The translations under genes were made by a program, and so were the position numbers. 64,000 nt of DNA from Thraustochytrium sp. TN22 (Eukaryota > Sar > Bigyra > Thraustochytrida > Thraustochytriidae). The stretch is taken from NCBI GenBank assembly GCA_013306675.1, contig JABLUY010000067.1:62001-126000 (forward strand), given 5' to 3'. Within the stretch, counting starts at the first letter, position 1; the number at the start of each line of letters is the position of its first letter. The notes beneath the pieces were generated by a model. That model did not search any database. It was not told where the DNA came from and saw nothing but the letters and a program-made list of their open reading frames with translations. This document shows positions 1 to 64,000 of the stretch, in pieces.

Positions 1-668
1 TGTCATCGCCTAGATAGCACTGCACTTACCGTGACACGACACCAGACCTCGACTTCAGGCATTCCATGGTGATGAAAGCTTGAAACGAGGGCGCCTCGGC
101 ATTCGGCGAAGGTTGTGGCCGTGCTGGGATTCTGCTGTGCACGCGCCCATTGGAGCCTCTAGCGACGGCCAACGCACTCACTGTCAGGACGACCATGCGA
201 TGCGGACGTCGGACGAGGTACGGTTCCTCCAGGCGAAGCGGGCCCGTTCCCCCAGGACGCCTTGACAACTTTGCTTGCAGACTTGCTCATCGCGCGCACA
301 CCAAATGGCAACAAGACTCTCAAGCGCGGTTGGACCCCTTGCACCAACCGAAGAGCCGCTTCCCAGGACTTTCTCGAGTTCATCCGGGTCCTTGTGTTCT
401 CCTTGCTCACGCCCCTCGCGCGGCGCCTTCAAGTTCTTGCGCCTCCTGACCGCCTTCTTGCGCGCTCGCGGCTTCTCGCGGCTTCTTCCCCTCGTTCCCG
501 TTCCCGCGTTCCCGCCTTCGCGCACCCGCGGGGTCCCCAGGCCCGATTCGTCGGCGCGCGAAGTTCTTCTGTTTTCGAGGGAGAAAGCTATCTCCGAGTC
601 GCGCCGGGCTCGCGCGCGCGCGCGGCAGCAGAGCGCGCGCGGGCGACCGGCGGCGCTCGCCATCGCCG

Positions 669-702
<34 letters not shown>

Positions 703-866
703 CGCGGCGCCCGTGCAGGCGGGCGGGCGGGCGGGCAGGCGGGCAGGCGGGCAGGCAGGCAGGGCGGCCGGCTAGCTGGCGAGCCCTCGCGCGCGCGCGG
801 CGAGGCGGAGCGCGCGCGCGGCGAGCGGAGGGCCGGCGCGGCGGAGGAGGAGCGGCAGAGAGGAGG
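1..866. other. Spacer upstream of the TSG101-like gene
   Basis: No gene is recognised here. The last 250 bases before the ATG at 867 are extremely GC-rich, with a run of GCC triplets at about 665-700 and GGGC/GGCA tetramer repeats at about 718-770. They are likely 5' UTR and core promoter. The open frames that cross this stretch are compositional: they are arginine- and alanine-rich and match no family. Confidence 0.5.
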
Positions 867-2294
867 ATGTACCCCGGGCAGCGCGGCCCGGGGCCGTCGT
901 CCGGGATGATGGGCGTGGGCGGCGGCAACGTGACGGATATCATCGAGCACCTGCTGGCCGGGAGCGACACGTACAAGCAGGAGTTCAGGCCGCGCATCGT
1001 GAGCGACGTGGCGGCGGCGTGCAGGGAGTGGAACTCGCTCAAGCCGAGCATGGACGTGTTCTTCAGCAATACGGGAGAGTCCAGCACGCTGCTGGTGCTC
1101 AAGGGCACGGTGCCCATCATCTATAGCGGGTCGCAGTACAACATCCCGATGAGCTTCTGGGTGTCGCGCGACTACCCGCTGACCGCGCCCATCGTCTTTG
1201 TGACGCCAACGTCTACGATGGTGATCGCGCCAAACCACGACCACGTCAGTCGCGAGGGCGAGGTGTCCTTGCCCTACCTGAACGGCTGGCAGCACTCGCG
1301 CAGCAACCTGCAGGGCGTCATCCAGACGTGCAAGTCGGTCTTCGCAGCCGCGCCCCCTGTGCACGCGGCCCCGCCTCCCGGCGCCGGCCCGCCGCCCGCC
1401 ACGCGTCCGCCGCCGGCCTACAGCTCGTACTCGCCTGCGCAGCCTCGCGGGGGGCCGCCGCCGCCGCCACCACCACCCACGGCGGCGGGCCGGCCGGGCA
1501 TGCCCCCGTATCCGCCTCGCGCCGGCGGCACGCCGCCGCCACCGCCGTACCCGTCGTCCGCGGGTGCTTCCGCGGCGTCGCCGCCGCAGCCGCTGCCGTC
1601 GAGTCGCGGCGTCGGTTCGCGGCCGCTCCCACCGTACGCCTCTGAGGTGCAGTCCGCGAGCGAAGACGAGCGCTCGCGCATGGAGGCGCGCGAGGCGTCG
1701 AAGCGTCGCTCTGCGCGCCAGGCTGTCGAGATCAAGCTGCAGCAAGAGTTCCATCGCTTCCGCGAGCGCATGAAGCAGGAGCTCGGCGACGAGATGCGAA
1801 AGCAGAGCAAGCTCGAGGAGGGCAAGACGTACCTGGAGGAGGGCGTGCGCAAGCTCGAGGCGCAGAAGCTTGAGCTCGAGGCCACGGTCGACGAGCTGGC
1901 TACCAAGGAGACGCAGCTCAAGACATGGCTCGCCGAGTATGGTCAGGCCGAGGCCTCGGACGCCGGCGACAGCGACGGTGTTCACCATAGCGCCATGGCG
2001 CAGCTCAACCTGGACGAGGCCATCGTTCCGGCGGACGGCCCGTCCCGCCAGCTCTTTGACTGCGTCGCCGAGACGCACGCCATCGATGACACGCTCTACC
2101 ACCTCGACCGCGCGCTGTCCAACGACGTCATCGACTTGCCAACCTTTCTCAAGGAGGTCCGCAAGCTTGCACGTCGCCAGTACATGGCCAAGGCGCTCTC
2201 CATGAAGATTGTCGAGCATCAGCAGCGGGTGCAGCTGCAGAATCGCCAGGTGCCCAGCCTGAACTCTCGCCCGCCCGCTTATCGGGCTTCTTGA
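867..2294 (+). CDS. TSG101: ESCRT-I subunit TSG101/VPS23-like protein
   Basis: The 475-residue protein has the full TSG101 layout. An N-terminal UEV (catalytically dead E2-like) domain covers about residues 20-165. A long proline/alanine-rich linker covers about 165-250, a coiled coil about 265-350, and a C-terminal steadiness box about 385-465 (segment IDDTLYHLDRAL, then VIDLPTFLKEVR). The UEV carries the family signature LPYLNGW. The position of the lost E2 cysteine (Tyr110 in the human protein) is Ser134 here. In known systems this subunit recruits ubiquitinated cargo and late-domain ligands to endosomes, binding PTAP-type peptides through the UEV. Length and domain order match fungal and animal homologues. 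The start lies in a GAGG-ATG context directly before the first structured segment. It converges on the MIOS gene. Confidence 0.93.
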   Translation: MYPGQRGPGPSSGMMGVGGGNVTDIIEHLLAGSDTYKQEFRPRIVSDVAAACREWNSLKPSMDVFFSNTGESSTLLVLKGTVPIIYSGSQYNIPMSFWVSRDYPLTAPIVFVTPTSTMVIAPNHDHVSREGEVSLPYLNGWQHSRSNLQGVIQTCKSVFAAAPPVHAAPPPGAGPPPATRPPPAYSSYSPAQPRGGPPPPPPPPTAAGRPGMPPYPPRAGGTPPPPPYPSSAGASAASPPQPLPSSRGVGSRPLPPYASEVQSASEDERSRMEAREASKRRSARQAVEIKLQQEFHRFRERMKQELGDEMRKQSKLEEGKTYLEEGVRKLEAQKLELEATVDELATKETQLKTWLAEYGQAEASDAGDSDGVHHSAMAQLNLDEAIVPADGPSRQLFDCVAETHAIDDTLYHLDRALSNDVIDLPTFLKEVRKLARRQYMAKALSMKIVEHQQRVQLQNRQVPSLNSRPPAYRAS

Positions 2295-2871
2295 GGCTCT
2301 CGCTAGAAGCTTTCGCTTAGTAGCCGGCTGGCTCTAGCTAGCTAGCTAGCTAGCAAGCTTGCCAGCTGCAGATGAGGGGGGGGGGGAGTTACCACGAGAG
2401 GGGCAGGCAAACCTGACAGGTGCAGGTGCAGAGCGCTTGCGAGCATGTCACGCTCGTGAGCACGGCGCAGAGGGGATTGGCGCCTGTTGGTCCGGAATTT
2501 TTCCTCACGCGAGCAAGTGAGCGAGTAGAGTCCAGCCTGGACAGCCCAAGTCAAGCCCAGCCAACCCCAGCGACCCTCTTCTTCGAGCGAGCTGAGCCAA
2601 CTGGCCAAGCAAGCCAAGCCACCAAGCAAAGTCAGGGAGCCAAGCACGCGGTTCCGATCAAGCGAACGAATGTCTCGCTCGCCAGAGTCTCGCTAGCTAG
2701 CCATGTCCACTACCGCCTTGCTTAAACTGCAGGCACCAGAGATTGAGTACAAAACACACACACGTCAAAGGCAAAGTCGAAGAAATTGAAATTGTGAGGA
2801 CCACTCTGGCACTACCTCAAAAAGGATGTGCCAAACAATTTTGATCAGTTCCCCAAGGCCAAAACACTCAC
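2295..2871. other. Convergent 3' spacer between TSG101 and MIOS
   Basis: No gene is seen. A (GCTA)n tetramer run lies at about 2334-2355 and a G9 tract at about 2379. Similar CTAG-rich tetramers recur at about 40830-40855, just past the PDCD2 stop. The stretch probably holds both 3' UTRs. Confidence 0.45.
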
Positions 2872-5800
2872 TCACTGCAGCGAAGGGCAGGGGCAATCAC
2901 AATCCGCAGCAGGGCACCGATGATGCGAGGCGAACCACTCGCTCATGCAGGAGGCATGGCCACCGTGGCGGCAGCTCAGGCACCAGGAGAACCAGCGGCC
3001 AAAGGGCTGGGCCGTTCCCGCAGGCATGGCGGCGGTAGAAGCCGGCAGCCTGGTCGCTGTCGTCGTTCGGCCGGTGGCAAGGGAGGATGCGGTGAGCCCA
3101 CGGCGGCTGGAGGCGCGCGGCATCGCAGAGGGCCGCAAGCGGGACGCCACCTTGTCTCGCCCAGCCATTTGGGCGTATGGGTTGATGCAGCTCATTGGGA
3201 GTACGCAGACCGCGCACGAGGAAAGACGCGTGCTACAGCGCGGGCAGCCCGGTAGTGTGAGCCTGCGATCGTTGGCGCGCGACGCAGGCCCGCGCGCGTT
3301 GTCCATGTCGTCTACAAGAGACGACAGCAAAAGCGACTTCTTGCAGTGCGTGCATAGCGCGTAGAGCTGCGGGTCCTGCAAGGCGCGAGGCGTGACCGCC
3401 GGCGCGAACTGCTGCACCGGATCCTCGGCGGCGCCCCAGGGCTGCGCATAGCTACTGACGCGCTCCGACACACGCGCGGAAATGGAGTCCGTCGAGTGCG
3501 ACCCGTTGATCAGACTGGCAGAAGCTTCAGCCGCCGACGTGGGCTCGTCCCGCTCCCGCAGCGACTTGCGCAAGCGCTCGCGCGCCGCGAAACTGACATC
3601 GAACTTTGCGCGTTCTTGCCACAGCTGCCACACGTTGAGCAGCTCGCGGTACGACGAAATCCACCAGCTGATGCGCGCCGCCTCGATCGGCACCACCTCC
3701 GAGGCGATCGAGTGGCAAGCCGCCAGCGCCGCTGACTGCACGTCGCCCGTGCGGTCCACGTAAGCCTGAATGAGCTGCAGGCCGAGCGAGTCCAGACCGG
3801 TCAGCACAATGCCGTCCAGATGGCCATTGTCGATGGCACGCGTGCAGCAGTTCGCCAAGAAGCTGTAAAGGCTGTTGTCCTCCAGGAACCTGCATGCGAA
3901 GGCGATGCGGTCCGTGAGCGGCAAGTCCGCCTCATTGAGGACGCAGCCAAACTCCGTGTCGGCGTCGCTGCCGCCCGGGGCATCACCGCCGCTGCCGCTG
4001 CTGCTGCCAAGGCTCGCGCCGCCAACGGTGTTCCCGTCTGCCTTGGCGCCACCACTGCCGGTGCCCGGGGTCCCGTCGCCGGGCCCGCTGGAAGGGACGC
4101 CGCGCGAGGAGTCGGCCTTGCCCGCCTCAAGTTTGGACGATGGCGCGTCGTCCTCCGGAATGCCCTCGAGCGCGCCGGCACGCGCGCCGCCGTACAGGCC
4201 GCCCACACCCGGGGACGTTGGGCTCGTCGCCGTCTCGCCTGAGATGTCCGATTCCCCGCCCAGGGCGCCAGCGCTTCCCGCAACCTTGGACGAAGCTGCC
4301 GCCTCATTCTGCGCGCGCGCGCGCTGCTGGAAGTTCTCCACGAGGAATGCCAACGCGGCGCGAAGCACGGTGAGTTTGCCGAGGCGCTGAATGAGATCGG
4401 TGCAGGTGTTCACCCAGAGCTTGGACGTGCTGGACTCCGCGGAAGGGTAGCCCGCGATGGCCATGGCGACCAGACACAGGAGGTCCGCAGGCGATTCCTC
4501 CTCTGTCGACTCAGAGGTGCGCGGCAAAACGAGCGAGGCCTCGCGCCTCCGGGGAAGGCCACCCGTGGGCAGCTTGCGCAGCTGCTCCGCGTAGTGGTGA
4601 AGCAGCTGGATTGCCAATGCCAGGTCGCAGTTGAAGACCGCGAGGGCGGCCTGTCGTTGAAAGTCTACCAATCCGCGCCGTCCGTCTTTGCCCTGGGCGC
4701 CCCGCTGGGCGCCGCCCGAGCCAGGCTTGCCTTCGGGCCCGCCCACTCCAGCGGCGAGAGGGGCCGGGGGAGGGGGCGGGAGCCCGGACAAAGACGGCGG
4801 CATCGCTCCTGAAGGAAGCTGCCCCAAAGCGGGCGGGACCGCAGCGCCGACCGAGTGCAGGGCCTCGCTCGCCTTGGTCGAGGAGCCGCTCAAGCCACCA
4901 AGGACCTTGGCGCTCACTGCGCCCGACGCGCCGGAGGCGGAGTCACTCGGGCCGGGCACGCCAGCGGTCGAGGCGGACGCGGTGCTGACGCCATTTCCCT
5001 TGGCAGTGGATACGGAGGCGCCCGCAGTGGCGGCGGAGGTCGTGGCGGTGGCGACCACCTCATCGCTATCGCCAAAGTCCTTCCAGCCGCAGAGGTGTAG
5101 TGCAAAGGTGCGCGCGGAGCTGCAGTAGAGCCGAAAGGGCGGCTTGGACTGACTGTCGACCGTCGTGCTGCCCTGCGTGGCGGCGTGCTGAGAGATGAAG
5201 GAGATGAGGCCGGCCTTGACAAGACCCTTGTTGCGCTCCGGATCGATGAGGCGCGAGGCGCGCGTGATCCAGCTCCACATATCGCGCAGCCTGATGAGGT
5301 CGATAAGGCAGCTCTGTGGGTCACGTGCATCCACCATGGACGAGTACGCGTCGAGAGAGCCCGGGCCGCGCGAGAACCCGCGCGCCTGAAGCGCCCGACC
5401 GGCCTTGATGGTGCGGTCCAGAAGCGCCGTGTTGGCCTCGGCGTCGATCGAGTAGCCCAGTTTTGCACGCGTGCGGAGCACCGAGGACGGATCCAGAGAC
5501 TGAAACGAGAGGTGCACCAGCCTGTTGTTGAGCGCAAAGCTCAGACTAGATCGCGGCGACACGGTGATGGGCAGCGGGTCCTGCAGCGAGACGTCGTCGA
5601 GGCTACCGTCAGCGGACACGAAAAGCACTCGATTCGTGCTGATGACAATGTCCGCCTCTTCCTTGTTCGCGGCCTCGGCATCCGTGGGATGGGGCGCCAC
5701 GACGAAGTCGGGCCCGTAGCTCTTGCCGCCCGTGTTTAAAAGGCCCACGGGGCGCTTACGTGTTTCGCCAAGGACGCCCCTGCCTGAGCGCCACTTGGAC

Positions 5801-7296
5801 GGCAAGGACGCGGCGCACGGGATCCACGAGAAGCCCGTTGGCTTGCCGTTGGTGTGGCGGCGCACGTCTGGTTTCGTCACAGTCCTGGTCTTGGGGTCTT
5901 GCGATTCGCGCTGGGCGTCCACGCCGTCCAGGGACAAGGACCTGGCGTGCCGCTGGCCCGCACCGACGTGCGAGTGGTCGTCCTGCAGTGGCCCGCCAGA
6001 CGCCTCGGCAAGACGGCTCGAGGGTCTCGCAGCCGAGCCGAGGCCATTGTCCGCGTCTGCGTCTAGCCCAAATGCGTGGTTGTCGTGTTCCCACTCTTGG
6101 TCGCCCACGCACTTGCGCACGTCCCAAAGGTCGATACAGCGCGTGTCCTTGCTGATGCTTGCCAGGAGACCTTGGCGCACCGGAGACCATGCAATCTGAA
6201 GGATGGATTTGTTCTGGCACACGATGGTGACGACGGGCTTGGTAAATTTGCGCAGGTCCCACGTGTTGATGCGGCCGGCGTCAGAGTACGTGGCCACATA
6301 GTCGGGCTGATTCGGGTCAAAGACCACGCCCTTTACGGCCTTCTCATGCGCGTGCACAGACATGCGCTCGGGCCGCGTCTTGGCCCCTCCGATGCGAATG
6401 TCCCAGATGCGCATCCACTTGTAGTTGGTGCCCACGGCAATGCAGCTCTCTTTGTTTGGCACCCAGGACAGCGCGACGGCGCCCTCGCTCTTGCTCACCT
6501 CGTCGATGGGCATGCGCTGCACGGGCGAGGAATGCGCCCGCGGCGGCGCATAGGTGATTTTCTCTGGCGACTTGGTGTTGGAGAGCTCCGGCACGATGCG
6601 AGATACGTCCCAGAATGCCACGCCGGTCTCGTAACGCACGACGTGGTATCCGACCGCGATGCGGTTGTGGCGCACCGGGTCCCAGGCCACAGCGTTGCAG
6701 TTGCGCACGTTGGTCGGGGGCAGCTCCATGACGACACCGTTTGACTCGATGCTCTTGTCCTCTTGAAAGGTCACAAGCCGCACGGTGCCGGAGGTGTCGC
6801 CTGTCGCGACGAGCAGCGGGTCGTACTGACCTGGGTACCAGCTCATGCACCGCATGGGCCGCTGCATGGATCGCGTCAGTTGATGGATGTGCGTGAGCTT
6901 CCAGCGCGCCATGGGCGGGTCCATGTCAAGGTCGTCGCCAGCCTTGCCTCCGGCAGCGCCTGGCTGTTGGTGCTGGTGGCGTTGGTGCTGGTGCTGGTGC
7001 TGGTGCTGCTGTGGCGGCGGCGGCGCCTCCAGCGACTGGCCAGCCCACGTCGCCCATGACGCCGCGCTGCTCCCGCTCGCCCGGCGCTGTCGACTGCTGC
7101 GCGCATCGACCGGCGGCGGCAGCGCGGCCACGCTGGACGCCGGCTGGCCGCTCCCCGCCTCGCTGGTGCTGGTCTCCACCGACTCGTACAGCTTGAGGTC
7201 CTTGCTCGAGAGCAGCACGAAGCGGTTCGACTTGTGCGGCGACCACTGCACCAGGCGCGACGACGGCTGCATGCCGCCCGCCGTCTGGCCGCTCAT
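2872..7296 (-). CDS. MIOS: MIOS (Mio/Sea4), GATOR2 complex subunit
   Basis: The 1474-residue protein starts at the ATG at 7296. Human MIOS opens similarly, with a short Met-Ser-Gly leader followed by W-(S/A)-P-H and an R-F-V strand (here LVQWSPHKSNRFVLLSSKDL). WD40 blades fill about residues 15-450 (motifs WDLRKF, LWDVRKC). A helical solenoid with long Ser/Gly/Ala-rich insertions follows. The C-terminus is the family's cysteine/histidine zinc module (WCLSCRHGGHA near residue 1440, ending in CPAADCDCPC). In animals and yeast this subunit belongs to GATOR2/SEACAT, which relays amino-acid sufficiency to TORC1 at the lysosome. A longer frame exists upstream, but it translates a CT-hexamer repeat into polyarginine and was excluded. 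The protein is about 600 residues longer than human MIOS because of low-complexity insertions, including a Gln/His tract near residue 110. Confidence 0.9.
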   Translation of the reverse strand: MSGQTAGGMQPSSRLVQWSPHKSNRFVLLSSKDLKLYESVETSTSEAGSGQPASSVAALPPPVDARSSRQRRASGSSAASWATWAGQSLEAPPPPQQHQHQHQHQRHQHQQPGAAGGKAGDDLDMDPPMARWKLTHIHQLTRSMQRPMRCMSWYPGQYDPLLVATGDTSGTVRLVTFQEDKSIESNGVVMELPPTNVRNCNAVAWDPVRHNRIAVGYHVVRYETGVAFWDVSRIVPELSNTKSPEKITYAPPRAHSSPVQRMPIDEVSKSEGAVALSWVPNKESCIAVGTNYKWMRIWDIRIGGAKTRPERMSVHAHEKAVKGVVFDPNQPDYVATYSDAGRINTWDLRKFTKPVVTIVCQNKSILQIAWSPVRQGLLASISKDTRCIDLWDVRKCVGDQEWEHDNHAFGLDADADNGLGSAARPSSRLAEASGGPLQDDHSHVGAGQRHARSLSLDGVDAQRESQDPKTRTVTKPDVRRHTNGKPTGFSWIPCAASLPSKWRSGRGVLGETRKRPVGLLNTGGKSYGPDFVVAPHPTDAEAANKEEADIVISTNRVLFVSADGSLDDVSLQDPLPITVSPRSSLSFALNNRLVHLSFQSLDPSSVLRTRAKLGYSIDAEANTALLDRTIKAGRALQARGFSRGPGSLDAYSSMVDARDPQSCLIDLIRLRDMWSWITRASRLIDPERNKGLVKAGLISFISQHAATQGSTTVDSQSKPPFRLYCSSARTFALHLCGWKDFGDSDEVVATATTSAATAGASVSTAKGNGVSTASASTAGVPGPSDSASGASGAVSAKVLGGLSGSSTKASEALHSVGAAVPPALGQLPSGAMPPSLSGLPPPPPAPLAAGVGGPEGKPGSGGAQRGAQGKDGRRGLVDFQRQAALAVFNCDLALAIQLLHHYAEQLRKLPTGGLPRRREASLVLPRTSESTEEESPADLLCLVAMAIAGYPSAESSTSKLWVNTCTDLIQRLGKLTVLRAALAFLVENFQQRARAQNEAAASSKVAGSAGALGGESDISGETATSPTSPGVGGLYGGARAGALEGIPEDDAPSSKLEAGKADSSRGVPSSGPGDGTPGTGSGGAKADGNTVGGASLGSSSGSGGDAPGGSDADTEFGCVLNEADLPLTDRIAFACRFLEDNSLYSFLANCCTRAIDNGHLDGIVLTGLDSLGLQLIQAYVDRTGDVQSAALAACHSIASEVVPIEAARISWWISSYRELLNVWQLWQERAKFDVSFAARERLRKSLRERDEPTSAAEASASLINGSHSTDSISARVSERVSSYAQPWGAAEDPVQQFAPAVTPRALQDPQLYALCTHCKKSLLLSSLVDDMDNARGPASRANDRRLTLPGCPRCSTRLSSCAVCVLPMSCINPYAQMAGRDKVASRLRPSAMPRASSRRGLTASSLATGRTTTATRLPASTAAMPAGTAQPFGRWFSWCLSCRHGGHASCMSEWFASHHRCPAADCDCPCPSLQ

Positions 7297-7781
7297 CGCG
7301 CCGACCCGCGAGCCGGGCCGCGCCCGCGCGAGCCGCGCCGACCCGCGCCGACCCGCCGCCGCGCGAGCGCAATTCAGATTTGAACGCGCGCGCCGCCGCC
7401 TTCTCCTTCTCCTTCTCCTTCTCCTTCTCCTTCTCCTTCGCCTTCGACTCGACTCGGAGCAGATCCGGAGATCCGAGTCAACAGCCCAGCAAACCTCGGC
7501 AAGTCGCGTATCCGCGCCTCGAAACACAGGCCTTTAGCGAAGTAAGTCGCAGCAAGCAGTGGCAGCTCGCGCTGGCAGGGCCAGCTACGTAAAGTGAACT
7601 TTAGTTGCAGATAACCAACTAACGCGCCCCCAGGAGGCGGCGACCCGGAGGAGGCCAGACCCAGATCGCGGCGCGGGGCCGGCGGCGCGCGGCGGCGGCG
7701 CGGCGGCGGCGCGGGGCGGCGGCGGCAGCGGCGGCGCGGGGCGGCGCGGCGGCGGGGCCGGGGCCGCGCGGCGGCGGCGAG
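7297..7781. promoter_or_regulatory. Divergent promoter region, MIOS / EF-hand gene
   Basis: This is a 485-bp head-to-head spacer. A (CTCCTT)n polypyrimidine repeat occupies about 7399-7440, on the MIOS 5' side. A GGC-rich tract occupies about 7676-7780 before the EF-hand ATG. Both 5' UTRs must lie here. No specific factor site can be assigned. Confidence 0.4.
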
Positions 7782-9053
7782 ATGGCCGCGAGGTTCGTGG
7801 TGGTCGGCTTCGAGGGCCGCGAGGCGACGCTGCCGCTCGGGGAGACGGGCGCCGGCGCAGGACGGCTCGCGCAGCACTGCGCGGCGGCGTTCGGCGTGCG
7901 CGTGGAGGATGTGGTCGGGTTCAGGTCCGGCGAGACGGTAGTGCCCGTGACGCTCGTGGCAATGCTAGGCGCGAGGACATTTGGAGGACGGAGACTCGAG
8001 CTGCTCGTCAGGGTGCCCGACGTCGACGTGGGACCGGCGAGGTCGCCACAGTCGTTACCACCGGCAAGGCGCGAGCCCATGGCGAGCCCAGCGCCTAGCA
8101 GGCGCAGCGGCGGCGGCGGCGGCGGCCGCCGCCAGGCCGAGAGCACACGGCCGCTGCGCTACGCGCTCGTGGGCAGCCAGGCCGTGCTCGTGAGCAAGCG
8201 AGAACTCGTCGCCGTGCGTTTGCTGCGACAGGCGCTCGCCAACCTCTCGGTGCGCGCCGAGTCGCTCATCTACCTCTTCCGCGCCTACGAAGGTCACGAG
8301 CTCGTGTCCAGGGCCGACTTCATGGAGGTGGTCGAGGAGCACCTTTGCCCGGAGGGCATCGGCAACCCGGCGCAGGTTGACCGCATGCGCGCCCTGCTCC
8401 TGCGCTCTTTCTACTCGCTCGACGTCTTTGGCGAGGAGCTCGTGCCGATGCGCGAGCTCCTGGTGGGCCTCATCCTGCTCACGCCGGGCGACCTTGAACT
8501 CAAGTTCGCCTACATGTTCGAGCTCTTCGACATGAACCGCGACGGCGCGCTGCACCCGGGCCAGCTGCTGCGCCTAACGCGCTCGCTGCTCACCTTTGCG
8601 CTCTCCTTCAACGAGGGCATGCCCAAGCTACCATCTTCTTATGTGTACGCCCTGGTGGACGAGACCTGCGAGGCGGCGCTGTATACCGTGCCGGGCATCG
8701 GCGAAACAACCATCACGGCACGGCGCTTCTGGCGCTGGTACACATCCGTGGGCCGCAATCTCATGCCCTGGATTGAGCTTTTCGCGTCAGACGGGCACGT
8801 CGCGGACGCTCTGCGCTGGGTTGTCAAGGCAGATCCGTGGGGGCCTGAGCCACGCGCCTCGCCTCCTCCCATTGTCGCGCTTCTGAGTGAGAGCGCAGCA
8901 ACCTCGCCCTTGCACCGGCGGCGCTCGCCCTCGCCCGCAGCCAAAAGGGCGCAGATGAAGCACCGCTCCCCGCGTGCCGTGGCTTTCTCGCTCGGTCCAA
9001 ACAACAGCTTCATCTACGAGGGCGAGGATGCTGGTGGAGACGACGACGACGAT

Positions 9054-9091
<38 letters not shown>

Positions 9092-12000
9092 CGACGACGA
9101 CGACGACGACGACGATTCTGAAGACCGGGAGTGGAGTGCGGCGCGCTACGGGCAGCGAGGCCGCGACGTGGGCAAGGACGACATTGTCGATGACGATGAC
9201 GACGACAGTGACGGCGCCGTGGACGCAGCAGATCCTCTGCGAGACACATCGCCTCAACGCGGGACGGCCAAATCAGATTCCGGCGGCGATGCGCGTGTGC
9301 TCTTCCGATTCGAACTGGCGGAGGACCGCGAGCTGGTGCTGACCCAGCTAGACGCCGAGCTGGTGGACCTGATTGTGTCGACGACGCGCATCTCCGACAC
9401 GGGCGCAGAGGAAATGTACAGCCTGTTTTTGAACGCGGTGGCAGCGGACGGGGCGTCAGACCTCTCCAAGGCTGTCTTCGATCGATGCATCCGCGATCTG
9501 GTGCCAGGGCGACGCCTGGGCAAGCAGGAGCAGCGATACCTGTCGTACACGTTCTCAACGTTCTTTTACGCGTTCGATCGCGCGAGCGAGGACCGCGTGC
9601 CGGTAGATGAGTTTCTCAGCGGTTTCATGCTACTGGCCAGCGGCACCAAGTCGCAGAAGCTCTCGCTAGCGTTTTCGCTCTTTGATACGGATGGCGACGG
9701 CGCGGTCGACTCCATTGCCCTGGTCCGCTTTCTGCGCTCGTTCCTGACCTTCCTCTTCGCGCTGCAAAAGGATGCGCCCAAGCTGGACGCGGAGGAGATC
9801 TACTCCACCATCGACCGCACTGGCGTCGAGGTGGCGCGCGCCATCTATCGGTACCTGGGCAAGGCGGACCGCTCGCAGGTGAGCTTCCAGGAGTTCGGCG
9901 ACTGGTACAACGCGGCAGGCCACTCAGCCATCCCGTGGATCGAGCTGCTGGATCTCGGCAAGTGGCCGCTATCGCGCAGCCAGGCCTCGCCGGACGCGCA
10001 GCGCGGTTCGGCGGCACGCCGTACCGAGGCTGTGGCCCCGGAGGCCGGGTCGGTCGCGGCCGCCGAGGAGCGCCTGGTCTTTTTGGTTCCGCTGCGCGCG
10101 GGCGCCAGCGCCGGGGCCCCGCCGCGGGCCTCGCTCGAGATCAAGACGAGCGACGTGGCCTGCATCGAGGACCTGCTCTCGTGGACGCGTCTGGACGCCG
10201 CGGACGCCGACGAGCTGCACGCCGCGCTGGTGCGCGTCTCGCGCGGCTCAGACATCTCCATCGACAGCGCCTCATTCCTGCGCGCGCTGCGCGAACTGCA
10301 CGCTGTGGCGGCCGCGTCCGCCTCGGTGGGCCCGCCGCAGCGCGAGGTGGGCGCGGAGTTCGCGCGCGCGGAGCGCAAGCTGCTTGCGTTCTTCAAGCTC
10401 TTCGAGGCGGCCGACAAAAACCGCGCGGCGACGGACCAGGTGGCCAGCGCCCTCAGTCTGCTGTCGCAGGGCAACAAGAGCGATAAGCTGGCGGTCGGCT
10501 TTGCGCTCTTCGACCGCGACCGCGACGGCGCGCTCTCGCAGGCGGAGCTCACGCGCTTTCTCACCTCGCTGTTGCTTGGCCTGCACGGGCTTACGGCCGT
10601 GGCAGGACGCGAGAGCGCTTCGCGGATGCAGGCCGTCTCGGCGGCCGCGGCTACCGAGGCGGCGGCCGCCGTGAGTTCGTACCTGCAGGCGGACCAGGGG
10701 CGCGCGCGGGGGTCGCCGGTCTCCTTCGAGGACTTTGCGCAGTGGTACGCCGAGGGCGGCGGTTGTGAGCTGATCCCGTGGGTGGAGCTCTTCGACCTGG
10801 CCAAGTGGCCCCTGGGCGGGCCGCCGCTCTCGGCCGCCGCCGCCGGCGGCGGCGGCGGCGGCAGCGGCAGCGCGGATTCTGGTGACCTTACGGCCTCCGC
10901 CGCGGGCGAAAAGAATGGCGGCGGTGATGAGGATTGGTCACGAGGGTCTGACGCGCCGGTGCTGGACTTTCAGGTGGGCGGCGATGCGGACGTGGACCTG
11001 CGCATTTCACGACGCGACGCGCACTTCGTACTAGACGTGGCGTCGAGCACCGGGCTGCGGCTCATGACGGCGGCGAGCCTGCAGGCGCACCTGCTGCAGT
11101 ACTCTGTGCGCCGCGGCGGTCTGCCTGTACTGCAGATCGAGTCGTACATGGCGATGGTGAATGACTTGCTGGACCGCGCGCCCTCGCAGCCGGCGCGCGT
11201 GCGGCAGCGGCTCATGCGCACCTTCGTCACGATCTTCGGCTTACTGGAGACGCAGGCTTCGGTGGGCCGGGGCACGGTGCGCTTCAATGCGGTCTTTTGC
11301 GGCTTGCTTCTTTACACAGCCGGGCGCAAGAGCGACAAGTTCAACTTTGCCTTTTCCAGCTTTGACGAGGACCGCGACGGAAGCCTGACCCGCGCGCAGC
11401 TGCACGGCTTCTTGCTGGCCTTCCTCATGGGCCTGCGCGCGCTCTCAGCCTGCAGCGGCCGGCGTACGGGCCCCGTCTCGCAGGAAGACGCGGCGGACTT
11501 TGAGCGCCTCTCCGACGCCACCGTCCTGCTCGCCGGCCTCATTCTCACACAGACGGCATCGGTCCGCAGTCGCTCGGATGCCATCAGCTTTGAGGAGTTC
11601 TGCGCCTGGTACACGGACGGCGGCTTTCACCACATGGCGTGGCTTGAGCTGCTTGACCTGCGCAAGTGGCAGCACGTCCTGGACCACGCGTCCAGCGTCG
11701 ACCCCGCTGCCGCGAGCGCCGGCACTGGCACCGGTACCGGCACCGGTACCGGCACCGGCTCCGGCTCCGGCACGTTGGGCGGGGTTTGCGTCGACCTAGG
11801 CGAAGCGGAGGTGCGCGAGGACGAGGAGGATGTCATGTTTCGCTTCGTGCTCACGTCCGCTGGCGCGGAGATGGAGTTCCACAGGCACGACGTGGTGCAG
11901 CTACACCGGCTGCTGCAGGCGTCGGGGCTGCACGAGCAGCCGGCGAACGAGGTCTACAAGGCCCTGGCCCTGGCAGGCGAGCGCGTGGCGGAGTCGGATG

Positions 12001-12536
12001 GCGAGGGCTTCGTGCTAAGTCGGTCCTCCTTCCACCAGGTGGTGCGCCAGCTCATTCCAGGCAGCAAGCTTTCAGATGCTGACAAGGCAACGTTTTCGGT
12101 GCTGCTCTCCAGCATCTTTGCGGCCTTTGACCGCGCCTCAAGCCGGCAGGTGCCCCTTGTGGACTTTGCCTGCGGCTTCACGGTGCTTGCCTCCGGATCA
12201 AAGAGCGACAAGCTGGCACACGCCTTTGACCGATTCGACCGCGCTCGCCAAGGCGCGCTCTCGGCGACACTCTTTGCGCGCTTCCTCGGCTGCTTCCTCA
12301 CCTTTTTACTGGCTCTCAACGACGAGGCCTGCCGCCGGCCCGCCGGCGAGGTCTGGCGCGTTGTGGACGACTGCGTTCGCGAGGTCACGGCGCGCGTTTT
12401 CGCCGACCTCAAGCTAGACCCCTCCGCCAGCACTGGCATCACCTTTGAGCAGATTGCCACCTGGTATACGCAAGGCGGCCATGAGGTAGTCCCGTGGCTC
12501 GAGCTCCTCTCCGTGTCCAAATGGCCGGAGCTGTGA
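7782..12536 (+). CDS. Giant protein of five EF-hand modules
   Basis: A single 1584-residue frame holds five tandem modules. A complete module opens with a beta-like RF-x-L segment, continues with helices, then a calcium-sensor-type EF-hand region, and closes with WY-x3-G-x4-PW-(I/V/L)-EL. One clear calcium loop per module starts at residues 250, 635, 911, 1195 and 1486 (DMNRDG, DTDGDG, DRDRDG, DEDRDG, DRARQG). Only the third has the canonical Glu at loop position 12. The fifth has lost the ligands at positions 3 and 5. A run of about 27 Asp, broken by a few other residues, lies near residue 420-445 between modules 1 and 2. A Gly-Thr/Gly-Ser linker (codons at about 11720-11770) lies before module 5. 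The N-terminal 85 residues look like a small ubiquitin-like or beta-rich domain. The EF-hands suggest calcium sensing. No enzyme domain is visible and I do not recognise a named orthologue. Confidence 0.85.
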
Positions 12537-13179
12537 TGATGTGACAAAACAATCGCAGAAGATACGTGAATCTCTCATGTTCTATGTGGGGACCGTTGTC
12601 GAATCAATTCGTCTTCAGAAGGCGATTGTTGCAATGTCGTGGTGAGTTGCGAGCGTTGTCCTGTTTCTTCTTGCTCAAATTGTTCGTCTTCATGGTGGAA
12701 CGGGAGTGCGTTCTCAGTCAAGCACACGTTCTCAGTCAAGCACATGCGAACACTTTGAGCGTTGTGTCGTCAGGTTGTTATGGAAGGACTGGTAAAGTGG
12801 TGGCAGAAACTATCACAATGATGTGGCAAACGAAAAAGAAGCCCCGCCCCTCCACCGCTTTCGCGGCAGAGCGGTCGAGGGGGGGGGGGGAGGAGGCTGC
12901 CGGCGGGTCTCATCTCGACCGTGGGCTCGACGACCCTGTTATCCTCATTGATCGGCCTCCATCCGTTGAAAGAGGGCATGCTTACAAACTAATTGATGGG
13001 CAGCATCGCGGTGCAGCCTCCCAAGCAAATCGTATCTCGCCGTTGGGCCTACGACGAGAACCGAGACAATCACTTTTGAAACTTGAGGCTGTTCATGGTC
13101 AAGGAGCAGGCTCAATCGCGCCTCGTAACTACTACGAGTATCGTGGAACAACCCCCCTCCCGCGGGGCCGTTAAGGTCG
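12537..13179. other. Convergent spacer between EF-hand gene and transposase-like gene
   Basis: No gene is supported. An exact 18-bp unit is repeated in tandem at 12709-12726 and 12727-12744, and a G10 tract lies near 12881. An open frame across it (12566-13174) has no recognisable domain and is probably chance. Confidence 0.4.
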
Positions 13180-16100
13180 TCAAGCGCCGTGGAGCTTGCC
13201 GCAGATCTTGGGCACGTGAGCGATACGCACCTCTGGGTCATCATGAAACGATTGGAAACAGTGCTTGCAAATGGCCGCGTCGCATCCGAGGCACCATCTG
13301 TTCGTCTTGTTCGCGCGCCGGCGGTGCGAATCGGGATCCTTGCCCTGCCGACAGAGCGTGCAGCATACGACGCACAAGGCTCGCTTCGTTCCTCGGGATA
13401 TAAAATGGTGCACGCCGACCTTGCGCCGCTTGAGAATGGCCGGGAGATTGGTGTTGCGGTAAGACTTGGACCCCGGGTGGCTCGACTCCTCGGCTACGAT
13501 GGGGACCTCTTCGTCAGGCTTGAGGGAGGCCAAGGGACTCGCCGCCTCCTTCCTCCTTTTCTTCGTCGCTGGCGGGGAGGCCGCGGCGAGACTCTCCGCC
13601 ACCGCCTCTGTGGATGGCGGAGAACTCGCCGCGTTGCTCGTCTCGCGCTGCATGCGCGGGTTGCCCATGAGCGCGCGCATCATGAGCCGAGGGCTTTGGA
13701 GATCGCCGAGGAGCGCGTCCAGAAACCTCCGGAACTGATCCTCGTAATTCCCTTGGATTTGAGTCCACGACTCGTAGCTGTCGCACGTTGCGATGAGGTC
13801 CTCGTTTCTCGCCAGTTGCCAAAGGCGAAAGGCATTCTGGAGGCTGTACTCGAAGTAGGTCTGGAAGATGGTCCCGTGCGTCTTCATCCTGGCCGTGCGC
13901 CGAGGGCGGCCCCAGAGGACTTGGCGAAAGGTGGTATGCCTCGAGTGGTGCTCCCAAGGTGATGCGCTCAAGGGGATGATCTTGCTTGCCCGAGGCGGCG
14001 TACCATGAGCGATAACGTCCGCGCTGTGGGCGCGCCAGAGCGAAAGGTAGAGCTCCGCGGTGTAGTGGTCCACGGCAGCACCGTGAATGCCGCTGCCGTC
14101 GTCACCGTAAATGCCGCTGCCGTCGTCGCCGAGGTCGGGGATTGGCTCCGCGGTCGGGTTGTAGGCGAAGCCCATGTACTCGGCTCCTAGCGCAGCAAGG
14201 TAGCTGCGCCAGGCGCGACGCTGCTCAGCCGAGACCTGGACGAGCACGACCTGGCAGATGCCATGATTGCAGGTCGTGTAGAGCTGCATCACGTATGGAA
14301 CATCGAGGGTTGCTGCATGGTGCACGCAGCGCGCCCGATCCTCGGGGTCGGGCACGCACGCGAGGAAGTCGTCGGACCCGCAGACGCACTCCTTGAAACG
14401 GCCCTGCTCCTTGATTCGGGCATCGTCCGGCTCCTCGTAAAAATCCATGGATTTGCCCGCTCTGCATACCAGCACGAAGGGAGAGTCGCATGTGGGCCCT
14501 TGGTTGGGGCTGTCCCGCAGAAGAACTCCGCAGCCATGATTCGCGGCGGCAACGAAGGGGGCTTGGCGCCACGCAACGAGTCCATGCTGGCGAATACCAT
14601 GAATGGTAATCCGGCCCTGTGCCAGCTTGCCCACGGCGGAAGTCACCCACTCCGGAGAGGTATTCACCGCCGGGCCCCTATCTTCCTGGGTCAGTTGTTT
14701 GTACCACAGAGGAAACAAGCGTCGAAGGAAGCTGCGCTGACGCTGTGCAAATGGGAGGGGTCTTTTCGAGTCTCCTTCCGGGGCCGCGGGGTGGCCTTCG
14801 CCGCCGTGAACTGCAGGATGCCCCGGCGGCAGCGCGGCCGTGCGTGCGGCGTGGCCGCTGCTCGGGTCCAGGCACGCCGCAGCTCTCGCAGCTGCGTGCA
14901 ACGACTTGAGCTCCTCCGTGCGGATGAAGTCAGCCTCGGAAGAAGCCACGCAGGCAAGAGCGATAGACGCCGTCGCCCGGAAGAGGCGCGAGAGGCACCA
15001 GTCGGTCATCGCCCAGGTGCTAGTCCCTTGGTCGCTCGTCAGCCTGTAGATGCGGGAGTCCACTTCGTCGAGCAGCGCCTCCGCCTGGCGCTTTGGCGAG
15101 GCGCCCGCCGCAAGCCGTGGCGGGGGGCGTGCATGTTCGATGCGTTTGACGCCGCCGGGAGCGGTCCGGTCGACGCCGTCGGGCTTCACCTCATACGCCC
15201 ATGTATGGCCCATCCATGCGGGCACATTGGTGACGAGGCGGGACTTGCGAGATGTGGGCAGGGTGTGCCTCGAGATGATTGCTGCAATCCTCGCGTCTTC
15301 GTTGTCGGGGCCCGGCCAAGGGGCTGTGGCGACGTACACCGCGCGGACGCCGGAAGGCACCCGCACGCAGTCTGCGAAGTCACTTTCCGCCCGAACCGCG
15401 TCCGCGTCCACGAACGGAAAGGTCTGCGTCCGCCTGCACCTGCCCGCAAAGCGGACGCCCAACTTCGTGAGCATCTGCAGAAGGTCGGTGCGCCGCTTAA
15501 GGTTCTCAGCGCGCGCGAGCGCCAGGTAGCCTGGGTTGAAGAAGACCGTGAGGTCCTTGGCGTTTGCCGTCTGCGACGCCTGCGGCCCATCGCCAATGAG
15601 GCGCTCAAGCGATTCCTGAAGGATATCAGCAACCTTGCATTGCTCGGTCTCAAGCCGGCTCTGCAAGATGATGCCCGTCATCCTGGACGCGACGACGTGG
15701 ATGACCGGCTTGAGCTTGTTGGACTTTGTGTAGACGAGACGAGCACCATAGTGCTCCCACCATAGGTCTGCATAGGGAAGCTTGTCCGTGGCGAGGTTGA
15801 TCGCCGTCACGCGTGGCACGAAGAATAGGTCCGTCCAGCAGGTGCGCGCGTTCTCCTCCATTTCGTGGACCAGGGGGTGCATGGACCACGGTTCTGGGCT
15901 CTTCAAATCATGCGCCATGGCGAGCTGCACCTTGCTGTAGCCGGCGACGGACCTGGGTTGCCAGTGTTTCGGAGGGTACTCCATGATCGTCGTGAGAGGT
16001 TCCTTAATCCCGTCGGACTGGAGCATACACCCGTGCAGGAGCAGCTCGATTGTCATGAAGTCGTACACGTCATCTGCGGAGACTGAGAGCTTCCGTGCCG

Positions 16101-16593
16101 GCTTTTTCGACTCGTTGTAGTCCGACGCAGAGGCCTGGAGCCACGCCGTAAAGTGCCGGAGGAAGCTGTCGGGAAGCGCCAAGTGAAAGGCGTCCAGCGC
16201 AGTGAGCGTCGCGCCGCCCCCCTGGACTCGGGCCCTGGCGCGGGCACGCTCCAGGATTGCCTTCGACTCGACGCGCAATGACTCGAGCATTTCCGTGCCA
16301 TAAGGGTTGTATACCAGGTCCACCGCCCCGACCGGTCTCGTCACGCCTGGGTGGCCATTGTGGTACGCCGCACCGCGCTCCGAGAAGGACTCGAAGAGCC
16401 ACGGCCCACGGCCCTGTAGGTCGATGCTCTTGCCGACGTTGTCGGCCTCCAAGTCGGGATCCTCCACGTCGCTGTCAGACTCCGCCTCCGAGCTTGTCTC
16501 GGCCAGGTCCGGGACCTCGCCCGTGTCAGAGTTACGGAGGTGCTCGTCGAGTCTAGCCTCATGTATCCAGTGCGTTGTCGCGTCGGCCATCAT
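13180..16593 (-). CDS. PiggyBac-like transposase-derived protein with C-terminal zinc finger
   Basis: The 1137-residue frame starts at the ATG pair at 16593. Any longer reading would have to start at GTG. The N-terminal 60 residues are acidic (EAESDSDVED). The core resembles the DDE_Tnp_1_7 (piggyBac) fold. A first-Asp region (INLATDKLPY, D270) is followed by KSNKLKPVIHVVASRMTGII, like the family's KP-x-KWG...TGY block. About 80 residues later comes the second block (LTVFFNPGYL), where the Asp-Asn of active enzymes reads Phe352-Asn353. A late block (YFEYSLQNAFRLW) matches the family's final helix. The C-terminus is a cysteine-rich finger (CVVCCTLC, CLGCDAAICKHCF), as in piggyBac transposases. 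The third catalytic Asp could not be placed because of large insertions. An intact long frame with a substituted catalytic residue suggests domestication or a very divergent family. The function is inferred, not shown. Confidence 0.6.
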   Translation of the reverse strand: MMADATTHWIHEARLDEHLRNSDTGEVPDLAETSSEAESDSDVEDPDLEADNVGKSIDLQGRGPWLFESFSERGAAYHNGHPGVTRPVGAVDLVYNPYGTEMLESLRVESKAILERARARARVQGGGATLTALDAFHLALPDSFLRHFTAWLQASASDYNESKKPARKLSVSADDVYDFMTIELLLHGCMLQSDGIKEPLTTIMEYPPKHWQPRSVAGYSKVQLAMAHDLKSPEPWSMHPLVHEMEENARTCWTDLFFVPRVTAINLATDKLPYADLWWEHYGARLVYTKSNKLKPVIHVVASRMTGIILQSRLETEQCKVADILQESLERLIGDGPQASQTANAKDLTVFFNPGYLALARAENLKRRTDLLQMLTKLGVRFAGRCRRTQTFPFVDADAVRAESDFADCVRVPSGVRAVYVATAPWPGPDNEDARIAAIISRHTLPTSRKSRLVTNVPAWMGHTWAYEVKPDGVDRTAPGGVKRIEHARPPPRLAAGASPKRQAEALLDEVDSRIYRLTSDQGTSTWAMTDWCLSRLFRATASIALACVASSEADFIRTEELKSLHAAARAAACLDPSSGHAARTAALPPGHPAVHGGEGHPAAPEGDSKRPLPFAQRQRSFLRRLFPLWYKQLTQEDRGPAVNTSPEWVTSAVGKLAQGRITIHGIRQHGLVAWRQAPFVAAANHGCGVLLRDSPNQGPTCDSPFVLVCRAGKSMDFYEEPDDARIKEQGRFKECVCGSDDFLACVPDPEDRARCVHHAATLDVPYVMQLYTTCNHGICQVVLVQVSAEQRRAWRSYLAALGAEYMGFAYNPTAEPIPDLGDDGSGIYGDDGSGIHGAAVDHYTAELYLSLWRAHSADVIAHGTPPRASKIIPLSASPWEHHSRHTTFRQVLWGRPRRTARMKTHGTIFQTYFEYSLQNAFRLWQLARNEDLIATCDSYESWTQIQGNYEDQFRRFLDALLGDLQSPRLMMRALMGNPRMQRETSNAASSPPSTEAVAESLAAASPPATKKRRKEAASPLASLKPDEEVPIVAEESSHPGSKSYRNTNLPAILKRRKVGVHHFISRGTKRALCVVCCTLCRQGKDPDSHRRRANKTNRWCLGCDAAICKHCFQSFHDDPEVRIAHVPKICGKLHGA

Positions 16594-17429
16594 GAAGCGG
16601 GCCTTCTCTCCGAGGCGATGAGCCGCCCGAGGCCTCGGGCGCGCGCGCAGCGCGCCGCGCCTCCTTCCAGCCGCCCGCTCACCCGCCAGCGCCGTCGCGG
16701 CCGCGCCGCGTCGAGCTTGGGGGTTTTGGGATTGGAGCGACCGTGCAGTGACCACGGCCGGGCAGGTTAACCACCACGGGCCCGGTGGTTAGCTTTCCGC
16801 ATCCGAATCCAGGCTACCAGGGAGTGACAGACATCCCGCCCGCGAGGCGACGCTCCACTGCTGCAGGCTAGGGCGATGCGCGGCGATGCCGACAAAGAAG
16901 AAGCGACGATACGGCCGGCGGGTCTCGCCACCAAAAGAGCGCAAGAAGGAGGCGGCGGCGGCGGCGACGATGTGACGGCAAGCACATAACAGGAGGAGGT
17001 GGTCGAAGTGCTCACTGGGCCAAAAGTGCTCATTGGCGAAAAGCTCATCAGAAGTGAAAGGAAATGCGTTTTGGCTAGACTTGGGGTGTGCGACATGCTG
17101 AGGCGGCTACAAAGGGGCTCGGTGCAGGTGTTCTCCTCCTCCTCCTCGAAGGCGAAGAAAGCTGCAGCGGCTTCCCCCCCCCCCCCTCCGACCTCAATCA
17201 CAATACTTGACGGGCGTTTTGTTCGTTTTGGGCGTGTGAGCGCGACCACGAGCGCTCGTTGCGACCTGTTCTGACGAGGCGGACTCGAGGACGGGCTCGA
17301 AAGGCTGGGTGTGGAAGTGGGCTACTATCGCTGAAAGGACGCCGGCCGGAATTTACGGGCTCGCTCAATCCCGCAAAAAGAGGGGAAAGGAGATGGGGAA
17401 GAGAGAGAGAGAGAGGGCGAGGCGCGCAC
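16594..17429. other. Spacer between transposase-like gene and ATAD3
   Basis: No gene is supported. It contains an imperfect inverted repeat at 16766-16793 (arms GTTAACCACC and GGTGGTTAGC), a C13-type tract near 17175, and a GA dinucleotide run at about 17400-17416 just past the ATAD3 stop. It should hold the promoter of the transposase-like gene and the 3' UTR of ATAD3. Confidence 0.4.
16766..16793. repeat. Imperfect inverted repeat upstream of the transposase-like gene
   Basis: Two 10-base arms with one mismatch (GTTAACCACC / GGTGGTTAGC) flank an 8-base GC centre, about 170 bases upstream of the transposase-like ATG. The left arm includes TTAA, the target of piggyBac elements. No matching copy was found at the other end of the gene, so it is not called a terminal repeat. 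Confidence 0.45.
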
Positions 17430-19217
17430 TTAGCGGCCCTCCCACTTCATCTTGGTCATGTGCTGCTCGAGGCTGTTGTCGAGCACGCCGTCGACAAGAG
17501 CCTTGGTAAGCACACAGTTGGCGGTGCCGTAGGCGGCGGCCTGCCAGCCAATGACGAGCTTGGAGATCTCACGGCCAGAGTAGCCGTCGATGCGCTTGGC
17601 GATGGAGGAGAGCATCTCGGAGTCGACGCCGTCGACGGTGATCTGCTGCGGGCCGCCGAACATGCCTGCGTTGGCGGACTTGGTGTTGTTGACGATGAGC
17701 TTGTCGAAGTAGAGCTTGAGCATGGCCTCGCGCTCAGCCGGGCCGGGGAGGTTGAAGGGCACGAGCTCGTCGGTACGGTCGTTGATGGCCCAGTCAAGCT
17801 GCTCGGGCTCGTTGGTGGCGTAGACAACCATGAAGTTCTTGGACTCGGTACCCGTGCGGTAGAGGAAGGCGTTGAGGGCGTTGCGCAGGTCCTCGGAGAG
17901 GTGCTCGCCGGTACGCTTGCGGAGGAAGGCATCGGCCTCGTCGATGAAGACGACGACGCCGCGGCGGCTGGTGTTGGCCCAGTCGAAGAGCTTGTGCATC
18001 TCGGTGACGGCGTCGCGGCCGAGGGGGGCAACGTCACCGCCGGTGAGGATAGCGTAGTCCATGCCGGAGGCCTGGGCGAGCTGCTTGGCGAAGAGCGTCT
18101 TACCGGTACCGGGCGGGCCGTAGAGCATGGTGTGGCGGTAGGGGGCGCCGTTCTTCTTGGTGTTGCTCGTGGTGACGGCGAGCGAGGTGAGGCGCTCCTG
18201 GAGCTTGGGCTCGACGACGATGCCGTCGAGGGCCTTGCCGGAGCCGCCGGCGAGGCGGCGCAGCGAGGAGATGGGGCTGCGCAGCGTCTCGAGCGGCGAG
18301 CGGCGCGAGGTCTCGCGCACCAGGGGCGGCTTGCCCATGCGGGCCTCGACGTAGCGGCCGAGCACGCCGGTGGAGACGCGCGCGCCGTAGACGCCGAGTG
18401 CGAGCATGGTCATGAGGCCGACGGTGGTGCCGAGCTTCTCGCGGTCGTGGAGGAAGCCGTTGACACCGTCGCCGATGATACGGCCGCCCTCGCGCACGCT
18501 CTCGAGCACGGTGGTGCGCATCTCGCGCGCCTGCATCTGGCTGCGCTGCATGTGCAGGTCCCAGTTCTTGCGCTCCTGGTCGGCCTTGCCGGCCATCTCG
18601 GCCTCGACGCGCGCCCGCTCGGTGTCCTTGCGCAGCTTGGCCTCGTACTCGGCCGTCTGGCGCTTCATGGACTCGACGCGCAGCTGGAACTCCTCCTCGC
18701 GCTTGAGCTGCTGCTCCTGCATGGCGCGCTGCGACTGCATCTGCTCCTGGTGCCGCTTGCGCGCCAGCTGGTCCGAGTAGTAGGCCTGCTCCTGCTTGAG
18801 CTTGTGGTCCTGCTGCAGCGTCTGGCGGCGCTCCTGCTCCTGCACGCGCGACTGCTCCACCTCGAAGGCCTTCTGGCGCGCGCGCATGGACTCGGCCTCG
18901 GCCTCGGCCTGCTTGCCGCGGCGCTCCTCCTTGAGCTTGGCGATGTTGACGGCCTCGGCCGCGTACTCGAGGCCCTGCAGCTCGCGCGCCGCCTTGGCCG
19001 CGCGCTCCAGCGACGTCGGGTCGAAGCCGCGCATCTCGCCCTTCTCCATCTTCACGGCCTCCTCAGCCGCGGCGTCCGCGAACACCTCGCTGGCCTTGGA
19101 CTCCGCCTTGTTCTGGCCCAGCGCCGCCGCGGCGGCCGCCGCCACGCCGGGCGCGGGCGCGGCCGCCGCGCCGCCGTCCTCCGCCTCCTCCTTCTTGCCA
19201 CCGCCGAAGGGCCACAT
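17430..19217 (-). CDS. ATAD3: ATAD3-type mitochondrial AAA+ ATPase
   Basis: The 595-residue protein matches ATAD3 in length and order. An alanine-rich N-terminus is followed by a long charged coiled coil (about residues 60-250), a short hydrophobic segment (about 265-285, LMTMLALGVYGARV), and one AAA+ domain. Walker A is GPPGTGKT near residue 368 and Walker B is VVVFIDEADAFL near residue 425. The family signature about residues 440-480 includes LNAFLYRTG and YATNEPEQLDWA. Known members span the inner mitochondrial membrane and organise nucleoids, membrane contact sites and cholesterol or lipid handling. The start (GAGG-ATG-TGGCCCTTCGG) encodes the short MWPFGG leader typical of the family. 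The stop lies shortly after the last AAA+ helix. A full-length frame on the opposite strand is a compositional shadow. Confidence 0.95.
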   Translation of the reverse strand: MWPFGGGKKEEAEDGGAAAAPAPGVAAAAAAALGQNKAESKASEVFADAAAEEAVKMEKGEMRGFDPTSLERAAKAARELQGLEYAAEAVNIAKLKEERRGKQAEAEAESMRARQKAFEVEQSRVQEQERRQTLQQDHKLKQEQAYYSDQLARKRHQEQMQSQRAMQEQQLKREEEFQLRVESMKRQTAEYEAKLRKDTERARVEAEMAGKADQERKNWDLHMQRSQMQAREMRTTVLESVREGGRIIGDGVNGFLHDREKLGTTVGLMTMLALGVYGARVSTGVLGRYVEARMGKPPLVRETSRRSPLETLRSPISSLRRLAGGSGKALDGIVVEPKLQERLTSLAVTTSNTKKNGAPYRHTMLYGPPGTGKTLFAKQLAQASGMDYAILTGGDVAPLGRDAVTEMHKLFDWANTSRRGVVVFIDEADAFLRKRTGEHLSEDLRNALNAFLYRTGTESKNFMVVYATNEPEQLDWAINDRTDELVPFNLPGPAEREAMLKLYFDKLIVNNTKSANAGMFGGPQQITVDGVDSEMLSSIAKRIDGYSGREISKLVIGWQAAAYGTANCVLTKALVDGVLDNSLEQHMTKMKWEGR

Positions 19218-21600
19218 CCTCGCCGCCGCGCTCCCGCTTCAACCTCGCGCGACCGACCGCTGCCCGATCGAGACTCCGCGCGCCAGCCCTTCGCGACTCG
19301 GCTCGGGGCGATTGGATTTGCTTTTGGTTTTTCGTGAAGTCTGTGCTCCTCGCAGGTTCATCCGGCATCGACTCTGGTTGGCTGCCGGGCGGCCCCGGAT
19401 TTCCGCCGCAAGCCGGACTTCCGGGCCTGCGCTCCAAGCCCGCGCTGGACCGCCTGCCCGCGGGCGCCAGCGGCGCCAAGCGCGAGCGCAGCGCGAGGCT
19501 CGAGCGCAGCGCGAGCTGCCCGGCCAGCAGAGCCCATCCAATGCCATCATCGGACTCGACGAGCGACCACGACTCGTCGGAGGCGTGGCCGACTCGCGCG
19601 GCCTTGCATTTTCTCCTGGAGTCGGCGGACTCCAGGGCCAGTGGCACCTGCACTTTCTCATCCTCGGGCCCGTGCAGGCAGTGGCCAGGCGTGGCCAGGC
19701 CTTGCGCTGACGACGAACGCCGCAGCGCGAGCGACGACATCGCGGGCGCGAGGCGGCGTAGTTGCAGACTGAGTCCGCGCGGCTGCCACTGGCACCGCAG
19801 TGCTCGCTGGCTGCCAGGCGCAGGGCCGTCGTAGTAGGGTACCAGGCTGAGATGAGGACAGTGCTGGCGGACCCGGCGCCCTCCGAGTCCGAGCCGATCA
19901 TCGGCAGCGTGGACAGCAGAAGACGCGGGTCAGAGGGCTTGCGAGGTTGCGAGGCAGTTCGAGAGAGTGCTGCCGTGGCATGGCCGAGGCACGTGCCGCG
20001 GGCCTTGTTGCAGTGCCAGTGCTTGGTCCGGAGAAGCCGTGGGAGAGGAGCGGAATAACGAAGGCTGGCCGCGCGACGCGCGCCCTTGGGCACTGGAATA
20101 GGGCCAGGGAGTCACCATGTTCTTCTTCTCGAAGACGAAGAGACACTTGAACTCGGCGCTTCATCATCTTCAGGACGCGGCCAGGGGAGGCGCCAGGTTC
20201 CAGCCACGGCAAGTCTTGACTTTTGGCCAAGTAATAAGTAGAGGGTTCTCCAGCTCACGCTGCTAAGCGCGAGCTTAGAGGTGCCAGGCAGCTAGGCAAG
20301 CCGGTTCACGAGCGAGCGCAAGAAGCCGAGCCTCCTGTGCATCCTGCTGGGACGTTCCTGAGCCCGGCCAGGGGGGGGCTCGTAGTGAGCTAGCTCTCCA
20401 AACGCGTGCGTCCGCTGCGCTCACAGTTTCCATTGTCTGTCAGCTTGCGAACATCGCAGAGCTCGTCTCAGCAGCCAGGTGACGAGCATAGTGTCCAAGG
20501 AGAAAAAGAAGAATCGAGTGAGTCAGAGGCCAAGCAAGACGCCTGCGGCCTTGCATGCCCCGCCCCACGGTCCCCACCCCCCTCCAGTGGCACGCCGCCA
20601 CGCCGCCGCCTGGCTGCCAGCGGCGGCCCAAACCAAAATTTAGGTCACTTGCGATCTTGGGACTTGCAGCCCAGGTGATGACGCAGCAGCAAATCGGTGT
20701 TGACGACGACGGCGAGCAAGCCGCAGGGCAACGTGAATCCGGCGGCCAGACTGTCGCGGACACACGCACGGCGAGCCGCAAAGCAGGCTGGCGTGGCTCT
20801 GATGAAGTGACGCGCAAGCTGCGTTTGCGCAGGTTCCATCGCCGTGGATGGGGGGCGGTGGTCACTGAGTCACTCATTGATTGCATCATCATGCTCGTTG
20901 CTGCACTGCCTGCATGCGCGAGCGGCGAGCGCCCGCCCGATCTTGCGCGCTGGAGAGAACCGCGAACACCTTGGATCTTCGCCAGCCTGGGCGAGTGCAA
21001 GCGCCGCATTGACAGTGAAGGCGCGGTGACGGGAAGCGGGGTCGCCGTGCTCGAGCTCCCGTCCGCCAGCTGCGCAAACTAGCTCGCGCGCGCACAAGTG
21101 CAGCTCGCCCGTCCGTACGACAATACGTAGAAATGTTTAGCACGCCCGAGCACTGCACGGCACGACAACAACGAAAGCTTCGCGGAGGCCCGCGAAGCTG
21201 GCACTACTAGTAGGCCTAGCAGCTGCCAGCCAGCCTTTGATACCACCCACCCACTCACAAAGCATGACCGGCCGGGCGGGCGGTGTTGGCGTCGTCGACA
21301 AGACGACGACGCAGGCGCACGTGCTGTCTCGCTTCCCGTTCCTGCGCGCACTGCGCTGTGCTGCGCTGCGCTGCGCTGCCAGAGGCTGACTAAGTTATCG
21401 ATTATCGATCCATTCGCATCGCACCGCCCGCACTGTGCGGTCGGTACCACCCCGGTAGCCTGCTGGTGCCTCCGAGTGGTCGCGGCGTGGCGTGTCGAGG
21501 CGGCGGCAGTGCCAGTGGCGCGCGGCAAAACCCAATCTCTTGAAGAAATCGAATCAACCAGGTTGCTCGGCATCGCGAGAGCGGCAGAGAGCGCAGCGAG
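19218..21600. promoter_or_regulatory. 2.4-kb divergent spacer, ATAD3 / thiolase
   Basis: This is the longest gene-free stretch in the window. Open frames here (for example 20555-21082 plus and 19898-20230 minus) show no domain, signal peptide or conserved motif. CACTGGCAC/CAGTGCCAG-type sites recur at about 19640, 19785, 20010, 20585 and 21508. An ACGACTCG-type site occurs at about 19570. A TGCGC pentamer run lies at about 21355-21382. It presumably carries both promoters. An intron-rich or non-coding gene cannot be excluded. Confidence 0.4.
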
Positions 21601-22797
21601 ATGGCGGGCAAGCAGGCGGTGATCGTGGCGGCATGCCGCACGGCGATCGGCAACTTTGGCGGCGCGCTGAGCGGCGTGGCGGCCTCGTCGCTGGGCGCCC
21701 GCGTCATCGAGGAGGCGTTGGGCCGCGGCAAGGTGGACCCCAAGGCCGTCGATGAGGTGATCATGGGCCAGGTGCTGCAGGCCGGCGTGGGCCAGAACGG
21801 CGCGCGGCAGGCGGCGCTCGAGGCCGGCCTGGACGTGGCCGTGCCGTCGATGACCATCAACAAGGTGTGCGGCAGCGGGCTCAAGTCGGTCATGCTGGCG
21901 GCGCAGTCGGTGCAGTGCGGCCTGGCCGAGGTCGTCGTGGCCGGCGGCATGGAGAACATGTCCATGAGCCCGCACATTCTGCCCAAGAGCCGCGACGGCC
22001 AGCGCATGGGCCCGTGGGCGCTCGAGGACACCATGATCAAGGACGGCCTCACCTGCGCCATGAACAAGTACCACATGGGCATCACCGCCGAGAACATTGT
22101 GGAGAAGTACGGCCTCACGCGCGAGGAGCAGGACGCCTTCGCCGCGCGCTCGCAGAACCGCGCCGAGAAGGCCCAGGCTGAGGGCGCCTTCGTGGACGAG
22201 ATCGTGCCGATCGAGATCCCGCAGCGCCGCGGCGACCCCATCGTCTTCGACAAGGACGAGTTCATCAAGAAGGGCATCACCGCCGAGGGCCTCGCCAAGC
22301 TGCGCCCGGCCTTCAAGAAGGACGGCACTGTCACGGCCGCCAACGCCTCCGGCATCAACGACGGCGCCGCCGCGCTCGTCGTCACCTCGCTCGAGGCCGC
22401 CCAGGCCATGGGCGCGCCCATCCTCGCCCGCATCGCCGCCTACGCCTCGGCCGGCGTCGACCCCTCCATCATGGGCATGGGCCCGGTCCCGGCCACCCAG
22501 CTCTGCCTCTCGCGCGCCGGCTGGACCGTCGCCGACCTCGACGTGATCGAGGCCAACGAGGCCTTCGCCGCCCAGAGCCTTGCCGTCTGCAAGGAGCTCG
22601 GCTTTGACGACGCCAAGGTCAACATCAACGGCGGCGCCATCTCCCTCGGCCACCCCATTGGCGCCTCCGGCGCGCGCGTGCTCGTCACCCTGCTCCACAC
22701 CATGCAGAAGGACCCCAGCCTCAAGAAGGGCCTCGCCACCCTCTGCATTGGTGGCGGCCAGGGCGTTGCCCTCGCCGTCGAGAAGTACGAGGAGTAA
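21601..22797 (+). CDS. ACAT: Acetyl-CoA C-acetyltransferase (biosynthetic thiolase)
   Basis: The 398-residue thiolase is complete. It condenses two acetyl-CoA to acetoacetyl-CoA, or the reverse, at the head of the mevalonate pathway and of ketone metabolism. The nucleophile Cys90 lies in NKVCGSG. The catalytic His351 (GHPIGASG) and the base Cys382 (CIGGGQG) are present, as is the NEAFAAQ motif. There is no N-terminal extension: the first strand starts at residue 5. A cytosolic enzyme is therefore more likely than a mitochondrial or peroxisomal one, and the C-terminus KYEE is not a peroxisomal signal. The codon bias is very strong toward C/G third positions, as in a highly expressed gene. A pyrimidine-rich 3' UTR (about 22838-22890) follows. 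Its stop is 132 bp from the convergent P450 gene. Confidence 0.96.
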
Positions 22798-22929
22798 ACT
22801 CATCGACGACCAGAAACAATCTTTTCTACCGTGTGCTCTCTCTTTCCCTCTTTCTCTCTCCCTTTCTCTCTTTCAAAGTTTCTCTTTTTCCTTTGTGTGG
22901 GACGAATCAAGCACTTACTTGCTCGAGAG

Positions 22930-24599
22930 CTAGGCCTGGGTAGTACCAGAGTCGGCTGCCCTGCGGGTCAGCTTGAGCTGCGGAAACGGGTCGGGAGTGC
23001 CCAGGGCGCTCCCCATCGTGTACTTGGGCCTTGCCTGGCCCGGTGGGTCCAACTCGATCGTGTAGCGACGCACGAGCTCCACCAGCAGCATCGACAGCTC
23101 CAGCGTTGCGGCGCGCCGCCCGATGCAGTGCCGCGACCCGGCGCCGAAGGCCGAGGCAGCGGGAAAGTCCAGTTTGCTCACCGGGCACCCCGACGCGCGC
23201 CGCTCCTGCACGTTCTCGCGAAGGTACCGCGTGTAGTCGAAGGTCCCAGCATCGGCCACAAGGCTCGCGTCCCGCATCTGCGTCATGGGAACCATGATGA
23301 GCGGCGTCCCGGCCGGCACGCGCACGCGTGAGCTCGGCAGCACGGTGTCGTGTGTCAGCGTGCGCCGTCGCGCTGACACCTGGGCCGGGTACACGCGGTT
23401 CGCTTCCTTGAAGAAGGCGTTCATCACGGGCATGGACACCTCTCGCGAGAAGGGCTCGCGGCCCAGCTGTGTCCGAATCTCATCGCGCAGCGCCGTCTGC
23501 GCTGCCGGCTCGTACGCAAGCGCGACCATGAGCCAGTTCAGAGCATCTGCCGTCGTGCCCATGCCGGCCGGCAGCAGCGCTGTCAGCAGGCCCACCATCT
23601 CGTCCCTCGACACGCCCTGCTCGTCGCGTAGGTCCGCGAACCAGCACTTGGGCATGTCTGTGCGATCGAAGTGCTTGTCAACTTCGGCAGCGGCCAGGTC
23701 TACCATGCTGTCAAAGGACTTCTCCATTGTCCTGCGTCGACATCAACCGTCAATCCTCTCCCCTCGCCCGTCCCCTGTAACGACGTCGAACGTACCTGTA
23801 CGCACGGGGCGGGTGCAGCCAGCGCGGCATGATGTGCATGATGGCAGCGATGCGGATCGTGTACGGCTCGAGGTCGACCACGCCCTTGATCGGGTTCGCA
23901 CACGCTGGGTCCGTGAGGCCCGCGGTCTCGCCAAATGTCAGTGCGTAGAAGAGCTCGAAAGCAGTCAGTCGGCCCCACTCCGGCAGCGCGTCCGTGTAGT
24001 GCTCGATGTTGTCCACCGCCCGGCGCGCCCCGCCCGCCACCGCGGCGGCATACTTGCCTACCGCATTCGAGTTGATGCCTGGCGTCAGCAGGGCGCGAGT
24101 CTCGGTCCATGGCTTGCCGGTCTTGAGGATGCCCGACACGCGGGGCGTCGAGGCGAACTTTTGGTCAAAGTATTTGATCATGGCCTGCATGCTCACAATG
24201 CCTTCGACGTCCTCACCGTTCGACACCCTGTACACGTGCGCGATGTCCTCATGCTCGTTCAACACGAGCGACGTTCGCCCCCGTGGGTCCTTGATGCGCA
24301 CGATCGGCCCGTACTGCTCGTACAGCGCCGTGTACTCCCTACGCTCGTCGTTGAGCTGCGAGACGAGACTCGTCGTCGTTAGTCGTCGCCGTCGACGCTC
24401 TGCGCGCCGCACGCACCATCTTGAGCAGCCACCAGTACCCCGGCCCGGGCACCTCGTCCATCTCACGCAACGGGCCCTGGTCGTGGTCGCCAGCCTGCGC
24501 CGCCTGCGCGGCCTGCGCGGCCTGCGTCAAGTTGCGCATCTTGCGCCACCGAGCGGCGTGCTTGCGCACCGTCATCGTCGCCGTCCTTCGAGCTAGCAT
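22930..24599 (-). CDS. Cytochrome P450, mitochondrial-clan type, three exons
   Basis: Exons are 24599-24417, 24355-23796 and 23731-22930 and join to 514 residues. Both introns (61 and 64 bp) are GT-AG with donors GTGCGT and GTACGT, and the first has a CTAAC branch site. The junctions restore exact colinearity with the neighbouring paralogue. The I-helix AGMGTTADAL, the K-helix Glu-Arg pair (KEANR), and the haem ligand Cys450 in FGAGSRHCIGR are present. The N-terminal 35 residues are rich in Arg and Ala with no Glu and a single Asp before EVPGPGYWW, like a mitochondrial presequence. The block before the I-helix resembles the mitochondrial (CYP11/24/27) clan, so electrons probably come from ferredoxin. 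The substrate is unknown. The start is the first ATG of exon 1; a second ATG eight codons later is possible. Confidence 0.85.
23732..23795 (-). other. Intron 2 of the first P450 gene
   Basis: This is a 64-bp GT-AG, phase-2 intron (exon end CAG, donor GTACGT, acceptor CGACGCAG). Splicing gives PPRAYRTMEKSFDSM, aligned with PPFAYQIMSRSFNKL in the intronless neighbour. Confidence 0.87.
24356..24416 (-). other. Intron 1 of the first P450 gene
   Basis: This is a 61-bp GT-AG, phase-0 intron. The donor GTGCGT follows an AAG-ATG exon end. A CTAAC branch-like site precedes the acceptor CTCGCAG. Removing it joins PGPGYWWLLKM to LNDERREYTALYEQ, matching the uninterrupted paralogue at 25125-26633. Confidence 0.85.
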
Positions 24600-24672
24600 C
24601 GTGCTCGAACCCGCGGGCCGCCTGTCTGCCTGCCCCCTCTTGCCCTGCGCGCGTCCGCCCGCCCCGTGTGCC

Positions 24673-25029
24673 GCGAGCGAGGCCTCGAAAGGAGTTTGAC
24701 AGCCGTGCAGGGTCCTCGCAACGCTTCTTGGCGAACCCCACCGCGACGTAGGCCTCTAGCTAGTACATGCTGGAACATGAATGAACGTGTCGACGCGAGC
24801 GAGGCCTCGAAAGGAGTTTGGCAGACGTGCAGGGTCCTCACAACGCTTCTTGGCGAACCCCACCGCGACGTAGGCCTCTAGCTAGTACATGCTGGTACAT
24901 GAATGAACGTGTCGACGCGAGCGAGGCCTCGAAAGGAGTTTGGCAGACGTGCAGGGTTCTCACAACGCTTCTTGGCGAACCCCACCGCGATGTAGGCCTA
25001 GCTAGTACATGCTGGTACATCGTGTCGAC
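24673..25029. repeat. Three tandem copies of a 122-bp repeat between the P450 genes
   Basis: Copies start at 24673, 24795 and 24917. The first two are 122 bp. The third is 113 bp because it lacks two short pieces. Copies differ at only a few positions. Each carries a doubled GTACAT spaced by GCTG and a GGCCTCGAAAGG core. The array starts 74 bp upstream of the first P450 ATG and lies beyond the 3' end of the second P450. It could be promoter-proximal for one gene and 3' flank for the other. Confidence 0.9.
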
Positions 25030-25124
25030 ACTGCAGAAGGCCAAAACAAAAGAGCATTCCGTGATGTCCCGTCCTGGTGATTATTTATTCGTTTCAACGT
25101 GACGCGCCTTTGGGCTCTTCAAGG

Positions 25125-26633
25125 TCAAAGCTTGCGGAGCGAGAGGCTTGGAAAGGGGCTGGGCACGCCAAAGTTGTCCATCTTGTAGCCCGGGAGGGGC
25201 TGGTTGGGCGGGTCGAGCGCGAGCTCGTAGCGGCGCAAGAGCGTGGCGAGCAGGATGCGCAGCTCGGTCTCGGCGGCACGACGACCCACGCAGACCCGAG
25301 ATCCGCCGCCAAAGGGGTGCGTGGCGATGCCATGGTCAAGCCTCGCCGCCGGGCAGCCGCGGCGAGCCCGGACCTGGTCGCGAAAGTAGCGCTCTGGACG
25401 GAACTGGTCGGCGTCAGGAACGTCCTCGTCCTTGTGCACCATGGCCATGCCGGGCGCGAGGATTAGGGGCGTACCGGCCGGCACGCGCACGCGCGAGTGC
25501 GGCAGGACGATCTCGTGCGAGAGCTTGCGCATGCGCATCGAGTAGTGCACCGGATGCAGGCGATTGACCTCCTTGAAGAAGGCCTCCAGGTACGGGAGCT
25601 TGACGTCGCGGCGGTAAGAGCCGTCGTCGCCCAACGCCTCGCGCATCTCGTCGCGGATCTTCGTCTGCGCCTCCGGGTAGTAGGCAAGCGCCATGAGCAG
25701 CCACTGCAGCTGGTTCGAGGTGGTGCCGACGCCGACGGGCAGCAGGCCGGTGAGCACCGGGACGAGCTGGTCGCGTGAGAGCTGCTGCGCGAGGTCCTTG
25801 AACCAGCAGCGGCGCAGGTCATCCTTGCGAGCGAAGAGCTCTTCAACCTGCTCTTGCGCCACGTCCGCGAGCTTGTTGAAGCTGCGCGACATGATCTGGT
25901 ACGCAAAGGGCGGCTGCGCGAAGCTGGGCATGAGATGCGACCAGGCGGCGATGGCGGCGCCGGACTTGTCGAGATCGATGACCTCGCGCAGGCGCGTGGT
26001 GGTGGATGGGTCAGTCACGCGCTCGCAGTTGGCCAGCATGAGGGCCGTGAAAAGGTCGAAGGCCGCAAGCTTGGTCCAGCGCGGCAGCGACGTGCGGTAG
26101 TGCTCGATGTGGTCCACGGCCGCTCGCGCCGCGTCCTCAATGGCGGGCGCGTATTCGTTGACGGCCTCCGAGTTGATGCCCGGAGACAGCACCTCCCGGG
26201 CGCGCTTCCAGCGCTCCCCCGTTCCGGACAGCCCAAAAAGGATGTTGTCCTCGCCATTGCCGAAGCGCTCGGTGAACCACCGCCGCAGCAGCTGAATCGT
26301 GATGGCGCCCTCCACGTCTGGGCCCTCGCTCTGGTACACGTGCGTGATGTCGCCGTGGTCGAAGACCACCAGGCCCACCAGGCCCTTGGTGTCGCGTACG
26401 CGTGCCGCGCCTTCGCGCCGGCCCGTCTGCTCGTACAGGTCGCGGTACGCCTTGGGCTCGTCCCAGACCAGCTTCGGCAGCCACAGCCACCCGGGCCCGG
26501 GCACGTCCTCCACCTCTCGCAGTGCGGGCCCCGTCTCGGCGCTCGCTGTCAGCGGCCTCAACTGCCGCGCCAAGCGCTGGCCCACCGCCAAGCGCTGGCC
26601 CGCCGCCAAGCCCCGCGTGCGCATTGTGATCAT
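25125..26633 (-). CDS. Cytochrome P450, mitochondrial-clan type, intronless paralogue
   Basis: The protein has 502 residues from the ATG at 26633 (MITMRTRG). This start gives an Arg/Ala/Gln-rich leader followed by EVEDVPGPGWLW. It aligns end to end with the preceding P450. Oxygen-activation motif VGVGTTSNQL, K-helix KEVNR, and haem ligand Cys448 in FGGGSRVCVGR are intact, so a working haem-thiolate monooxygenase is expected. The presequence-like N-terminus suggests mitochondria. No intron is present where the neighbour has two. Same orientation, adjacency and shared motifs indicate a tandem duplication. The longer upstream frame was rejected because the extra 59 residues have no counterpart in the paralogue. 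Confidence 0.88.
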   Translation of the reverse strand: MITMRTRGLAAGQRLAVGQRLARQLRPLTASAETGPALREVEDVPGPGWLWLPKLVWDEPKAYRDLYEQTGRREGAARVRDTKGLVGLVVFDHGDITHVYQSEGPDVEGAITIQLLRRWFTERFGNGEDNILFGLSGTGERWKRAREVLSPGINSEAVNEYAPAIEDAARAAVDHIEHYRTSLPRWTKLAAFDLFTALMLANCERVTDPSTTTRLREVIDLDKSGAAIAAWSHLMPSFAQPPFAYQIMSRSFNKLADVAQEQVEELFARKDDLRRCWFKDLAQQLSRDQLVPVLTGLLPVGVGTTSNQLQWLLMALAYYPEAQTKIRDEMREALGDDGSYRRDVKLPYLEAFFKEVNRLHPVHYSMRMRKLSHEIVLPHSRVRVPAGTPLILAPGMAMVHKDEDVPDADQFRPERYFRDQVRARRGCPAARLDHGIATHPFGGGSRVCVGRRAAETELRILLATLLRRYELALDPPNQPLPGYKMDNFGVPSPFPSLSLRKL

Positions 26634-27608
26634 TTCGACGAGCACTTGCAGATCTGCGGCTGGCCTGGCGGCCGCCCCAGGAGGAGCATCCGACCGATCG
26701 CCCGCGGCCGGGCCGCGCGGACCGCTTGCTTGATCGTGCAGGCAAGTTCCGTCTTGCCGCACAAGCGCGAAACCGTGCTGCACCAACGCGTGTTCACGGC
26801 CAGGCTGCACTGCTGCACACTGCAGGCTGGCTGGCGAGTCCGGGTTCCGTGGGATCGCGCCGTGGGATCTTGGGATAATGGGAGTCAGCGCGGTCTCACA
26901 TCAGCGCGAGCGGCGGGCCGGGCGTGAGCAGCGGAGCTGCGGAAGTCGGGACGGGGCACTACCATGGTAACGCTACTGCTGTGCCAGCCAAAGCGAACCG
27001 GTGGCCGACGTGGCCAGCAACACTGGCAGTCGAGAGCGAGCGAGGACGGCGACCGTGAGGTCAGAGAGACGAAGAGCGGAGCTCACTTGCTCTTGGCCAT
27101 GAAAGTCGGCCGAGGGGAGAGTCCGACGAAGGAATGAGAGCCAGCAGTTCGTGCTGCTTTTGCAATGCATGCACGATTCCAATTCTAATCGAGCCAACTG
27201 CCAGCTTACAGTCCACATCGGCGCCGTACGGGAGCGTGCGCGTTGACCTCGGCATCGTGCTCCTTCCCTCTTCCAGGCAGAGAAAGCCGCACTCCCGCGG
27301 GCACGCACGCAAGCACGTCTGAGCGAGGCTCAAGGCACGGGCCGAGCTTGCGTGCCTAGCCGTGCCGATGCATTAGCACCGCAGCGCGGCCCTCTGCATC
27401 CGTGCATCCATGCATCGTGCTTGCATGCTTCCAATGCTTGGCCATAAAGGGGCCCATCGGGAAGAGGCCCAAAGAACCGGCGGTCCCGGGCGCGCAGTGC
27501 CCCAGAGGCAGGAGAAGGACTGGTTGGCGCGCGGCGGGCGCGGGCCGGGCTCGGGCGGGCGGGCGCGGGCGCGCGCAGAAAGGGCGGCGGGCGAGCGAGC
27601 AGGGGAGG
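26634..27608. promoter_or_regulatory. Divergent spacer, P450 / L1-domain gene
   Basis: This 975-bp spacer has no recognisable gene. It should contain both promoters. A CACTGGCAG site is at about 27021. A cluster of CTGCACTGC and CACTGCAGG sequence lies at about 26808-26828, close to the P450 start. The 120 bases before the ATG at 27609 are GGGC-rich. Confidence 0.4.
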
Positions 27609-28862
27609 ATGGCGCGCGCTGAGGGCACCGCGAAGGCGGCGAAGGCGGCCGGGCTGCCGGCGGCGCGCAAGGGCAAGGGCGCGGGCAAGCGCGCGGCGCC
27701 CAAGACCAAGGCGGAGCGGCTGGAGGAGAAGAAGGCGGAGGTGGAGCGCAAGACGGCGTCGGAGGAGCGCAAGGAGGCGCGGGCGACGCAGAGCCAGCAC
27801 TCGGAGCTGCTCGCCGAGGCGGAGCAGCACGTGGACGAGAAGCAGGTGCTGGCCGCCGTGCAGGCGCTGGTCAAGCACGTCAAGCTGCGCCGCGCCAAGG
27901 TGCGCGCGGAGAAGGAGAAGCGCGACCTGCTGGATGATGACGAGGACTCGGACGAGGAGGCCGTGGCGGACGGCGAGGAGGTGGCGCGGCGGGTGGTGGA
28001 CAGCAACGACACGGTCTTCGTGGCGGTGGCCCTCAAGCGCGCCGGCACGACGGAGCGCGTGACGGGCCGCGCGCACCGCATCACGGTGCGGCACCCCTTG
28101 GCGGCGCCGGGCGGCGACCGCACCATCTGCCTGTTCGCCAAGGACAAGGCGGAGGCAGAGAAGTGGCTCGCGGAGAGCCCCATCCCGGGCCTCAAGCGCG
28201 TCATCTCGCTGCAGCAGGTGCGCACGCAGTTCAACCGCTTCCAAGCGCTGCGCGACCTGTCTGCCTCGTACGACAGCTTCCTGGCGGACGACCGCATCAT
28301 GCTCATGCTGCCCAAGCTGCTGGGCAAGCGCTGCTTTTATGGCACGCGTAAGCGGCCCATGCCGATCCGCCTTGCCGTCAAGGGCCAGGTGGCCGGCTCG
28401 CTCGAGTCGCGCGCGCGCGTCGCCATGGCCAGCGCCTACATGGTGTACCAGGGCACGCAAAACAGCGTCCGCGCCGCGCCGCTCCAGATGGCCCCGGAGA
28501 ACATCGCCGAGAACGTCATGGATGTCATTGCGGGCACCGTCGCGCACGTGCCCGGCGGCTGGGCCAACGTGCAGGGCATTCACATCAAGACCGGCAACAG
28601 CCTGCCGCTCCCCGTGTACAGGTCCCTGCCCACGGAGCAGGAGCAGGAGGAGCAGGAGCAGGAGGCCGAGGTCGAGACCAAGGAGGCCAAGACGCCCAAG
28701 GAGGCCGCCAAGCCCAAGGAGGCCGCCAAGCCCAAGAAGACGCCTGCCAAGCGCAAGCAGCCCGAGCCCGCCGCCGAGGACGCTGCCCCCGCTGCCAAGG
28801 CCACCAAGGCCAAGGCCTCCACGGCCAAGAAGGCGCGCAAGCCGGCGGCCAAGAAGGCATAA
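27609..28862 (+). CDS. RSL1D1: Ribosomal L1-domain nucleolar protein (UTP30/RSL1D1/CIC1 family)
   Basis: The 417-residue protein starts in a GAGG-ATG-GC context. A basic Lys/Ala-rich head and a helical Glu/Lys region precede the L1-like domain at about residues 75-330. The family segment YDSFLADDRIMLMLPKLLGK, followed by RKRPMPIRL, is clear near residues 220-255 and aligns with human RSL1D1. The tail, about 70 residues, is histone-H1-like, with repeated PKEAAK and AKKA blocks. Homologues bind pre-rRNA and assist early ribosome assembly in the nucleolus. The L1 fold lacks the full set of conserved rRNA-contact residues of ribosomal L1, as is usual for this family. Copies of the last codons and of the 3' flank are repeated downstream. 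Confidence 0.85.
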   Translation: MARAEGTAKAAKAAGLPAARKGKGAGKRAAPKTKAERLEEKKAEVERKTASEERKEARATQSQHSELLAEAEQHVDEKQVLAAVQALVKHVKLRRAKVRAEKEKRDLLDDDEDSDEEAVADGEEVARRVVDSNDTVFVAVALKRAGTTERVTGRAHRITVRHPLAAPGGDRTICLFAKDKAEAEKWLAESPIPGLKRVISLQQVRTQFNRFQALRDLSASYDSFLADDRIMLMLPKLLGKRCFYGTRKRPMPIRLAVKGQVAGSLESRARVAMASAYMVYQGTQNSVRAAPLQMAPENIAENVMDVIAGTVAHVPGGWANVQGIHIKTGNSLPLPVYRSLPTEQEQEEQEQEAEVETKEAKTPKEAAKPKEAAKPKKTPAKRKQPEPAAEDAAPAAKATKAKASTAKKARKPAAKKA

Positions 28863-29300
28863 GTGCAGTGAGTCCACAACGCCTTGGCCGCACTGCAAGC
28901 CGGCCTCGCTCAGGCCGCCCGACCACCCGGTCCGCTCGTCGGCCAAGAAGGCATAAGTAGTTCCGTGCATGCACTTGCATGCACGCCACGCCCTGCCCTG
29001 CCAAACAATACTTTTTCGTAAACAAAAGCGATGTGCAGTGAGTCGACAACGCCTTGGCCGCACTACGAGGCAGGCTGCGAACGGTGACCACGATGACCGC
29101 TCTCGTCAACCAGGAGTCGTCAATGCCATGGCCGCACAGCAAGCCGGGCCGCGGGCTGACCGTTCTCGTAAACAAAAGCGATGTGCAGGGAGTCGACAAT
29201 GCCTCGGCCGCACTGCAAGCCGGGGCCTGCCTCGCTCCAGCTTGAAGGCAGGCTGCGAACAGTTACCATGACGACCGCCCCGGGCGGTCCGCTCGTCCCC
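28863..29300. repeat. Degenerate duplications of the 3' end of the L1-domain gene
   Basis: The final codons of the gene (GCCAAGAAGGCATAAG, 28848-28863) reappear at 28941-28956. A 3'-flank unit of about 40 bp, containing GTGCAGTGAGTCGACAA and a GGCCGCACTGCAAGCCG end, occurs four times in diverged form, near 28863, 29033, 29111 and 29184. A CGTAAACAAAAGCGATGTG block occurs near 29018 and 29167. A GCAGGCTGCGAAC block occurs near 29070 and 29250. The order suggests repeated local duplication of a gene terminus. Confidence 0.75.
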
Positions 29301-29523
29301 GTGTCGCAGCCGTCAGGTCCGTCACTGCACCGCGCTTGCAAGAAAAGAAAGAAATCGAAGCGGCACAGGTTGACGGCAGCTCCGAAGCTCCAGCTCAGGC
29401 TGAGTCCAGCAGCTCGCTCGCAGCCGACGCGACGTTGGGCCAGGCGGTCGCCGCGAGGTCGGTCGTCCCCGTTCAACCGCTTCCGCTGTGGCCCGACGAG
29501 CGAAATGATCTCGCTGTGAGAAG

Positions 29524-29567
<44 letters not shown>

Positions 29568-30310
29568 CGCGGCACGGTGGCCGCGCGCGGCGCCTCGCAG
29601 GCTCCGCAGCCTCGCAGCCGCGGCCCGAACGAGGCGGCCGACCCGCTCGACCCGGCTGGCCGAAGCGAGAAGAGAAGATGCATGTAATGCGAGCGCGCGG
29701 CGTGTGCATGTCTGCATGTCGTCGTCACCACGCTCACCGTCACCGATTTCCCATTTCAAACTGGCGGCCAGCTCGGCGCGGGCGCGCGGCGGCGCGGGGC
29801 GCGGCGCGCGCAAAGCCGGAAGGCGGGCCTGGCGCCGGGAGCGCGGCGCGGCGCGGCGCGGCGCGGCGGGGCGCGGCGGCGGGGTGTGCGGCGGCGGGCC
29901 TGCTGCCGGCCGCGCTGCGCGAGCCAGGGCAGAGCAGGCCCTCGAGGCGTCGCGCGAGCTGCTGCCATCCAAACATCCCTCCGTCCATCCCTCGCCGCCT
30001 CCCTCTCCGTCGTGGGCCTTGGCGGCGGGGCGCAGAGCGCTCGCTGCCCGCGGCCGCGCGAGGCGGCTCGGGCCCGAAGCCGCGGGACGCGCGCTGACTG
30101 CCCGGCGCCTGAGGCATCGATCCGCTCGTGCGCGGTGCTGGCAGGTGGTGCTGCGGCGCGCCGAGGCACGGCGCGCGACGCTCTGGGCAGCACGGGAGTT
30201 GTTAGTCCACCATCGGCGGCGGCAGGCTGTCGCGCGAGGCCGCAGCCGTCGCGGTGCGCGGCGAGGCGGCGGCGCGGGCGGAGGCAGAGGCAGAGGCAGA
30301 GGCCGAAGGC
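29301..30310. other. Spacer upstream of the SLC25 gene with GCAG microsatellite
   Basis: No gene is supported. A (GCAG)n tetramer array lies at about 29523-29567. GC-rich tandem GGCGC repeats lie at about 29840-29885 and GGCAGA hexamers at about 30280-30300, directly before the ATG at 30311. A frame that extends upstream of that ATG begins at GTG, not ATG. Confidence 0.5.
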
Positions 30311-32341
30311 ATGGTGACGCTGCTGCCGGGCGGCGGCGGCAGCAGCGCGGGCGATGACCAGGCCGTGGAGGCGAAGCTGCGCGCGCTCTTCAAGGCGCTG
30401 GACCGCGACGGGCGAGGCCGCGTGGACCGCGAGGCGGCGCTGCGGCTCATCCGCGTCGTGCTGGACGCCGACGAGCTCGACGAAGAGGCGCTGCGCAAGC
30501 TGTGCCCGGAGCACATGTGCGCCGTGACGCTGCGTTACGGCGAGTTCCGGGAGCTCATGCAGGTGGCCGGCGCCTGGGTCGTGCTTGGCGACGTCGACCG
30601 CACGCACTTCGAGCGCCGCTGGACGTCGCTCTCGGATCCGGACAACAACTACACGCTCGACTTCCCGCTGCGTCGCCGTACCTCGGCGCCACCGCGCAAG
30701 CTCGACCCGCTGCTCGACCTCGACGACCTCAACGACGACCCGGACTACAGCAAGGCGCTCTTCGCCGACCGCGTGCAGCGCCTGCGCGTTGTCGAGCCCG
30801 AGATCCGCTCGCGCATCTCGCGCAGAATACTCGATCACGTTGACGGCGCGCTGCCGTTTGCTGATCAGCTCAAGTCGCACGTCTTTGACGCGCACCACGC
30901 GCCCACACCTGACACGCCCGCGCCTGCCGACGCGCACCGCGTCTATGTGCGCCCTCGCCCCCGCGCGCGGGGCCCGCATGCTGGTGCGGCGGATGCTAGC
31001 GCCGAACAGGACGAGAGGCAGCAGCAGGAGCAACAGCAGGAGCAACAGCATCAAACTGTTGGCCAAGGACAGACCGAGGAGGAGGAAAAAGTGGGAGTGG
31101 ACGGGGAGCAGGAGAAGAACGGCCAGCAAGCGCGGGAGGAACGGAGTAGGCAGCAGAACGAGACAGCAGCGGCTTTTTTGGAAACCTCCCGCGTGAAGAC
31201 CGATGCCCAGGGCGAGGCGTCCGCCTCCAGCGGGCAACCATCGACTCACTCCAAGACGGACGTTTCCGCTAGCTCGTCCTACTCCTCGTCCTCCTCGTCG
31301 TCTCCGTCGTCTTCAAGCTCCTCCGCGTCCTCGCCTTCGTCGCTGTCGGCCCCGGTCCAAGAACTACAGGCACAGCTGCAGGCTCGGAAGCAGGAGCGTC
31401 TGGCACAACTGCAGGAGGCGGGCCAGCTCAAGTCGGCGCAGGGCGCCACCGGGTCGGCCATGGACGTCGTCAAGTCGCTGGCGGCCGGCGCTATCGCGGG
31501 CGCCACGGCGAAGACGGTGATCGCGCCGCTGGACCGCACCAAGATCATTTTTCAGACGTCGGACCGCAAGTTCTCAGCGCGCGCTGCGGCAGGCGAGATG
31601 AGCCGCATCGTGCGCGAGGAGGGCGTGCGCGGGCTGTGGCGCGGCCACAGCGCCACGCTGGCGCGCGTCGCACCATACGCCGCGCTGCAGTTTGTGGCCT
31701 TCGACACGTACAAGCACATGCTGCTTCGGGAGGAGGACACGCACCTGACGCCTCTGCGGCGCCTCATGGCCGGCAGCATGGCCGGTGCCACCTCGGTTTG
31801 CGCCACCTACCCGCTGGACCTCCTGCGCGCGCGCATGGCTGTGCAGAGCGTGGCGCAAGGCGGCATGCGGCACAACTTCCGCCTCATCTGGCAGAACGAG
31901 GGCCTCACCGGCGTGTATCGCGGCATCGGTCCGACGCTCTTCGGCATCGTCCCGTATGCGGGTCTCGCCTTTGGCACCTTTGAGTCGCTCAAGATCATGG
32001 TCTCGCAGCACTACGGCTCCGAAACCGTCACGGCGGGCCAGCGTCTGGCCTGCGGTGCGCTCGCCGGCTTCGTCGCCCAGTCCCTCACGTACCCGCTCGA
32101 TATTGTGCGCCGCCGGATGCAAACGGACGGCATGCACGCAGCCGGTAAGCCCGGCGCGCCGCGCAAGTACTACTCCATTCCGCAGACTTTGCTCAGTGTG
32201 GCGCGAAACGAGGGTATCATCGGCGGGCTCTTCAAGGGTCTCAGCATGAACTGGATCAAAGGCCCCATCTCGCACGGCATCAGCTTCACCACCTTTGACA
32301 TCATGAAGCGTCACTTCGATGTCACCCCGGCTCGGCGATAG
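30311..32341 (+). CDS. SLC25A42: Mitochondrial CoA-carrier-like SLC25A42 homologue with long N-terminal extension
   Basis: The protein has 676 residues. The C-terminal 290 form a complete three-repeat mitochondrial carrier with PLDRTKIIFQ, PLDLLRARMA and PLDIVRRRMQ. The segment FKGLSMNWIKGPIS is close to vertebrate SLC25A42, which exchanges CoA and adenosine 3',5'-diphosphate across the inner membrane. The first 385 residues are atypical. A calcium-loop-like stretch (LDRDGRGRVD, near residue 30) has ligands at positions 1, 3 and 9 but Arg at 5 and no Glu at 12. A conserved-looking helical region (about 40-200), a Gln/Glu-rich segment and a serine tract (about 320-350) follow. EF-hand plus carrier fusions are known in SCaMC and aspartate/glutamate carriers, but not in typical SLC25A42. 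Calcium regulation is inference. Confidence 0.87.
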   Translation: MVTLLPGGGGSSAGDDQAVEAKLRALFKALDRDGRGRVDREAALRLIRVVLDADELDEEALRKLCPEHMCAVTLRYGEFRELMQVAGAWVVLGDVDRTHFERRWTSLSDPDNNYTLDFPLRRRTSAPPRKLDPLLDLDDLNDDPDYSKALFADRVQRLRVVEPEIRSRISRRILDHVDGALPFADQLKSHVFDAHHAPTPDTPAPADAHRVYVRPRPRARGPHAGAADASAEQDERQQQEQQQEQQHQTVGQGQTEEEEKVGVDGEQEKNGQQAREERSRQQNETAAAFLETSRVKTDAQGEASASSGQPSTHSKTDVSASSSYSSSSSSSPSSSSSSASSPSSLSAPVQELQAQLQARKQERLAQLQEAGQLKSAQGATGSAMDVVKSLAAGAIAGATAKTVIAPLDRTKIIFQTSDRKFSARAAAGEMSRIVREEGVRGLWRGHSATLARVAPYAALQFVAFDTYKHMLLREEDTHLTPLRRLMAGSMAGATSVCATYPLDLLRARMAVQSVAQGGMRHNFRLIWQNEGLTGVYRGIGPTLFGIVPYAGLAFGTFESLKIMVSQHYGSETVTAGQRLACGALAGFVAQSLTYPLDIVRRRMQTDGMHAAGKPGAPRKYYSIPQTLLSVARNEGIIGGLFKGLSMNWIKGPISHGISFTTFDIMKRHFDVTPARR

Positions 32342-32540
32342 ATGGATGCTCGCGGGGGAAAGGAAGAACGAAGACTCCGGGCGCTCGCCCGCCCGACGAC
32401 CGGAGTGTCCTCGTTGTATGTCGTTGTCATTTTCAGCATCGTCGTTGCCGCCGCTGCCGCCTTCGTTTGGCCCGAGGGTGGCGAGCGCATGAGTCAAGCA
32501 AGTAACCCACCCATTTTCACCCAAGCAATGCAAGGCATCC

Positions 32541-32541
32541 A

Positions 32542-32577
<36 letters not shown>

Positions 32578-32578
32578 C
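32541..32578. repeat. (ACGC)n microsatellite
   Basis: About nine copies of the tetramer CACG lie in the convergent spacer between the SLC25 gene and the PH-domain gene. No other feature is visible in the remaining 250 bp. Confidence 0.9.
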
Positions 32579-32627
32579 TTCAGAGTTCTCTTCATTATTC
32601 ATTCGTCCATCGCACGGTCAAGCCAGG

Positions 32628-34484
32628 TCAATCAAAGTCGTCCTCAGCACTCTCGCCCCGCGCGCGGCCCACGGCCCAGCGAAAGGCAGCCAACCAATCC
32701 TGCCGCTGGCCGCTCAGCAGGCGATCCCGGTCCGCCGTCGACATGTCCTTCGGATACCCCGGGATTTCCAGGTTGAGGCTGTAGTCGTCCCATACGAGCG
32801 AGAAGCAGGCACAGACGGACTCCTTATTGCCGGAGCGCTGAAAAGTCGACGTCTTGTGGCCGTGCTCAATAGCCGTGACGCGGGCCAGGTCCAGCTGAGA
32901 ATGGTCCACGCGCCGCGAGTCCAATTTCGCGTAAAATACATGTGTCAGCGTATGATCGCAGTACACCAACCGCAAATGCGGCTTGCCGCGCCGCCCGTGC
33001 TTGACGAAGACCGACCCGCGCACCAGTCGCTTGCGGAAAGTTTCCTCCTCCGCTTCCTGCAGCTTCTCGCGTAGCTGCTCCTCGCTCTCGCGCTGCTGCG
33101 CAACGAGCTGTGCGCGCGCGTTCTCCAGGTCTGCGGCTAGCTGCGCAACGCGCATCTTCGCCTCCTTGGTGTCACGCGCGCTCTTTTCCAGCGCGCGCTG
33201 CGACTCGAGCACGCTCTGCGTCAGCTTTTGCTCGCGTTGCTCGTGTGTGCGCTCGCGCTTTGCGAGCCGCTGCTCCAGCCTGTCCACCTCACTCTTGTCC
33301 ACCATGGCGCCCGAGTCTTCCGTTGAAGTCGAGACAGACCGCGTGCGGGCTTCTCGCGTCGTGCTCGCCCTCTCCTTCTCCTCCTTCTCCTTCTCCTGCT
33401 GCTCCTGCTGTGCACGAAGCGACTTTACGCCCTTGGTGTGCAAAAAGTCGAATGGCGACCGCAGCATCGCGAGCGTCTCGGGGCCATCGTCTTCCTCCGC
33501 CTCCGCCTCCGCCTCTACCTCCGCCTCTGCCTCTCCCAATGCGCCTCGCTGCTGGAGGTTCTCGTGACTACTCGTGCTATTTCTGCTGCTGCTGCTGCTG
33601 TTGATGTTCCTGTTGCTGCCGCTGTTGCTGTTGCTACTACCACTGCCGCCGACCCGGCCGACGCTCCGCGGCGACAAGGTACCGGGCACGCTCCCGGTGG
33701 CCGCCGAGGCGGAGGCGGAGGAGGGCGTGGACGGGGTCGCCGAGGCAGGTCGCCCTGTACGTGGTCGCATGCGATCCTCCAGCGACCCGAGGCCGAGGCC
33801 GAGGCCGTCACGGCTCCCGGCGCTCTCCGGGCGCGGGTGCCGAAACCACCGCATATACTTGGCGCGCTTGCCCTGCAGGCTCGTATCGCGAGTCGGCGAC
33901 AGCGCCGACTTGCCCCGGATGTCAGCGTCTCTGATCCGCAGTCTCAGCGCCTCGTCATCGTTGTAGTCGTACTCGTAGTCGTCATAGACGTCCTCGTCCT
34001 CCACGAAGCCAGAGGAAGACTGCCCTCGTTCGTGGCCTGCAGAGTAAAACCTGGTCAGCTGCGGCTGGCCGCGGCCAGCAACGCTGACAGCCAGACGCTC
34101 CGCCTCCGCCCGCTCACCGGCGCGCGCGAGCGAGGCCTCCAGCTTGCGGTCCAGCTCCTGAATCCTAGACATGCTCGCGCCGACGCCCTCGTCATCGCTG
34201 GCGTCCAGCATGACCGAGACGGCCGGCACGAGCGGTCTCCTACGCGCCTGCGCGGCGCCCCTCTGCTGCTCGCGTTCCCGCGGCGGCGGCGGCGCCGCGC
34301 GCGCCGCGCGTCGCGGAGGGCGAGCCTTCGCCACGCGCGTCGCCACGGCGGCGCGCGCGCCCGGCGCCAGGAACTCCAGGTCCACCGACCCGTTGCGGTG
34401 CATCTTGGCGCGCGTCGGCCCCACCTGCAGCTCCACGCTCTCGTCGCCGCTGCTGCGCGCGTCCTCCTCGCGCGCGGCCGCCAT
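32628..34484 (-). CDS. Coiled-coil protein with C-terminal PH-like domain
   Basis: The protein has 618 residues from an ATG in GCGAGG-ATG-GC context. The N-terminal half is disordered: Arg/Pro/Ala stretches, an acidic Asp/Tyr patch near residue 165-180, and Ser/Asn and Glu/Ala low-complexity runs. A coiled coil spans about 380-485. The last 120 residues form a PH-like domain. A strand block GSVFVKHGRRGKPHLRLVY is followed by a C-terminal helix whose core reads RQDWLAAFRWAV, the conserved Trp of PH folds. Such domains bind phosphoinositides or proteins at membranes. No catalytic domain is present. I do not recognise a specific orthologue. Its job as a membrane or cytoskeletal adaptor is inference. 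Confidence 0.72.
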   Translation of the reverse strand: MAAAREEDARSSGDESVELQVGPTRAKMHRNGSVDLEFLAPGARAAVATRVAKARPPRRAARAAPPPPREREQQRGAAQARRRPLVPAVSVMLDASDDEGVGASMSRIQELDRKLEASLARAGERAEAERLAVSVAGRGQPQLTRFYSAGHERGQSSSGFVEDEDVYDDYEYDYNDDEALRLRIRDADIRGKSALSPTRDTSLQGKRAKYMRWFRHPRPESAGSRDGLGLGLGSLEDRMRPRTGRPASATPSTPSSASASAATGSVPGTLSPRSVGRVGGSGSSNSNSGSNRNINSSSSSRNSTSSHENLQQRGALGEAEAEVEAEAEAEEDDGPETLAMLRSPFDFLHTKGVKSLRAQQEQQEKEKEEKERASTTREARTRSVSTSTEDSGAMVDKSEVDRLEQRLAKRERTHEQREQKLTQSVLESQRALEKSARDTKEAKMRVAQLAADLENARAQLVAQQRESEEQLREKLQEAEEETFRKRLVRGSVFVKHGRRGKPHLRLVYCDHTLTHVFYAKLDSRRVDHSQLDLARVTAIEHGHKTSTFQRSGNKESVCACFSLVWDDYSLNLEIPGYPKDMSTADRDRLLSGQRQDWLAAFRWAVGRARGESAEDDFD

Positions 34485-35776
34485 CCTCGCGCGAGTCCGC
34501 CATCTGCTCTGCAGTGGACGACCAGGGCGCCGCCAGTGCCCGGCTCGGGCGCGTGCCGTCGCACACGTTGCCTCAACGGGTCTACTAGCCTACTAACAGC
34601 TAACAACAGTAAGTAGCGTCTGCTCAGGCCTGCTCATCAGAGCTCGAGGCCAAGTCAGACTCGGAGTCAGGCCCGGGCCCAGGCGGCCTTGGAGTTTTGA
34701 GGAGGCCTCCCAGGGCTCCTGGGGCTCCTGGGGCTCCTACGCCGCGACGCGCGGCAGCAGCGCGGAGACTAAGCTTAGCTAGAACGCAGCAGGAGTGCTT
34801 GCTGGGCGCGTTGGGGACCGCCGGGAGGAGAGCGAAGCTCGCGACGAGCGCTCGCGCTTGCGTTCTTGCTCTACAGCTGCAGCAAGGGAGAGCAAGTTAC
34901 AGCACAGCAAGACATCTGGCTGACATCATCGCACAGCACCGCTTTTGATGCGTCCTTCCTCATCAGAGGGCGGCCCTGGCCCCTCTGCACTGCGACGACG
35001 ACAGTCACGCGCCAACTTCAAGTTGAAGCTCCACTGCCGCACGTCCGCCGGCGAGTTCGAGCCTGACTCGGACTGTGAGTCCGGCCGGCACTGGCACTCG
35101 ACGAGTCCGAGTCGTGGGCGCCGCGGCGGCGCGATCAAGCTCGCGGTCAAGCTCGACTCCCGAGCACATCGAGCTTCGAGTTCCGATCACTTGCCACCCC
35201 AGTCGGTCCTCGGTGCCGAGCATGACACAATCCAAGTGCGCGCCGCGAGTCCCGCGACGCTGAGCCTGATCCTGAGCGAGCACGAGGACTCGGAGCAGTG
35301 CCAGTGAGCAGCCGGCGACTCGAAGCTGGCCTGCTGCTGTGACTACTTGGGCTCGCGCGCCGCCTCCTCCTCCTCCTCCTCCTCCTCCTCCTCCTTCTCC
35401 TCCTCCTCCGCCGCCGCCGCCGCCGCCGCCACCGCCCCGCGCGGGCAGCAGACGGCCAAGGCAGCGGCGGCGCGGGCGCGGGCGCGGCGCGCGGCGCGCG
35501 GCGGCGGCGGCGGCGCGGCGGCGGGCGGGGGCGCAGAGCGGGCGACAGAGTCGTTGGGCGGCGGCGGCGTCAGTTGATCGAAGAGGCCTCTGGCCGCTGG
35601 CAAGCAAGCCTCCAACCATCCGCGCCCCGGCTGGCGCGGCGACGCCTCGGACGCGCGCGCGCGGGCGGAGACGCGGGCGGCGGGCGGCGCGGGCGGCGGG
35701 CGGACGGCCGTGCGCAGCGCCAGCGCCGCGCTGGGGCTGCTGGCGAGCGAGCAGGGCGCCGGGCGGAGCGGCGAGC
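34485..35776. promoter_or_regulatory. Divergent spacer, PH-domain gene / RIIa gene
   Basis: No gene is supported in 1.3 kb. A GGGGCTCCT 9-mer is tandemly repeated at about 34710-34738. CAGTGCCAGTG/CACTGGCACTC sites lie at about 35086 and 35294. TCCGAGTCG-type sites lie at about 35104. A (CTC)n then (CCG)n triplet tract lies at about 35365-35432. A frame running from 35339 into the RIIa gene translates the triplets as polyproline and is not considered part of the protein. Confidence 0.45.
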
Positions 35777-36094
35777 ATGGCAGAGCAGACGGCAACGGCC
35801 GGCGGCGCCGTGCTGACGGCGGAGCAGCAGGAGATGCTGAATGAGAAGAAGGTGATGCTGCGGCTGGAGAACGAGCAGTACCTGCGGGAGCACCCGGAGC
35901 TGAAGCGTATCTTGAACCAGTTTTTCGTCAAGGTGCTCAACGACAAGCCCGAGGACGTGGAGTCGTACGCGGCCAAGTACTTCACGGACTCGGCCACGTA
36001 CGCGACCGAGGGCAAGGCGCAGGGCGGGGCGCCCGGTGACGCGCAGCAGGCGCCAGCTGACGGGTCCCAGGACGGCCCTGACGTCTCGTCATGA
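35777..36094 (+). CDS. RIIAD1: Small stand-alone RIIa (dimerisation/docking) domain protein
   Basis: The 105-residue protein starts in a GCGAGC-ATG-GC context. Residues about 20-75 form an RIIa-type dimerisation/docking domain. The segment NEQYLREHPELKRILNQFF continues with a PEDVESYAAKYFTD end, which aligns with RIIAD1 and with the N-terminal domain of PKA regulatory subunits and sperm RIIa proteins. The last 30 residues are disordered (Gly/Ala/Gln). No cyclic-nucleotide-binding domain follows. Such small proteins dock to amphipathic helices of scaffold proteins, often in cilia or flagella, such as the radial-spoke neck. This supports a flagellated stage of the organism, by inference. It is convergent with the cyclase gene, whose stop is 227 bp away. 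Confidence 0.82.
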   Translation: MAEQTATAGGAVLTAEQQEMLNEKKVMLRLENEQYLREHPELKRILNQFFVKVLNDKPEDVESYAAKYFTDSATYATEGKAQGGAPGDAQQAPADGSQDGPDVSS

Positions 36095-36321
36095 AGCGGT
36101 CTGCAAAGGCTGCGCTGGGCTGGGCTGGGCCAGCCCTGGCGGAGCACTTGGACACTCCGGTGCTTCTGATCTGTCAACTATCACTCGAAACCAAACGAAG
36201 CTCAAATCGACACAAAAGGGGAAATCTTGGCTTGACATTGAATTTTACATGTTGCGCTGAGCAACCGAACCCGACACTGTCCGTGTCTTGGCTCAGTGCC
36301 GCTGCTGCCGCTGCTCGTAGT

Positions 36322-36917
36322 TCATTTGACGGAGGCGAAATAGGTTCTCTGCGGAGGCGCGAGCGGGGATAGGTCGATGATATCGCGGGGCTCAAAGTTG
36401 AACAGGTCGTCCGCAGAGCGATTTTGCTTCCGCAGCGAGTCCAGTGCGGCCTGCGAAACGTGTACGCGGCCGGCCTTGCTCTTGCTCTCCATCATCTGTG
36501 CGAGAGCAACACTGTCACCAAAGATGTGGTAGCGCGGGTCCTTGAAGCCTACGACACCAGCGATGGCACTGCCTGCGTGGATACCGATGCGGATCTGAAT
36601 GTCGGGCTCCTCGATCTCCTCGGCCAAGTACATTTCACTCTGCTCGCGGAGCAAGGCAAATTCTTCCTCGCTCTTGGCCTGAAGCGTGGACCGTGGGGCA
36701 TCGCTGGGCTTACCGCCGAGTGTAATACGCACGTTGAGTCCGCGTCGAGATCCGATGCGGGCCACAGACGGCGTAGTGGTCACCACATCTAAGGTGTCCT
36801 GGCTGTCGCCGGCCTCCGCGGAGATGCTGTGGGGCTGCCAAGACGGCGGGTCTGCCTTTTCATCCTTGGTCTCCTGCTCGCTGACTTCCTCGATGGCGAG
36901 CTGAGGCGTCGACGCCG

Positions 36918-36954
<37 letters not shown>

Positions 36955-39900
36955 CTGCTCTTGCTGCTCTTGCTGCTCTTGCTGCTGCTGCTCTTGCTGC
37001 TGACTGGCTCGCGAGGCGCGGTCCATCTCAAATGAGTTGTTCGTGATCGAAAGGAGACGGCGCTCACGCATTAAGGCCCGACGCTTCTCCTCGTTTTCGC
37101 GGAGCAAAATCTTGTGCGCAACCTGGCGTAGCTCCGTGATGGAGTTCATCATTTCGATGGCGGCACGCATGGTCCTCTCCGTGTGGTCGCTGGAGAGCTC
37201 CGGGCAACCGCCCACAACGAAGTAGGCGTCGCCGATGATCTCAACCTTGTACAAGCCATACTTCTCACTGATGGCGTCGAAACGCATGTACATGGCATTG
37301 AGGAAATCCATGAGCGAAAGCGGCGAGATGCTGCTGGAGAATTTGGTGAAGCCCACCATGTCGGTGAAGAGGATGGTCACATTCTCGAAGTTGTCCACGA
37401 TGCGCGCGTGGTCGCCCTCCATGAGCACTGGTACAATGCTGGGCGGCAGCAGCTGCTGCATGAGCGCTGTCTTTTGCTCCTTTTGGATTTGCAACTTCTC
37501 GCCCTGGTCGAGGATGAGGCGGCTCTGGCAAAAGTCCTTGAAGAGGAAGTGGTCCTGCACAGCCACGCACCAAGTCTGGAGCAGCGCGGTCATGAGAAGG
37601 TAGCCCTCGTGCACCAATATGTCCTCCAGCGTCAGTTTGTTCTCCATGACGTCGACCGTGCGCATCATGTATCTGTAGTAGGTCTTCTCATTGGCCAACA
37701 TCTGGTAAAGGAGCAACGCCTGCGCCATGACGGACACGAGGAGCGACAGTAAGACGCGGTGCCGCATGGGGATGATTTGCTGGTTGATGAAGATTGTGAT
37801 GACCACCATGAGGAAAGAAGCGTTGGGGTGTTTCATGAGCACATTGAGCGCGATCGTGCATGCCACGCCAGTCATGAAGCCCAGCTCGACAATCACGAAA
37901 ACGTAGGCTCGCCAGCGTCGGTATCGTACCATTGCCTGCACGAGCGCACTCATCCCCATGAGGCCCAGGGTACCGCTAATCAGCATCAGGTACTGTGAGT
38001 CAGTGAAGGCAGAACCTTGCGCGGCACCATCGCCAGCCCGCGCGCTGAGCGTCAGATAGAGCCCGAGCTCGATGATGAGCGCAACCGGCAGGCAGACCAG
38101 AAGGAAGCTGGAGAAGCGCCGGATGTTGACTCGCCCACGGCGCTGCTGCACCTCTTGAAACTCGGGCGATCCCAGAGAAAGGGCCAACCACAAGGCGCCA
38201 AGGATGGTGGCCCGGTCGAACCTGTTGCCCTCGAAAATGCTGCCATGCTTAGAGTCCAGCACGGGTAGTGTGCCGTCCGCCCGTGCGCGGATGTAGGTCC
38301 GCAGGCGCTCCTCCTCGCGCTCAAGCGTTGTGGAACGGTCCTTACTCGCCGAGGAGTAAAAGGTCTGGGCCGAGTTGTTGTCATCCTTTGGTGTGGCGAG
38401 GATTGATGACTCCGACGAGTTTTTGGGCTCCGGCACGGGTGCCACCTTGGAACGCCGCGTGGACCCAGGCAGGTTGGAGAAGCCGCTCACGGACCAGGTG
38501 TTGAATAAGGAGTTGTGATTGGACGCGATGTGCTCAAGCATTTGCGAGCGATCCTTGATGAGGGCGTTCTGGCCCTTGCGGTCGAGCGTGTCCTTGCGCC
38601 CCGTCAAGAAATAGGTCTCCATGTTGCCCTTGCCCTTGACAGAGATCGTGCCTCGGGGCTCGAGCACGAACTTCTTTGCCAGCATCGCGTATGTGGAGGG
38701 CGAGACCTGGATCCTTCCCTCCGGACAGGTCGACTCCATGCGCGAGGCGGTGTTGACCGGGTCGCCAAAGAGCTTGAAACGCGGGCTCTTCTGGCCCACC
38801 ACGCCTGCGACGATCGCCCCAGAGTTGAGGCCGATACGGATTTGCACGTCCTGCCCTAGCGTCGGCACGGTCTGGCGCAGCAGGCGGTTGATTTCCGGCA
38901 TGATCGTGATGAACTCCAGCGCGAGCTCCGCCACGTCCTCGGCATGGCGCCTGCTGCGCTGCGGGCAGCCACCCACCACCATGTACACCTCGGCGATGGT
39001 CTCCACCTTGTACACGTCGTAGTCCTCGAGAATCGAGTCGAAGACTGAGAAGATGGTGTTGAGGATGTCAACCAGCTCCTCGCGCGACTGATGCGCGGAG
39101 ATGCTGCTGAACTTGCACACCTCGACGAACATGACTGTGACGGACGCGAACTTCTCGGCGATGCGAACGGGCGCTTCCGCATCGCTGCGGTCCTGCAGCG
39201 CCTCCGAGATTACGTCCGGGAGCATGCTGCGCAGCAGGTCCCGCGTCTTCTTTGTCTCCTTTTCCACCTCGCGCGTCTGTTCCAGCAGCAGGTGCTGGCT
39301 GATGATGGACCGCCGCAGATTGAGCTCGCGGTGGAAGGAGACGTACATGAGGAAGAAAAATGCACAAGCTGTCGTCCCGCTCATGATGAACACCGTCTGC
39401 TGGGTCAGGTTCGCGTCGTTCGCTTGGGTCGCCGCCCGATTTGACATGAATGCAAAGACTATGTAGAGGCTAATCGTGAGCCCGGCGATGAGCGAGGCGT
39501 TTCGCATCGTCAGCGGCGTGCTGGTGAAGAGAACGATGCAGAAGAGCACCGGATTCATGTTGCTGTAGTTGTCTGAGTCCAGCTTGTCCATCACGAGCGC
39601 CAACCCGACGCCAAGGAAAAGCACACCAGAGATCACCTGCGCGTAGTTGAGAAAGAACCTTGACGTGATCAACACGAAGGCCAGCGGCAGAGACACTGTG
39701 CCGATGCCGAAGATGAGGCGCTCCCACGCGTCTGGTGTGTAAAACGTGTAAAATAGTGCCACCAGGAAGGTGCTCATGCAGAGAAGCTTGAGCAGCGGCC
39801 GGTAGCGCAGCGCATTGAGTTGCCGAAACTCGGTCTCCAATATCTCACAGGCCAGCTTGTCGCCCTCGTACCTGAGCCACGGCTGCGCGACCTTGACCTG

Positions 39901-40029
39901 TGTCACGTGCTTGCACAGATACCGCAAGCGCCGTCGACGCTCCGCCGCGGTCCGCTTGCGCACCGCGAGCACATGTTTGGCGAAGCGCGCGCGCAGCCTC
40001 AGCCCTGCGGGCGAGTCTGACGACGCCAT
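36322..40029 (-). CDS. Twelve-TM, two-domain class III nucleotide cyclase
   Basis: The 1235-residue protein has the mammalian adenylyl-cyclase plan. Six membrane helices (about residues 80-250) are followed by cyclase domain C1 (about 285-460), about six more helices (about 600-770), and domain C2 (about 860-1225). C1 has Glu303 and Glu347 where the two metal-binding Asp normally sit (FVEVCKF, IAEVYMVVGG), but keeps the transition-state Asn426 and Arg430 (NTASRMES). C2 keeps both metal Asp, D890 (FTDMVGFT) and D934 (IGDAYFVVGG), but has Ala1175 and Met1179 in place of Asn and Arg. A C2 insertion of roughly 160 residues includes a Gln-rich tract at about 1009-1041. In C1 the purine-contact positions read Glu (KVETI) and Lys (PRFKLFG), so ATP or GTP preference cannot be called. 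A longer upstream frame starts at GTG and was rejected. Confidence 0.9.
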
Positions 40030-40904
40030 ACCGCCCCACCGCCTCGCGCCAGAAGCGCACGAGCGCGAGCGCGCGCGAGGCCGCCGCTGCCTCGCTACTC
40101 CGCCCAATGATTCTGGAGCGCATACGGCAAGATGAGCGAGCAAGCACCGCACCACGCAAGCTGCCAGCTTGCTCCGCGCAAGGCCCGAACCTCAGGCCTC
40201 GCTTGCCACAGTAGGTCGTCGCCAACGCACCTCTGGAGAGAAAAAAACGAGGGAAAGAAACTTACGAAAGCCACCGGCTACGTCACAGCGGCACTCAGGC
40301 TGCACCCACTCGGCGGTGCCGGTTCCGTTCCGAAGTTTCAGGCTTGAAACGGCTCGGACTGGGCGACCTCATTCCATCAAACAACAACGCATTCGGATCA
40401 CCGTGATCCAGCCACTGGATGCCATGGCACACAGTCGGCGTCACCGATTGCTTAGACCTCGGAAGCTCAAATAACGAAAGCCGGGCGCGACGCGAGACGC
40501 GACCCGACTCAAGTGGTGGGGCGGTAAAGCGAACCGCAAGGTGTGTGCGCGGACCCTTTTTTAAACTGTGGTGATGCACGCGGCCGGGACGCCGGCGGAC
40601 GCCGCGCCGCGGCGGCGGGGGCGCACAGCCGCGCACTGCACTGCGGTGCAGCTCAGGCCCTTACAGAGTCACAGTCAGCGTACGATTGTGTGGAGCGTTA
40701 CCATTTGGAGGCTTGCTCGGTTCTGTTTCTTGTCGGATTTGAGCACTTCGGAAAGCCGGAAGAGCGTGCTCCTTTCCTGCCTTGGCTTCATTTCATGCTC
40801 CTTCCTGGCGTTGCATGCAGGCCTAATTAGCTAGCTGGCTAGCTAGCTAGTAGCTACTTGAGCTCGAGGCTCTCTCACCGGCAATTTGGGAGTCAGCTTA
40901 ATCG
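40030..40904. other. Spacer between cyclase promoter and PDCD2 3' end
   Basis: No gene is seen in 875 bp. The part next to 40029 should be the cyclase promoter and 5' UTR. A GCTA tetramer run at about 40826-40855 lies just past the PDCD2 stop, as after TSG101. Confidence 0.4.
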
Positions 40905-42242
40905 TCACTGCATTTTGGCAGGGACGCCACGCTTAGGAGGGCCGGCAAGCTCGGACAGCAGTACGGCGTGCTCATAAACAGGCGCGCAGGCGTTCGCGAC
41001 ACAGCTAAAGGGGCACACATAAACGAGCAGCGTGAGGAAGTCGACGTCTACAGAAGCCACGCTGTGCCGCAGCTCCCAGAGCGCGGCGGGCAATATCTGT
41101 AGCTCAAAGACGCGCGCGTTCTTGCACGAAGGACAAGCCGGAATGGCCGCCTCCTCAGCGGCGGTGAGCTTCCGGGGCAGCAGAGGCTCGCAATCGTATG
41201 CGTATCGGAGGCACTGCGCCGGCGCTGCTGCCAGGTAGTCGTCGAACTCCTCGCGAAGCTCCGCAGCTGCCAGTGCCGCAGCATCCTTTGTAACGTCATC
41301 ATCGTCATCGTCGTCGTCGTCAGGGGCCGAGGTGTGGCGCGCCTCGCCGCCTTCCCCCTCCGCAGCGAGTTCCGCCTCGTACCTTTCCAGCAACTCCTTG
41401 GCGTGCGCTTGATCTTTGACCCGTTGCACGGTTCCATCAAAACCGGCTTGCCACTCCGCCTCGTCCACCACGTCGAGCAGTACGCTGGTGTCCTCGACCA
41501 TTCGTGCGTTTGGGTCTGCCCGCGCCGCCTCAGCTGGCTGAGCGTCAGCAGAAGACGGCGGCGGTGGCGGCGACGACTGCTCCTGCTTCTCCACAGCATC
41601 TGCGCTCGCGGCGATGGCTGCATCCCGCTCCGCGAGAAGGCCCTCAAGGTCCTCCAGTGTCGCGGTGGCGTCTGGGCCATCATCGGCGCCCCACGCGAAG
41701 GCGGCGGCCTTTTGCTTCTTCTTTTTCTTCTTCTTCTTCTTCTCCTCCTCCTCCTCCTCCTCCTTCTTCTTCGTTGTTGTCGTCGTCGTCGTCGTGGCCG
41801 TTGCGCCGGAGGACGACGCGCCGTCCTTCTCGGCAGCCGTGGCGCCTTCCGGCTGCGCAGCGGCGCTCTTGGCGGCATCCTGGCCGGCCGCGCGCCCCTC
41901 CTCGTCGTCCACGAGGCCCTCCTCCACGCGCAGGACCGCTGCGCCGGGCGCCGCGCAGGCGTCGGCATTGCACACGAAGACAAGCAGCGAGCGCGGCCGG
42001 CCGTCCTCCACGGGCGCGTAGACCTGCGCGAGCAGCACGAGCGGCGCGGCGCAGCCCGCGCACGGCGGCGGCGTCGGCGGCGGCAGCGAGGAGGACCACC
42101 GGTCCATGAGCCATGGCACGCCGCCGATCTTGCTCGCGGCGGGGTCCAGCGCGCGGCGCGCGGGCGCCAGGCGGCCCGCGGCGGGGGGCTCGCCCGCCCC
42201 GCCCCGCGCCACGGCGCGCGGCACGCCCAGGAAGGCCGCCAT
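40905..42242 (-). CDS. PDCD2: PDCD2-family protein
   Basis: The 445-residue protein starts at the ATG at 42242. Upstream codons in the same frame are Arg/Ala-rich and overlap the neighbouring promoter. The N-terminal region has the family motif KIGGVPWLMD. A zinc-binding block follows (CAGCAAPLVLLAQVYAP, then LLVFVCNADAC), as in the PDCD2 N-terminal fold. A charged low-complexity linker (poly-Lys/Glu at about 170-190, Asp run near 320) separates it from the C-terminal PDCD2 domain (LRYAYDCEPLLPRKLTAAEE, CPSCKNARVFELQILP, LTLLVYVCPFSC). In yeast and animals PDCD2 proteins are chaperones for ribosomal protein uS5 (RPS2). The domain order is complete. Confidence 0.88.
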   Translation of the reverse strand: MAAFLGVPRAVARGGAGEPPAAGRLAPARRALDPAASKIGGVPWLMDRWSSSLPPPTPPPCAGCAAPLVLLAQVYAPVEDGRPRSLLVFVCNADACAAPGAAVLRVEEGLVDDEEGRAAGQDAAKSAAAQPEGATAAEKDGASSSGATATTTTTTTTKKKEEEEEEEKKKKKKKKKQKAAAFAWGADDGPDATATLEDLEGLLAERDAAIAASADAVEKQEQSSPPPPPSSADAQPAEAARADPNARMVEDTSVLLDVVDEAEWQAGFDGTVQRVKDQAHAKELLERYEAELAAEGEGGEARHTSAPDDDDDDDDDVTKDAAALAAAELREEFDDYLAAAPAQCLRYAYDCEPLLPRKLTAAEEAAIPACPSCKNARVFELQILPAALWELRHSVASVDVDFLTLLVYVCPFSCVANACAPVYEHAVLLSELAGPPKRGVPAKMQ

Positions 42243-42360
42243 GCCCGCGGCGGCGCCGCTGCGCTGGGGCTCTGCCGGCGGCCATGCGCAGAGTCGCAGA
42301 CCTGGTTCGCCTCGCCTCGCCTCGCCTCGCTCCGAGCGCAGCGCAGCACTCTCCGGCGCC
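42243..42360. promoter_or_regulatory. 118-bp head-to-head promoter, PDCD2 / rhomboid
   Basis: Only 118 bases separate the two ATGs, so both transcripts must start inside this stretch or inside the other gene. A CGCCTCGCCT repeat lies at about 42308-42330. No TATA-like sequence is visible. Confidence 0.6.
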
Positions 42361-43281
42361 ATGCTCGCAGCGCTGCGCGCGGCGCTGCCGCGGGGCGCCG
42401 CGTGGAGCAGCGGCCTGGCAGCCGCGCCGGCGGCCGGCGCGCGCGCGGGCGGGGGCGCAGGCGCCATGGCGCGGGCGGCGGCGGCGCGCCCGGGCCTGGG
42501 CCTCGCGCCGCGCGCGCCGCTCGCGACGCGGGCGCTGCGCGCGAGCCCCACGCCCGCGGCCGCGCCGCTCGCGACGGCGCTGCGCGGCGCAGGCGGCCTG
42601 CGCGCGGGACGGCCCACACGCGCGCTGGTGCCGCCGCCCCGGGCTGGCCTGCCGGCCGGCGCGCGCGGCATGTATGGCGGCGCGTATCAGCGGGACGCGG
42701 GCAACCTCGTCATCGGGCTCATCGGCGCCAATGCGGCCGTCTTCGTCATGTGGAAGACGGTGAGCCCGTACTTTATGTTCCAGCACTTTACGTGCACGCC
42801 CGACGGCGTGCTGGGCTCCGGCAGGCTGCACACCTTGCTCACCTGCACCTTCTCGCACACCGACATCTGGCACCTGCTCGTCAACATGATTGGCCTCTAC
42901 TACTTTGGAAGCGGCATGTTGGCCTACGTTGGGCCGCGCTTCTTCCTGACCGCCTACCTCGGCTCCGGCATCGTGTCGTCGCTCGCGCAGATCGCGCAGT
43001 CCTACTACGAGCGCCGCCGCACCGTGCTGCTTGGCGCCTCTGGCGCCGTCAACTGCTGCGTCATGTACAACGTGCTGGCCAATCCACGCGCCACCGTCCT
43101 CATCTACGGTGTCATCCCGGTTCCGCTCGCAATCTTCGGCATCTTTGTCATGTTCCAGGACGTCTTCGGCGCCGTGTCTTCGGCGCCGGCACCTGGGGCC
43201 ACCCGCATTGGCTACACAAGCCATCTCACCGGCGCCGCAGTCGGTGCGCTTTGCTTTCTCGCCACACGCCGCCGGTTCTAA
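42361..43281 (+). CDS. Mitochondrial-type rhomboid serine protease
   Basis: The 306-residue protein's first 110 residues are Ala/Arg-rich without acidic residues, a probable mitochondrial transit peptide. The rhomboid core follows with six predicted membrane helices. The HTDIWHLLVN block supplies the oxyanion-region His and Asn. The nucleophile is Ser227 in LLGASGAV. The catalytic base is His288 in SHLTGAAVGAL. All active-site residues are present, so it should cleave membrane helices. By transit peptide and length it resembles PARL/Pcp1-type enzymes that process inner-membrane proteins. The ATG at 42361 was chosen because earlier in-frame ATGs (42106, 42241) overlap the PDCD2 coding region on the other strand. 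Confidence 0.87.
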   Translation: MLAALRAALPRGAAWSSGLAAAPAAGARAGGGAGAMARAAAARPGLGLAPRAPLATRALRASPTPAAAPLATALRGAGGLRAGRPTRALVPPPRAGLPAGARGMYGGAYQRDAGNLVIGLIGANAAVFVMWKTVSPYFMFQHFTCTPDGVLGSGRLHTLLTCTFSHTDIWHLLVNMIGLYYFGSGMLAYVGPRFFLTAYLGSGIVSSLAQIAQSYYERRRTVLLGASGAVNCCVMYNVLANPRATVLIYGVIPVPLAIFGIFVMFQDVFGAVSSAPAPGATRIGYTSHLTGAAVGALCFLATRRRF

Positions 43282-43983
43282 CTTAGCTGCGAAGAGCTCT
43301 GCAGCACGTAAGGGGACTCCAGAGTTGGTAGAAGAGCGAGTAGGATTTTTAAGTTAAAAAAGAGTTAGTGAACCGGGATCGTGGACGACATTGATTTTGA
43401 TGAATCGATCACGCGAACGACGCTGATCGTAAAGAGCCCACACAGGGGGCTGGTCGGCGATGAGCCTGCTCAGCAAGTTTGCCGGCCAAAGGTGCTCCTC
43501 CCTGCACGTCTCCTGTCGCTGGGAAGCTTGACTGAGAAGCTTGAGGGACGCCGTTCGTCAGCCGAAGCAGCTCATCTCCAACCGAGTCTCTCTCTCACGT
43601 CGCAAGTCTCCATCATTGGCCAGCACTTCCTTCTCCATGACTGCCAGCTGCAGCCACAGCGACGCAACAAGACCGGCCTTTGATCATCGCGGCGTCCCGG
43701 CGCATCGTGGCTTCACTGTGAGTCGAGGAGGTCATGGAGGTGGCCCCGCCGGCGCCAGGGCATTAGCCTGGTAAAAACCAGTATCGTCGAGTCGAGACTC
43801 GACGTTGAACTCCTCGACGAGGCGGCCGAGCCGGTCGGGCAGAACTCCACCACCGAGGCCGGCCGCGCCCCTTCGGAGCGCGGCGCGCGCGCGCGGAGAG
43901 CACGGAGGGGCGGACTCGCGCGTCGCCGCGCAGCGCCGCGCCGCGCCGCTTCGTGGCCGCGTGGTTCGGTAGCCGCCGGAGGC
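43282..43983. other. Spacer between rhomboid and EXO70 genes
   Basis: No gene is recognised in 702 bp. It should hold the rhomboid 3' UTR and the EXO70 promoter. The last 100 bases are GCGCGC-rich. A GTCGAGTCGAGACTCGAC palindrome-like stretch lies at about 43786-43804. Confidence 0.4.
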
Positions 43984-44002
43984 ATGGGCGCGAGCGATGG
44001 CC

Positions 44003-44037
<35 letters not shown>

Positions 44038-46842
44038 AGCGGCGCGAGCGCGAGCGCGACGGCCAAGGACGAGGTGGAGGCGCGCCTGGTGGCGAGCATC
44101 GAGGTGATCACCAAGGGCCTGCAGATCAGCGCGAGCAACACGTCGGAGATGGTGGGCGCTCTGCGCGACTTCGAGGAGCGCGTCAACAAGCTGGAGCGCG
44201 CCGTGGAGCCCATCCATACGCTGACGGAGCGGCTGTCGCTGGCACAGCGCAACATCAACTCGACGCTGGCGCACTTCGAGAAGATCCACCTGCACTTCCG
44301 CGCGGCGGATGAGGTGCGCGGCGTGCTGCAGCGGTCCACACTGCTCAAGTCGGAGGACCGGCGCGAGCGCGAGCAGTACTTTGCAGCACTGCAGCGGCTG
44401 TGCGAGTCGTATGCCTTCGTGGAGAAGCACCCAGAGTTCATGTCGAGCGCCGCGCAGGGCAGTGAGCTGGCTGACACGCGGCAGTTCGCCTCGGATAGCA
44501 TTTGCATCGAGTTCGAGGTCTCGCTTGAGCGGTACGCAGCGTCGGCGCGCGACTACCTGGGTCCGCACGTGGACGCGGACTTTGACGGCGCCGACCCGCT
44601 CGCCATGCACGAGGCCATGCCGCCGGACGTGGGCAACCGCCTCCGCGAGCTGGCGGACTGCCTCGTGCGTTGCGGCCTACAGGGCGCTTTTGCACAGGCG
44701 TACGGCCGTAGCCGCGGGCGCGTGCTGTGCGAGTCTTTGGACGAGCTGGCATCCTCCTTCTGGAGCGATGCGGCGCTCCCCACGTTGCTGGGCGACCCGC
44801 AGGGGAGCAGTCGGATGCGGCTCACCGTGCACACCGCCCCGACCAGCAAGGCTTCGTCCTTTGCGCATGCATCGCCCGCCGCGCCTGCGCACGAGCCTCC
44901 TGCGGCCCCGCTGGCCATGCCCGAGCCGGTAGCGCGGCCGCCTCTGGCGCCCATGCGCGCCATTGCCTCGATGCGCGGGCCGCGCAGCGCGCGCCCGCTC
45001 CCGCTCACGCCCGACAGCGCGACCCAGAGCTTCCGCGACGACAAAAGCGAGACGCAGTCGCACAAGAGCATGTCGTACAGGAGCAAGAAGATCGTCTCCA
45101 AGTCAAAGAAGTGGACCAAGAAACTGCTGGGCCGCGGCAAGAGCAAGTCCGGCAAGGACGGCGGCGCCTCCGTGGCTGGCAGCGCTCTGGACGAGGCGGA
45201 CTTCGACGAACGCCTCGACGAGGTCGACGAGGTCGAATCCGCTTTCAAGGAAGGCCCACCTGGGCCACTGCCGCCGCGGCCGTCGGGCCACACCGCCGCA
45301 TCCGAGACCGAGGACGCGCCGCTTCCGCCGCTGCTGACGCCGCAATCAACGGGGGCCATGCGCGCGCTCATGCGCGGCGCCGTGGGTGGCGGGAGCTCGT
45401 TTCGGGACGCGCCATCCGCCTCACAAAGCTATGCGAGCGGTACGCACCACCAGCCGTCCCCTGGCCTCATGAGCATGTCGTCCACCAAGTCGCGCGCCGC
45501 AGCCGCAGCGTCTGCCGCCGTCCCATACCGCAAGTACGTCGAGGGCGAGCACCGCATGATGGACCTGCTGGAGCTCGCCGCGCATGCGCTCGAGGCCGAG
45601 CTCGCGCTCTCGGTGCGCGCATTGCCGCGAGGCCGGCCCGGGCGCCGCTGCTTCCTGGATGCCATGGTGGACCCTTGCGAGCGTCTCGCGCGCATCGGTA
45701 TGAAGGACGCGCTCGACTACACACGCAAGGCGTACGCGGCGCCAGAGGCCGTCTTCGCTGCCGCCGATGTGCTGCAGAAGCTGCACAACCTGCAGCCCAA
45801 GTTCTTTGAGATCCTCGCGCCCGGCTCGCTCTCGTATCTCTCCGAGGACGCCGAGGAGCCGGGATCGCCGCGCCGTCGCAGCGAGAGCGCCGAACGCGGG
45901 TCCGCACCCCCTACGCCGCAGACGCCCACCTTTAGCCAGCGCAGCGAGGAGGCGCTGCCGCAGGAGGCGTGGAACCAGTATCTCCTTCTGTGCAAGTCCT
46001 GGCGCAGCGACGCAGTGCAGAGCCTGCCACGCGCCTATATGGCGCTCCTGCAGCCCCTGGCGGGTATCCCGGCGTCTGCCTCTGTGCACCCGGCCAGCAC
46101 GCGCGTGCTCTCGTTCGCGCGGCGGCTCTGCTCGCACCGAGAGGTCGTGCAATCGCTTCTAGTCCCGGAGGACACAGACCCGCAGTCGACCAGCGCCGAG
46201 GCCGAATTCAGGCTCAACATCGAGCAGCTCGTCGACAAGTACGTTGGCATTCTGCAGCAGTCGGCAGCGACGGCGCGAGCGCCGCCACCCGCCGAGCGCC
46301 TCTTTGTGGTGAATAATGTCCACTTCCTCGTGGCTGGCGCCTCGCGCGAGGAGGGCTACCTGGGCGAGCTCATGGATTCCTCTGAGTTGCTCGCTGCGAA
46401 ACGCCGCGACCTCGACCACGCCAAGCATGCCTACGTGGAGGCGGTCATCGCGCCCATCAAGCGCTTCCTCGGGCCCGGCCAGCCGGAGGGGCTGTCTGCA
46501 CAGGACAAACACGGCACGGACAAGAAGCCGATTCGCGAGTACTGCGACGCGTGGCATTCGTGGGCTGACTCCGTGCACCGCTCACAGACCAAGCTGGAGG
46601 TCCCTGACGTGGAGTTGCGGACCGAGCTGCGTTTCTTGCTTCGCCGCGCCCTCCTCGACTCGTACGCGCAGGCGTATGACCGCCTGCAGGCGCACCCGTA
46701 TGTGCAGCGCAAGACCATCTCGGCCCTCCTGCCGTACTCGCCCGACATTCTCTCCACAATGATCTCGCAATTTTTCGAGATTTCCGAGACGGCCTCCGAC
46801 CCGCGTGCCGTCGCGTCCTTTGCGGAGGGCCGCACAGGATAG
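43984..46842 (+). CDS. EXO70: Exocyst subunit EXO70 (EXOC7)
   Basis: The 952-residue protein aligns with EXO70 along its length. The N-terminal helical segment (VGALRDFEERVNKLERAVEP, then IHTLTERL and AQRNINSTLAHFEK) is the family hallmark. Mid and C-terminal blocks follow: FVVNNVHFLVAGA, where the family has a MNN motif, and LRTELRFLLRRALLDSYAQAYDRL. The last is LLPYSPDILSTMISQFFE, equivalent to the KY-x-PEDLE tail. A Lys/Arg-rich insert (about residues 355-395) and a low-complexity linker (about 280-510) are extra. EXO70 anchors the exocyst to PI(4,5)P2 at the plasma membrane and tethers secretory vesicles. The N-terminal polyglycine follows a GGAGGC-ATG-GG start. It is convergent with CCZ1. 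Confidence 0.85.
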
Positions 46843-47073
46843 CAGAACGACTGTACCAACCATCTTTTTTCGCAACCACTTCCAAAAGAATTCGTCGGAG
46901 AATGAGGCGAGAAGGGCTCCAAGTCGAACTCGTGTGAGAGCGATCGGAGAGACTTGCACTGCCAGTGAGAGAAAGGAAAGGAGAGGGAAAAAGAAAGGAA
47001 AGGAAGGAAGGAAGGAAATGAATGAATAGGAAAGAGAAGGAACAAGAATGGCACAGACACACAGACACACAGT
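46843..47073. other. Convergent 3' spacer with homopurine tract
   Basis: A plus-strand purine stretch (GGAAAGG and GGAAGGAA repeats) covers about 46968-47040 between the EXO70 and CCZ1 stops. No gene is present. It probably contains both 3' ends. Confidence 0.5.
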
Positions 47074-49485
47074 TCACATCAAAATCGACTGCAGCGTGAC
47101 GTCGCGCAGCAATCGCGCACGCTGATTGACGTGCTCGAAGGTGTACTTGGCATCCACCACCAAGAAGGCCTGCCTGGAGCCCGACTTGATGGCAGCCAGC
47201 CAGCAGCCGGACTGCTGCTGGCGCGCGTTGGGCCTGACAAACTGGATGACGAGCATGCGATGGGTGGGGTCGAGGGCGAACTCGTGGCGCGCGTCGTTCA
47301 TAGCGGCGATGAGGTTCGACGTGAAGAGCGGCCCGAGGTCGTGAAGCGAGGGGAAGGCGGCGTTAGGCGCCCTTCGCAGCTCGTTGAGCCAGGCGTCCGC
47401 CACACTCACGACGCTGCTGGCCTCGTTCAGGTACAGAAAGCGCTCGCTCGGGTCTGTCACGGACGTTGTCAGGCTGCCCGGCACCGAGGATCGCAGCGAC
47501 TTGCCCAGGTTCGCCCTCGTGTACCCGGCCGTCTGCAACGCTGTTGTGGCGCCGAACTGCCAGCTCGACCGCGGAAACATGCTGCTCGTGTCGGGCGACG
47601 CACTCCCCGGCATGGTGCCCGATACACCGCTCAGCGTGGTGACGATGAGAGGCGGGGGCTTGCCCACCGGCGAGGATGGCGAGACTCCGCCCCATGTGAC
47701 GCTCGCCGGCGACAGCTCGTCCTCGTCCTCCTCGCCCCCGGAGAGCAGCGCGGACAGCGACGGCAGCTCCATCTGCCAGAACGCCTCGAGGCGGCCCGAC
47801 GCCTCGAGCAGCGCTGAGGTGGGCCAGCTGCCGACTCCGGCGTCCGAGTCCGAGTCCAAGTCCGAGTCCGAGGTCTCGGCCTCGGAGTCGGAGACTTCGG
47901 TCGCAGAGGCGGCGGCCAAGCCCCGCGGCGCCGTCTCTGGCAAGAAGACGACGGCGACGACGCGGTCACACCCGTAGGCGGTGACGCGGCGGAAGGCGCC
48001 TTCCGTCGCGTCGAAGAGGTGCGGAAAGTATACATCAGCGGTGTCGTCGGCGCGCGCATGTTCGTCGCCAGGCCGCGTGGAGCCCATGCGCAGAAAGCCT
48101 GGCGGGAGCGGGTACTGATGACGGTCCGCCAGGCTATCCTCGTCTGTCTCGGAGCCGCGCGAGGCGGAAACCAGACGCGGACTCGGCGCGCGGGAGCGGA
48201 AGCTGGCGTCGGAAGCGGCAAGCGGCGCGTCCTGCGGCTCGCACAGCACCACGTCGAGCAGCATGTGCACGCTGCGCAGCGTGGGCAGCGAGACCGAGCT
48301 CCACACGACCTCGCCGGCGTTCAGCAGCACACAGGCCTGGACGAGCGGCGCAAAACTGGCTTCGAGGCGGTCCATGAGGAGCTGGATAGAGACGGCGGCT
48401 GCCTTGTTGACCGAGGCGAAGGGCAGCGCGCAGTCCTCGTACAGCAAATGCAGGCGCGAGAAGTCGACCTGAGCCAAGAGCGCAGGCAAGAAGGACGCCA
48501 TGAGCTCGCGTGCGCGGTCCGCGGTGGACGCCGAGAGCATGGCCGCCAGGCTGTCCTCGTTGGCTCCGCGCTCGCGCAGCAGACGCGCCTGCTCAGGGTC
48601 CGGGTTCAGGTCGCCCTCGTCCACGAGCTCCTGGAGCTGGCGCGTCTTGCGCAGCACCTTGCGCAGGCCCTTGAGACGGGCCGGCACGTCTTCGCGGCCC
48701 GCCGGCCAGAGAATGCGCTTGATGGGCCCGTGGTAGAGGAGGAAGAGCTTGTACACACGATCCAGAAGCGCGCGAAGCACGTGTGCGCTCGGGTCGGCCG
48801 CCTCCACGATGCGGGCGTCGTCCATAGCGCCCATGACGTCGCCGCCGCTGCTCGCGTGCGACTTGGACGAGCGCCGCGCCATGGACGCGTGCGAGCCGCT
48901 GCGTCGGAACGGCAGCTTGGCGATGGGCGAGCGCTTGTTCGTCTGCACCGCAGGCGACCGATACAGGTAGGTGGCGAACTCCGAGCTGGTGAGCTCTACC
49001 AGCTCACGCTCATTCAGCTCGCCCAGGCGCGTCTTGCAGCACACCACGATCCAAGTGTCCGGCTCGCACTCGTACAGGGCGTAGGCGTGGTTATCCAAAA
49101 AGACCGACTCGCAGGGCGCGTCTGCGTCGAAGCTCCTGCACAGGTCGATGAAGGCCTCGACCATGCTGAGCCGCTCCAGCTGCTCCTCGAGTGCGTCGCC
49201 GCACATGGACGAGTAGAAGAGCAGCTTTTCCGTGCGCTCCGACACCGTGGCGGCCTCATCGTCCGAGCCCAGCGTGCGGTTGAACACAAAGAGGGCCTCC
49301 ATGAGTGAAGCCTTTGCCTTTGCCGCCACCGCTGCGCCGCTACCGCTGCGCCGCGACGCGCCAAGGCCGGGCGGGAGCGTCCGCACGTGTGCGCCCGCGC
49401 CTGCGCCCGCGCCCGCGCCCGACCGCCGCGCGCGGCCGCTCACCGGCCGCGCGATTCTCCTTTGCCGGCGCCGCAACGTCGCCAT
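47074..49485 (-). CDS. CCZ1: CCZ1 homologue, subunit of the Mon1-Ccz1 Rab7 exchange factor
   Basis: The 803-residue protein shows the CCZ1/INTU first longin domain from about residue 62: MEALFVFNRTLGSDDEAAT, then EKLLFYSS, a helix with SMVEAFIDLCRSF, and the strand WIVVCCKTRL. A loop leading to YKLFLLYHGPIKRIL follows. The C-terminal domain ends with HRMLVIQFVRPN and LVVDAKYTFEHV. Central parts hold Ser/Asp-rich insertions. In known systems Mon1-Ccz1 activates Rab7 on late endosomes and autophagosomes. The ATG at 49485 lies in an AAAG-ATG-GC context. An ATG at 49302, at the start of the conserved part, is an alternative, since the first 61 residues are Arg/Ala/Gly-rich and not conserved. Confidence 0.8.
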   Translation of the reverse strand: MATLRRRQRRIARPVSGRARRSGAGAGAGAGAHVRTLPPGLGASRRSGSGAAVAAKAKASLMEALFVFNRTLGSDDEAATVSERTEKLLFYSSMCGDALEEQLERLSMVEAFIDLCRSFDADAPCESVFLDNHAYALYECEPDTWIVVCCKTRLGELNERELVELTSSEFATYLYRSPAVQTNKRSPIAKLPFRRSGSHASMARRSSKSHASSGGDVMGAMDDARIVEAADPSAHVLRALLDRVYKLFLLYHGPIKRILWPAGREDVPARLKGLRKVLRKTRQLQELVDEGDLNPDPEQARLLRERGANEDSLAAMLSASTADRARELMASFLPALLAQVDFSRLHLLYEDCALPFASVNKAAAVSIQLLMDRLEASFAPLVQACVLLNAGEVVWSSVSLPTLRSVHMLLDVVLCEPQDAPLAASDASFRSRAPSPRLVSASRGSETDEDSLADRHQYPLPPGFLRMGSTRPGDEHARADDTADVYFPHLFDATEGAFRRVTAYGCDRVVAVVFLPETAPRGLAAASATEVSDSEAETSDSDLDSDSDAGVGSWPTSALLEASGRLEAFWQMELPSLSALLSGGEEDEDELSPASVTWGGVSPSSPVGKPPPLIVTTLSGVSGTMPGSASPDTSSMFPRSSWQFGATTALQTAGYTRANLGKSLRSSVPGSLTTSVTDPSERFLYLNEASSVVSVADAWLNELRRAPNAAFPSLHDLGPLFTSNLIAAMNDARHEFALDPTHRMLVIQFVRPNARQQQSGCWLAAIKSGSRQAFLVVDAKYTFEHVNQRARLLRDVTLQSILM

Positions 49486-49828
49486 CTTTGGGCAAGGAAC
49501 TCGAAGGACAGGGCGCCATCGTCGCGCTCGCCGACTGCGGCGCGGCCATCATCGTCATCGCTCCAAGCAATCCAGCAGATGAACTCTTGGCTTGACCAAG
49601 AATGCAAACAAGCTTTGGGATGAAGGCACTCTTGCGAAAGAAAAGAACATGATCATGCGTCTTGGGCCGCCGATGGACAGTGCAACGACCCAACTTACTG
49701 TTAGTAAGCTGCCCTTCGTTGGCCTTGGCATCGGAGCATCGGCGTGGCCGATGTGCTACAGGGGCGTCCACCGCCTCGTGCAGCAGACGCCTGGCTCTGC
49801 CGGTCGAGCTCAGAGATGCTGATCTTGG
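49486..49828. other. Spacer between CCZ1 start and flavocytochrome stop
   Basis: In these 343 bp no gene, repeat or regulatory site can be assigned beyond the expected CCZ1 promoter. Confidence 0.4.
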
Positions 49829-51547
49829 TCAGAGGCCAAAGCCCTCGCGGTGGAAATGGGCGGTGACGCCCTGGGAGCGGGCGGCCATGTCGACGGCCTG
49901 CATCAAGGCGTGGTCCATGCCTTGCGGGCCGCAGGTGAGGGCAGCGACGAGGGAGCCGCGCGCCAGGCCGGAGAGCGCGTCCGCGGCATGTGACATAAAG
50001 CAGGGGCGCCCGGGCGTCGTGGGAATATCGCGGATGCCGTGCACAGGGACCGCGTCTGGCGGGACGGCGTCGAGAGCCGCGGAGGCCATCGCGGTGTCGG
50101 CGTCGGGGGCCGGAAGCGGATCGACGCGGCCCGGGTCGGTAAGGTAAATGTGAACGTCGATGCAGTCGCTGCGAGAGGCGATGGCGGCGAGCACGGGACG
50201 AAACTCGTCGACGAGGCTCACGTCGCTGGTAGCGAAGACGAAGACGGCCGGGATGCCCGCGAGTGCACCACCCTCCGCGAGCTCGGCGAAGAGTGGCAGC
50301 AGGGGCGTGATGCCGATGCCGCCGGCCGCGAAGATGAGCGCGTCGTAGGCGAGCGGCGGGAGTGGGAGCTCAAGGCCGCCATAGGGCCCGTCGACATAGG
50401 CGGCGGCACCGACGAGCGTGTCGCTGAGGTCGACGGCGGCCCTGGTCCAGACGCCGGCGCCGCGCGGCGCGCGCATGTAGATCGTGGCTGCGGCGGGCGG
50501 GTCGTCATCGAGTGCGAGCGGCCCCTTGATCTTGTCGCTGCCATCATCGTCATGATGGTCTGCGCCGGCGCGGTCCGTGCGAACGTTGCAAACGCTGAAA
50601 GGGTGCGTCTGCCAGCGCGCGAGTGCTGGGATGTTGATGGAGACCCAGGCGGCGGGCGGGAAGCGCGGCAGCGCGAGCACCGAGGTGCCCTCGGGGGAGC
50701 TGGGCTCAAGCTCGACGCGGAGCGTGTCGGCGCCGATACGTCGTGCAGCCGCCACGCGCCAGGGCAGGCGCGTTGCGCGCCGTGCGCGCCAGAGCTTGTC
50801 CACCACCAGCAGCGCAAAAGGACCCGCGGCGAGCGCGATGAACTGGTCATGCTCGTGGTGCAGCAGCAAGAGCCCCATGTAGAGCGGCCCGCAGATGACG
50901 TGCGCGCGGTAGAAGAGGCGGAAGGCGGAGCGGCGCACGGACTCCCAGCTGAGCACCCAGAGCACGAGCAGCGGAACGAGCGCAAGCGAGCCGGCCAGAT
51001 TGTGTGGCTTGACGAACTTGGCTGGCAAGGTGCCCTCCTGCAGCCAGTTCAGGTAGAAGCCGACGCCGTGGAGCAGGCTGCCGACCGCCACAAGGTGGCC
51101 CGACCAGCGGTGCCAGCGCACCGTACGGTCCACCGAGAGCCCGAGCACGCGATACAGCGGCATGCGGCACATGAGGAGCAAGTTGAGCGCCGTGAGCATG
51201 TGCAGTGGCAGCCCGAAGTGGCGGCCCACCTTCATGAGCCGGTACAGCACGCGGTCGCACCCGGGCTTCTTGGAGCGCGCCTCGCAGCCGGCGCGGCCCA
51301 GCCAGGGCAGCGCGTCCGCGGCCAAGATGCCCAGCAGCACCACACCGGCCAGCGTCAGCCCCGCCAGCTGCGCCATGGTCAGCGTGCGCAGCTCCCACGG
51401 CAGCGCCCGCGCGCGAAGGAGCGGCCGCCATCCCGCCGTCGCGCGCCATGCCGCCCCGTGCCGTGCCGCCGCGCGCGGCGACGCGAGGCCGGCCGGAGAC
51501 GCGGCCGACGCCGTCCTCTTCACGCCCACCTCGCGCAGCTCCAGCAT
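49829..51547 (-). CDS. Ferric reductase / NADPH oxidase-like flavocytochrome
   Basis: The 572-residue protein starts in a GCAGG-ATG-CTG context. The N-terminal half holds about six membrane helices with paired histidines for two haems (HRWSGHLVAVGSLLHGVGF, then HVICG and HHEHD). The FAD-binding motif is HPFSVCN near residue 300. The nucleotide-binding motif AAGGIGITPLLPL and the terminal LTCGPQGMDHAL and FHREGFGL complete the FRE/NOX fold. Such enzymes move electrons from NADPH across a membrane to ferric iron or oxygen. No EF-hand or peroxidase domain is attached. Length and lack of extra domains fit either a metalloreductase or a short NOX, and sequence alone does not decide. Confidence 0.87.
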   Translation of the reverse strand: MLELREVGVKRTASAASPAGLASPRAAARHGAAWRATAGWRPLLRARALPWELRTLTMAQLAGLTLAGVVLLGILAADALPWLGRAGCEARSKKPGCDRVLYRLMKVGRHFGLPLHMLTALNLLLMCRMPLYRVLGLSVDRTVRWHRWSGHLVAVGSLLHGVGFYLNWLQEGTLPAKFVKPHNLAGSLALVPLLVLWVLSWESVRRSAFRLFYRAHVICGPLYMGLLLLHHEHDQFIALAAGPFALLVVDKLWRARRATRLPWRVAAARRIGADTLRVELEPSSPEGTSVLALPRFPPAAWVSINIPALARWQTHPFSVCNVRTDRAGADHHDDDGSDKIKGPLALDDDPPAAATIYMRAPRGAGVWTRAAVDLSDTLVGAAAYVDGPYGGLELPLPPLAYDALIFAAGGIGITPLLPLFAELAEGGALAGIPAVFVFATSDVSLVDEFRPVLAAIASRSDCIDVHIYLTDPGRVDPLPAPDADTAMASAALDAVPPDAVPVHGIRDIPTTPGRPCFMSHAADALSGLARGSLVAALTCGPQGMDHALMQAVDMAARSQGVTAHFHREGFGL

Positions 51548-52962
51548 CCTGCGGCCCGCTGGGCGCCGCGGGCAGCGCCTCCGAGTCGTGGCTCTGCGCG
51601 TTGAGAGACTGTCAGGGACACCGACCCGCAGGACGACGACAACCACAACGACAACAACCACTACACGACGACGACGAGCGCATCCAACAGAGCTTCGTGT
51701 ATGACGTGAACGCGCTCTTTTAGCAGAACGTCTCGTTGACTGCTTACGATGGCTCGGGCGTCCTGGACCTTGAGCTCGACCAGCGCTATCGGGACAAGGG
51801 CGAGGGCGTTGACGTGCTTTGTCACAAGGGCCTCGGGATGGCCAACATGGACGTCGGAGGGCGGTCTTGCTTCCTCAAAGCCGTGCCGTTCTCTGAGAAG
51901 GACGCGAATCGTACCGTTTTCTGAAAGGACGCAGACCGTGACCTTCTCAACGACCTGCAGGGCGGAGTGCTGCCGACTGTCGTCATGCACGGTCATGACA
52001 ACTTTTTCGGAGTACGTGCCGTGCTGACGAGGAAGGAGGGCATATCCCTCGCCAGCGGCAAGATCAAGGTCGCGCGTCGGGTTGAGCGCGCCGGTGGGAT
52101 TGCCAACCGCCACCGTGAGAGCTCAGCTGGGGAAGTCTTCATGGGTGCTGCGTCCCCAATCGTCTCGAGGTCCGTAAAGTCCATGGTGAAGGCGAAGGGA
52201 CGCTCGTTGTCGCCCGTGTTGAAGACCATGCGGGCTCCTGGGCGCTGAATCCCGACTCTGAAGGCGCAGTGCCACTGCCCTAGGTCCCGGGACTCGCGGC
52301 GCGGGTCCCAATCAGCGGTGACTGGGGGATCAGGACTGGCCGGGCACTGTCCACTGGCATTGCAGCTGCCCCTGGAGCAGCAGCGTGGACTTGCGAATCA
52401 GTCGACGACCCCAAGCCTGGCCTGGACATGAACGCCTCCGAGTCGTCACGGTCATGTTGTTTCGCGGATGTCACCTTGCGCGCCTAGCCCAGCGGCCCGA
52501 AGCTTCAGCTCGCGCGTGACGTGGGAAGTCGTCAGTCAAGTCCTGACGCGTTGAAGAGATGGCGCGTGCTGCGTCGCTCACGCTGCTCAACGCGCAGCCT
52601 CGTCAAGGAGCGAGTGCAGCATGTCGTTGGGCTGTGCAGCCTCGCGTTCAGGGAGCGAAACCACCGCAAGCGTGAAGTGCCGGCCGGGGCGAGGCCGGCG
52701 GGTCGAAGCCGAGCTAATCCACTGGAAGCCCGGCCAAGAGGCGACTTACGGGTCGGCCGCATGGCCTGCCAGACGCGCCGCATTCCGGCGGCCAGCTCAG
52801 GCTCTTTTTACGGTCGACAGAACGTGAGCAGCAGGCGAGGAGCGGGAGTCCACTTCGAGGCAGAACTGCAATCCACTCGCTTCACACCCTGCAAGACATT
52901 TTAAAAGCACGCGCGCGCGCGAGACAGAGTCAGAGACAGCAGGCACAGATCGCGGCGACAGG
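51548..52962. other. 1.4-kb divergent spacer with a possible coding relic
   Basis: It lies between the flavocytochrome (minus) and DUF4116 (plus) genes. CAGTGCCACTG/CACTGGCATTG sites occur at about 52267 and 52351. CCGAGTCGT-type sites occur at about 51578 and 52438. On the minus strand, about 52229-51661, two adjacent frames give protein-like text: one has GDNERPFAFTMDFTDLE, and the second runs 150 codons with TYSEKVVMTVHDDSR. No family could be confirmed and no continuous gene is made, so it is not annotated as coding. Confidence 0.35.
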
Positions 52963-53703
52963 ATGATCTTCGCGCAAGAGCCCGGCCTGGCGGTCCTCGG
53001 CAAGACGGAGCAGGAGGCGAGCAAGAGAACGACGCTGCAAGCCGTCCGGCAGGACGGGCTGGCGCTGGAGCTAGCGGAGGAGGCGTTGCGGGACGACGCT
53101 GAGGTGGTGACCGAGGCGGTGCAGCAAAACGGGCTAGCGCTGTTCTGCGCGTCGGAAGCATTGCGCGCGAATCGCGACGTGGTGGTCGCGGCGGTCTCAC
53201 AGCGCGGCGCGGCGCTGGAGTTCGCGGCCGAGGAGCTGCGCGCGGACCGCGAGGTGGTCAAGATGGCGGTGCGGCAGAGCTGGTCGGCGCTGCGGTTCGC
53301 GGCGGTGGGCGTGCGTAGCGACGCGGACGTGGTGCTGGCGGCGGCCTCGCAGTCCGACAGCGCGCTCTTCGAGGTAGAGGACTGCTTCTGGGAGGATGTG
53401 CCAGTGGCCAAGCGGACGCTCTTGGCCATCGTCAAGCGGCACGGGCTGGCGCTGCAGCACGCACCGGCGCACCTGCGTGCGGACCGCGAGGTGGTCATGC
53501 GCGCCGTGCAGCAGGACGGTCTCGCGCTGCACTTTGCTTCGGCGGCGCTCCGCGCGGACCGCGAGGTCGTGCTTGAGGCGGTGCAGGAGGATGCAGCCGC
53601 GCTCCAGTACGCGTCGGCCGCGCTCCGTGCCGACGCCGAAGTGCAACGCGTGGCGGCTGCGAGCGCCGCCACGGTGGCGGCTGAAGACCTGCTCCTAGTC
53701 TGA
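52963..53703 (+). CDS. DUF4116 repeat protein
   Basis: The 246-residue protein is made almost wholly of DUF4116-type helical repeats of about 24-26 residues, consensus LRADREVVLxAVxQxGxAL-x-FAS. About eight units can be counted, and the fifth to sixth are diverged (FEVEDCFWEDVPVAKRTLL). DUF4116 arrays are common in stramenopiles and some other protists. Their function is unknown, and they may form a solenoid for protein binding. No signal peptide or membrane segment is present. It ends with a Ser/Ala/Leu tail. It is convergent with the methyltransferase gene, with a 73-bp spacer between stops. Confidence 0.85.
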   Translation: MIFAQEPGLAVLGKTEQEASKRTTLQAVRQDGLALELAEEALRDDAEVVTEAVQQNGLALFCASEALRANRDVVVAAVSQRGAALEFAAEELRADREVVKMAVRQSWSALRFAAVGVRSDADVVLAAASQSDSALFEVEDCFWEDVPVAKRTLLAIVKRHGLALQHAPAHLRADREVVMRAVQQDGLALHFASAALRADREVVLEAVQEDAAALQYASAALRADAEVQRVAAASAATVAAEDLLLV

Positions 53704-53776
53704 TCTGATCTGTGTGGTGTGTATGTGTGTGTGTGTTTGGGAGTAGCATTCAGGCTGTGCAGCAGCGTAAGCTAAC

Positions 53777-55110
53777 CTATGATTTTTCGCGCTTGATCGC
53801 CACAGTCTGTACGATGCGGTAGACCGAGCGCAGCATGCTGCGCTCGTTGGTGTTGTAGCCGATGTCCTGCCACGCCTCCTCTCGAAAGTCAAAGCCGTAG
53901 GCTGTGGCGACCGCCTTGACCTCCTCCCAAGAGAGCTCCACGGAGGTCTCGTAGCGCGGGTCCTGGTCGTTTTGGGCGCCAGAGCGCGCGGCGCGCGGCG
54001 CGCTGGACTGCCAGTGCCAGAGCAACGGCCCGCCGTTGATCCATACGCCGCCCGGCTTGAGGCAGCGGTGGATGACCTTGATGTACTCGAGGATGTTGGG
54101 CGCCGTGTCGATGAAGAAGCAGGTTACGACCGCGTCCCACTTGGCCACATCCTTGCCGTACACGAGCAGGAACTCGCCGGCGCACATGCTCATCTCCGCG
54201 CGGTTGCCGGGTCTTAGCTGCAGCAGCTCGGTGGCCGACACGTCCGGAATGCGCACGGCGCGGCAGGCGTCCTCCGCCTTGACCACATTGGACGGGTTGT
54301 GAATCCCTGCGCGCCGGTTCATCACGATGGCAGCGAGTAAAAAAATCACAATCAAGAGTGAAAAAGTCAGCCGGCCGTTGTGCAGGGGCGAGGTGGCCGC
54401 GTCGCGCGACGGCCCGGGCGTCACGCGACGAGGAAAGACGTTCGGAACCTACATGGGTGCACCTCGAGCTGGTGCTCGGGCGCGGAGCTCTGCATCACGT
54501 TGAGGATGAAGTCGCTGGTGACGAGCATCTGGTAGGAAAACTCGTTGCCCTCACAGCTGTAGCCGCGCGCCACGACCTCGGCCAGCAGGCGGCCCAAGCC
54601 AGCGCCCGGCACGAGCACGCGGCGCGCGCCATCGTCGCCGGCGTCCACGTACTGCTCGAGCCAGCGCAGCAGGGGTGTGAAGCACTTGTCCCGCTCCTCG
54701 CGGCCTTCGGCAGCCCATTCGCGCGCGCACTGGTGCAGCGTGCTCCGCACCTTGCTCAGGTTGCGCACCTGCGTGCTGAGGTCCGGCACACGCGGCAGCT
54801 TGCCGCGGCCGCGGCAGTTCTGCAGCACCTCGTCGAAGAAGTTCTGGTTCTTGAGTACTGCCTGCCGCAGCGCCTCCATGCGCCGCTCCACGCCCGCCTC
54901 GCCTTCGGGCAGCAGGCGCACGAGCTCCGGCAGCCGCTGCAGGTTGCGCCGCCGCCGCGCCACAGCGTCGTCCATGTCCGCGCCATACGTCTCGAACGCG
55001 TGCAGCACCTCGTCGAAGTGCCGCTGCTCCTCTGCGCCGGCCTCGGCGGCTGCCTCCGCGGCCGCCGCCTCGCCGCCGCCGCCGCCGCCCAGCGCCGCGC
55101 CCGTGCTCAT
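53777..55110 (-). CDS. CARNMT1: Carnosine N-methyltransferase (N2227 family), two exons
   Basis: Exons 55110-54453 and 54306-53777 join to 395 residues. The 146-bp intron is GT-AG (donor GTAGGT, acceptor GCGCAG). It splits a Trp codon so that splicing gives EVHPWIHNPSNVV, equivalent to the YPWIHQFSN segment of human CARNMT1. The SAM-binding block is RVLVPGAGLGRLLAEVVARG, followed by EGNEFSYQML. The catalytic-domain blocks are FFIDTAPNILEYI, GGVWINGGPLLWHW and ELSWEEVKAVA. The family methylates carnosine or related histidine-containing peptides to anserine-type products, and the yeast homologue (YNL092W) is a nuclear-cytosolic enzyme. An N-terminal Ala/Gly stretch is not conserved. Without the intron the gene would read as two unrelated open frames. 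Confidence 0.9.
54307..54452 (-). other. Intron of the carnosine N-methyltransferase gene
   Basis: This is a 146-bp GT-AG, phase-1 intron. It is T-rich in its middle on the coding strand, unlike the exons. Its removal restores the conserved HPWIH motif. Confidence 0.85.
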
Positions 55111-56340
55111 CCTGGGTGGCCTCGATCAAGCTGCGCCTTGGGCTTCTGCGTCGTCACCTTGGTCGCCATCCTCGTCCTCCTCCAGCGGTCTGCGCCACGA
55201 CTCGTGCTCGCTCGCTCGCTCGGGCTCGCCGCCAGAGCGCTGGCGGCCGGGCTTGCCACTGCAGAGCGCGGGCTCCGAGTCGAGCTCGAGCATGAAGTCG
55301 GAGTTGATGTGTTTCTTGCTGCAATGCACAGACTTGGACGAATGGCGTCGTCCGAGTCGTGTGCGTTGGATCAGGCTGCAGTGCCGAGCTGCAACGAACG
55401 AAGCACGTTAGTCGTGCTGGCGACGGCCGACGCCAGCCCGTCGGCGCGAAGCAACCGATCGTACTCGCGGTGAGTCCTCGCTGGCTGGTGGGTCCTCACA
55501 GGGCCTCACCGGGCCTGGCACCGGCCTCACTGCAAGGTCGGCGACGAGCTCCATCAAAACACGAGCGACGAGCAATTTCTGATCTTCCCATGATTGCTCG
55601 CTGCGAATTCTCGCGAGTCCTCGCGAGTTCTCGCTTTGCCCCTTCGCTGGTCCTCGCGGCGCATCGGCTTGATGCGCAATCATGGAAGCGGCACTGGCAC
55701 TGCAGGCTAAATCGGCTAAATCATCTGAGACGCAGCCTGGCTAGCTGCCAGCTAGCTGGCACGCGGCGGTCGCGACGCCTCGTGACGGTGCCTGCCAGTC
55801 CGAGCCCGCAAGTCGCGCCCAGACCGCCAGATCACCGCCGCCACGAGCGATCAGGCCGCGCCGCGAGCGATCAGGAGCCGCACGCGAGAGCTACTTGCGA
55901 GCCTGCGAGCCGCGCCCCGACCTGGAGAGCTGGCAGCGCTCGCCCGCCTCGCGGCCGGCCCTGAGAATTCGGAGGGCGGCCTCGCGGGCCATCACGATGA
56001 CTTGGTACGCGGCCGCGAAGTTTACCTCTAATTAACTTCATCAAAAAGGAAGATATGTACCATCTCAGCTGATACAGTATGGTTTTGGCGGAGGACGCCG
56101 GGTACGCGCTGGGGTACGCGCGCTGGTCCGGCGAACCTGCACGACAGGCCAGCCATGATCACATGATCAACCAACTTGAAGATCACCGCGCAGGGCGAGC
56201 TCGGAACGCGAGAGCGGAGCGCGAGGCGAGGGCGAGCCCGAGCCCGAAGCAAACCTGCATCGCTCTCGAGGGCCAGGCGCGGCGGGGGCGAGCAGCGGCG
56301 AGCGGGCGCCAGGCTCTGGTCCCTGTCGTCGTCGGGGAGA
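55111..56340. promoter_or_regulatory. Divergent spacer, methyltransferase / LRR gene
   Basis: No gene is recognised in 1.2 kb. A GCACTGGCACTGCAGG site lies at 55690-55705. CCGAGTCG-type sites lie at about 55275 and 55350. A TAATTAA-containing AT patch lies at about 56030-56055, about 300 bp upstream of the LRR ATG. Confidence 0.45.
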
Positions 56341-58491
56341 ATGAGGATGGGCCTGCCGTGCGGCCAGCACGGGGACGCGGCGAACGGGACGGGCAGCAGA
56401 CTGCCCGAGAGAGACTCGCTCGCGTTTGCGGCGGTGCTGACGATCGGCGTGCTGGTCACGGTGCTGGTCATTGTGGTGCAGGATGTAGGGGTGGGCGCGA
56501 GCATTCGGACGACGCGCTGTGAATGCAGCGAGACAGGGCCGGCGGGGGCACCCACTGCGCTCGTGTGCAGCCCGTGCGGAACCTTCCCGCTGTTCGAGGA
56601 GAGATTCGCCGCGCTTGAGTCGCTGTACGTGTGCAGGACGCTGTGATGAATGACGACGAGAGAAAGCTGCACGCTCACATGAGGCGCTGCACAGCTTCGT
56701 CCGCGGCGCCGGGTCCACGAGCATCTTCGTGGCGCCGGCCTCGCTCCCTCTCTTCACCTCGCTCAGCAGCTTCACGATGCTCTCACACTCGCAGCTGCGC
56801 TCGCTTCCCGAAGGGCTCGGCGCCCTCACCGGGCTGACCTCCTTGTATGTTCCTGCTTCCTTGGGACAGCATGCGGAAGACACTCAGCTGACGCGCGTAC
56901 ATGCAGAGTCCTGGAGGGCCTCGGGCTCACGGAGCTTCCTGAGAGCATCGGGGCGCTCTCCAACCTGACCTTGCTGTACGTCCTTGGCAAGCGTCTGTGC
57001 GTACGTGCGCCAAGCCTAACAGTGCGCTCGCTCCAATCAATGCGAAACCAGCTCCCTCACCCGCAATAAGCTCAGCTTGTTGCCCACCTCCATCACCAGT
57101 CTAACCAGGGTCTCTGAGCTGTACGTGCAATCCGCAACCTGACGCCCTACGGATTGCAGCGCCTTGTCGAGCTGACCGGATCCACAACGAAACCCCTAAC
57201 GCAGCTGGGCCCCAGAAAACCAGCTTGCGCTAATTCCGGCCGCCATCGGGGGGATGTCGAGTCTGACCATGCTGTACGTGCGGCGCGTGTTGGTCCTACA
57301 GGTGGGACCTGACGGCACGATCTTCATTTGCAAAGCGAGGCGTATTGACCCATCCTCACCTCCAATCGCGCAGCCAGCTCTATGGGAACTCACTCAGCGA
57401 GCTGCCAGAGAGCATAAGCGAGCTGGGGCGCCTGAAATTACTGTACGAGCTCGCGATGCGCCGATCCGGCGCGAGCCCCAGCACTGACGCATGAGGCACG
57501 CAGAAACGTCTTTGAAAACCATCTGACAGCGCTGCCCGAGGGCATTCAAGGCCTGACCAGCCTTGAGCAGCTGTGAGTCACGCCGAGCGCGTGGGAACCC
57601 TGACAATTTTGTGGAGACTGACGCGCCCGGCAACCTGCGTGTGAAGCGGTGTGTATGATAATCGCCTTTCATCGCTTCCCACTGGCATCTCCGGGCTCGT
57701 GAATCTCCCCAATCTGTATGTAACGGTCTCCTTCAGTGCGCGCGAGCCGGCATACTGACGCACCTGTCCAACTCCGCCCGCCGGCGAAGCGCGCTCGGAT
57801 CCAATCGATTGACTTCGCTACCCAGGAGCATCGGTGACCTGAGCCAGCTGAAGACCTTGTATGTCCCAGGGCCTGCGAAGATCGAAGAGTCACCACTGAC
57901 AAGCGCTTGCTGACCAGGTTGTGCACGGAGAACCTTCTTACCGGGCTCCCAGAAGAGATCGGCCAGCTGGCCCAGCTCAAAGAACTGTACGTACTAAGTT
58001 AGGGATGCAAAGAGGATCCTGCAGTCGACTCACGCATGCGCAGCTACCTCGGAACGAACCTGCTCTCTTCGCTCCCTGATTCAATCGGTCAACTGGGCCG
58101 CCTCGACACCCTCTCAATCGACGACAACCCAAGCTTGGCGTCGCTGCCACTCACTATGACAAACCTGACCTCGCTCAGGTCGCTCTACACGAGGGATCTC
58201 ACCCTTTGCGGCGACCAGCCGAACATGGACCTCCTCGACCTTCCTTACGAGCACCCTGATAGAAATTGGTCGGCAATCGGGGACACGGCGTGTCCAGCCT
58301 CGACACGCAACATTACCATGGACTCACTGTCGAGCGCAGCAGCGGCACATGGCGCGCCCTCGATCGCCCTCGTGGCTGCAGCCGCCGTCATCTCATCGTG
58401 CCTCGTCGTGCTCCGGAGGCCGGCCCCACCAGCGGACGAGCCAGACTCGTCGCAGGTTACGGATTTGGATGCCAGTGGCCCAGAGCCGTAA
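56341..58491 (+). CDS. Leucine-rich-repeat single-pass membrane protein, 11 exons
   Basis: Predicted exons are 56341-56624, 56770-56844, 56907-56975, 57052-57120, 57205-57273, 57374-57442, 57504-57572, 57647-57715, 57790-57858, 57918-57986 and 58044-58491, giving 452 residues. Every intron (57 to 145 bp) is GT-AG and phase 2, splitting a Leu codon. Exons 3-10 are each exactly 69 nt and encode one 23-residue repeat of the form L-x5-N-x-L-x2-LP-x2-I-x2-L. A hydrophobic segment at about residues 29-50 (LTIGVLVTVLVIVV) may be a signal anchor. It is followed by a Cys-containing cap. A second membrane helix near the C-terminus (IALVAAAAVISSCLVV) precedes a short acidic tail. It looks like an LRR receptor without a kinase. 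The ligand is unknown. Exon 2 could start three bases earlier. Confidence 0.82.
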
Positions 58492-58646
58492 CAAGAAACC
58501 AGAAAAGGATGTGTTTGTAAGAAGCAAAAATTTCGTCGTTGTAGTGTACATGACCAAGGAGTCAGGACTGGGAGGACACGGAGGATACATGGGTCAAGAT
58601 TCAGCAGGCACATGCCAGTGGCGGGACGCGGTTGACTCGCCCTGGG

Positions 58647-59078
58647 TTAGCGGGCCACCTGGACAAGAGCGACGCGCGGGCAGTCGGTGATGCCCAAACG
58701 CTTCATGCGCGCCACCACGACCGTCCGGACACTTTCGCGGCATTCAAAGAGGTCGTGCATGGAGGTTCCTCGGAGGTCAAAGCAGGCCTCGTATACTGCG
58801 GTCTCCTCGCTAGTCATGCAGCGCGGAGAGAAAACCGAGTTGGCGTCACGAGCGAGGTCAAAGAGCTCCTCCTCGTCCTCAAAGAGTTCGTACGGCGGCT
58901 CGGGCGGGCCACCCGAGCCTCCATAAAATTCGGCATCGTCGTCGCTAACCCAGCGCGGCGCCTCATCGTGCGTGGCGCCCCGGAGCTGGCCAGCCTTGGG
59001 CGGCGGCAGCTCCTGCGCCGCGGCGAGCGAGCAGACTAGGGCCGTGACAGCCGCGGCGACCGTGGCGCTCGCCCGCAT
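58647..59078 (-). CDS. Small secreted cysteine-containing protein
   Basis: The 143-residue protein has a clear signal peptide (MRASATVAAAVTALVCSLAA, cleavage likely after AAA-Q or nearby). The mature part has a Gly/Pro/Glu-rich acidic linker and a C-terminal block with four Cys (RCMTSEETAVYEACFD, LFECRE, TDCPRV). Spacing suggests two disulphides in a small helical fold. No family is recognised. Small secreted Cys proteins of this kind are common in osmotrophic protists, as wall, adhesion or effector proteins. The role is unknown. Frames on the opposite strand have no signal peptide or domain. Confidence 0.65.
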   Translation of the reverse strand: MRASATVAAAVTALVCSLAAAQELPPPKAGQLRGATHDEAPRWVSDDDAEFYGGSGGPPEPPYELFEDEEELFDLARDANSVFSPRCMTSEETAVYEACFDLRGTSMHDLFECRESVRTVVVARMKRLGITDCPRVALVQVAR

Positions 59079-59806
59079 GCTGGCTATCCTGCCGTTGTCC
59101 TCCTACTTGGAGTGGGCAGGTATGAGAGTCTCGGGTGATCGAGATTTGCTTAGCGAGCGAGCGAGCGAGCGAGCGAGCGAGCGAGCGAGCGAGCAAACTT
59201 GTCAGCGAATAGTTCCAGCCATCTGCTGCGGCGCGACCGTGCAAGGCGCCGTTTCACGCCCTCCGTTGCGCACACAGGGCAGCTCGCAATGTCCCGCAGT
59301 GTCCACGCGCGCCCACGCGCCTTTGTGGAGAGAGAACCTGCCAACGGCTTCGGCGCCGGCTGCACGCGCGGGTTGACTGTTACCCACTTTTTCATCAAGA
59401 ACAACGTCAAGTGCCAGTGGTGAAGGAGTGGTCACGCCAAGGTCAAAGTCTTGCGTCAGCTGCCGCGCATGTACAGGGCTCGCTCGCCTCCTCCTCTCTC
59501 CTCTGCAACACCGCCCACTCATTCGTGTCGTCACGTCCTCCACTTTTATCTGTTTATTGCGATGCATTGCGGTGTGCCTCGAGCGGGTTCGAGGCCAAGT
59601 GGCCCAACGGACTGGAGTGGGTCCGGGCCAAGGCTGCGCTCCCAAAGCTATCCGCATGCCGTTTGTGCATGGCTGCAAGCAGCAACTTGCGACCACTGTG
59701 AGGGGTGCATGCACTGCCGTCTCAGATAGAAGTAAAAGGAGGCTCGCGACGCGTGGCGCGGCGTAATGTCCACACGTGCTGTTCAAAGAAAGCGGTCCAA
59801 GTGGGC

Positions 59807-59835
59807 AGCATCATGATGATGATCATTATAATGCT
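59807..59835. repeat. 29-bp AT-rich near-palindrome
   Basis: The arms begin AGCAT and end ATGCT around a central TGATGATCA. Twelve of 14 base pairs match about a central base. It stands out in GC-rich surroundings and lies in non-coding DNA. Confidence 0.7.
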
Positions 59836-60281
59836 TTCAGTGAGGGACGGGATGCGAGATGGCTCGCGTATTAGGGAAGGACACCTCGAATGAGGACCAG
59901 ACGCCAGACCAGCCGGTCGTCCGGTGTGACGCCGGAGAAGACCTCCCTCCCTCAACGACCTTCAAAGATCTCATCGAAAAGCTGCCGTGGCGGTGCAATC
60001 TGCCTGCCCATCACATCTCCGGGGCCGGAGACACATAGTGTCGAGGTCTGAGACTCGCGAGCACTGACGCACTGGAGGAGCGCCATTCATAGCATGATTC
60101 ACCTGTGCCTCCACATGCCACGGCCTCAGCAGACTCTCAGCGTCATCACGAGCCTTTTACCCTGCACCTCGCCTGGCCGCCTCGGCCTGCTCGGAGGCGT
60201 GACTTTGCTGCGTTGTATTTCACTCGGAACCATGAGCTGATCAACTTTCACGTTTGACAACCTGTTGCGTGCGCGATGTCG

Positions 60282-60343
60282 TTTCGAGAGACGACAGGAA
60301 ATTGGTCTCAAATTTCGAGAGACGACAGCAAATTGGTCTCAAA
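60282..60343. repeat. 31-bp tandem duplicate, each with a small hairpin
   Basis: Units 60282-60312 and 60313-60343 differ at one base (AGGAA versus AGCAA). Each contains GAGAC and GTCTC arms 13 bases apart. They lie 30 bases beyond the stop of the VWA-Hint gene on the minus strand, so they would sit in its 3' UTR or terminator. Confidence 0.8.
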
Positions 60344-60373
60344 TCGGTTATGTTCGGCGTGCATGACTGCGAA

Positions 60374-62497
60374 TCAAGGCACGGACGTACTTGTTGTGGG
60401 GTCCGCGATCTCCAGTGCGTCCAGGCGGGCGAGCCCACAAATGAGGCCGGTTGCCGGGTCGCGGACAAAGCAGTCGCCCCGGAGCGTGAGCTCGCCGCGA
60501 TCCGCACTGTCGAGTGCGAGAAGGTCGCTGACAACGCGCTGAGAGCCTAGATACGGATGCGCGACGCACGCATCGCGAAAGTCATGGCCGAGGGACACGC
60601 ACAGGGTCCCGTTGACCCGGAGCGCGTGGCCAGCATCCAAGACGACGTTGAAGACGGCGTCGACCTGGTCGCCGCGCTCCAGGACGGCACTCGGCAGTTC
60701 GCATGGAAAGGCCCAGGCGCCGTCCACGTGCACGGGGTGGTACGGCGTGAGCAGGAGGTCACCGGGGAGGCGCACGAGCGGGTCGCAGGCGGTGAGCTTG
60801 TCGAGCTGGAAGCGCACGAGCAGGCGCACGGTGGCAGGACGGCCGCCCCAGGACTGCACGCGGTCGCCGCGACGCAGCCGGTCGATGCGCTTGGAGGTAC
60901 CGTCCGCCATGGTGACGAGGCAGTGGGGCGCGAAGCAGCCGCGCGAGCGGTTGTTGTACATGTGGCGCATCTTGGCGGCGGAGATGGGCGCCGCGGAGGG
61001 CCGGCGCGAGGGCTTGGGGGGCGGGACGGCGTCAAAGGCGGCCTCGGCCGCGTCGCGGAGGCCAAGGAAGCAAGGCCCGCGCGCGTATGCTTGCACGCCC
61101 GGGTCTTTGAAGTTGTTGCATCGCTGGAGTGCGTGCGCGGCGAGCAGCGAGCGCATGTAGTGGCGGCCCCAGCGCTGGAAGGCGTTCGCCGAGCCGACGC
61201 CCTCGGCTACCTGGCCCTCGAGGTCGGCGAGCAGCGCCTCGGCCTGCTTGAGGGCCGGGCCCGACTCGAGGCGCGAAAGGGCGTCGCGCATGGCTGCCGC
61301 GGTCGCCTGGACGCGGGCGGTGAGCACGTTCTCCTGGAAGATCCCAGCGGCCAGCTCTTCGAGGACGACGGCCAGCGAGTAGCGCAGCGCCGCGACTGTA
61401 GCCATCGCGTCGCGGTCCGGGGTGGCCGTCACGGCCCGCGCGTCGGCGTGTAGGCGCTCCGGACCGCTGGATGGCCGCCAGAAGAGACCGATGGCTTCGA
61501 CCGAGGCGCCTCCAGACAGGCGAACCAGCACGGAGCGCGGCTGCGAGAACTGCAACGGGCCGACCTTGACGAGAACGCCCCAATCTGCGGTCTCCACACC
61601 GTACTGCGCTTGAAGTGCTTCCTCACAAGACGCCTCGAGGCAGGCTCCCTCGGGCAGCTCCAAGGCGAGCTGCGCGTCCATGGCGCAGGTGGCGAAGGCG
61701 TTGGCGCACGCGTGGATGAACACCGTGCCAACCAGTCCGGCATCCGGGATGAAGGCGTAGGCACCAGCACATGTGCGCGCGATGTTTTGCAACAGCTTAC
61801 TGTCCATCTGGTAGCCAAATCCGAAGGTGTACACGGAGCAGGGGAGCTGACCCGCAGATTCCAGGTAACGTAAGAGCGTGGGCATGTGGCCACGTGGCGG
61901 CTCGACGTTGGGCATGCCGTCCGTGAACAAGAAGATGCCGCCCATGACGCCGGCGGCACCGTCCGGGCTGCGGCAGATGAGGTCCAGACCCTCCTTGAGG
62001 CCGCCCCAAAGGTTGGTGGTGGACCCCGGGCGGAGGCGGTCCACGCGGTCTTTGAGCGCCGCCTTGCCAGCCGCGTTGCAGCGCACGCGCTCGCAGACCA
62101 CTTCAGCTCGGCTGTCAAAGGTGACGAGCGACATGAAGTCGTTCTCGCCCGCCGCGCCCAGCACCGTGAGAATCGAGTGCTTGACCACGTCCAGCACGGA
62201 GAGCCCGCTGGATTCGGACGAGCCGTCGGCGTCCTTGACACTGGCATCCGTGCCCATGGACCCGCTCACGTCGATCACACAGCAGGTGTGCTGCGGTAGC
62301 GGCCTCGCCGGCATGTCTGGCGGAACAAGCGTGACCAGGGTGCCGTCCTCCACCTCGCAGCGCTCCACGTGCACCTCTCCCACCTTGGCCGGCGCCGCGG
62401 GCGGCCCAAGCTCAGCCCGCGCCGTCACGGGCTGCGCCACGGGTACGCTCTCTTGTTTGGACTCGCGGGTCCCGCCTCTCATCCAGCTCGAGAGCAT
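60374..62497 (-). CDS. VWA-Hint (Vint) domain protein
   Basis: The 707-residue protein starts at the ATG at 62497. Codons upstream translate a repeat and have no counterpart. The von Willebrand A domain (about residues 65-255) has an intact MIDAS: DVSGSMG (D76, S78, S80), STTNLWGG, and FTDGMPN. A helical region of about 250 residues follows. The C-terminal Vint domain is of the Hedgehog/intein (Hint) type: nucleophile-position Cys521 in SRGCFAPHCLVTMADG, then LRRGDRVQSWGG and LLTPYHPVHVDG. Eukaryotic Vint proteins are often paired with VWA or ubiquitin-related domains. Whether this Hint self-cleaves is unknown. No obvious splice-acceptor residue (Asn-Cys) ends the domain, so a cleavage or ligation role is uncertain. 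No signal peptide is present. Confidence 0.85.
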   Translation of the reverse strand: MLSSWMRGGTRESKQESVPVAQPVTARAELGPPAAPAKVGEVHVERCEVEDGTLVTLVPPDMPARPLPQHTCCVIDVSGSMGTDASVKDADGSSESSGLSVLDVVKHSILTVLGAAGENDFMSLVTFDSRAEVVCERVRCNAAGKAALKDRVDRLRPGSTTNLWGGLKEGLDLICRSPDGAAGVMGGIFLFTDGMPNVEPPRGHMPTLLRYLESAGQLPCSVYTFGFGYQMDSKLLQNIARTCAGAYAFIPDAGLVGTVFIHACANAFATCAMDAQLALELPEGACLEASCEEALQAQYGVETADWGVLVKVGPLQFSQPRSVLVRLSGGASVEAIGLFWRPSSGPERLHADARAVTATPDRDAMATVAALRYSLAVVLEELAAGIFQENVLTARVQATAAAMRDALSRLESGPALKQAEALLADLEGQVAEGVGSANAFQRWGRHYMRSLLAAHALQRCNNFKDPGVQAYARGPCFLGLRDAAEAAFDAVPPPKPSRRPSAAPISAAKMRHMYNNRSRGCFAPHCLVTMADGTSKRIDRLRRGDRVQSWGGRPATVRLLVRFQLDKLTACDPLVRLPGDLLLTPYHPVHVDGAWAFPCELPSAVLERGDQVDAVFNVVLDAGHALRVNGTLCVSLGHDFRDACVAHPYLGSQRVVSDLLALDSADRGELTLRGDCFVRDPATGLICGLARLDALEIADPTTSTSVP

Positions 62498-63731
62498 TTT
62501 TCTCGCGAGCGAGCCGCGCGAGCGAGTCGTGCGAGCGCGACTCGTGCGGGCAACTTGTGCGAGCGACTCGTGCGAGCGACTCGTGCGTGCGAGCGAGCTG
62601 GTGCAAGCTATTCGGAGCGCACGTTGCGGGTTTGCTGCTCCCCCGCGACCCGATCGGTCTCCGAGTCGACCTTCCCAGCGTGTGCAGATTGCGCAGGCTC
62701 TCGCGTTTCGAGATCTGCCTGGCCGTACTGCACTGCACTCTCCTGTCCTGGCACGCTCTTCGCTGCACTCGCGGCAGCCTGCGAAGTGCCTCCTCAGCTC
62801 AGGCTGGGCCGAGTCCGCCTTGACGCGCACGCCGGGCCGCCCCGGCCGCCCTCACTGTGGCACTGCAGGCCTCAGCTGCGTCTCGCCAGACTCGGACGCC
62901 GGCCGCGCGCAGGACCCAGGACCCGGACTCGCTCGCTGGCGCGGGGCTGGCGACGCCGCTGCCGCCGCCGGGCCGCCCCTCCAGTGGCGCGCCGTCGGAG
63001 AGCGGCGCGGAGAGCGGCTGCGCGAGAGCGGCTGCCCGAGAGCGGGCGAGAGCGGGAGAGAGCGGCAGCGCGGGTGCATGCGCACGTCCCGTGACCATGA
63101 CCGGGGCCTTTGCGTGCGCTCTGTACCGTGCGCAGGACGTGCTCGGCTCGGCGCAGGACGGGCCGACGACGCGGAGGCGGAGATGGCGCAGATGACGGAG
63201 CGCAGTTGCGGAACGTGCAGCGGCGCGGCGAGGGGGACAATGCAGCGCAGATGAGAGGAACAGGGCGCAAAAGACTCGGACGCGGCGCGCCGCACGATGG
63301 GAACGACCTCAGGCTGAGCACTGGCACGCGGTCAAGAACGACAATGCGCGCTCCGGCGCGCTCCGGCGCGCTCCGGCGCGCTCCGGCGCGCTCCGGCGCT
63401 TCGAAGTTCCTTCGGAGGCCTTCGGAGTCTCGAACTCGAAAGCGGCCGGCCACCGCCGAACCCGCGGTTGATAGTGGCGTCTACGAGCTGGCGGATCATA
63501 GCTTTCCGGGCCCGGCCGCCACTGCACGGTGATGCCACCTGGCTGGCCACTCATCTCTGCTTGCGCGAGAGTGTCGGAGGTTCGACGGCAGCCAGCCCGG
63601 ATCGACAACGCTGAAGCTGACGCACAGACCGCTGCCACGAAGAACTCGACGCGGCCACATGGCCAGGCAAGCGACCCGAGCGACGGACGACGGCAGAACC
63701 GCAAAGTCCTCTGAGTCAATAGGAAAGCAAG
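62498..63731. promoter_or_regulatory. Divergent spacer, VWA-Hint / secreted protein
   Basis: No gene is supported in 1.2 kb. A GCGAGCGACTCGTGC-type degenerate tandem repeat lies at about 62506-62600, next to the VWA-Hint ATG. Five exact CTCCGGCGCG-type 10-mers lie at 63351-63400. GGCACTGCAGG and CACTGGCACG sites lie at about 62860 and 63318. CGGACTCG/ACTCGGAC sites lie at about 62889, 62931 and 63268. Confidence 0.45.
63351..63400. repeat. Five tandem 10-bp units
   Basis: CTCCGGCGCG is repeated five times (the last with one change) in a GC-rich divergent promoter. The 10-bp period is close to one helical turn. Confidence 0.9.
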
Positions 63732-64000
63732 ATGACGACGCAGCAGGTGATGTTGATGGTGCTGTCGGCGGTGCTGGCCGTGGGCGCCGCGGCCGGCAGC
63801 AAGCCTCAGTCGATGCTGCGCGGCAGGCGAAGGCTAGAGCTGACGGAGGACCAGATGGAGCTGGCCATGAGCGCGTGGGAGGCGGTGTTGAACGCGACGT
63901 ACGAGGGCGAGCTGGCCGTGACGTTCGAGAACGACCAGGTGCAGGTGGCGCGGCAGGCGAACGACACCTTGTTTGGGTCGGGCGAAGGCATCTGCTGGGT
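63732..64000 (+). CDS. Secreted protein, N-terminal part (cut by window end)
   Basis: The frame is open from an AAGCAAG-ATG start to the last base, giving at least 89 residues. The first 22 are a signal peptide (MTTQQVMLMVLSAVLAVGAA, then AGS). The mature start is basic (RGRRRLELTED), possibly a propeptide. The rest has NATYEG and NDTLFG N-glycosylation sequons and one Cys near the cut. No family can be assigned from this length. Together with the secreted protein at 58647-59078 it makes two secreted-protein genes within 5 kb, though they share no visible similarity. Confidence 0.7.
   Translation, partial: MTTQQVMLMVLSAVLAVGAAAGSKPQSMLRGRRRLELTEDQMELAMSAWEAVLNATYEGELAVTFENDQVQVARQANDTLFGSGEGICW

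Follow-up and report, generated by a model that had tools for sequence, protein, structure and literature searches.

The window is a stretch of 64,000 nucleotides from Thraustochytrium sp. TN22, and its minus strand carries at 36322..40029 a gene for a predicted inverted 12-TM class III cyclase, contained in one open frame of 1235 amino acids. Translation of these 1235 codons gave no internal stops. The frame opens at 40155 and offers an alternative GTG start 42 codons upstream of the ATG at 40029, from which we numbered the protein, as the initial annotation had done. Pfam Guanylate_cyc matched it with 337.7 bits against a curated cut-off of 21.9, which places it in class III; NCBIfam returned no families. 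The Pfam match falls into three stretches rather than two because the second catalytic domain is interrupted by about 170 inserted residues; this domain accordingly appears as two matches in the genome-wide Guanylate_cyc list.

Read from the sequence, the domain order is six TM helices, C1, six TM helices, C2. The first membrane part, M1 (residues 79-230, 39340..39795, minus strand), and the second, M2 (residues 643-822, 37564..38103, minus strand), each contain six TM helices predicted from Kyte-Doolittle hydropathy, and pLDDT in the AF2 model was mostly low for M1 and low for M2. Seventeen hydropathy peaks reached at least 1.0, of which 12 were taken as TM and five were set aside, namely those at 294, 366, 394, and 1144, all within cyclase domains, and one at 607, which is weak (1.01). 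Two of the intradomain peaks set aside (1.39 and 1.34) outscore the weakest two that were kept (1.22 and 1.26). The plan of six TM helices, cyclase, six TM helices, cyclase is one predicted from hydropathy, with most TM stretches at low pLDDT.

C1 (residues 290-482, 38584..39162, minus strand) was delimited by Pfam, HMMER, and alignment, and its AF2 pLDDT was mostly above 90. C2 (residues 871-1235, 36325..37419, minus strand) was delimited by Pfam and alignment, and a model of residues 830-1235 alone reached a mean pLDDT of 83.9. The insert within C2 (residues 971-1140 with estimated bounds, 36610..37119, minus strand), seen in the translation, drops below a pLDDT of 50 in its middle and includes a poly-Gln run at 36919-37002 (minus strand). 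Its length, its partly low-complexity composition, and three donor-like words in residues 960-1150 make a frame-neutral retained intron conceivable, misread as coding sequence, and a sequencing or assembly artefact would be a related explanation. We regard either as extremely improbable, as third-position GC is 0.75 in the insert, near the 0.85 and 0.73 of the C2 parts on either side. In addition, the catalytic changes described below span whole motifs and not single bases: the motifs surrounding the changed residues, FVEVCKF, IAEVY, and VALAQMM, have diverged as well, so these changes are not single-base slips.

The catalytic residues are split between the two domains (coordinates on the minus strand). 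In C1, both metal aspartates are replaced, the first by Glu303 (39121..39123) and the second by Glu347 (38989..38991), and both transition-state residues, Asn426 (38752..38754) and Arg430 (38740..38742), are retained. In C2, the first and second metal residues are present as Asp890 (37360..37362) and Asp934 (37228..37230), and Ala1175 (36505..36507) and Met1179 (36493..36495) stand in place of Asn and Arg. A scripted check found all eight residues at the numbers given in the initial annotation, and alignment with AC5, AC8, AC9, and GC-C puts them in the canonical catalytic columns, as it had claimed. The purine-contact pairs by residue check are Glu343 (39001..39003), of the guanylyl type, with Lys419 (38773..38775) in C1, both also placed by alignment, and E930/H1168 in C2. 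The lysine of the VKGKG motif, which we take to be the phosphate-contact lysine of mammalian C2 domains, obeys the same split in the alignment, with Lys465 in C1 (38635..38637) and Ser1221 in the corresponding column of C2. Thus, the metal aspartates lie in the second domain and the Asn/Arg pair in the first, an inverted layout, and all losses fall on one of two predicted interface sites, with the other left whole. The residue pattern in the alignment agrees with the earlier proposal of a single complete predicted site shared between the domains, to which C2 would contribute the metals and C1 the transition-state residues.

We consider it likely that the gene encodes an inverted 12-TM membrane guanylyl cyclase with one composite C1-C2 site making cGMP, in which the pairing, the single site, the use of GTP, and the targets are what we infer. 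M1 and M2 would each lead through a helical linker into a class III cyclase domain, and C1 and C2 would pair head to tail, forming two pseudo-symmetric interface sites of which one is complete. There, Asp890 and Asp934 of C2 would hold two divalent metal ions, Glu343 and Lys419 of C1 the base, and Lys465 the phosphates, with Asn426 and Arg430 acting on the transition state. The other site, combining Glu303/Glu347 with Ala1175/Met1179, would be dead and free for a regulatory role. GTP would be converted to cGMP, which may act on effectors such as a PKG-like kinase and a cyclic-nucleotide-binding channel encoded in the same genome. Among the points against this reading, Lys419 could disturb the pocket, and the poly-Gln insert sits inside C2.

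The protein is probably catalytically active, judging from its residues. A catalytically dead receptor or scaffold with a decayed cyclase pair would account for the loss of both half-sites of one site, the odd Lys419, and the large low-complexity insert in C2, but random decay would be expected at both sites. Instead, the losses are confined to a single composite site; still present at the other are both aspartates, Lys465, Asn, Arg, and the first base residue. The frame has also stayed open across 1235 codons, and together these points make a dead scaffold improbable.

The unusual residues of C1 were compared with those of its relatives. Related loci comprised the best 80 of 451 on prokaryotic contigs and nine on viral contigs, giving 89 loci with 101 domains, a set that leans toward canonical domains because similarity to C1 and degenerate patterns were the selection criteria. 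Within it, 99 of the 101 domains read Asp/Lys/Asp/Asp/Asn/Arg at the six positions, and Asn and Arg were both kept in all 101. Glu was absent from either metal column in all 101 prokaryotic and viral-contig domains (one of which ends before the first column), so that its occurrence in C1 is more than chance, and none of these domains has Lys at the second base position. The best 80 of the 451 prokaryotic loci were canonical wherever the columns were present, as were the nine viral-contig loci except for one, whose second base residue is Thr. No orthologue of the window protein came up among these prokaryotic and viral-contig loci.

Structure prediction gave a full-chain AF2 model with a pTM of 0.45, good in C1, fair in C2, and poor elsewhere. 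In a 30-row trial alignment nearly all residues of each row fell on C1, so that C2 and the membrane parts were thinly aligned in the model. Each domain adopts a cyclase fold in the AF2 models. Compared with AC9 and AC5 across both domains, the full-chain model gave 25.8-27.0 Å rmsd over 398-440 residues, and in fold comparison, C1 tied in Z between mammalian C2 and mammalian C1. Because AF2 backs the fold of each domain and not their mutual placement, the shared C1-C2 site is one that we infer.

Mammalian AC5, AC8, and AC9 share with the window protein the 12-TM plan, a pseudo-heterodimer, and one intact site, but differ in the half-site order, the Lys/Asp base pair, and a separate tree position. 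The initial annotation held that mammalian 12-TM adenylyl cyclases use the opposite order, and our alignment bears this out: the C1 domains of the three enzymes have Asp/Asp without a complete Asn/Arg pair (Thr/His, Asp/Lys, and Asn/Leu), and their C2 domains have Ser/Ser or Ser/Ala at the metal columns with Asn/Arg present. A mammalian-type tmAC would have its metal aspartates in C1 and Lys/Asp with Asn/Arg in C2, and in the alignment the window protein does not have this combination.

Another reading takes the window protein as a mammalian-type tmAC whose halves were exchanged by domain shuffling, since its C1 resembles mammalian C2 and its C2 resembles mammalian C1. Identity of window C1 to AC8, AC5, and AC9 was 37, 38, and 33% for their C2 domains and 30, 27, and 28% for their C1 domains, and HMMER likewise matched window C1 better to C2 than to C1 in all three enzymes, by a modest margin. 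Window C2 was 36, 33, and 35% identical to their C1 domains and 29, 24, and 24% to their C2 domains. GC-C, with 49% identity to window C1, stood above every adenylyl domain compared.

A 25-row tree had GC-C, CYG12, sGC alpha, RhGC, and the GAF-cyclase of the same genome (contig C419) among its guanylyl side, and bacterial and mammalian adenylyl domains on the other side, with no alveolate sequences among the rows. Both window domains fell on the guanylyl-cyclase side with support of 100/98 (98/97 in an earlier 24-row tree), and the tmAC domains fell within the adenylyl group (98/97; 100/98), with both window domains outside it. Several groupings were tried in topology tests, which are weakened by the long branches of C419 in both trees and of window C2 in the 24-row tree. 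Window C2 with mammalian C1, which the exchange of halves predicts, was rejected (p-AU 0.017 and 0.023, values on which these long branches carry some pull), and a grouping of the two window domains with the full set of six tmAC domains was narrowly rejected (p-AU 0.047). The counterpart grouping of window C1 with mammalian C2 was not rejected (p-AU 0.098 and 0.142), and a C1-C2 sister grouping was neither supported nor rejected (p-AU 0.492 and 0.313). Branching order within the guanylyl side was poorly resolved, and a few of the alignment columns are the specificity columns themselves. Taken together, the trees disfavor a mammalian tmAC with swapped halves, which we consider very improbable.

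The C1 purine pair was confirmed as Glu343/Lys419, neither the adenylyl Lys/Asp nor the guanylyl Glu/Cys pair, as had been pointed out in the initial annotation. Its suggestion of an unusual substrate pocket stands for Lys419, which is without counterpart in the 101 relatives, and less so for Glu343, which is the guanylyl-cyclase residue, so that GTP is the likely substrate and cGMP the likely product. Set against the guanylyl pattern of Glu with Cys, Ala, Gly, or Thr, Glu343 fits and Lys419 departs, and the second adenylyl residue is Asp. The parts of PMC6592433 and PMC4215837 available to us give Cys, Ala, Gly, Thr, or His as the second base residue in guanylyl cyclases. In chemical terms, Glu/Lys would be a workable pair for guanine because its O6 accepts hydrogen bonds and lysine donates them, and Lys419 could contact O6 in this way.

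The same inverted build could instead prefer ATP or be dual-specific, given this non-standard pair. Besides the singular Lys419, work on Ma1120 lends some weight to this, again from the portion of PMC4215837 available. With Glu in place of the first-position Lys, AC activity fell by 92% at pH 7.5 (62% at pH 9) and GC activity rose by 364% (78% at pH 9), and kcat/Km of this single mutant and of the tabulated double base-pair mutants was still higher for ATP; a triple mutant treated ATP and GTP equally (PMC4215837). Preference for ATP or dual specificity nevertheless appears unlikely, as Glu343 is of the guanylyl type, C1 is 49% identical to GC-C, and both domains group on the guanylyl side.

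Within the genome, 21 Guanylate_cyc matches were found on 14 contigs, and no other of these contigs carries two comparably scoring domains, so a second copy was not found among them. Other contigs with two matches reached at most 39.5 bits, and C399, with two by a custom profile, reached 40.5. Applied to 13 regions of the other 13 contigs, this profile found domains in 12 and none in C183; C419 encodes the GAF-cyclase, and C245, C190, and C181 each have one cyclase domain in frame. We tentatively read the tandem weak cyclase domains on several other contigs as soluble-type.

Cyclic nucleotide-binding (cNMP-binding) matches in the genome numbered 118. By Pfam, one frame combines three cNMP-binding stretches with a kinase domain and is PKG-like, and another combines an ion-channel domain with one cNMP-binding domain; because these two frames are present, cGMP effectors in this organism are plausible. 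Also encoded in this genome, which spans 37.9 Mb, is an OrfA-like PUFA synthase whose frame of 3044 codons scored 2539.7 bits; the cut-off of 1010.1 was not passed by any of 14 control genomes. Next to it, in the opposite orientation, lies a second frame of 2083 codons. This arrangement is typical of thraustochytrids and makes a thraustochytrid stramenopile the likely host.

Reversed half-sites have already been published for the guanylyl cyclases of alveolates (PMC6592433 and PMC5746546, each as far as the parts available to us go), and therefore the window protein is not new in kind. As described there, the order of GC1 and GC2 in TgATPaseP-GC is inverted: GC1 supplies the nucleotide and transition-state residues E2987/A3137, N3144, and R3148, GC2 supplies both aspartates, D4029 and D4073, one metal Asp of GC1 has become Glu (E2991), and L4153/M4157 take the place of Asn/Arg in GC2 (PMC6592433). 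The Toxoplasma spacings of +4, +7, and +4 equal those of window residues 343-347, 419-426, and 426-430 or 1175-1179; therefore, E347 corresponds to E2991, with the same change, and M1179 to M4157, the same residue.

From the same excerpts, TgATPaseP-GC, PfGC-alpha and -beta, and the Paramecium and Tetrahymena GC resemble the window protein in their inverted half-sites and in a build of two sets of six helices with a cyclase domain after each. The Toxoplasma enzyme is further alike in the second-metal Glu, Asn/Arg, and first-base Glu of domain 1, and in both aspartates and the Met for Arg of domain 2. In the initial annotation, the losses were put down to independent degeneration after fusion. 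Independence is supported with respect to the mammalian enzymes, given the guanylyl-side placement (100/98), but a degeneration wholly apart from alveolate GCs is doubtful because Toxoplasma shares the domain-1 Glu and the domain-2 Met. The two differ in that C1 of the window protein lost both metal aspartates and that of Toxoplasma one, in the second base residue (Lys419 vs Ala3137), in the long insert, which lies in C2 here and in GC1 of Toxoplasma, where it has 74 residues, and in the host, a stramenopile vs alveolates.

Alveolate GCs carry a P4-ATPase, and the window protein does not. No N-terminal P4-ATPase was found in the same protein, whose frame opens at 40155; the next upstream gene, PDCD2_C at 40905-42671, ends 750 bases before that point, and the eight PhoLip_ATPase_C matches scored in the genome are all on other contigs, which together rule out a fusion. 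The ATPase-linked GC protein is called alveolate-specific in the part of PMC6592433 seen, and the P4-ATPase domain activity of PfGC-alpha is essential for cGMP synthesis according to the title of PMC7858053. The literature matches listed included no report of a stramenopile cyclase of the inverted 12-TM kind, which is weak evidence as subscription journals were thinly covered. For Toxoplasma, attempts to obtain activity from recombinant GC1, GC2, or the two together failed, and parasite mutants were used instead (PMC6592433, in part); this failure is a further point against our reading of the window protein.

At the Asn/Arg motif, sGC alpha has the sequence NNVTLANKFES. In soluble guanylyl cyclase alpha/beta, two unequal domains form a single working composite site; this enzyme differs from the window protein in being two separate chains that sense NO, with no 12-TM plan. 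Dictyostelium GCA has 12 TM, two cyclase domains, and no ATPase region and is likened to the window protein by plan alone (PMC6592433, PMC11988041, and PMC1435932, in the parts available), and a stramenopile and alveolate voltage-sensor family with one cyclase domain has a different plan (excerpt of PMC12223298).

As a tentative scenario, which we hold as somewhat less than an even chance, the inversion and the domain-2 Arg-to-Met change would predate the alveolate/stramenopile split, the P4-ATPase would have joined later in alveolates, and Lys419 would read guanine O6. If true, the window protein would be the pre-fusion form, and its O6-reading lysine a solution to base recognition absent in the other GCs compared. 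An ATPase-free stramenopile relative would show what the cyclase half can do by itself and would help place both the inversion and the fusion in time. An enzyme from an apparently free-living protist could also serve as a testbed for the reverse-order composite site and for the effect of the lysine on the choice between GTP and ATP. Besides the ATPase-free form and the Lys419 pocket, the degenerate residues in common with Toxoplasma give the protein its value. Compared with the known systems, the new features of the window protein are an ATPase-free form outside alveolates, the loss of both metal aspartates, the Glu/Lys pair, and the poly-Gln C2 insert of about 170 residues.

Elsewhere in the Thraustochytrium sp. 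TN22 genome, a GAF-domain cyclase on contig C419 (positions 3654-6416 of region L009, minus strand) is a candidate second guanylyl cyclase, and its base-contacting pair consists of a guanylyl-type Glu and a Thr. Among the putative cGMP effectors, a PKG-like protein is encoded on contig C222 (509130-510116, in region L121), in which a kinase domain comes after three cNMP-binding stretches. Contig C124 carries an OrfA-like PUFA synthase frame of 3044 codons (26703-41142), adjoined by a 2083-codon frame in the opposite orientation; this locus pointed to a thraustochytrid as the likely host.

In the window, other genes encode a MIOS-like WD40/zinc-ribbon protein (2875-7527, minus strand), a large EF-hand protein (7782-12533, plus), a PDCD2_C protein (40905-42671, minus), an Exo70 C-terminal protein (43984-46839, plus), and an 818-amino-acid frame that combines VWA, Vwaint, and Vint (Hint, intein-like) domains (60377-62830, minus). 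Convergent with the cyclase gene and ~230 bases from it, a small protein is encoded at 35735-36094 on the plus strand; it shows a weak match to the RIIa dimerization/docking domain (E 0.002, below the Pfam cut-off). In PKA and in cilia, domains of this type serve as binding sites for anchoring proteins.

Within the cyclase itself, the helix linking the first six predicted transmembrane helices to the first catalytic domain, C1 (residues 247-278; window 39196-39291, minus strand), matched the end of the HNOBA profile in a Pfam search, at 22.6 bits slightly below the threshold of 23.4. In soluble guanylyl cyclases, the end of HNOBA is the helical linker just ahead of the cyclase domain.
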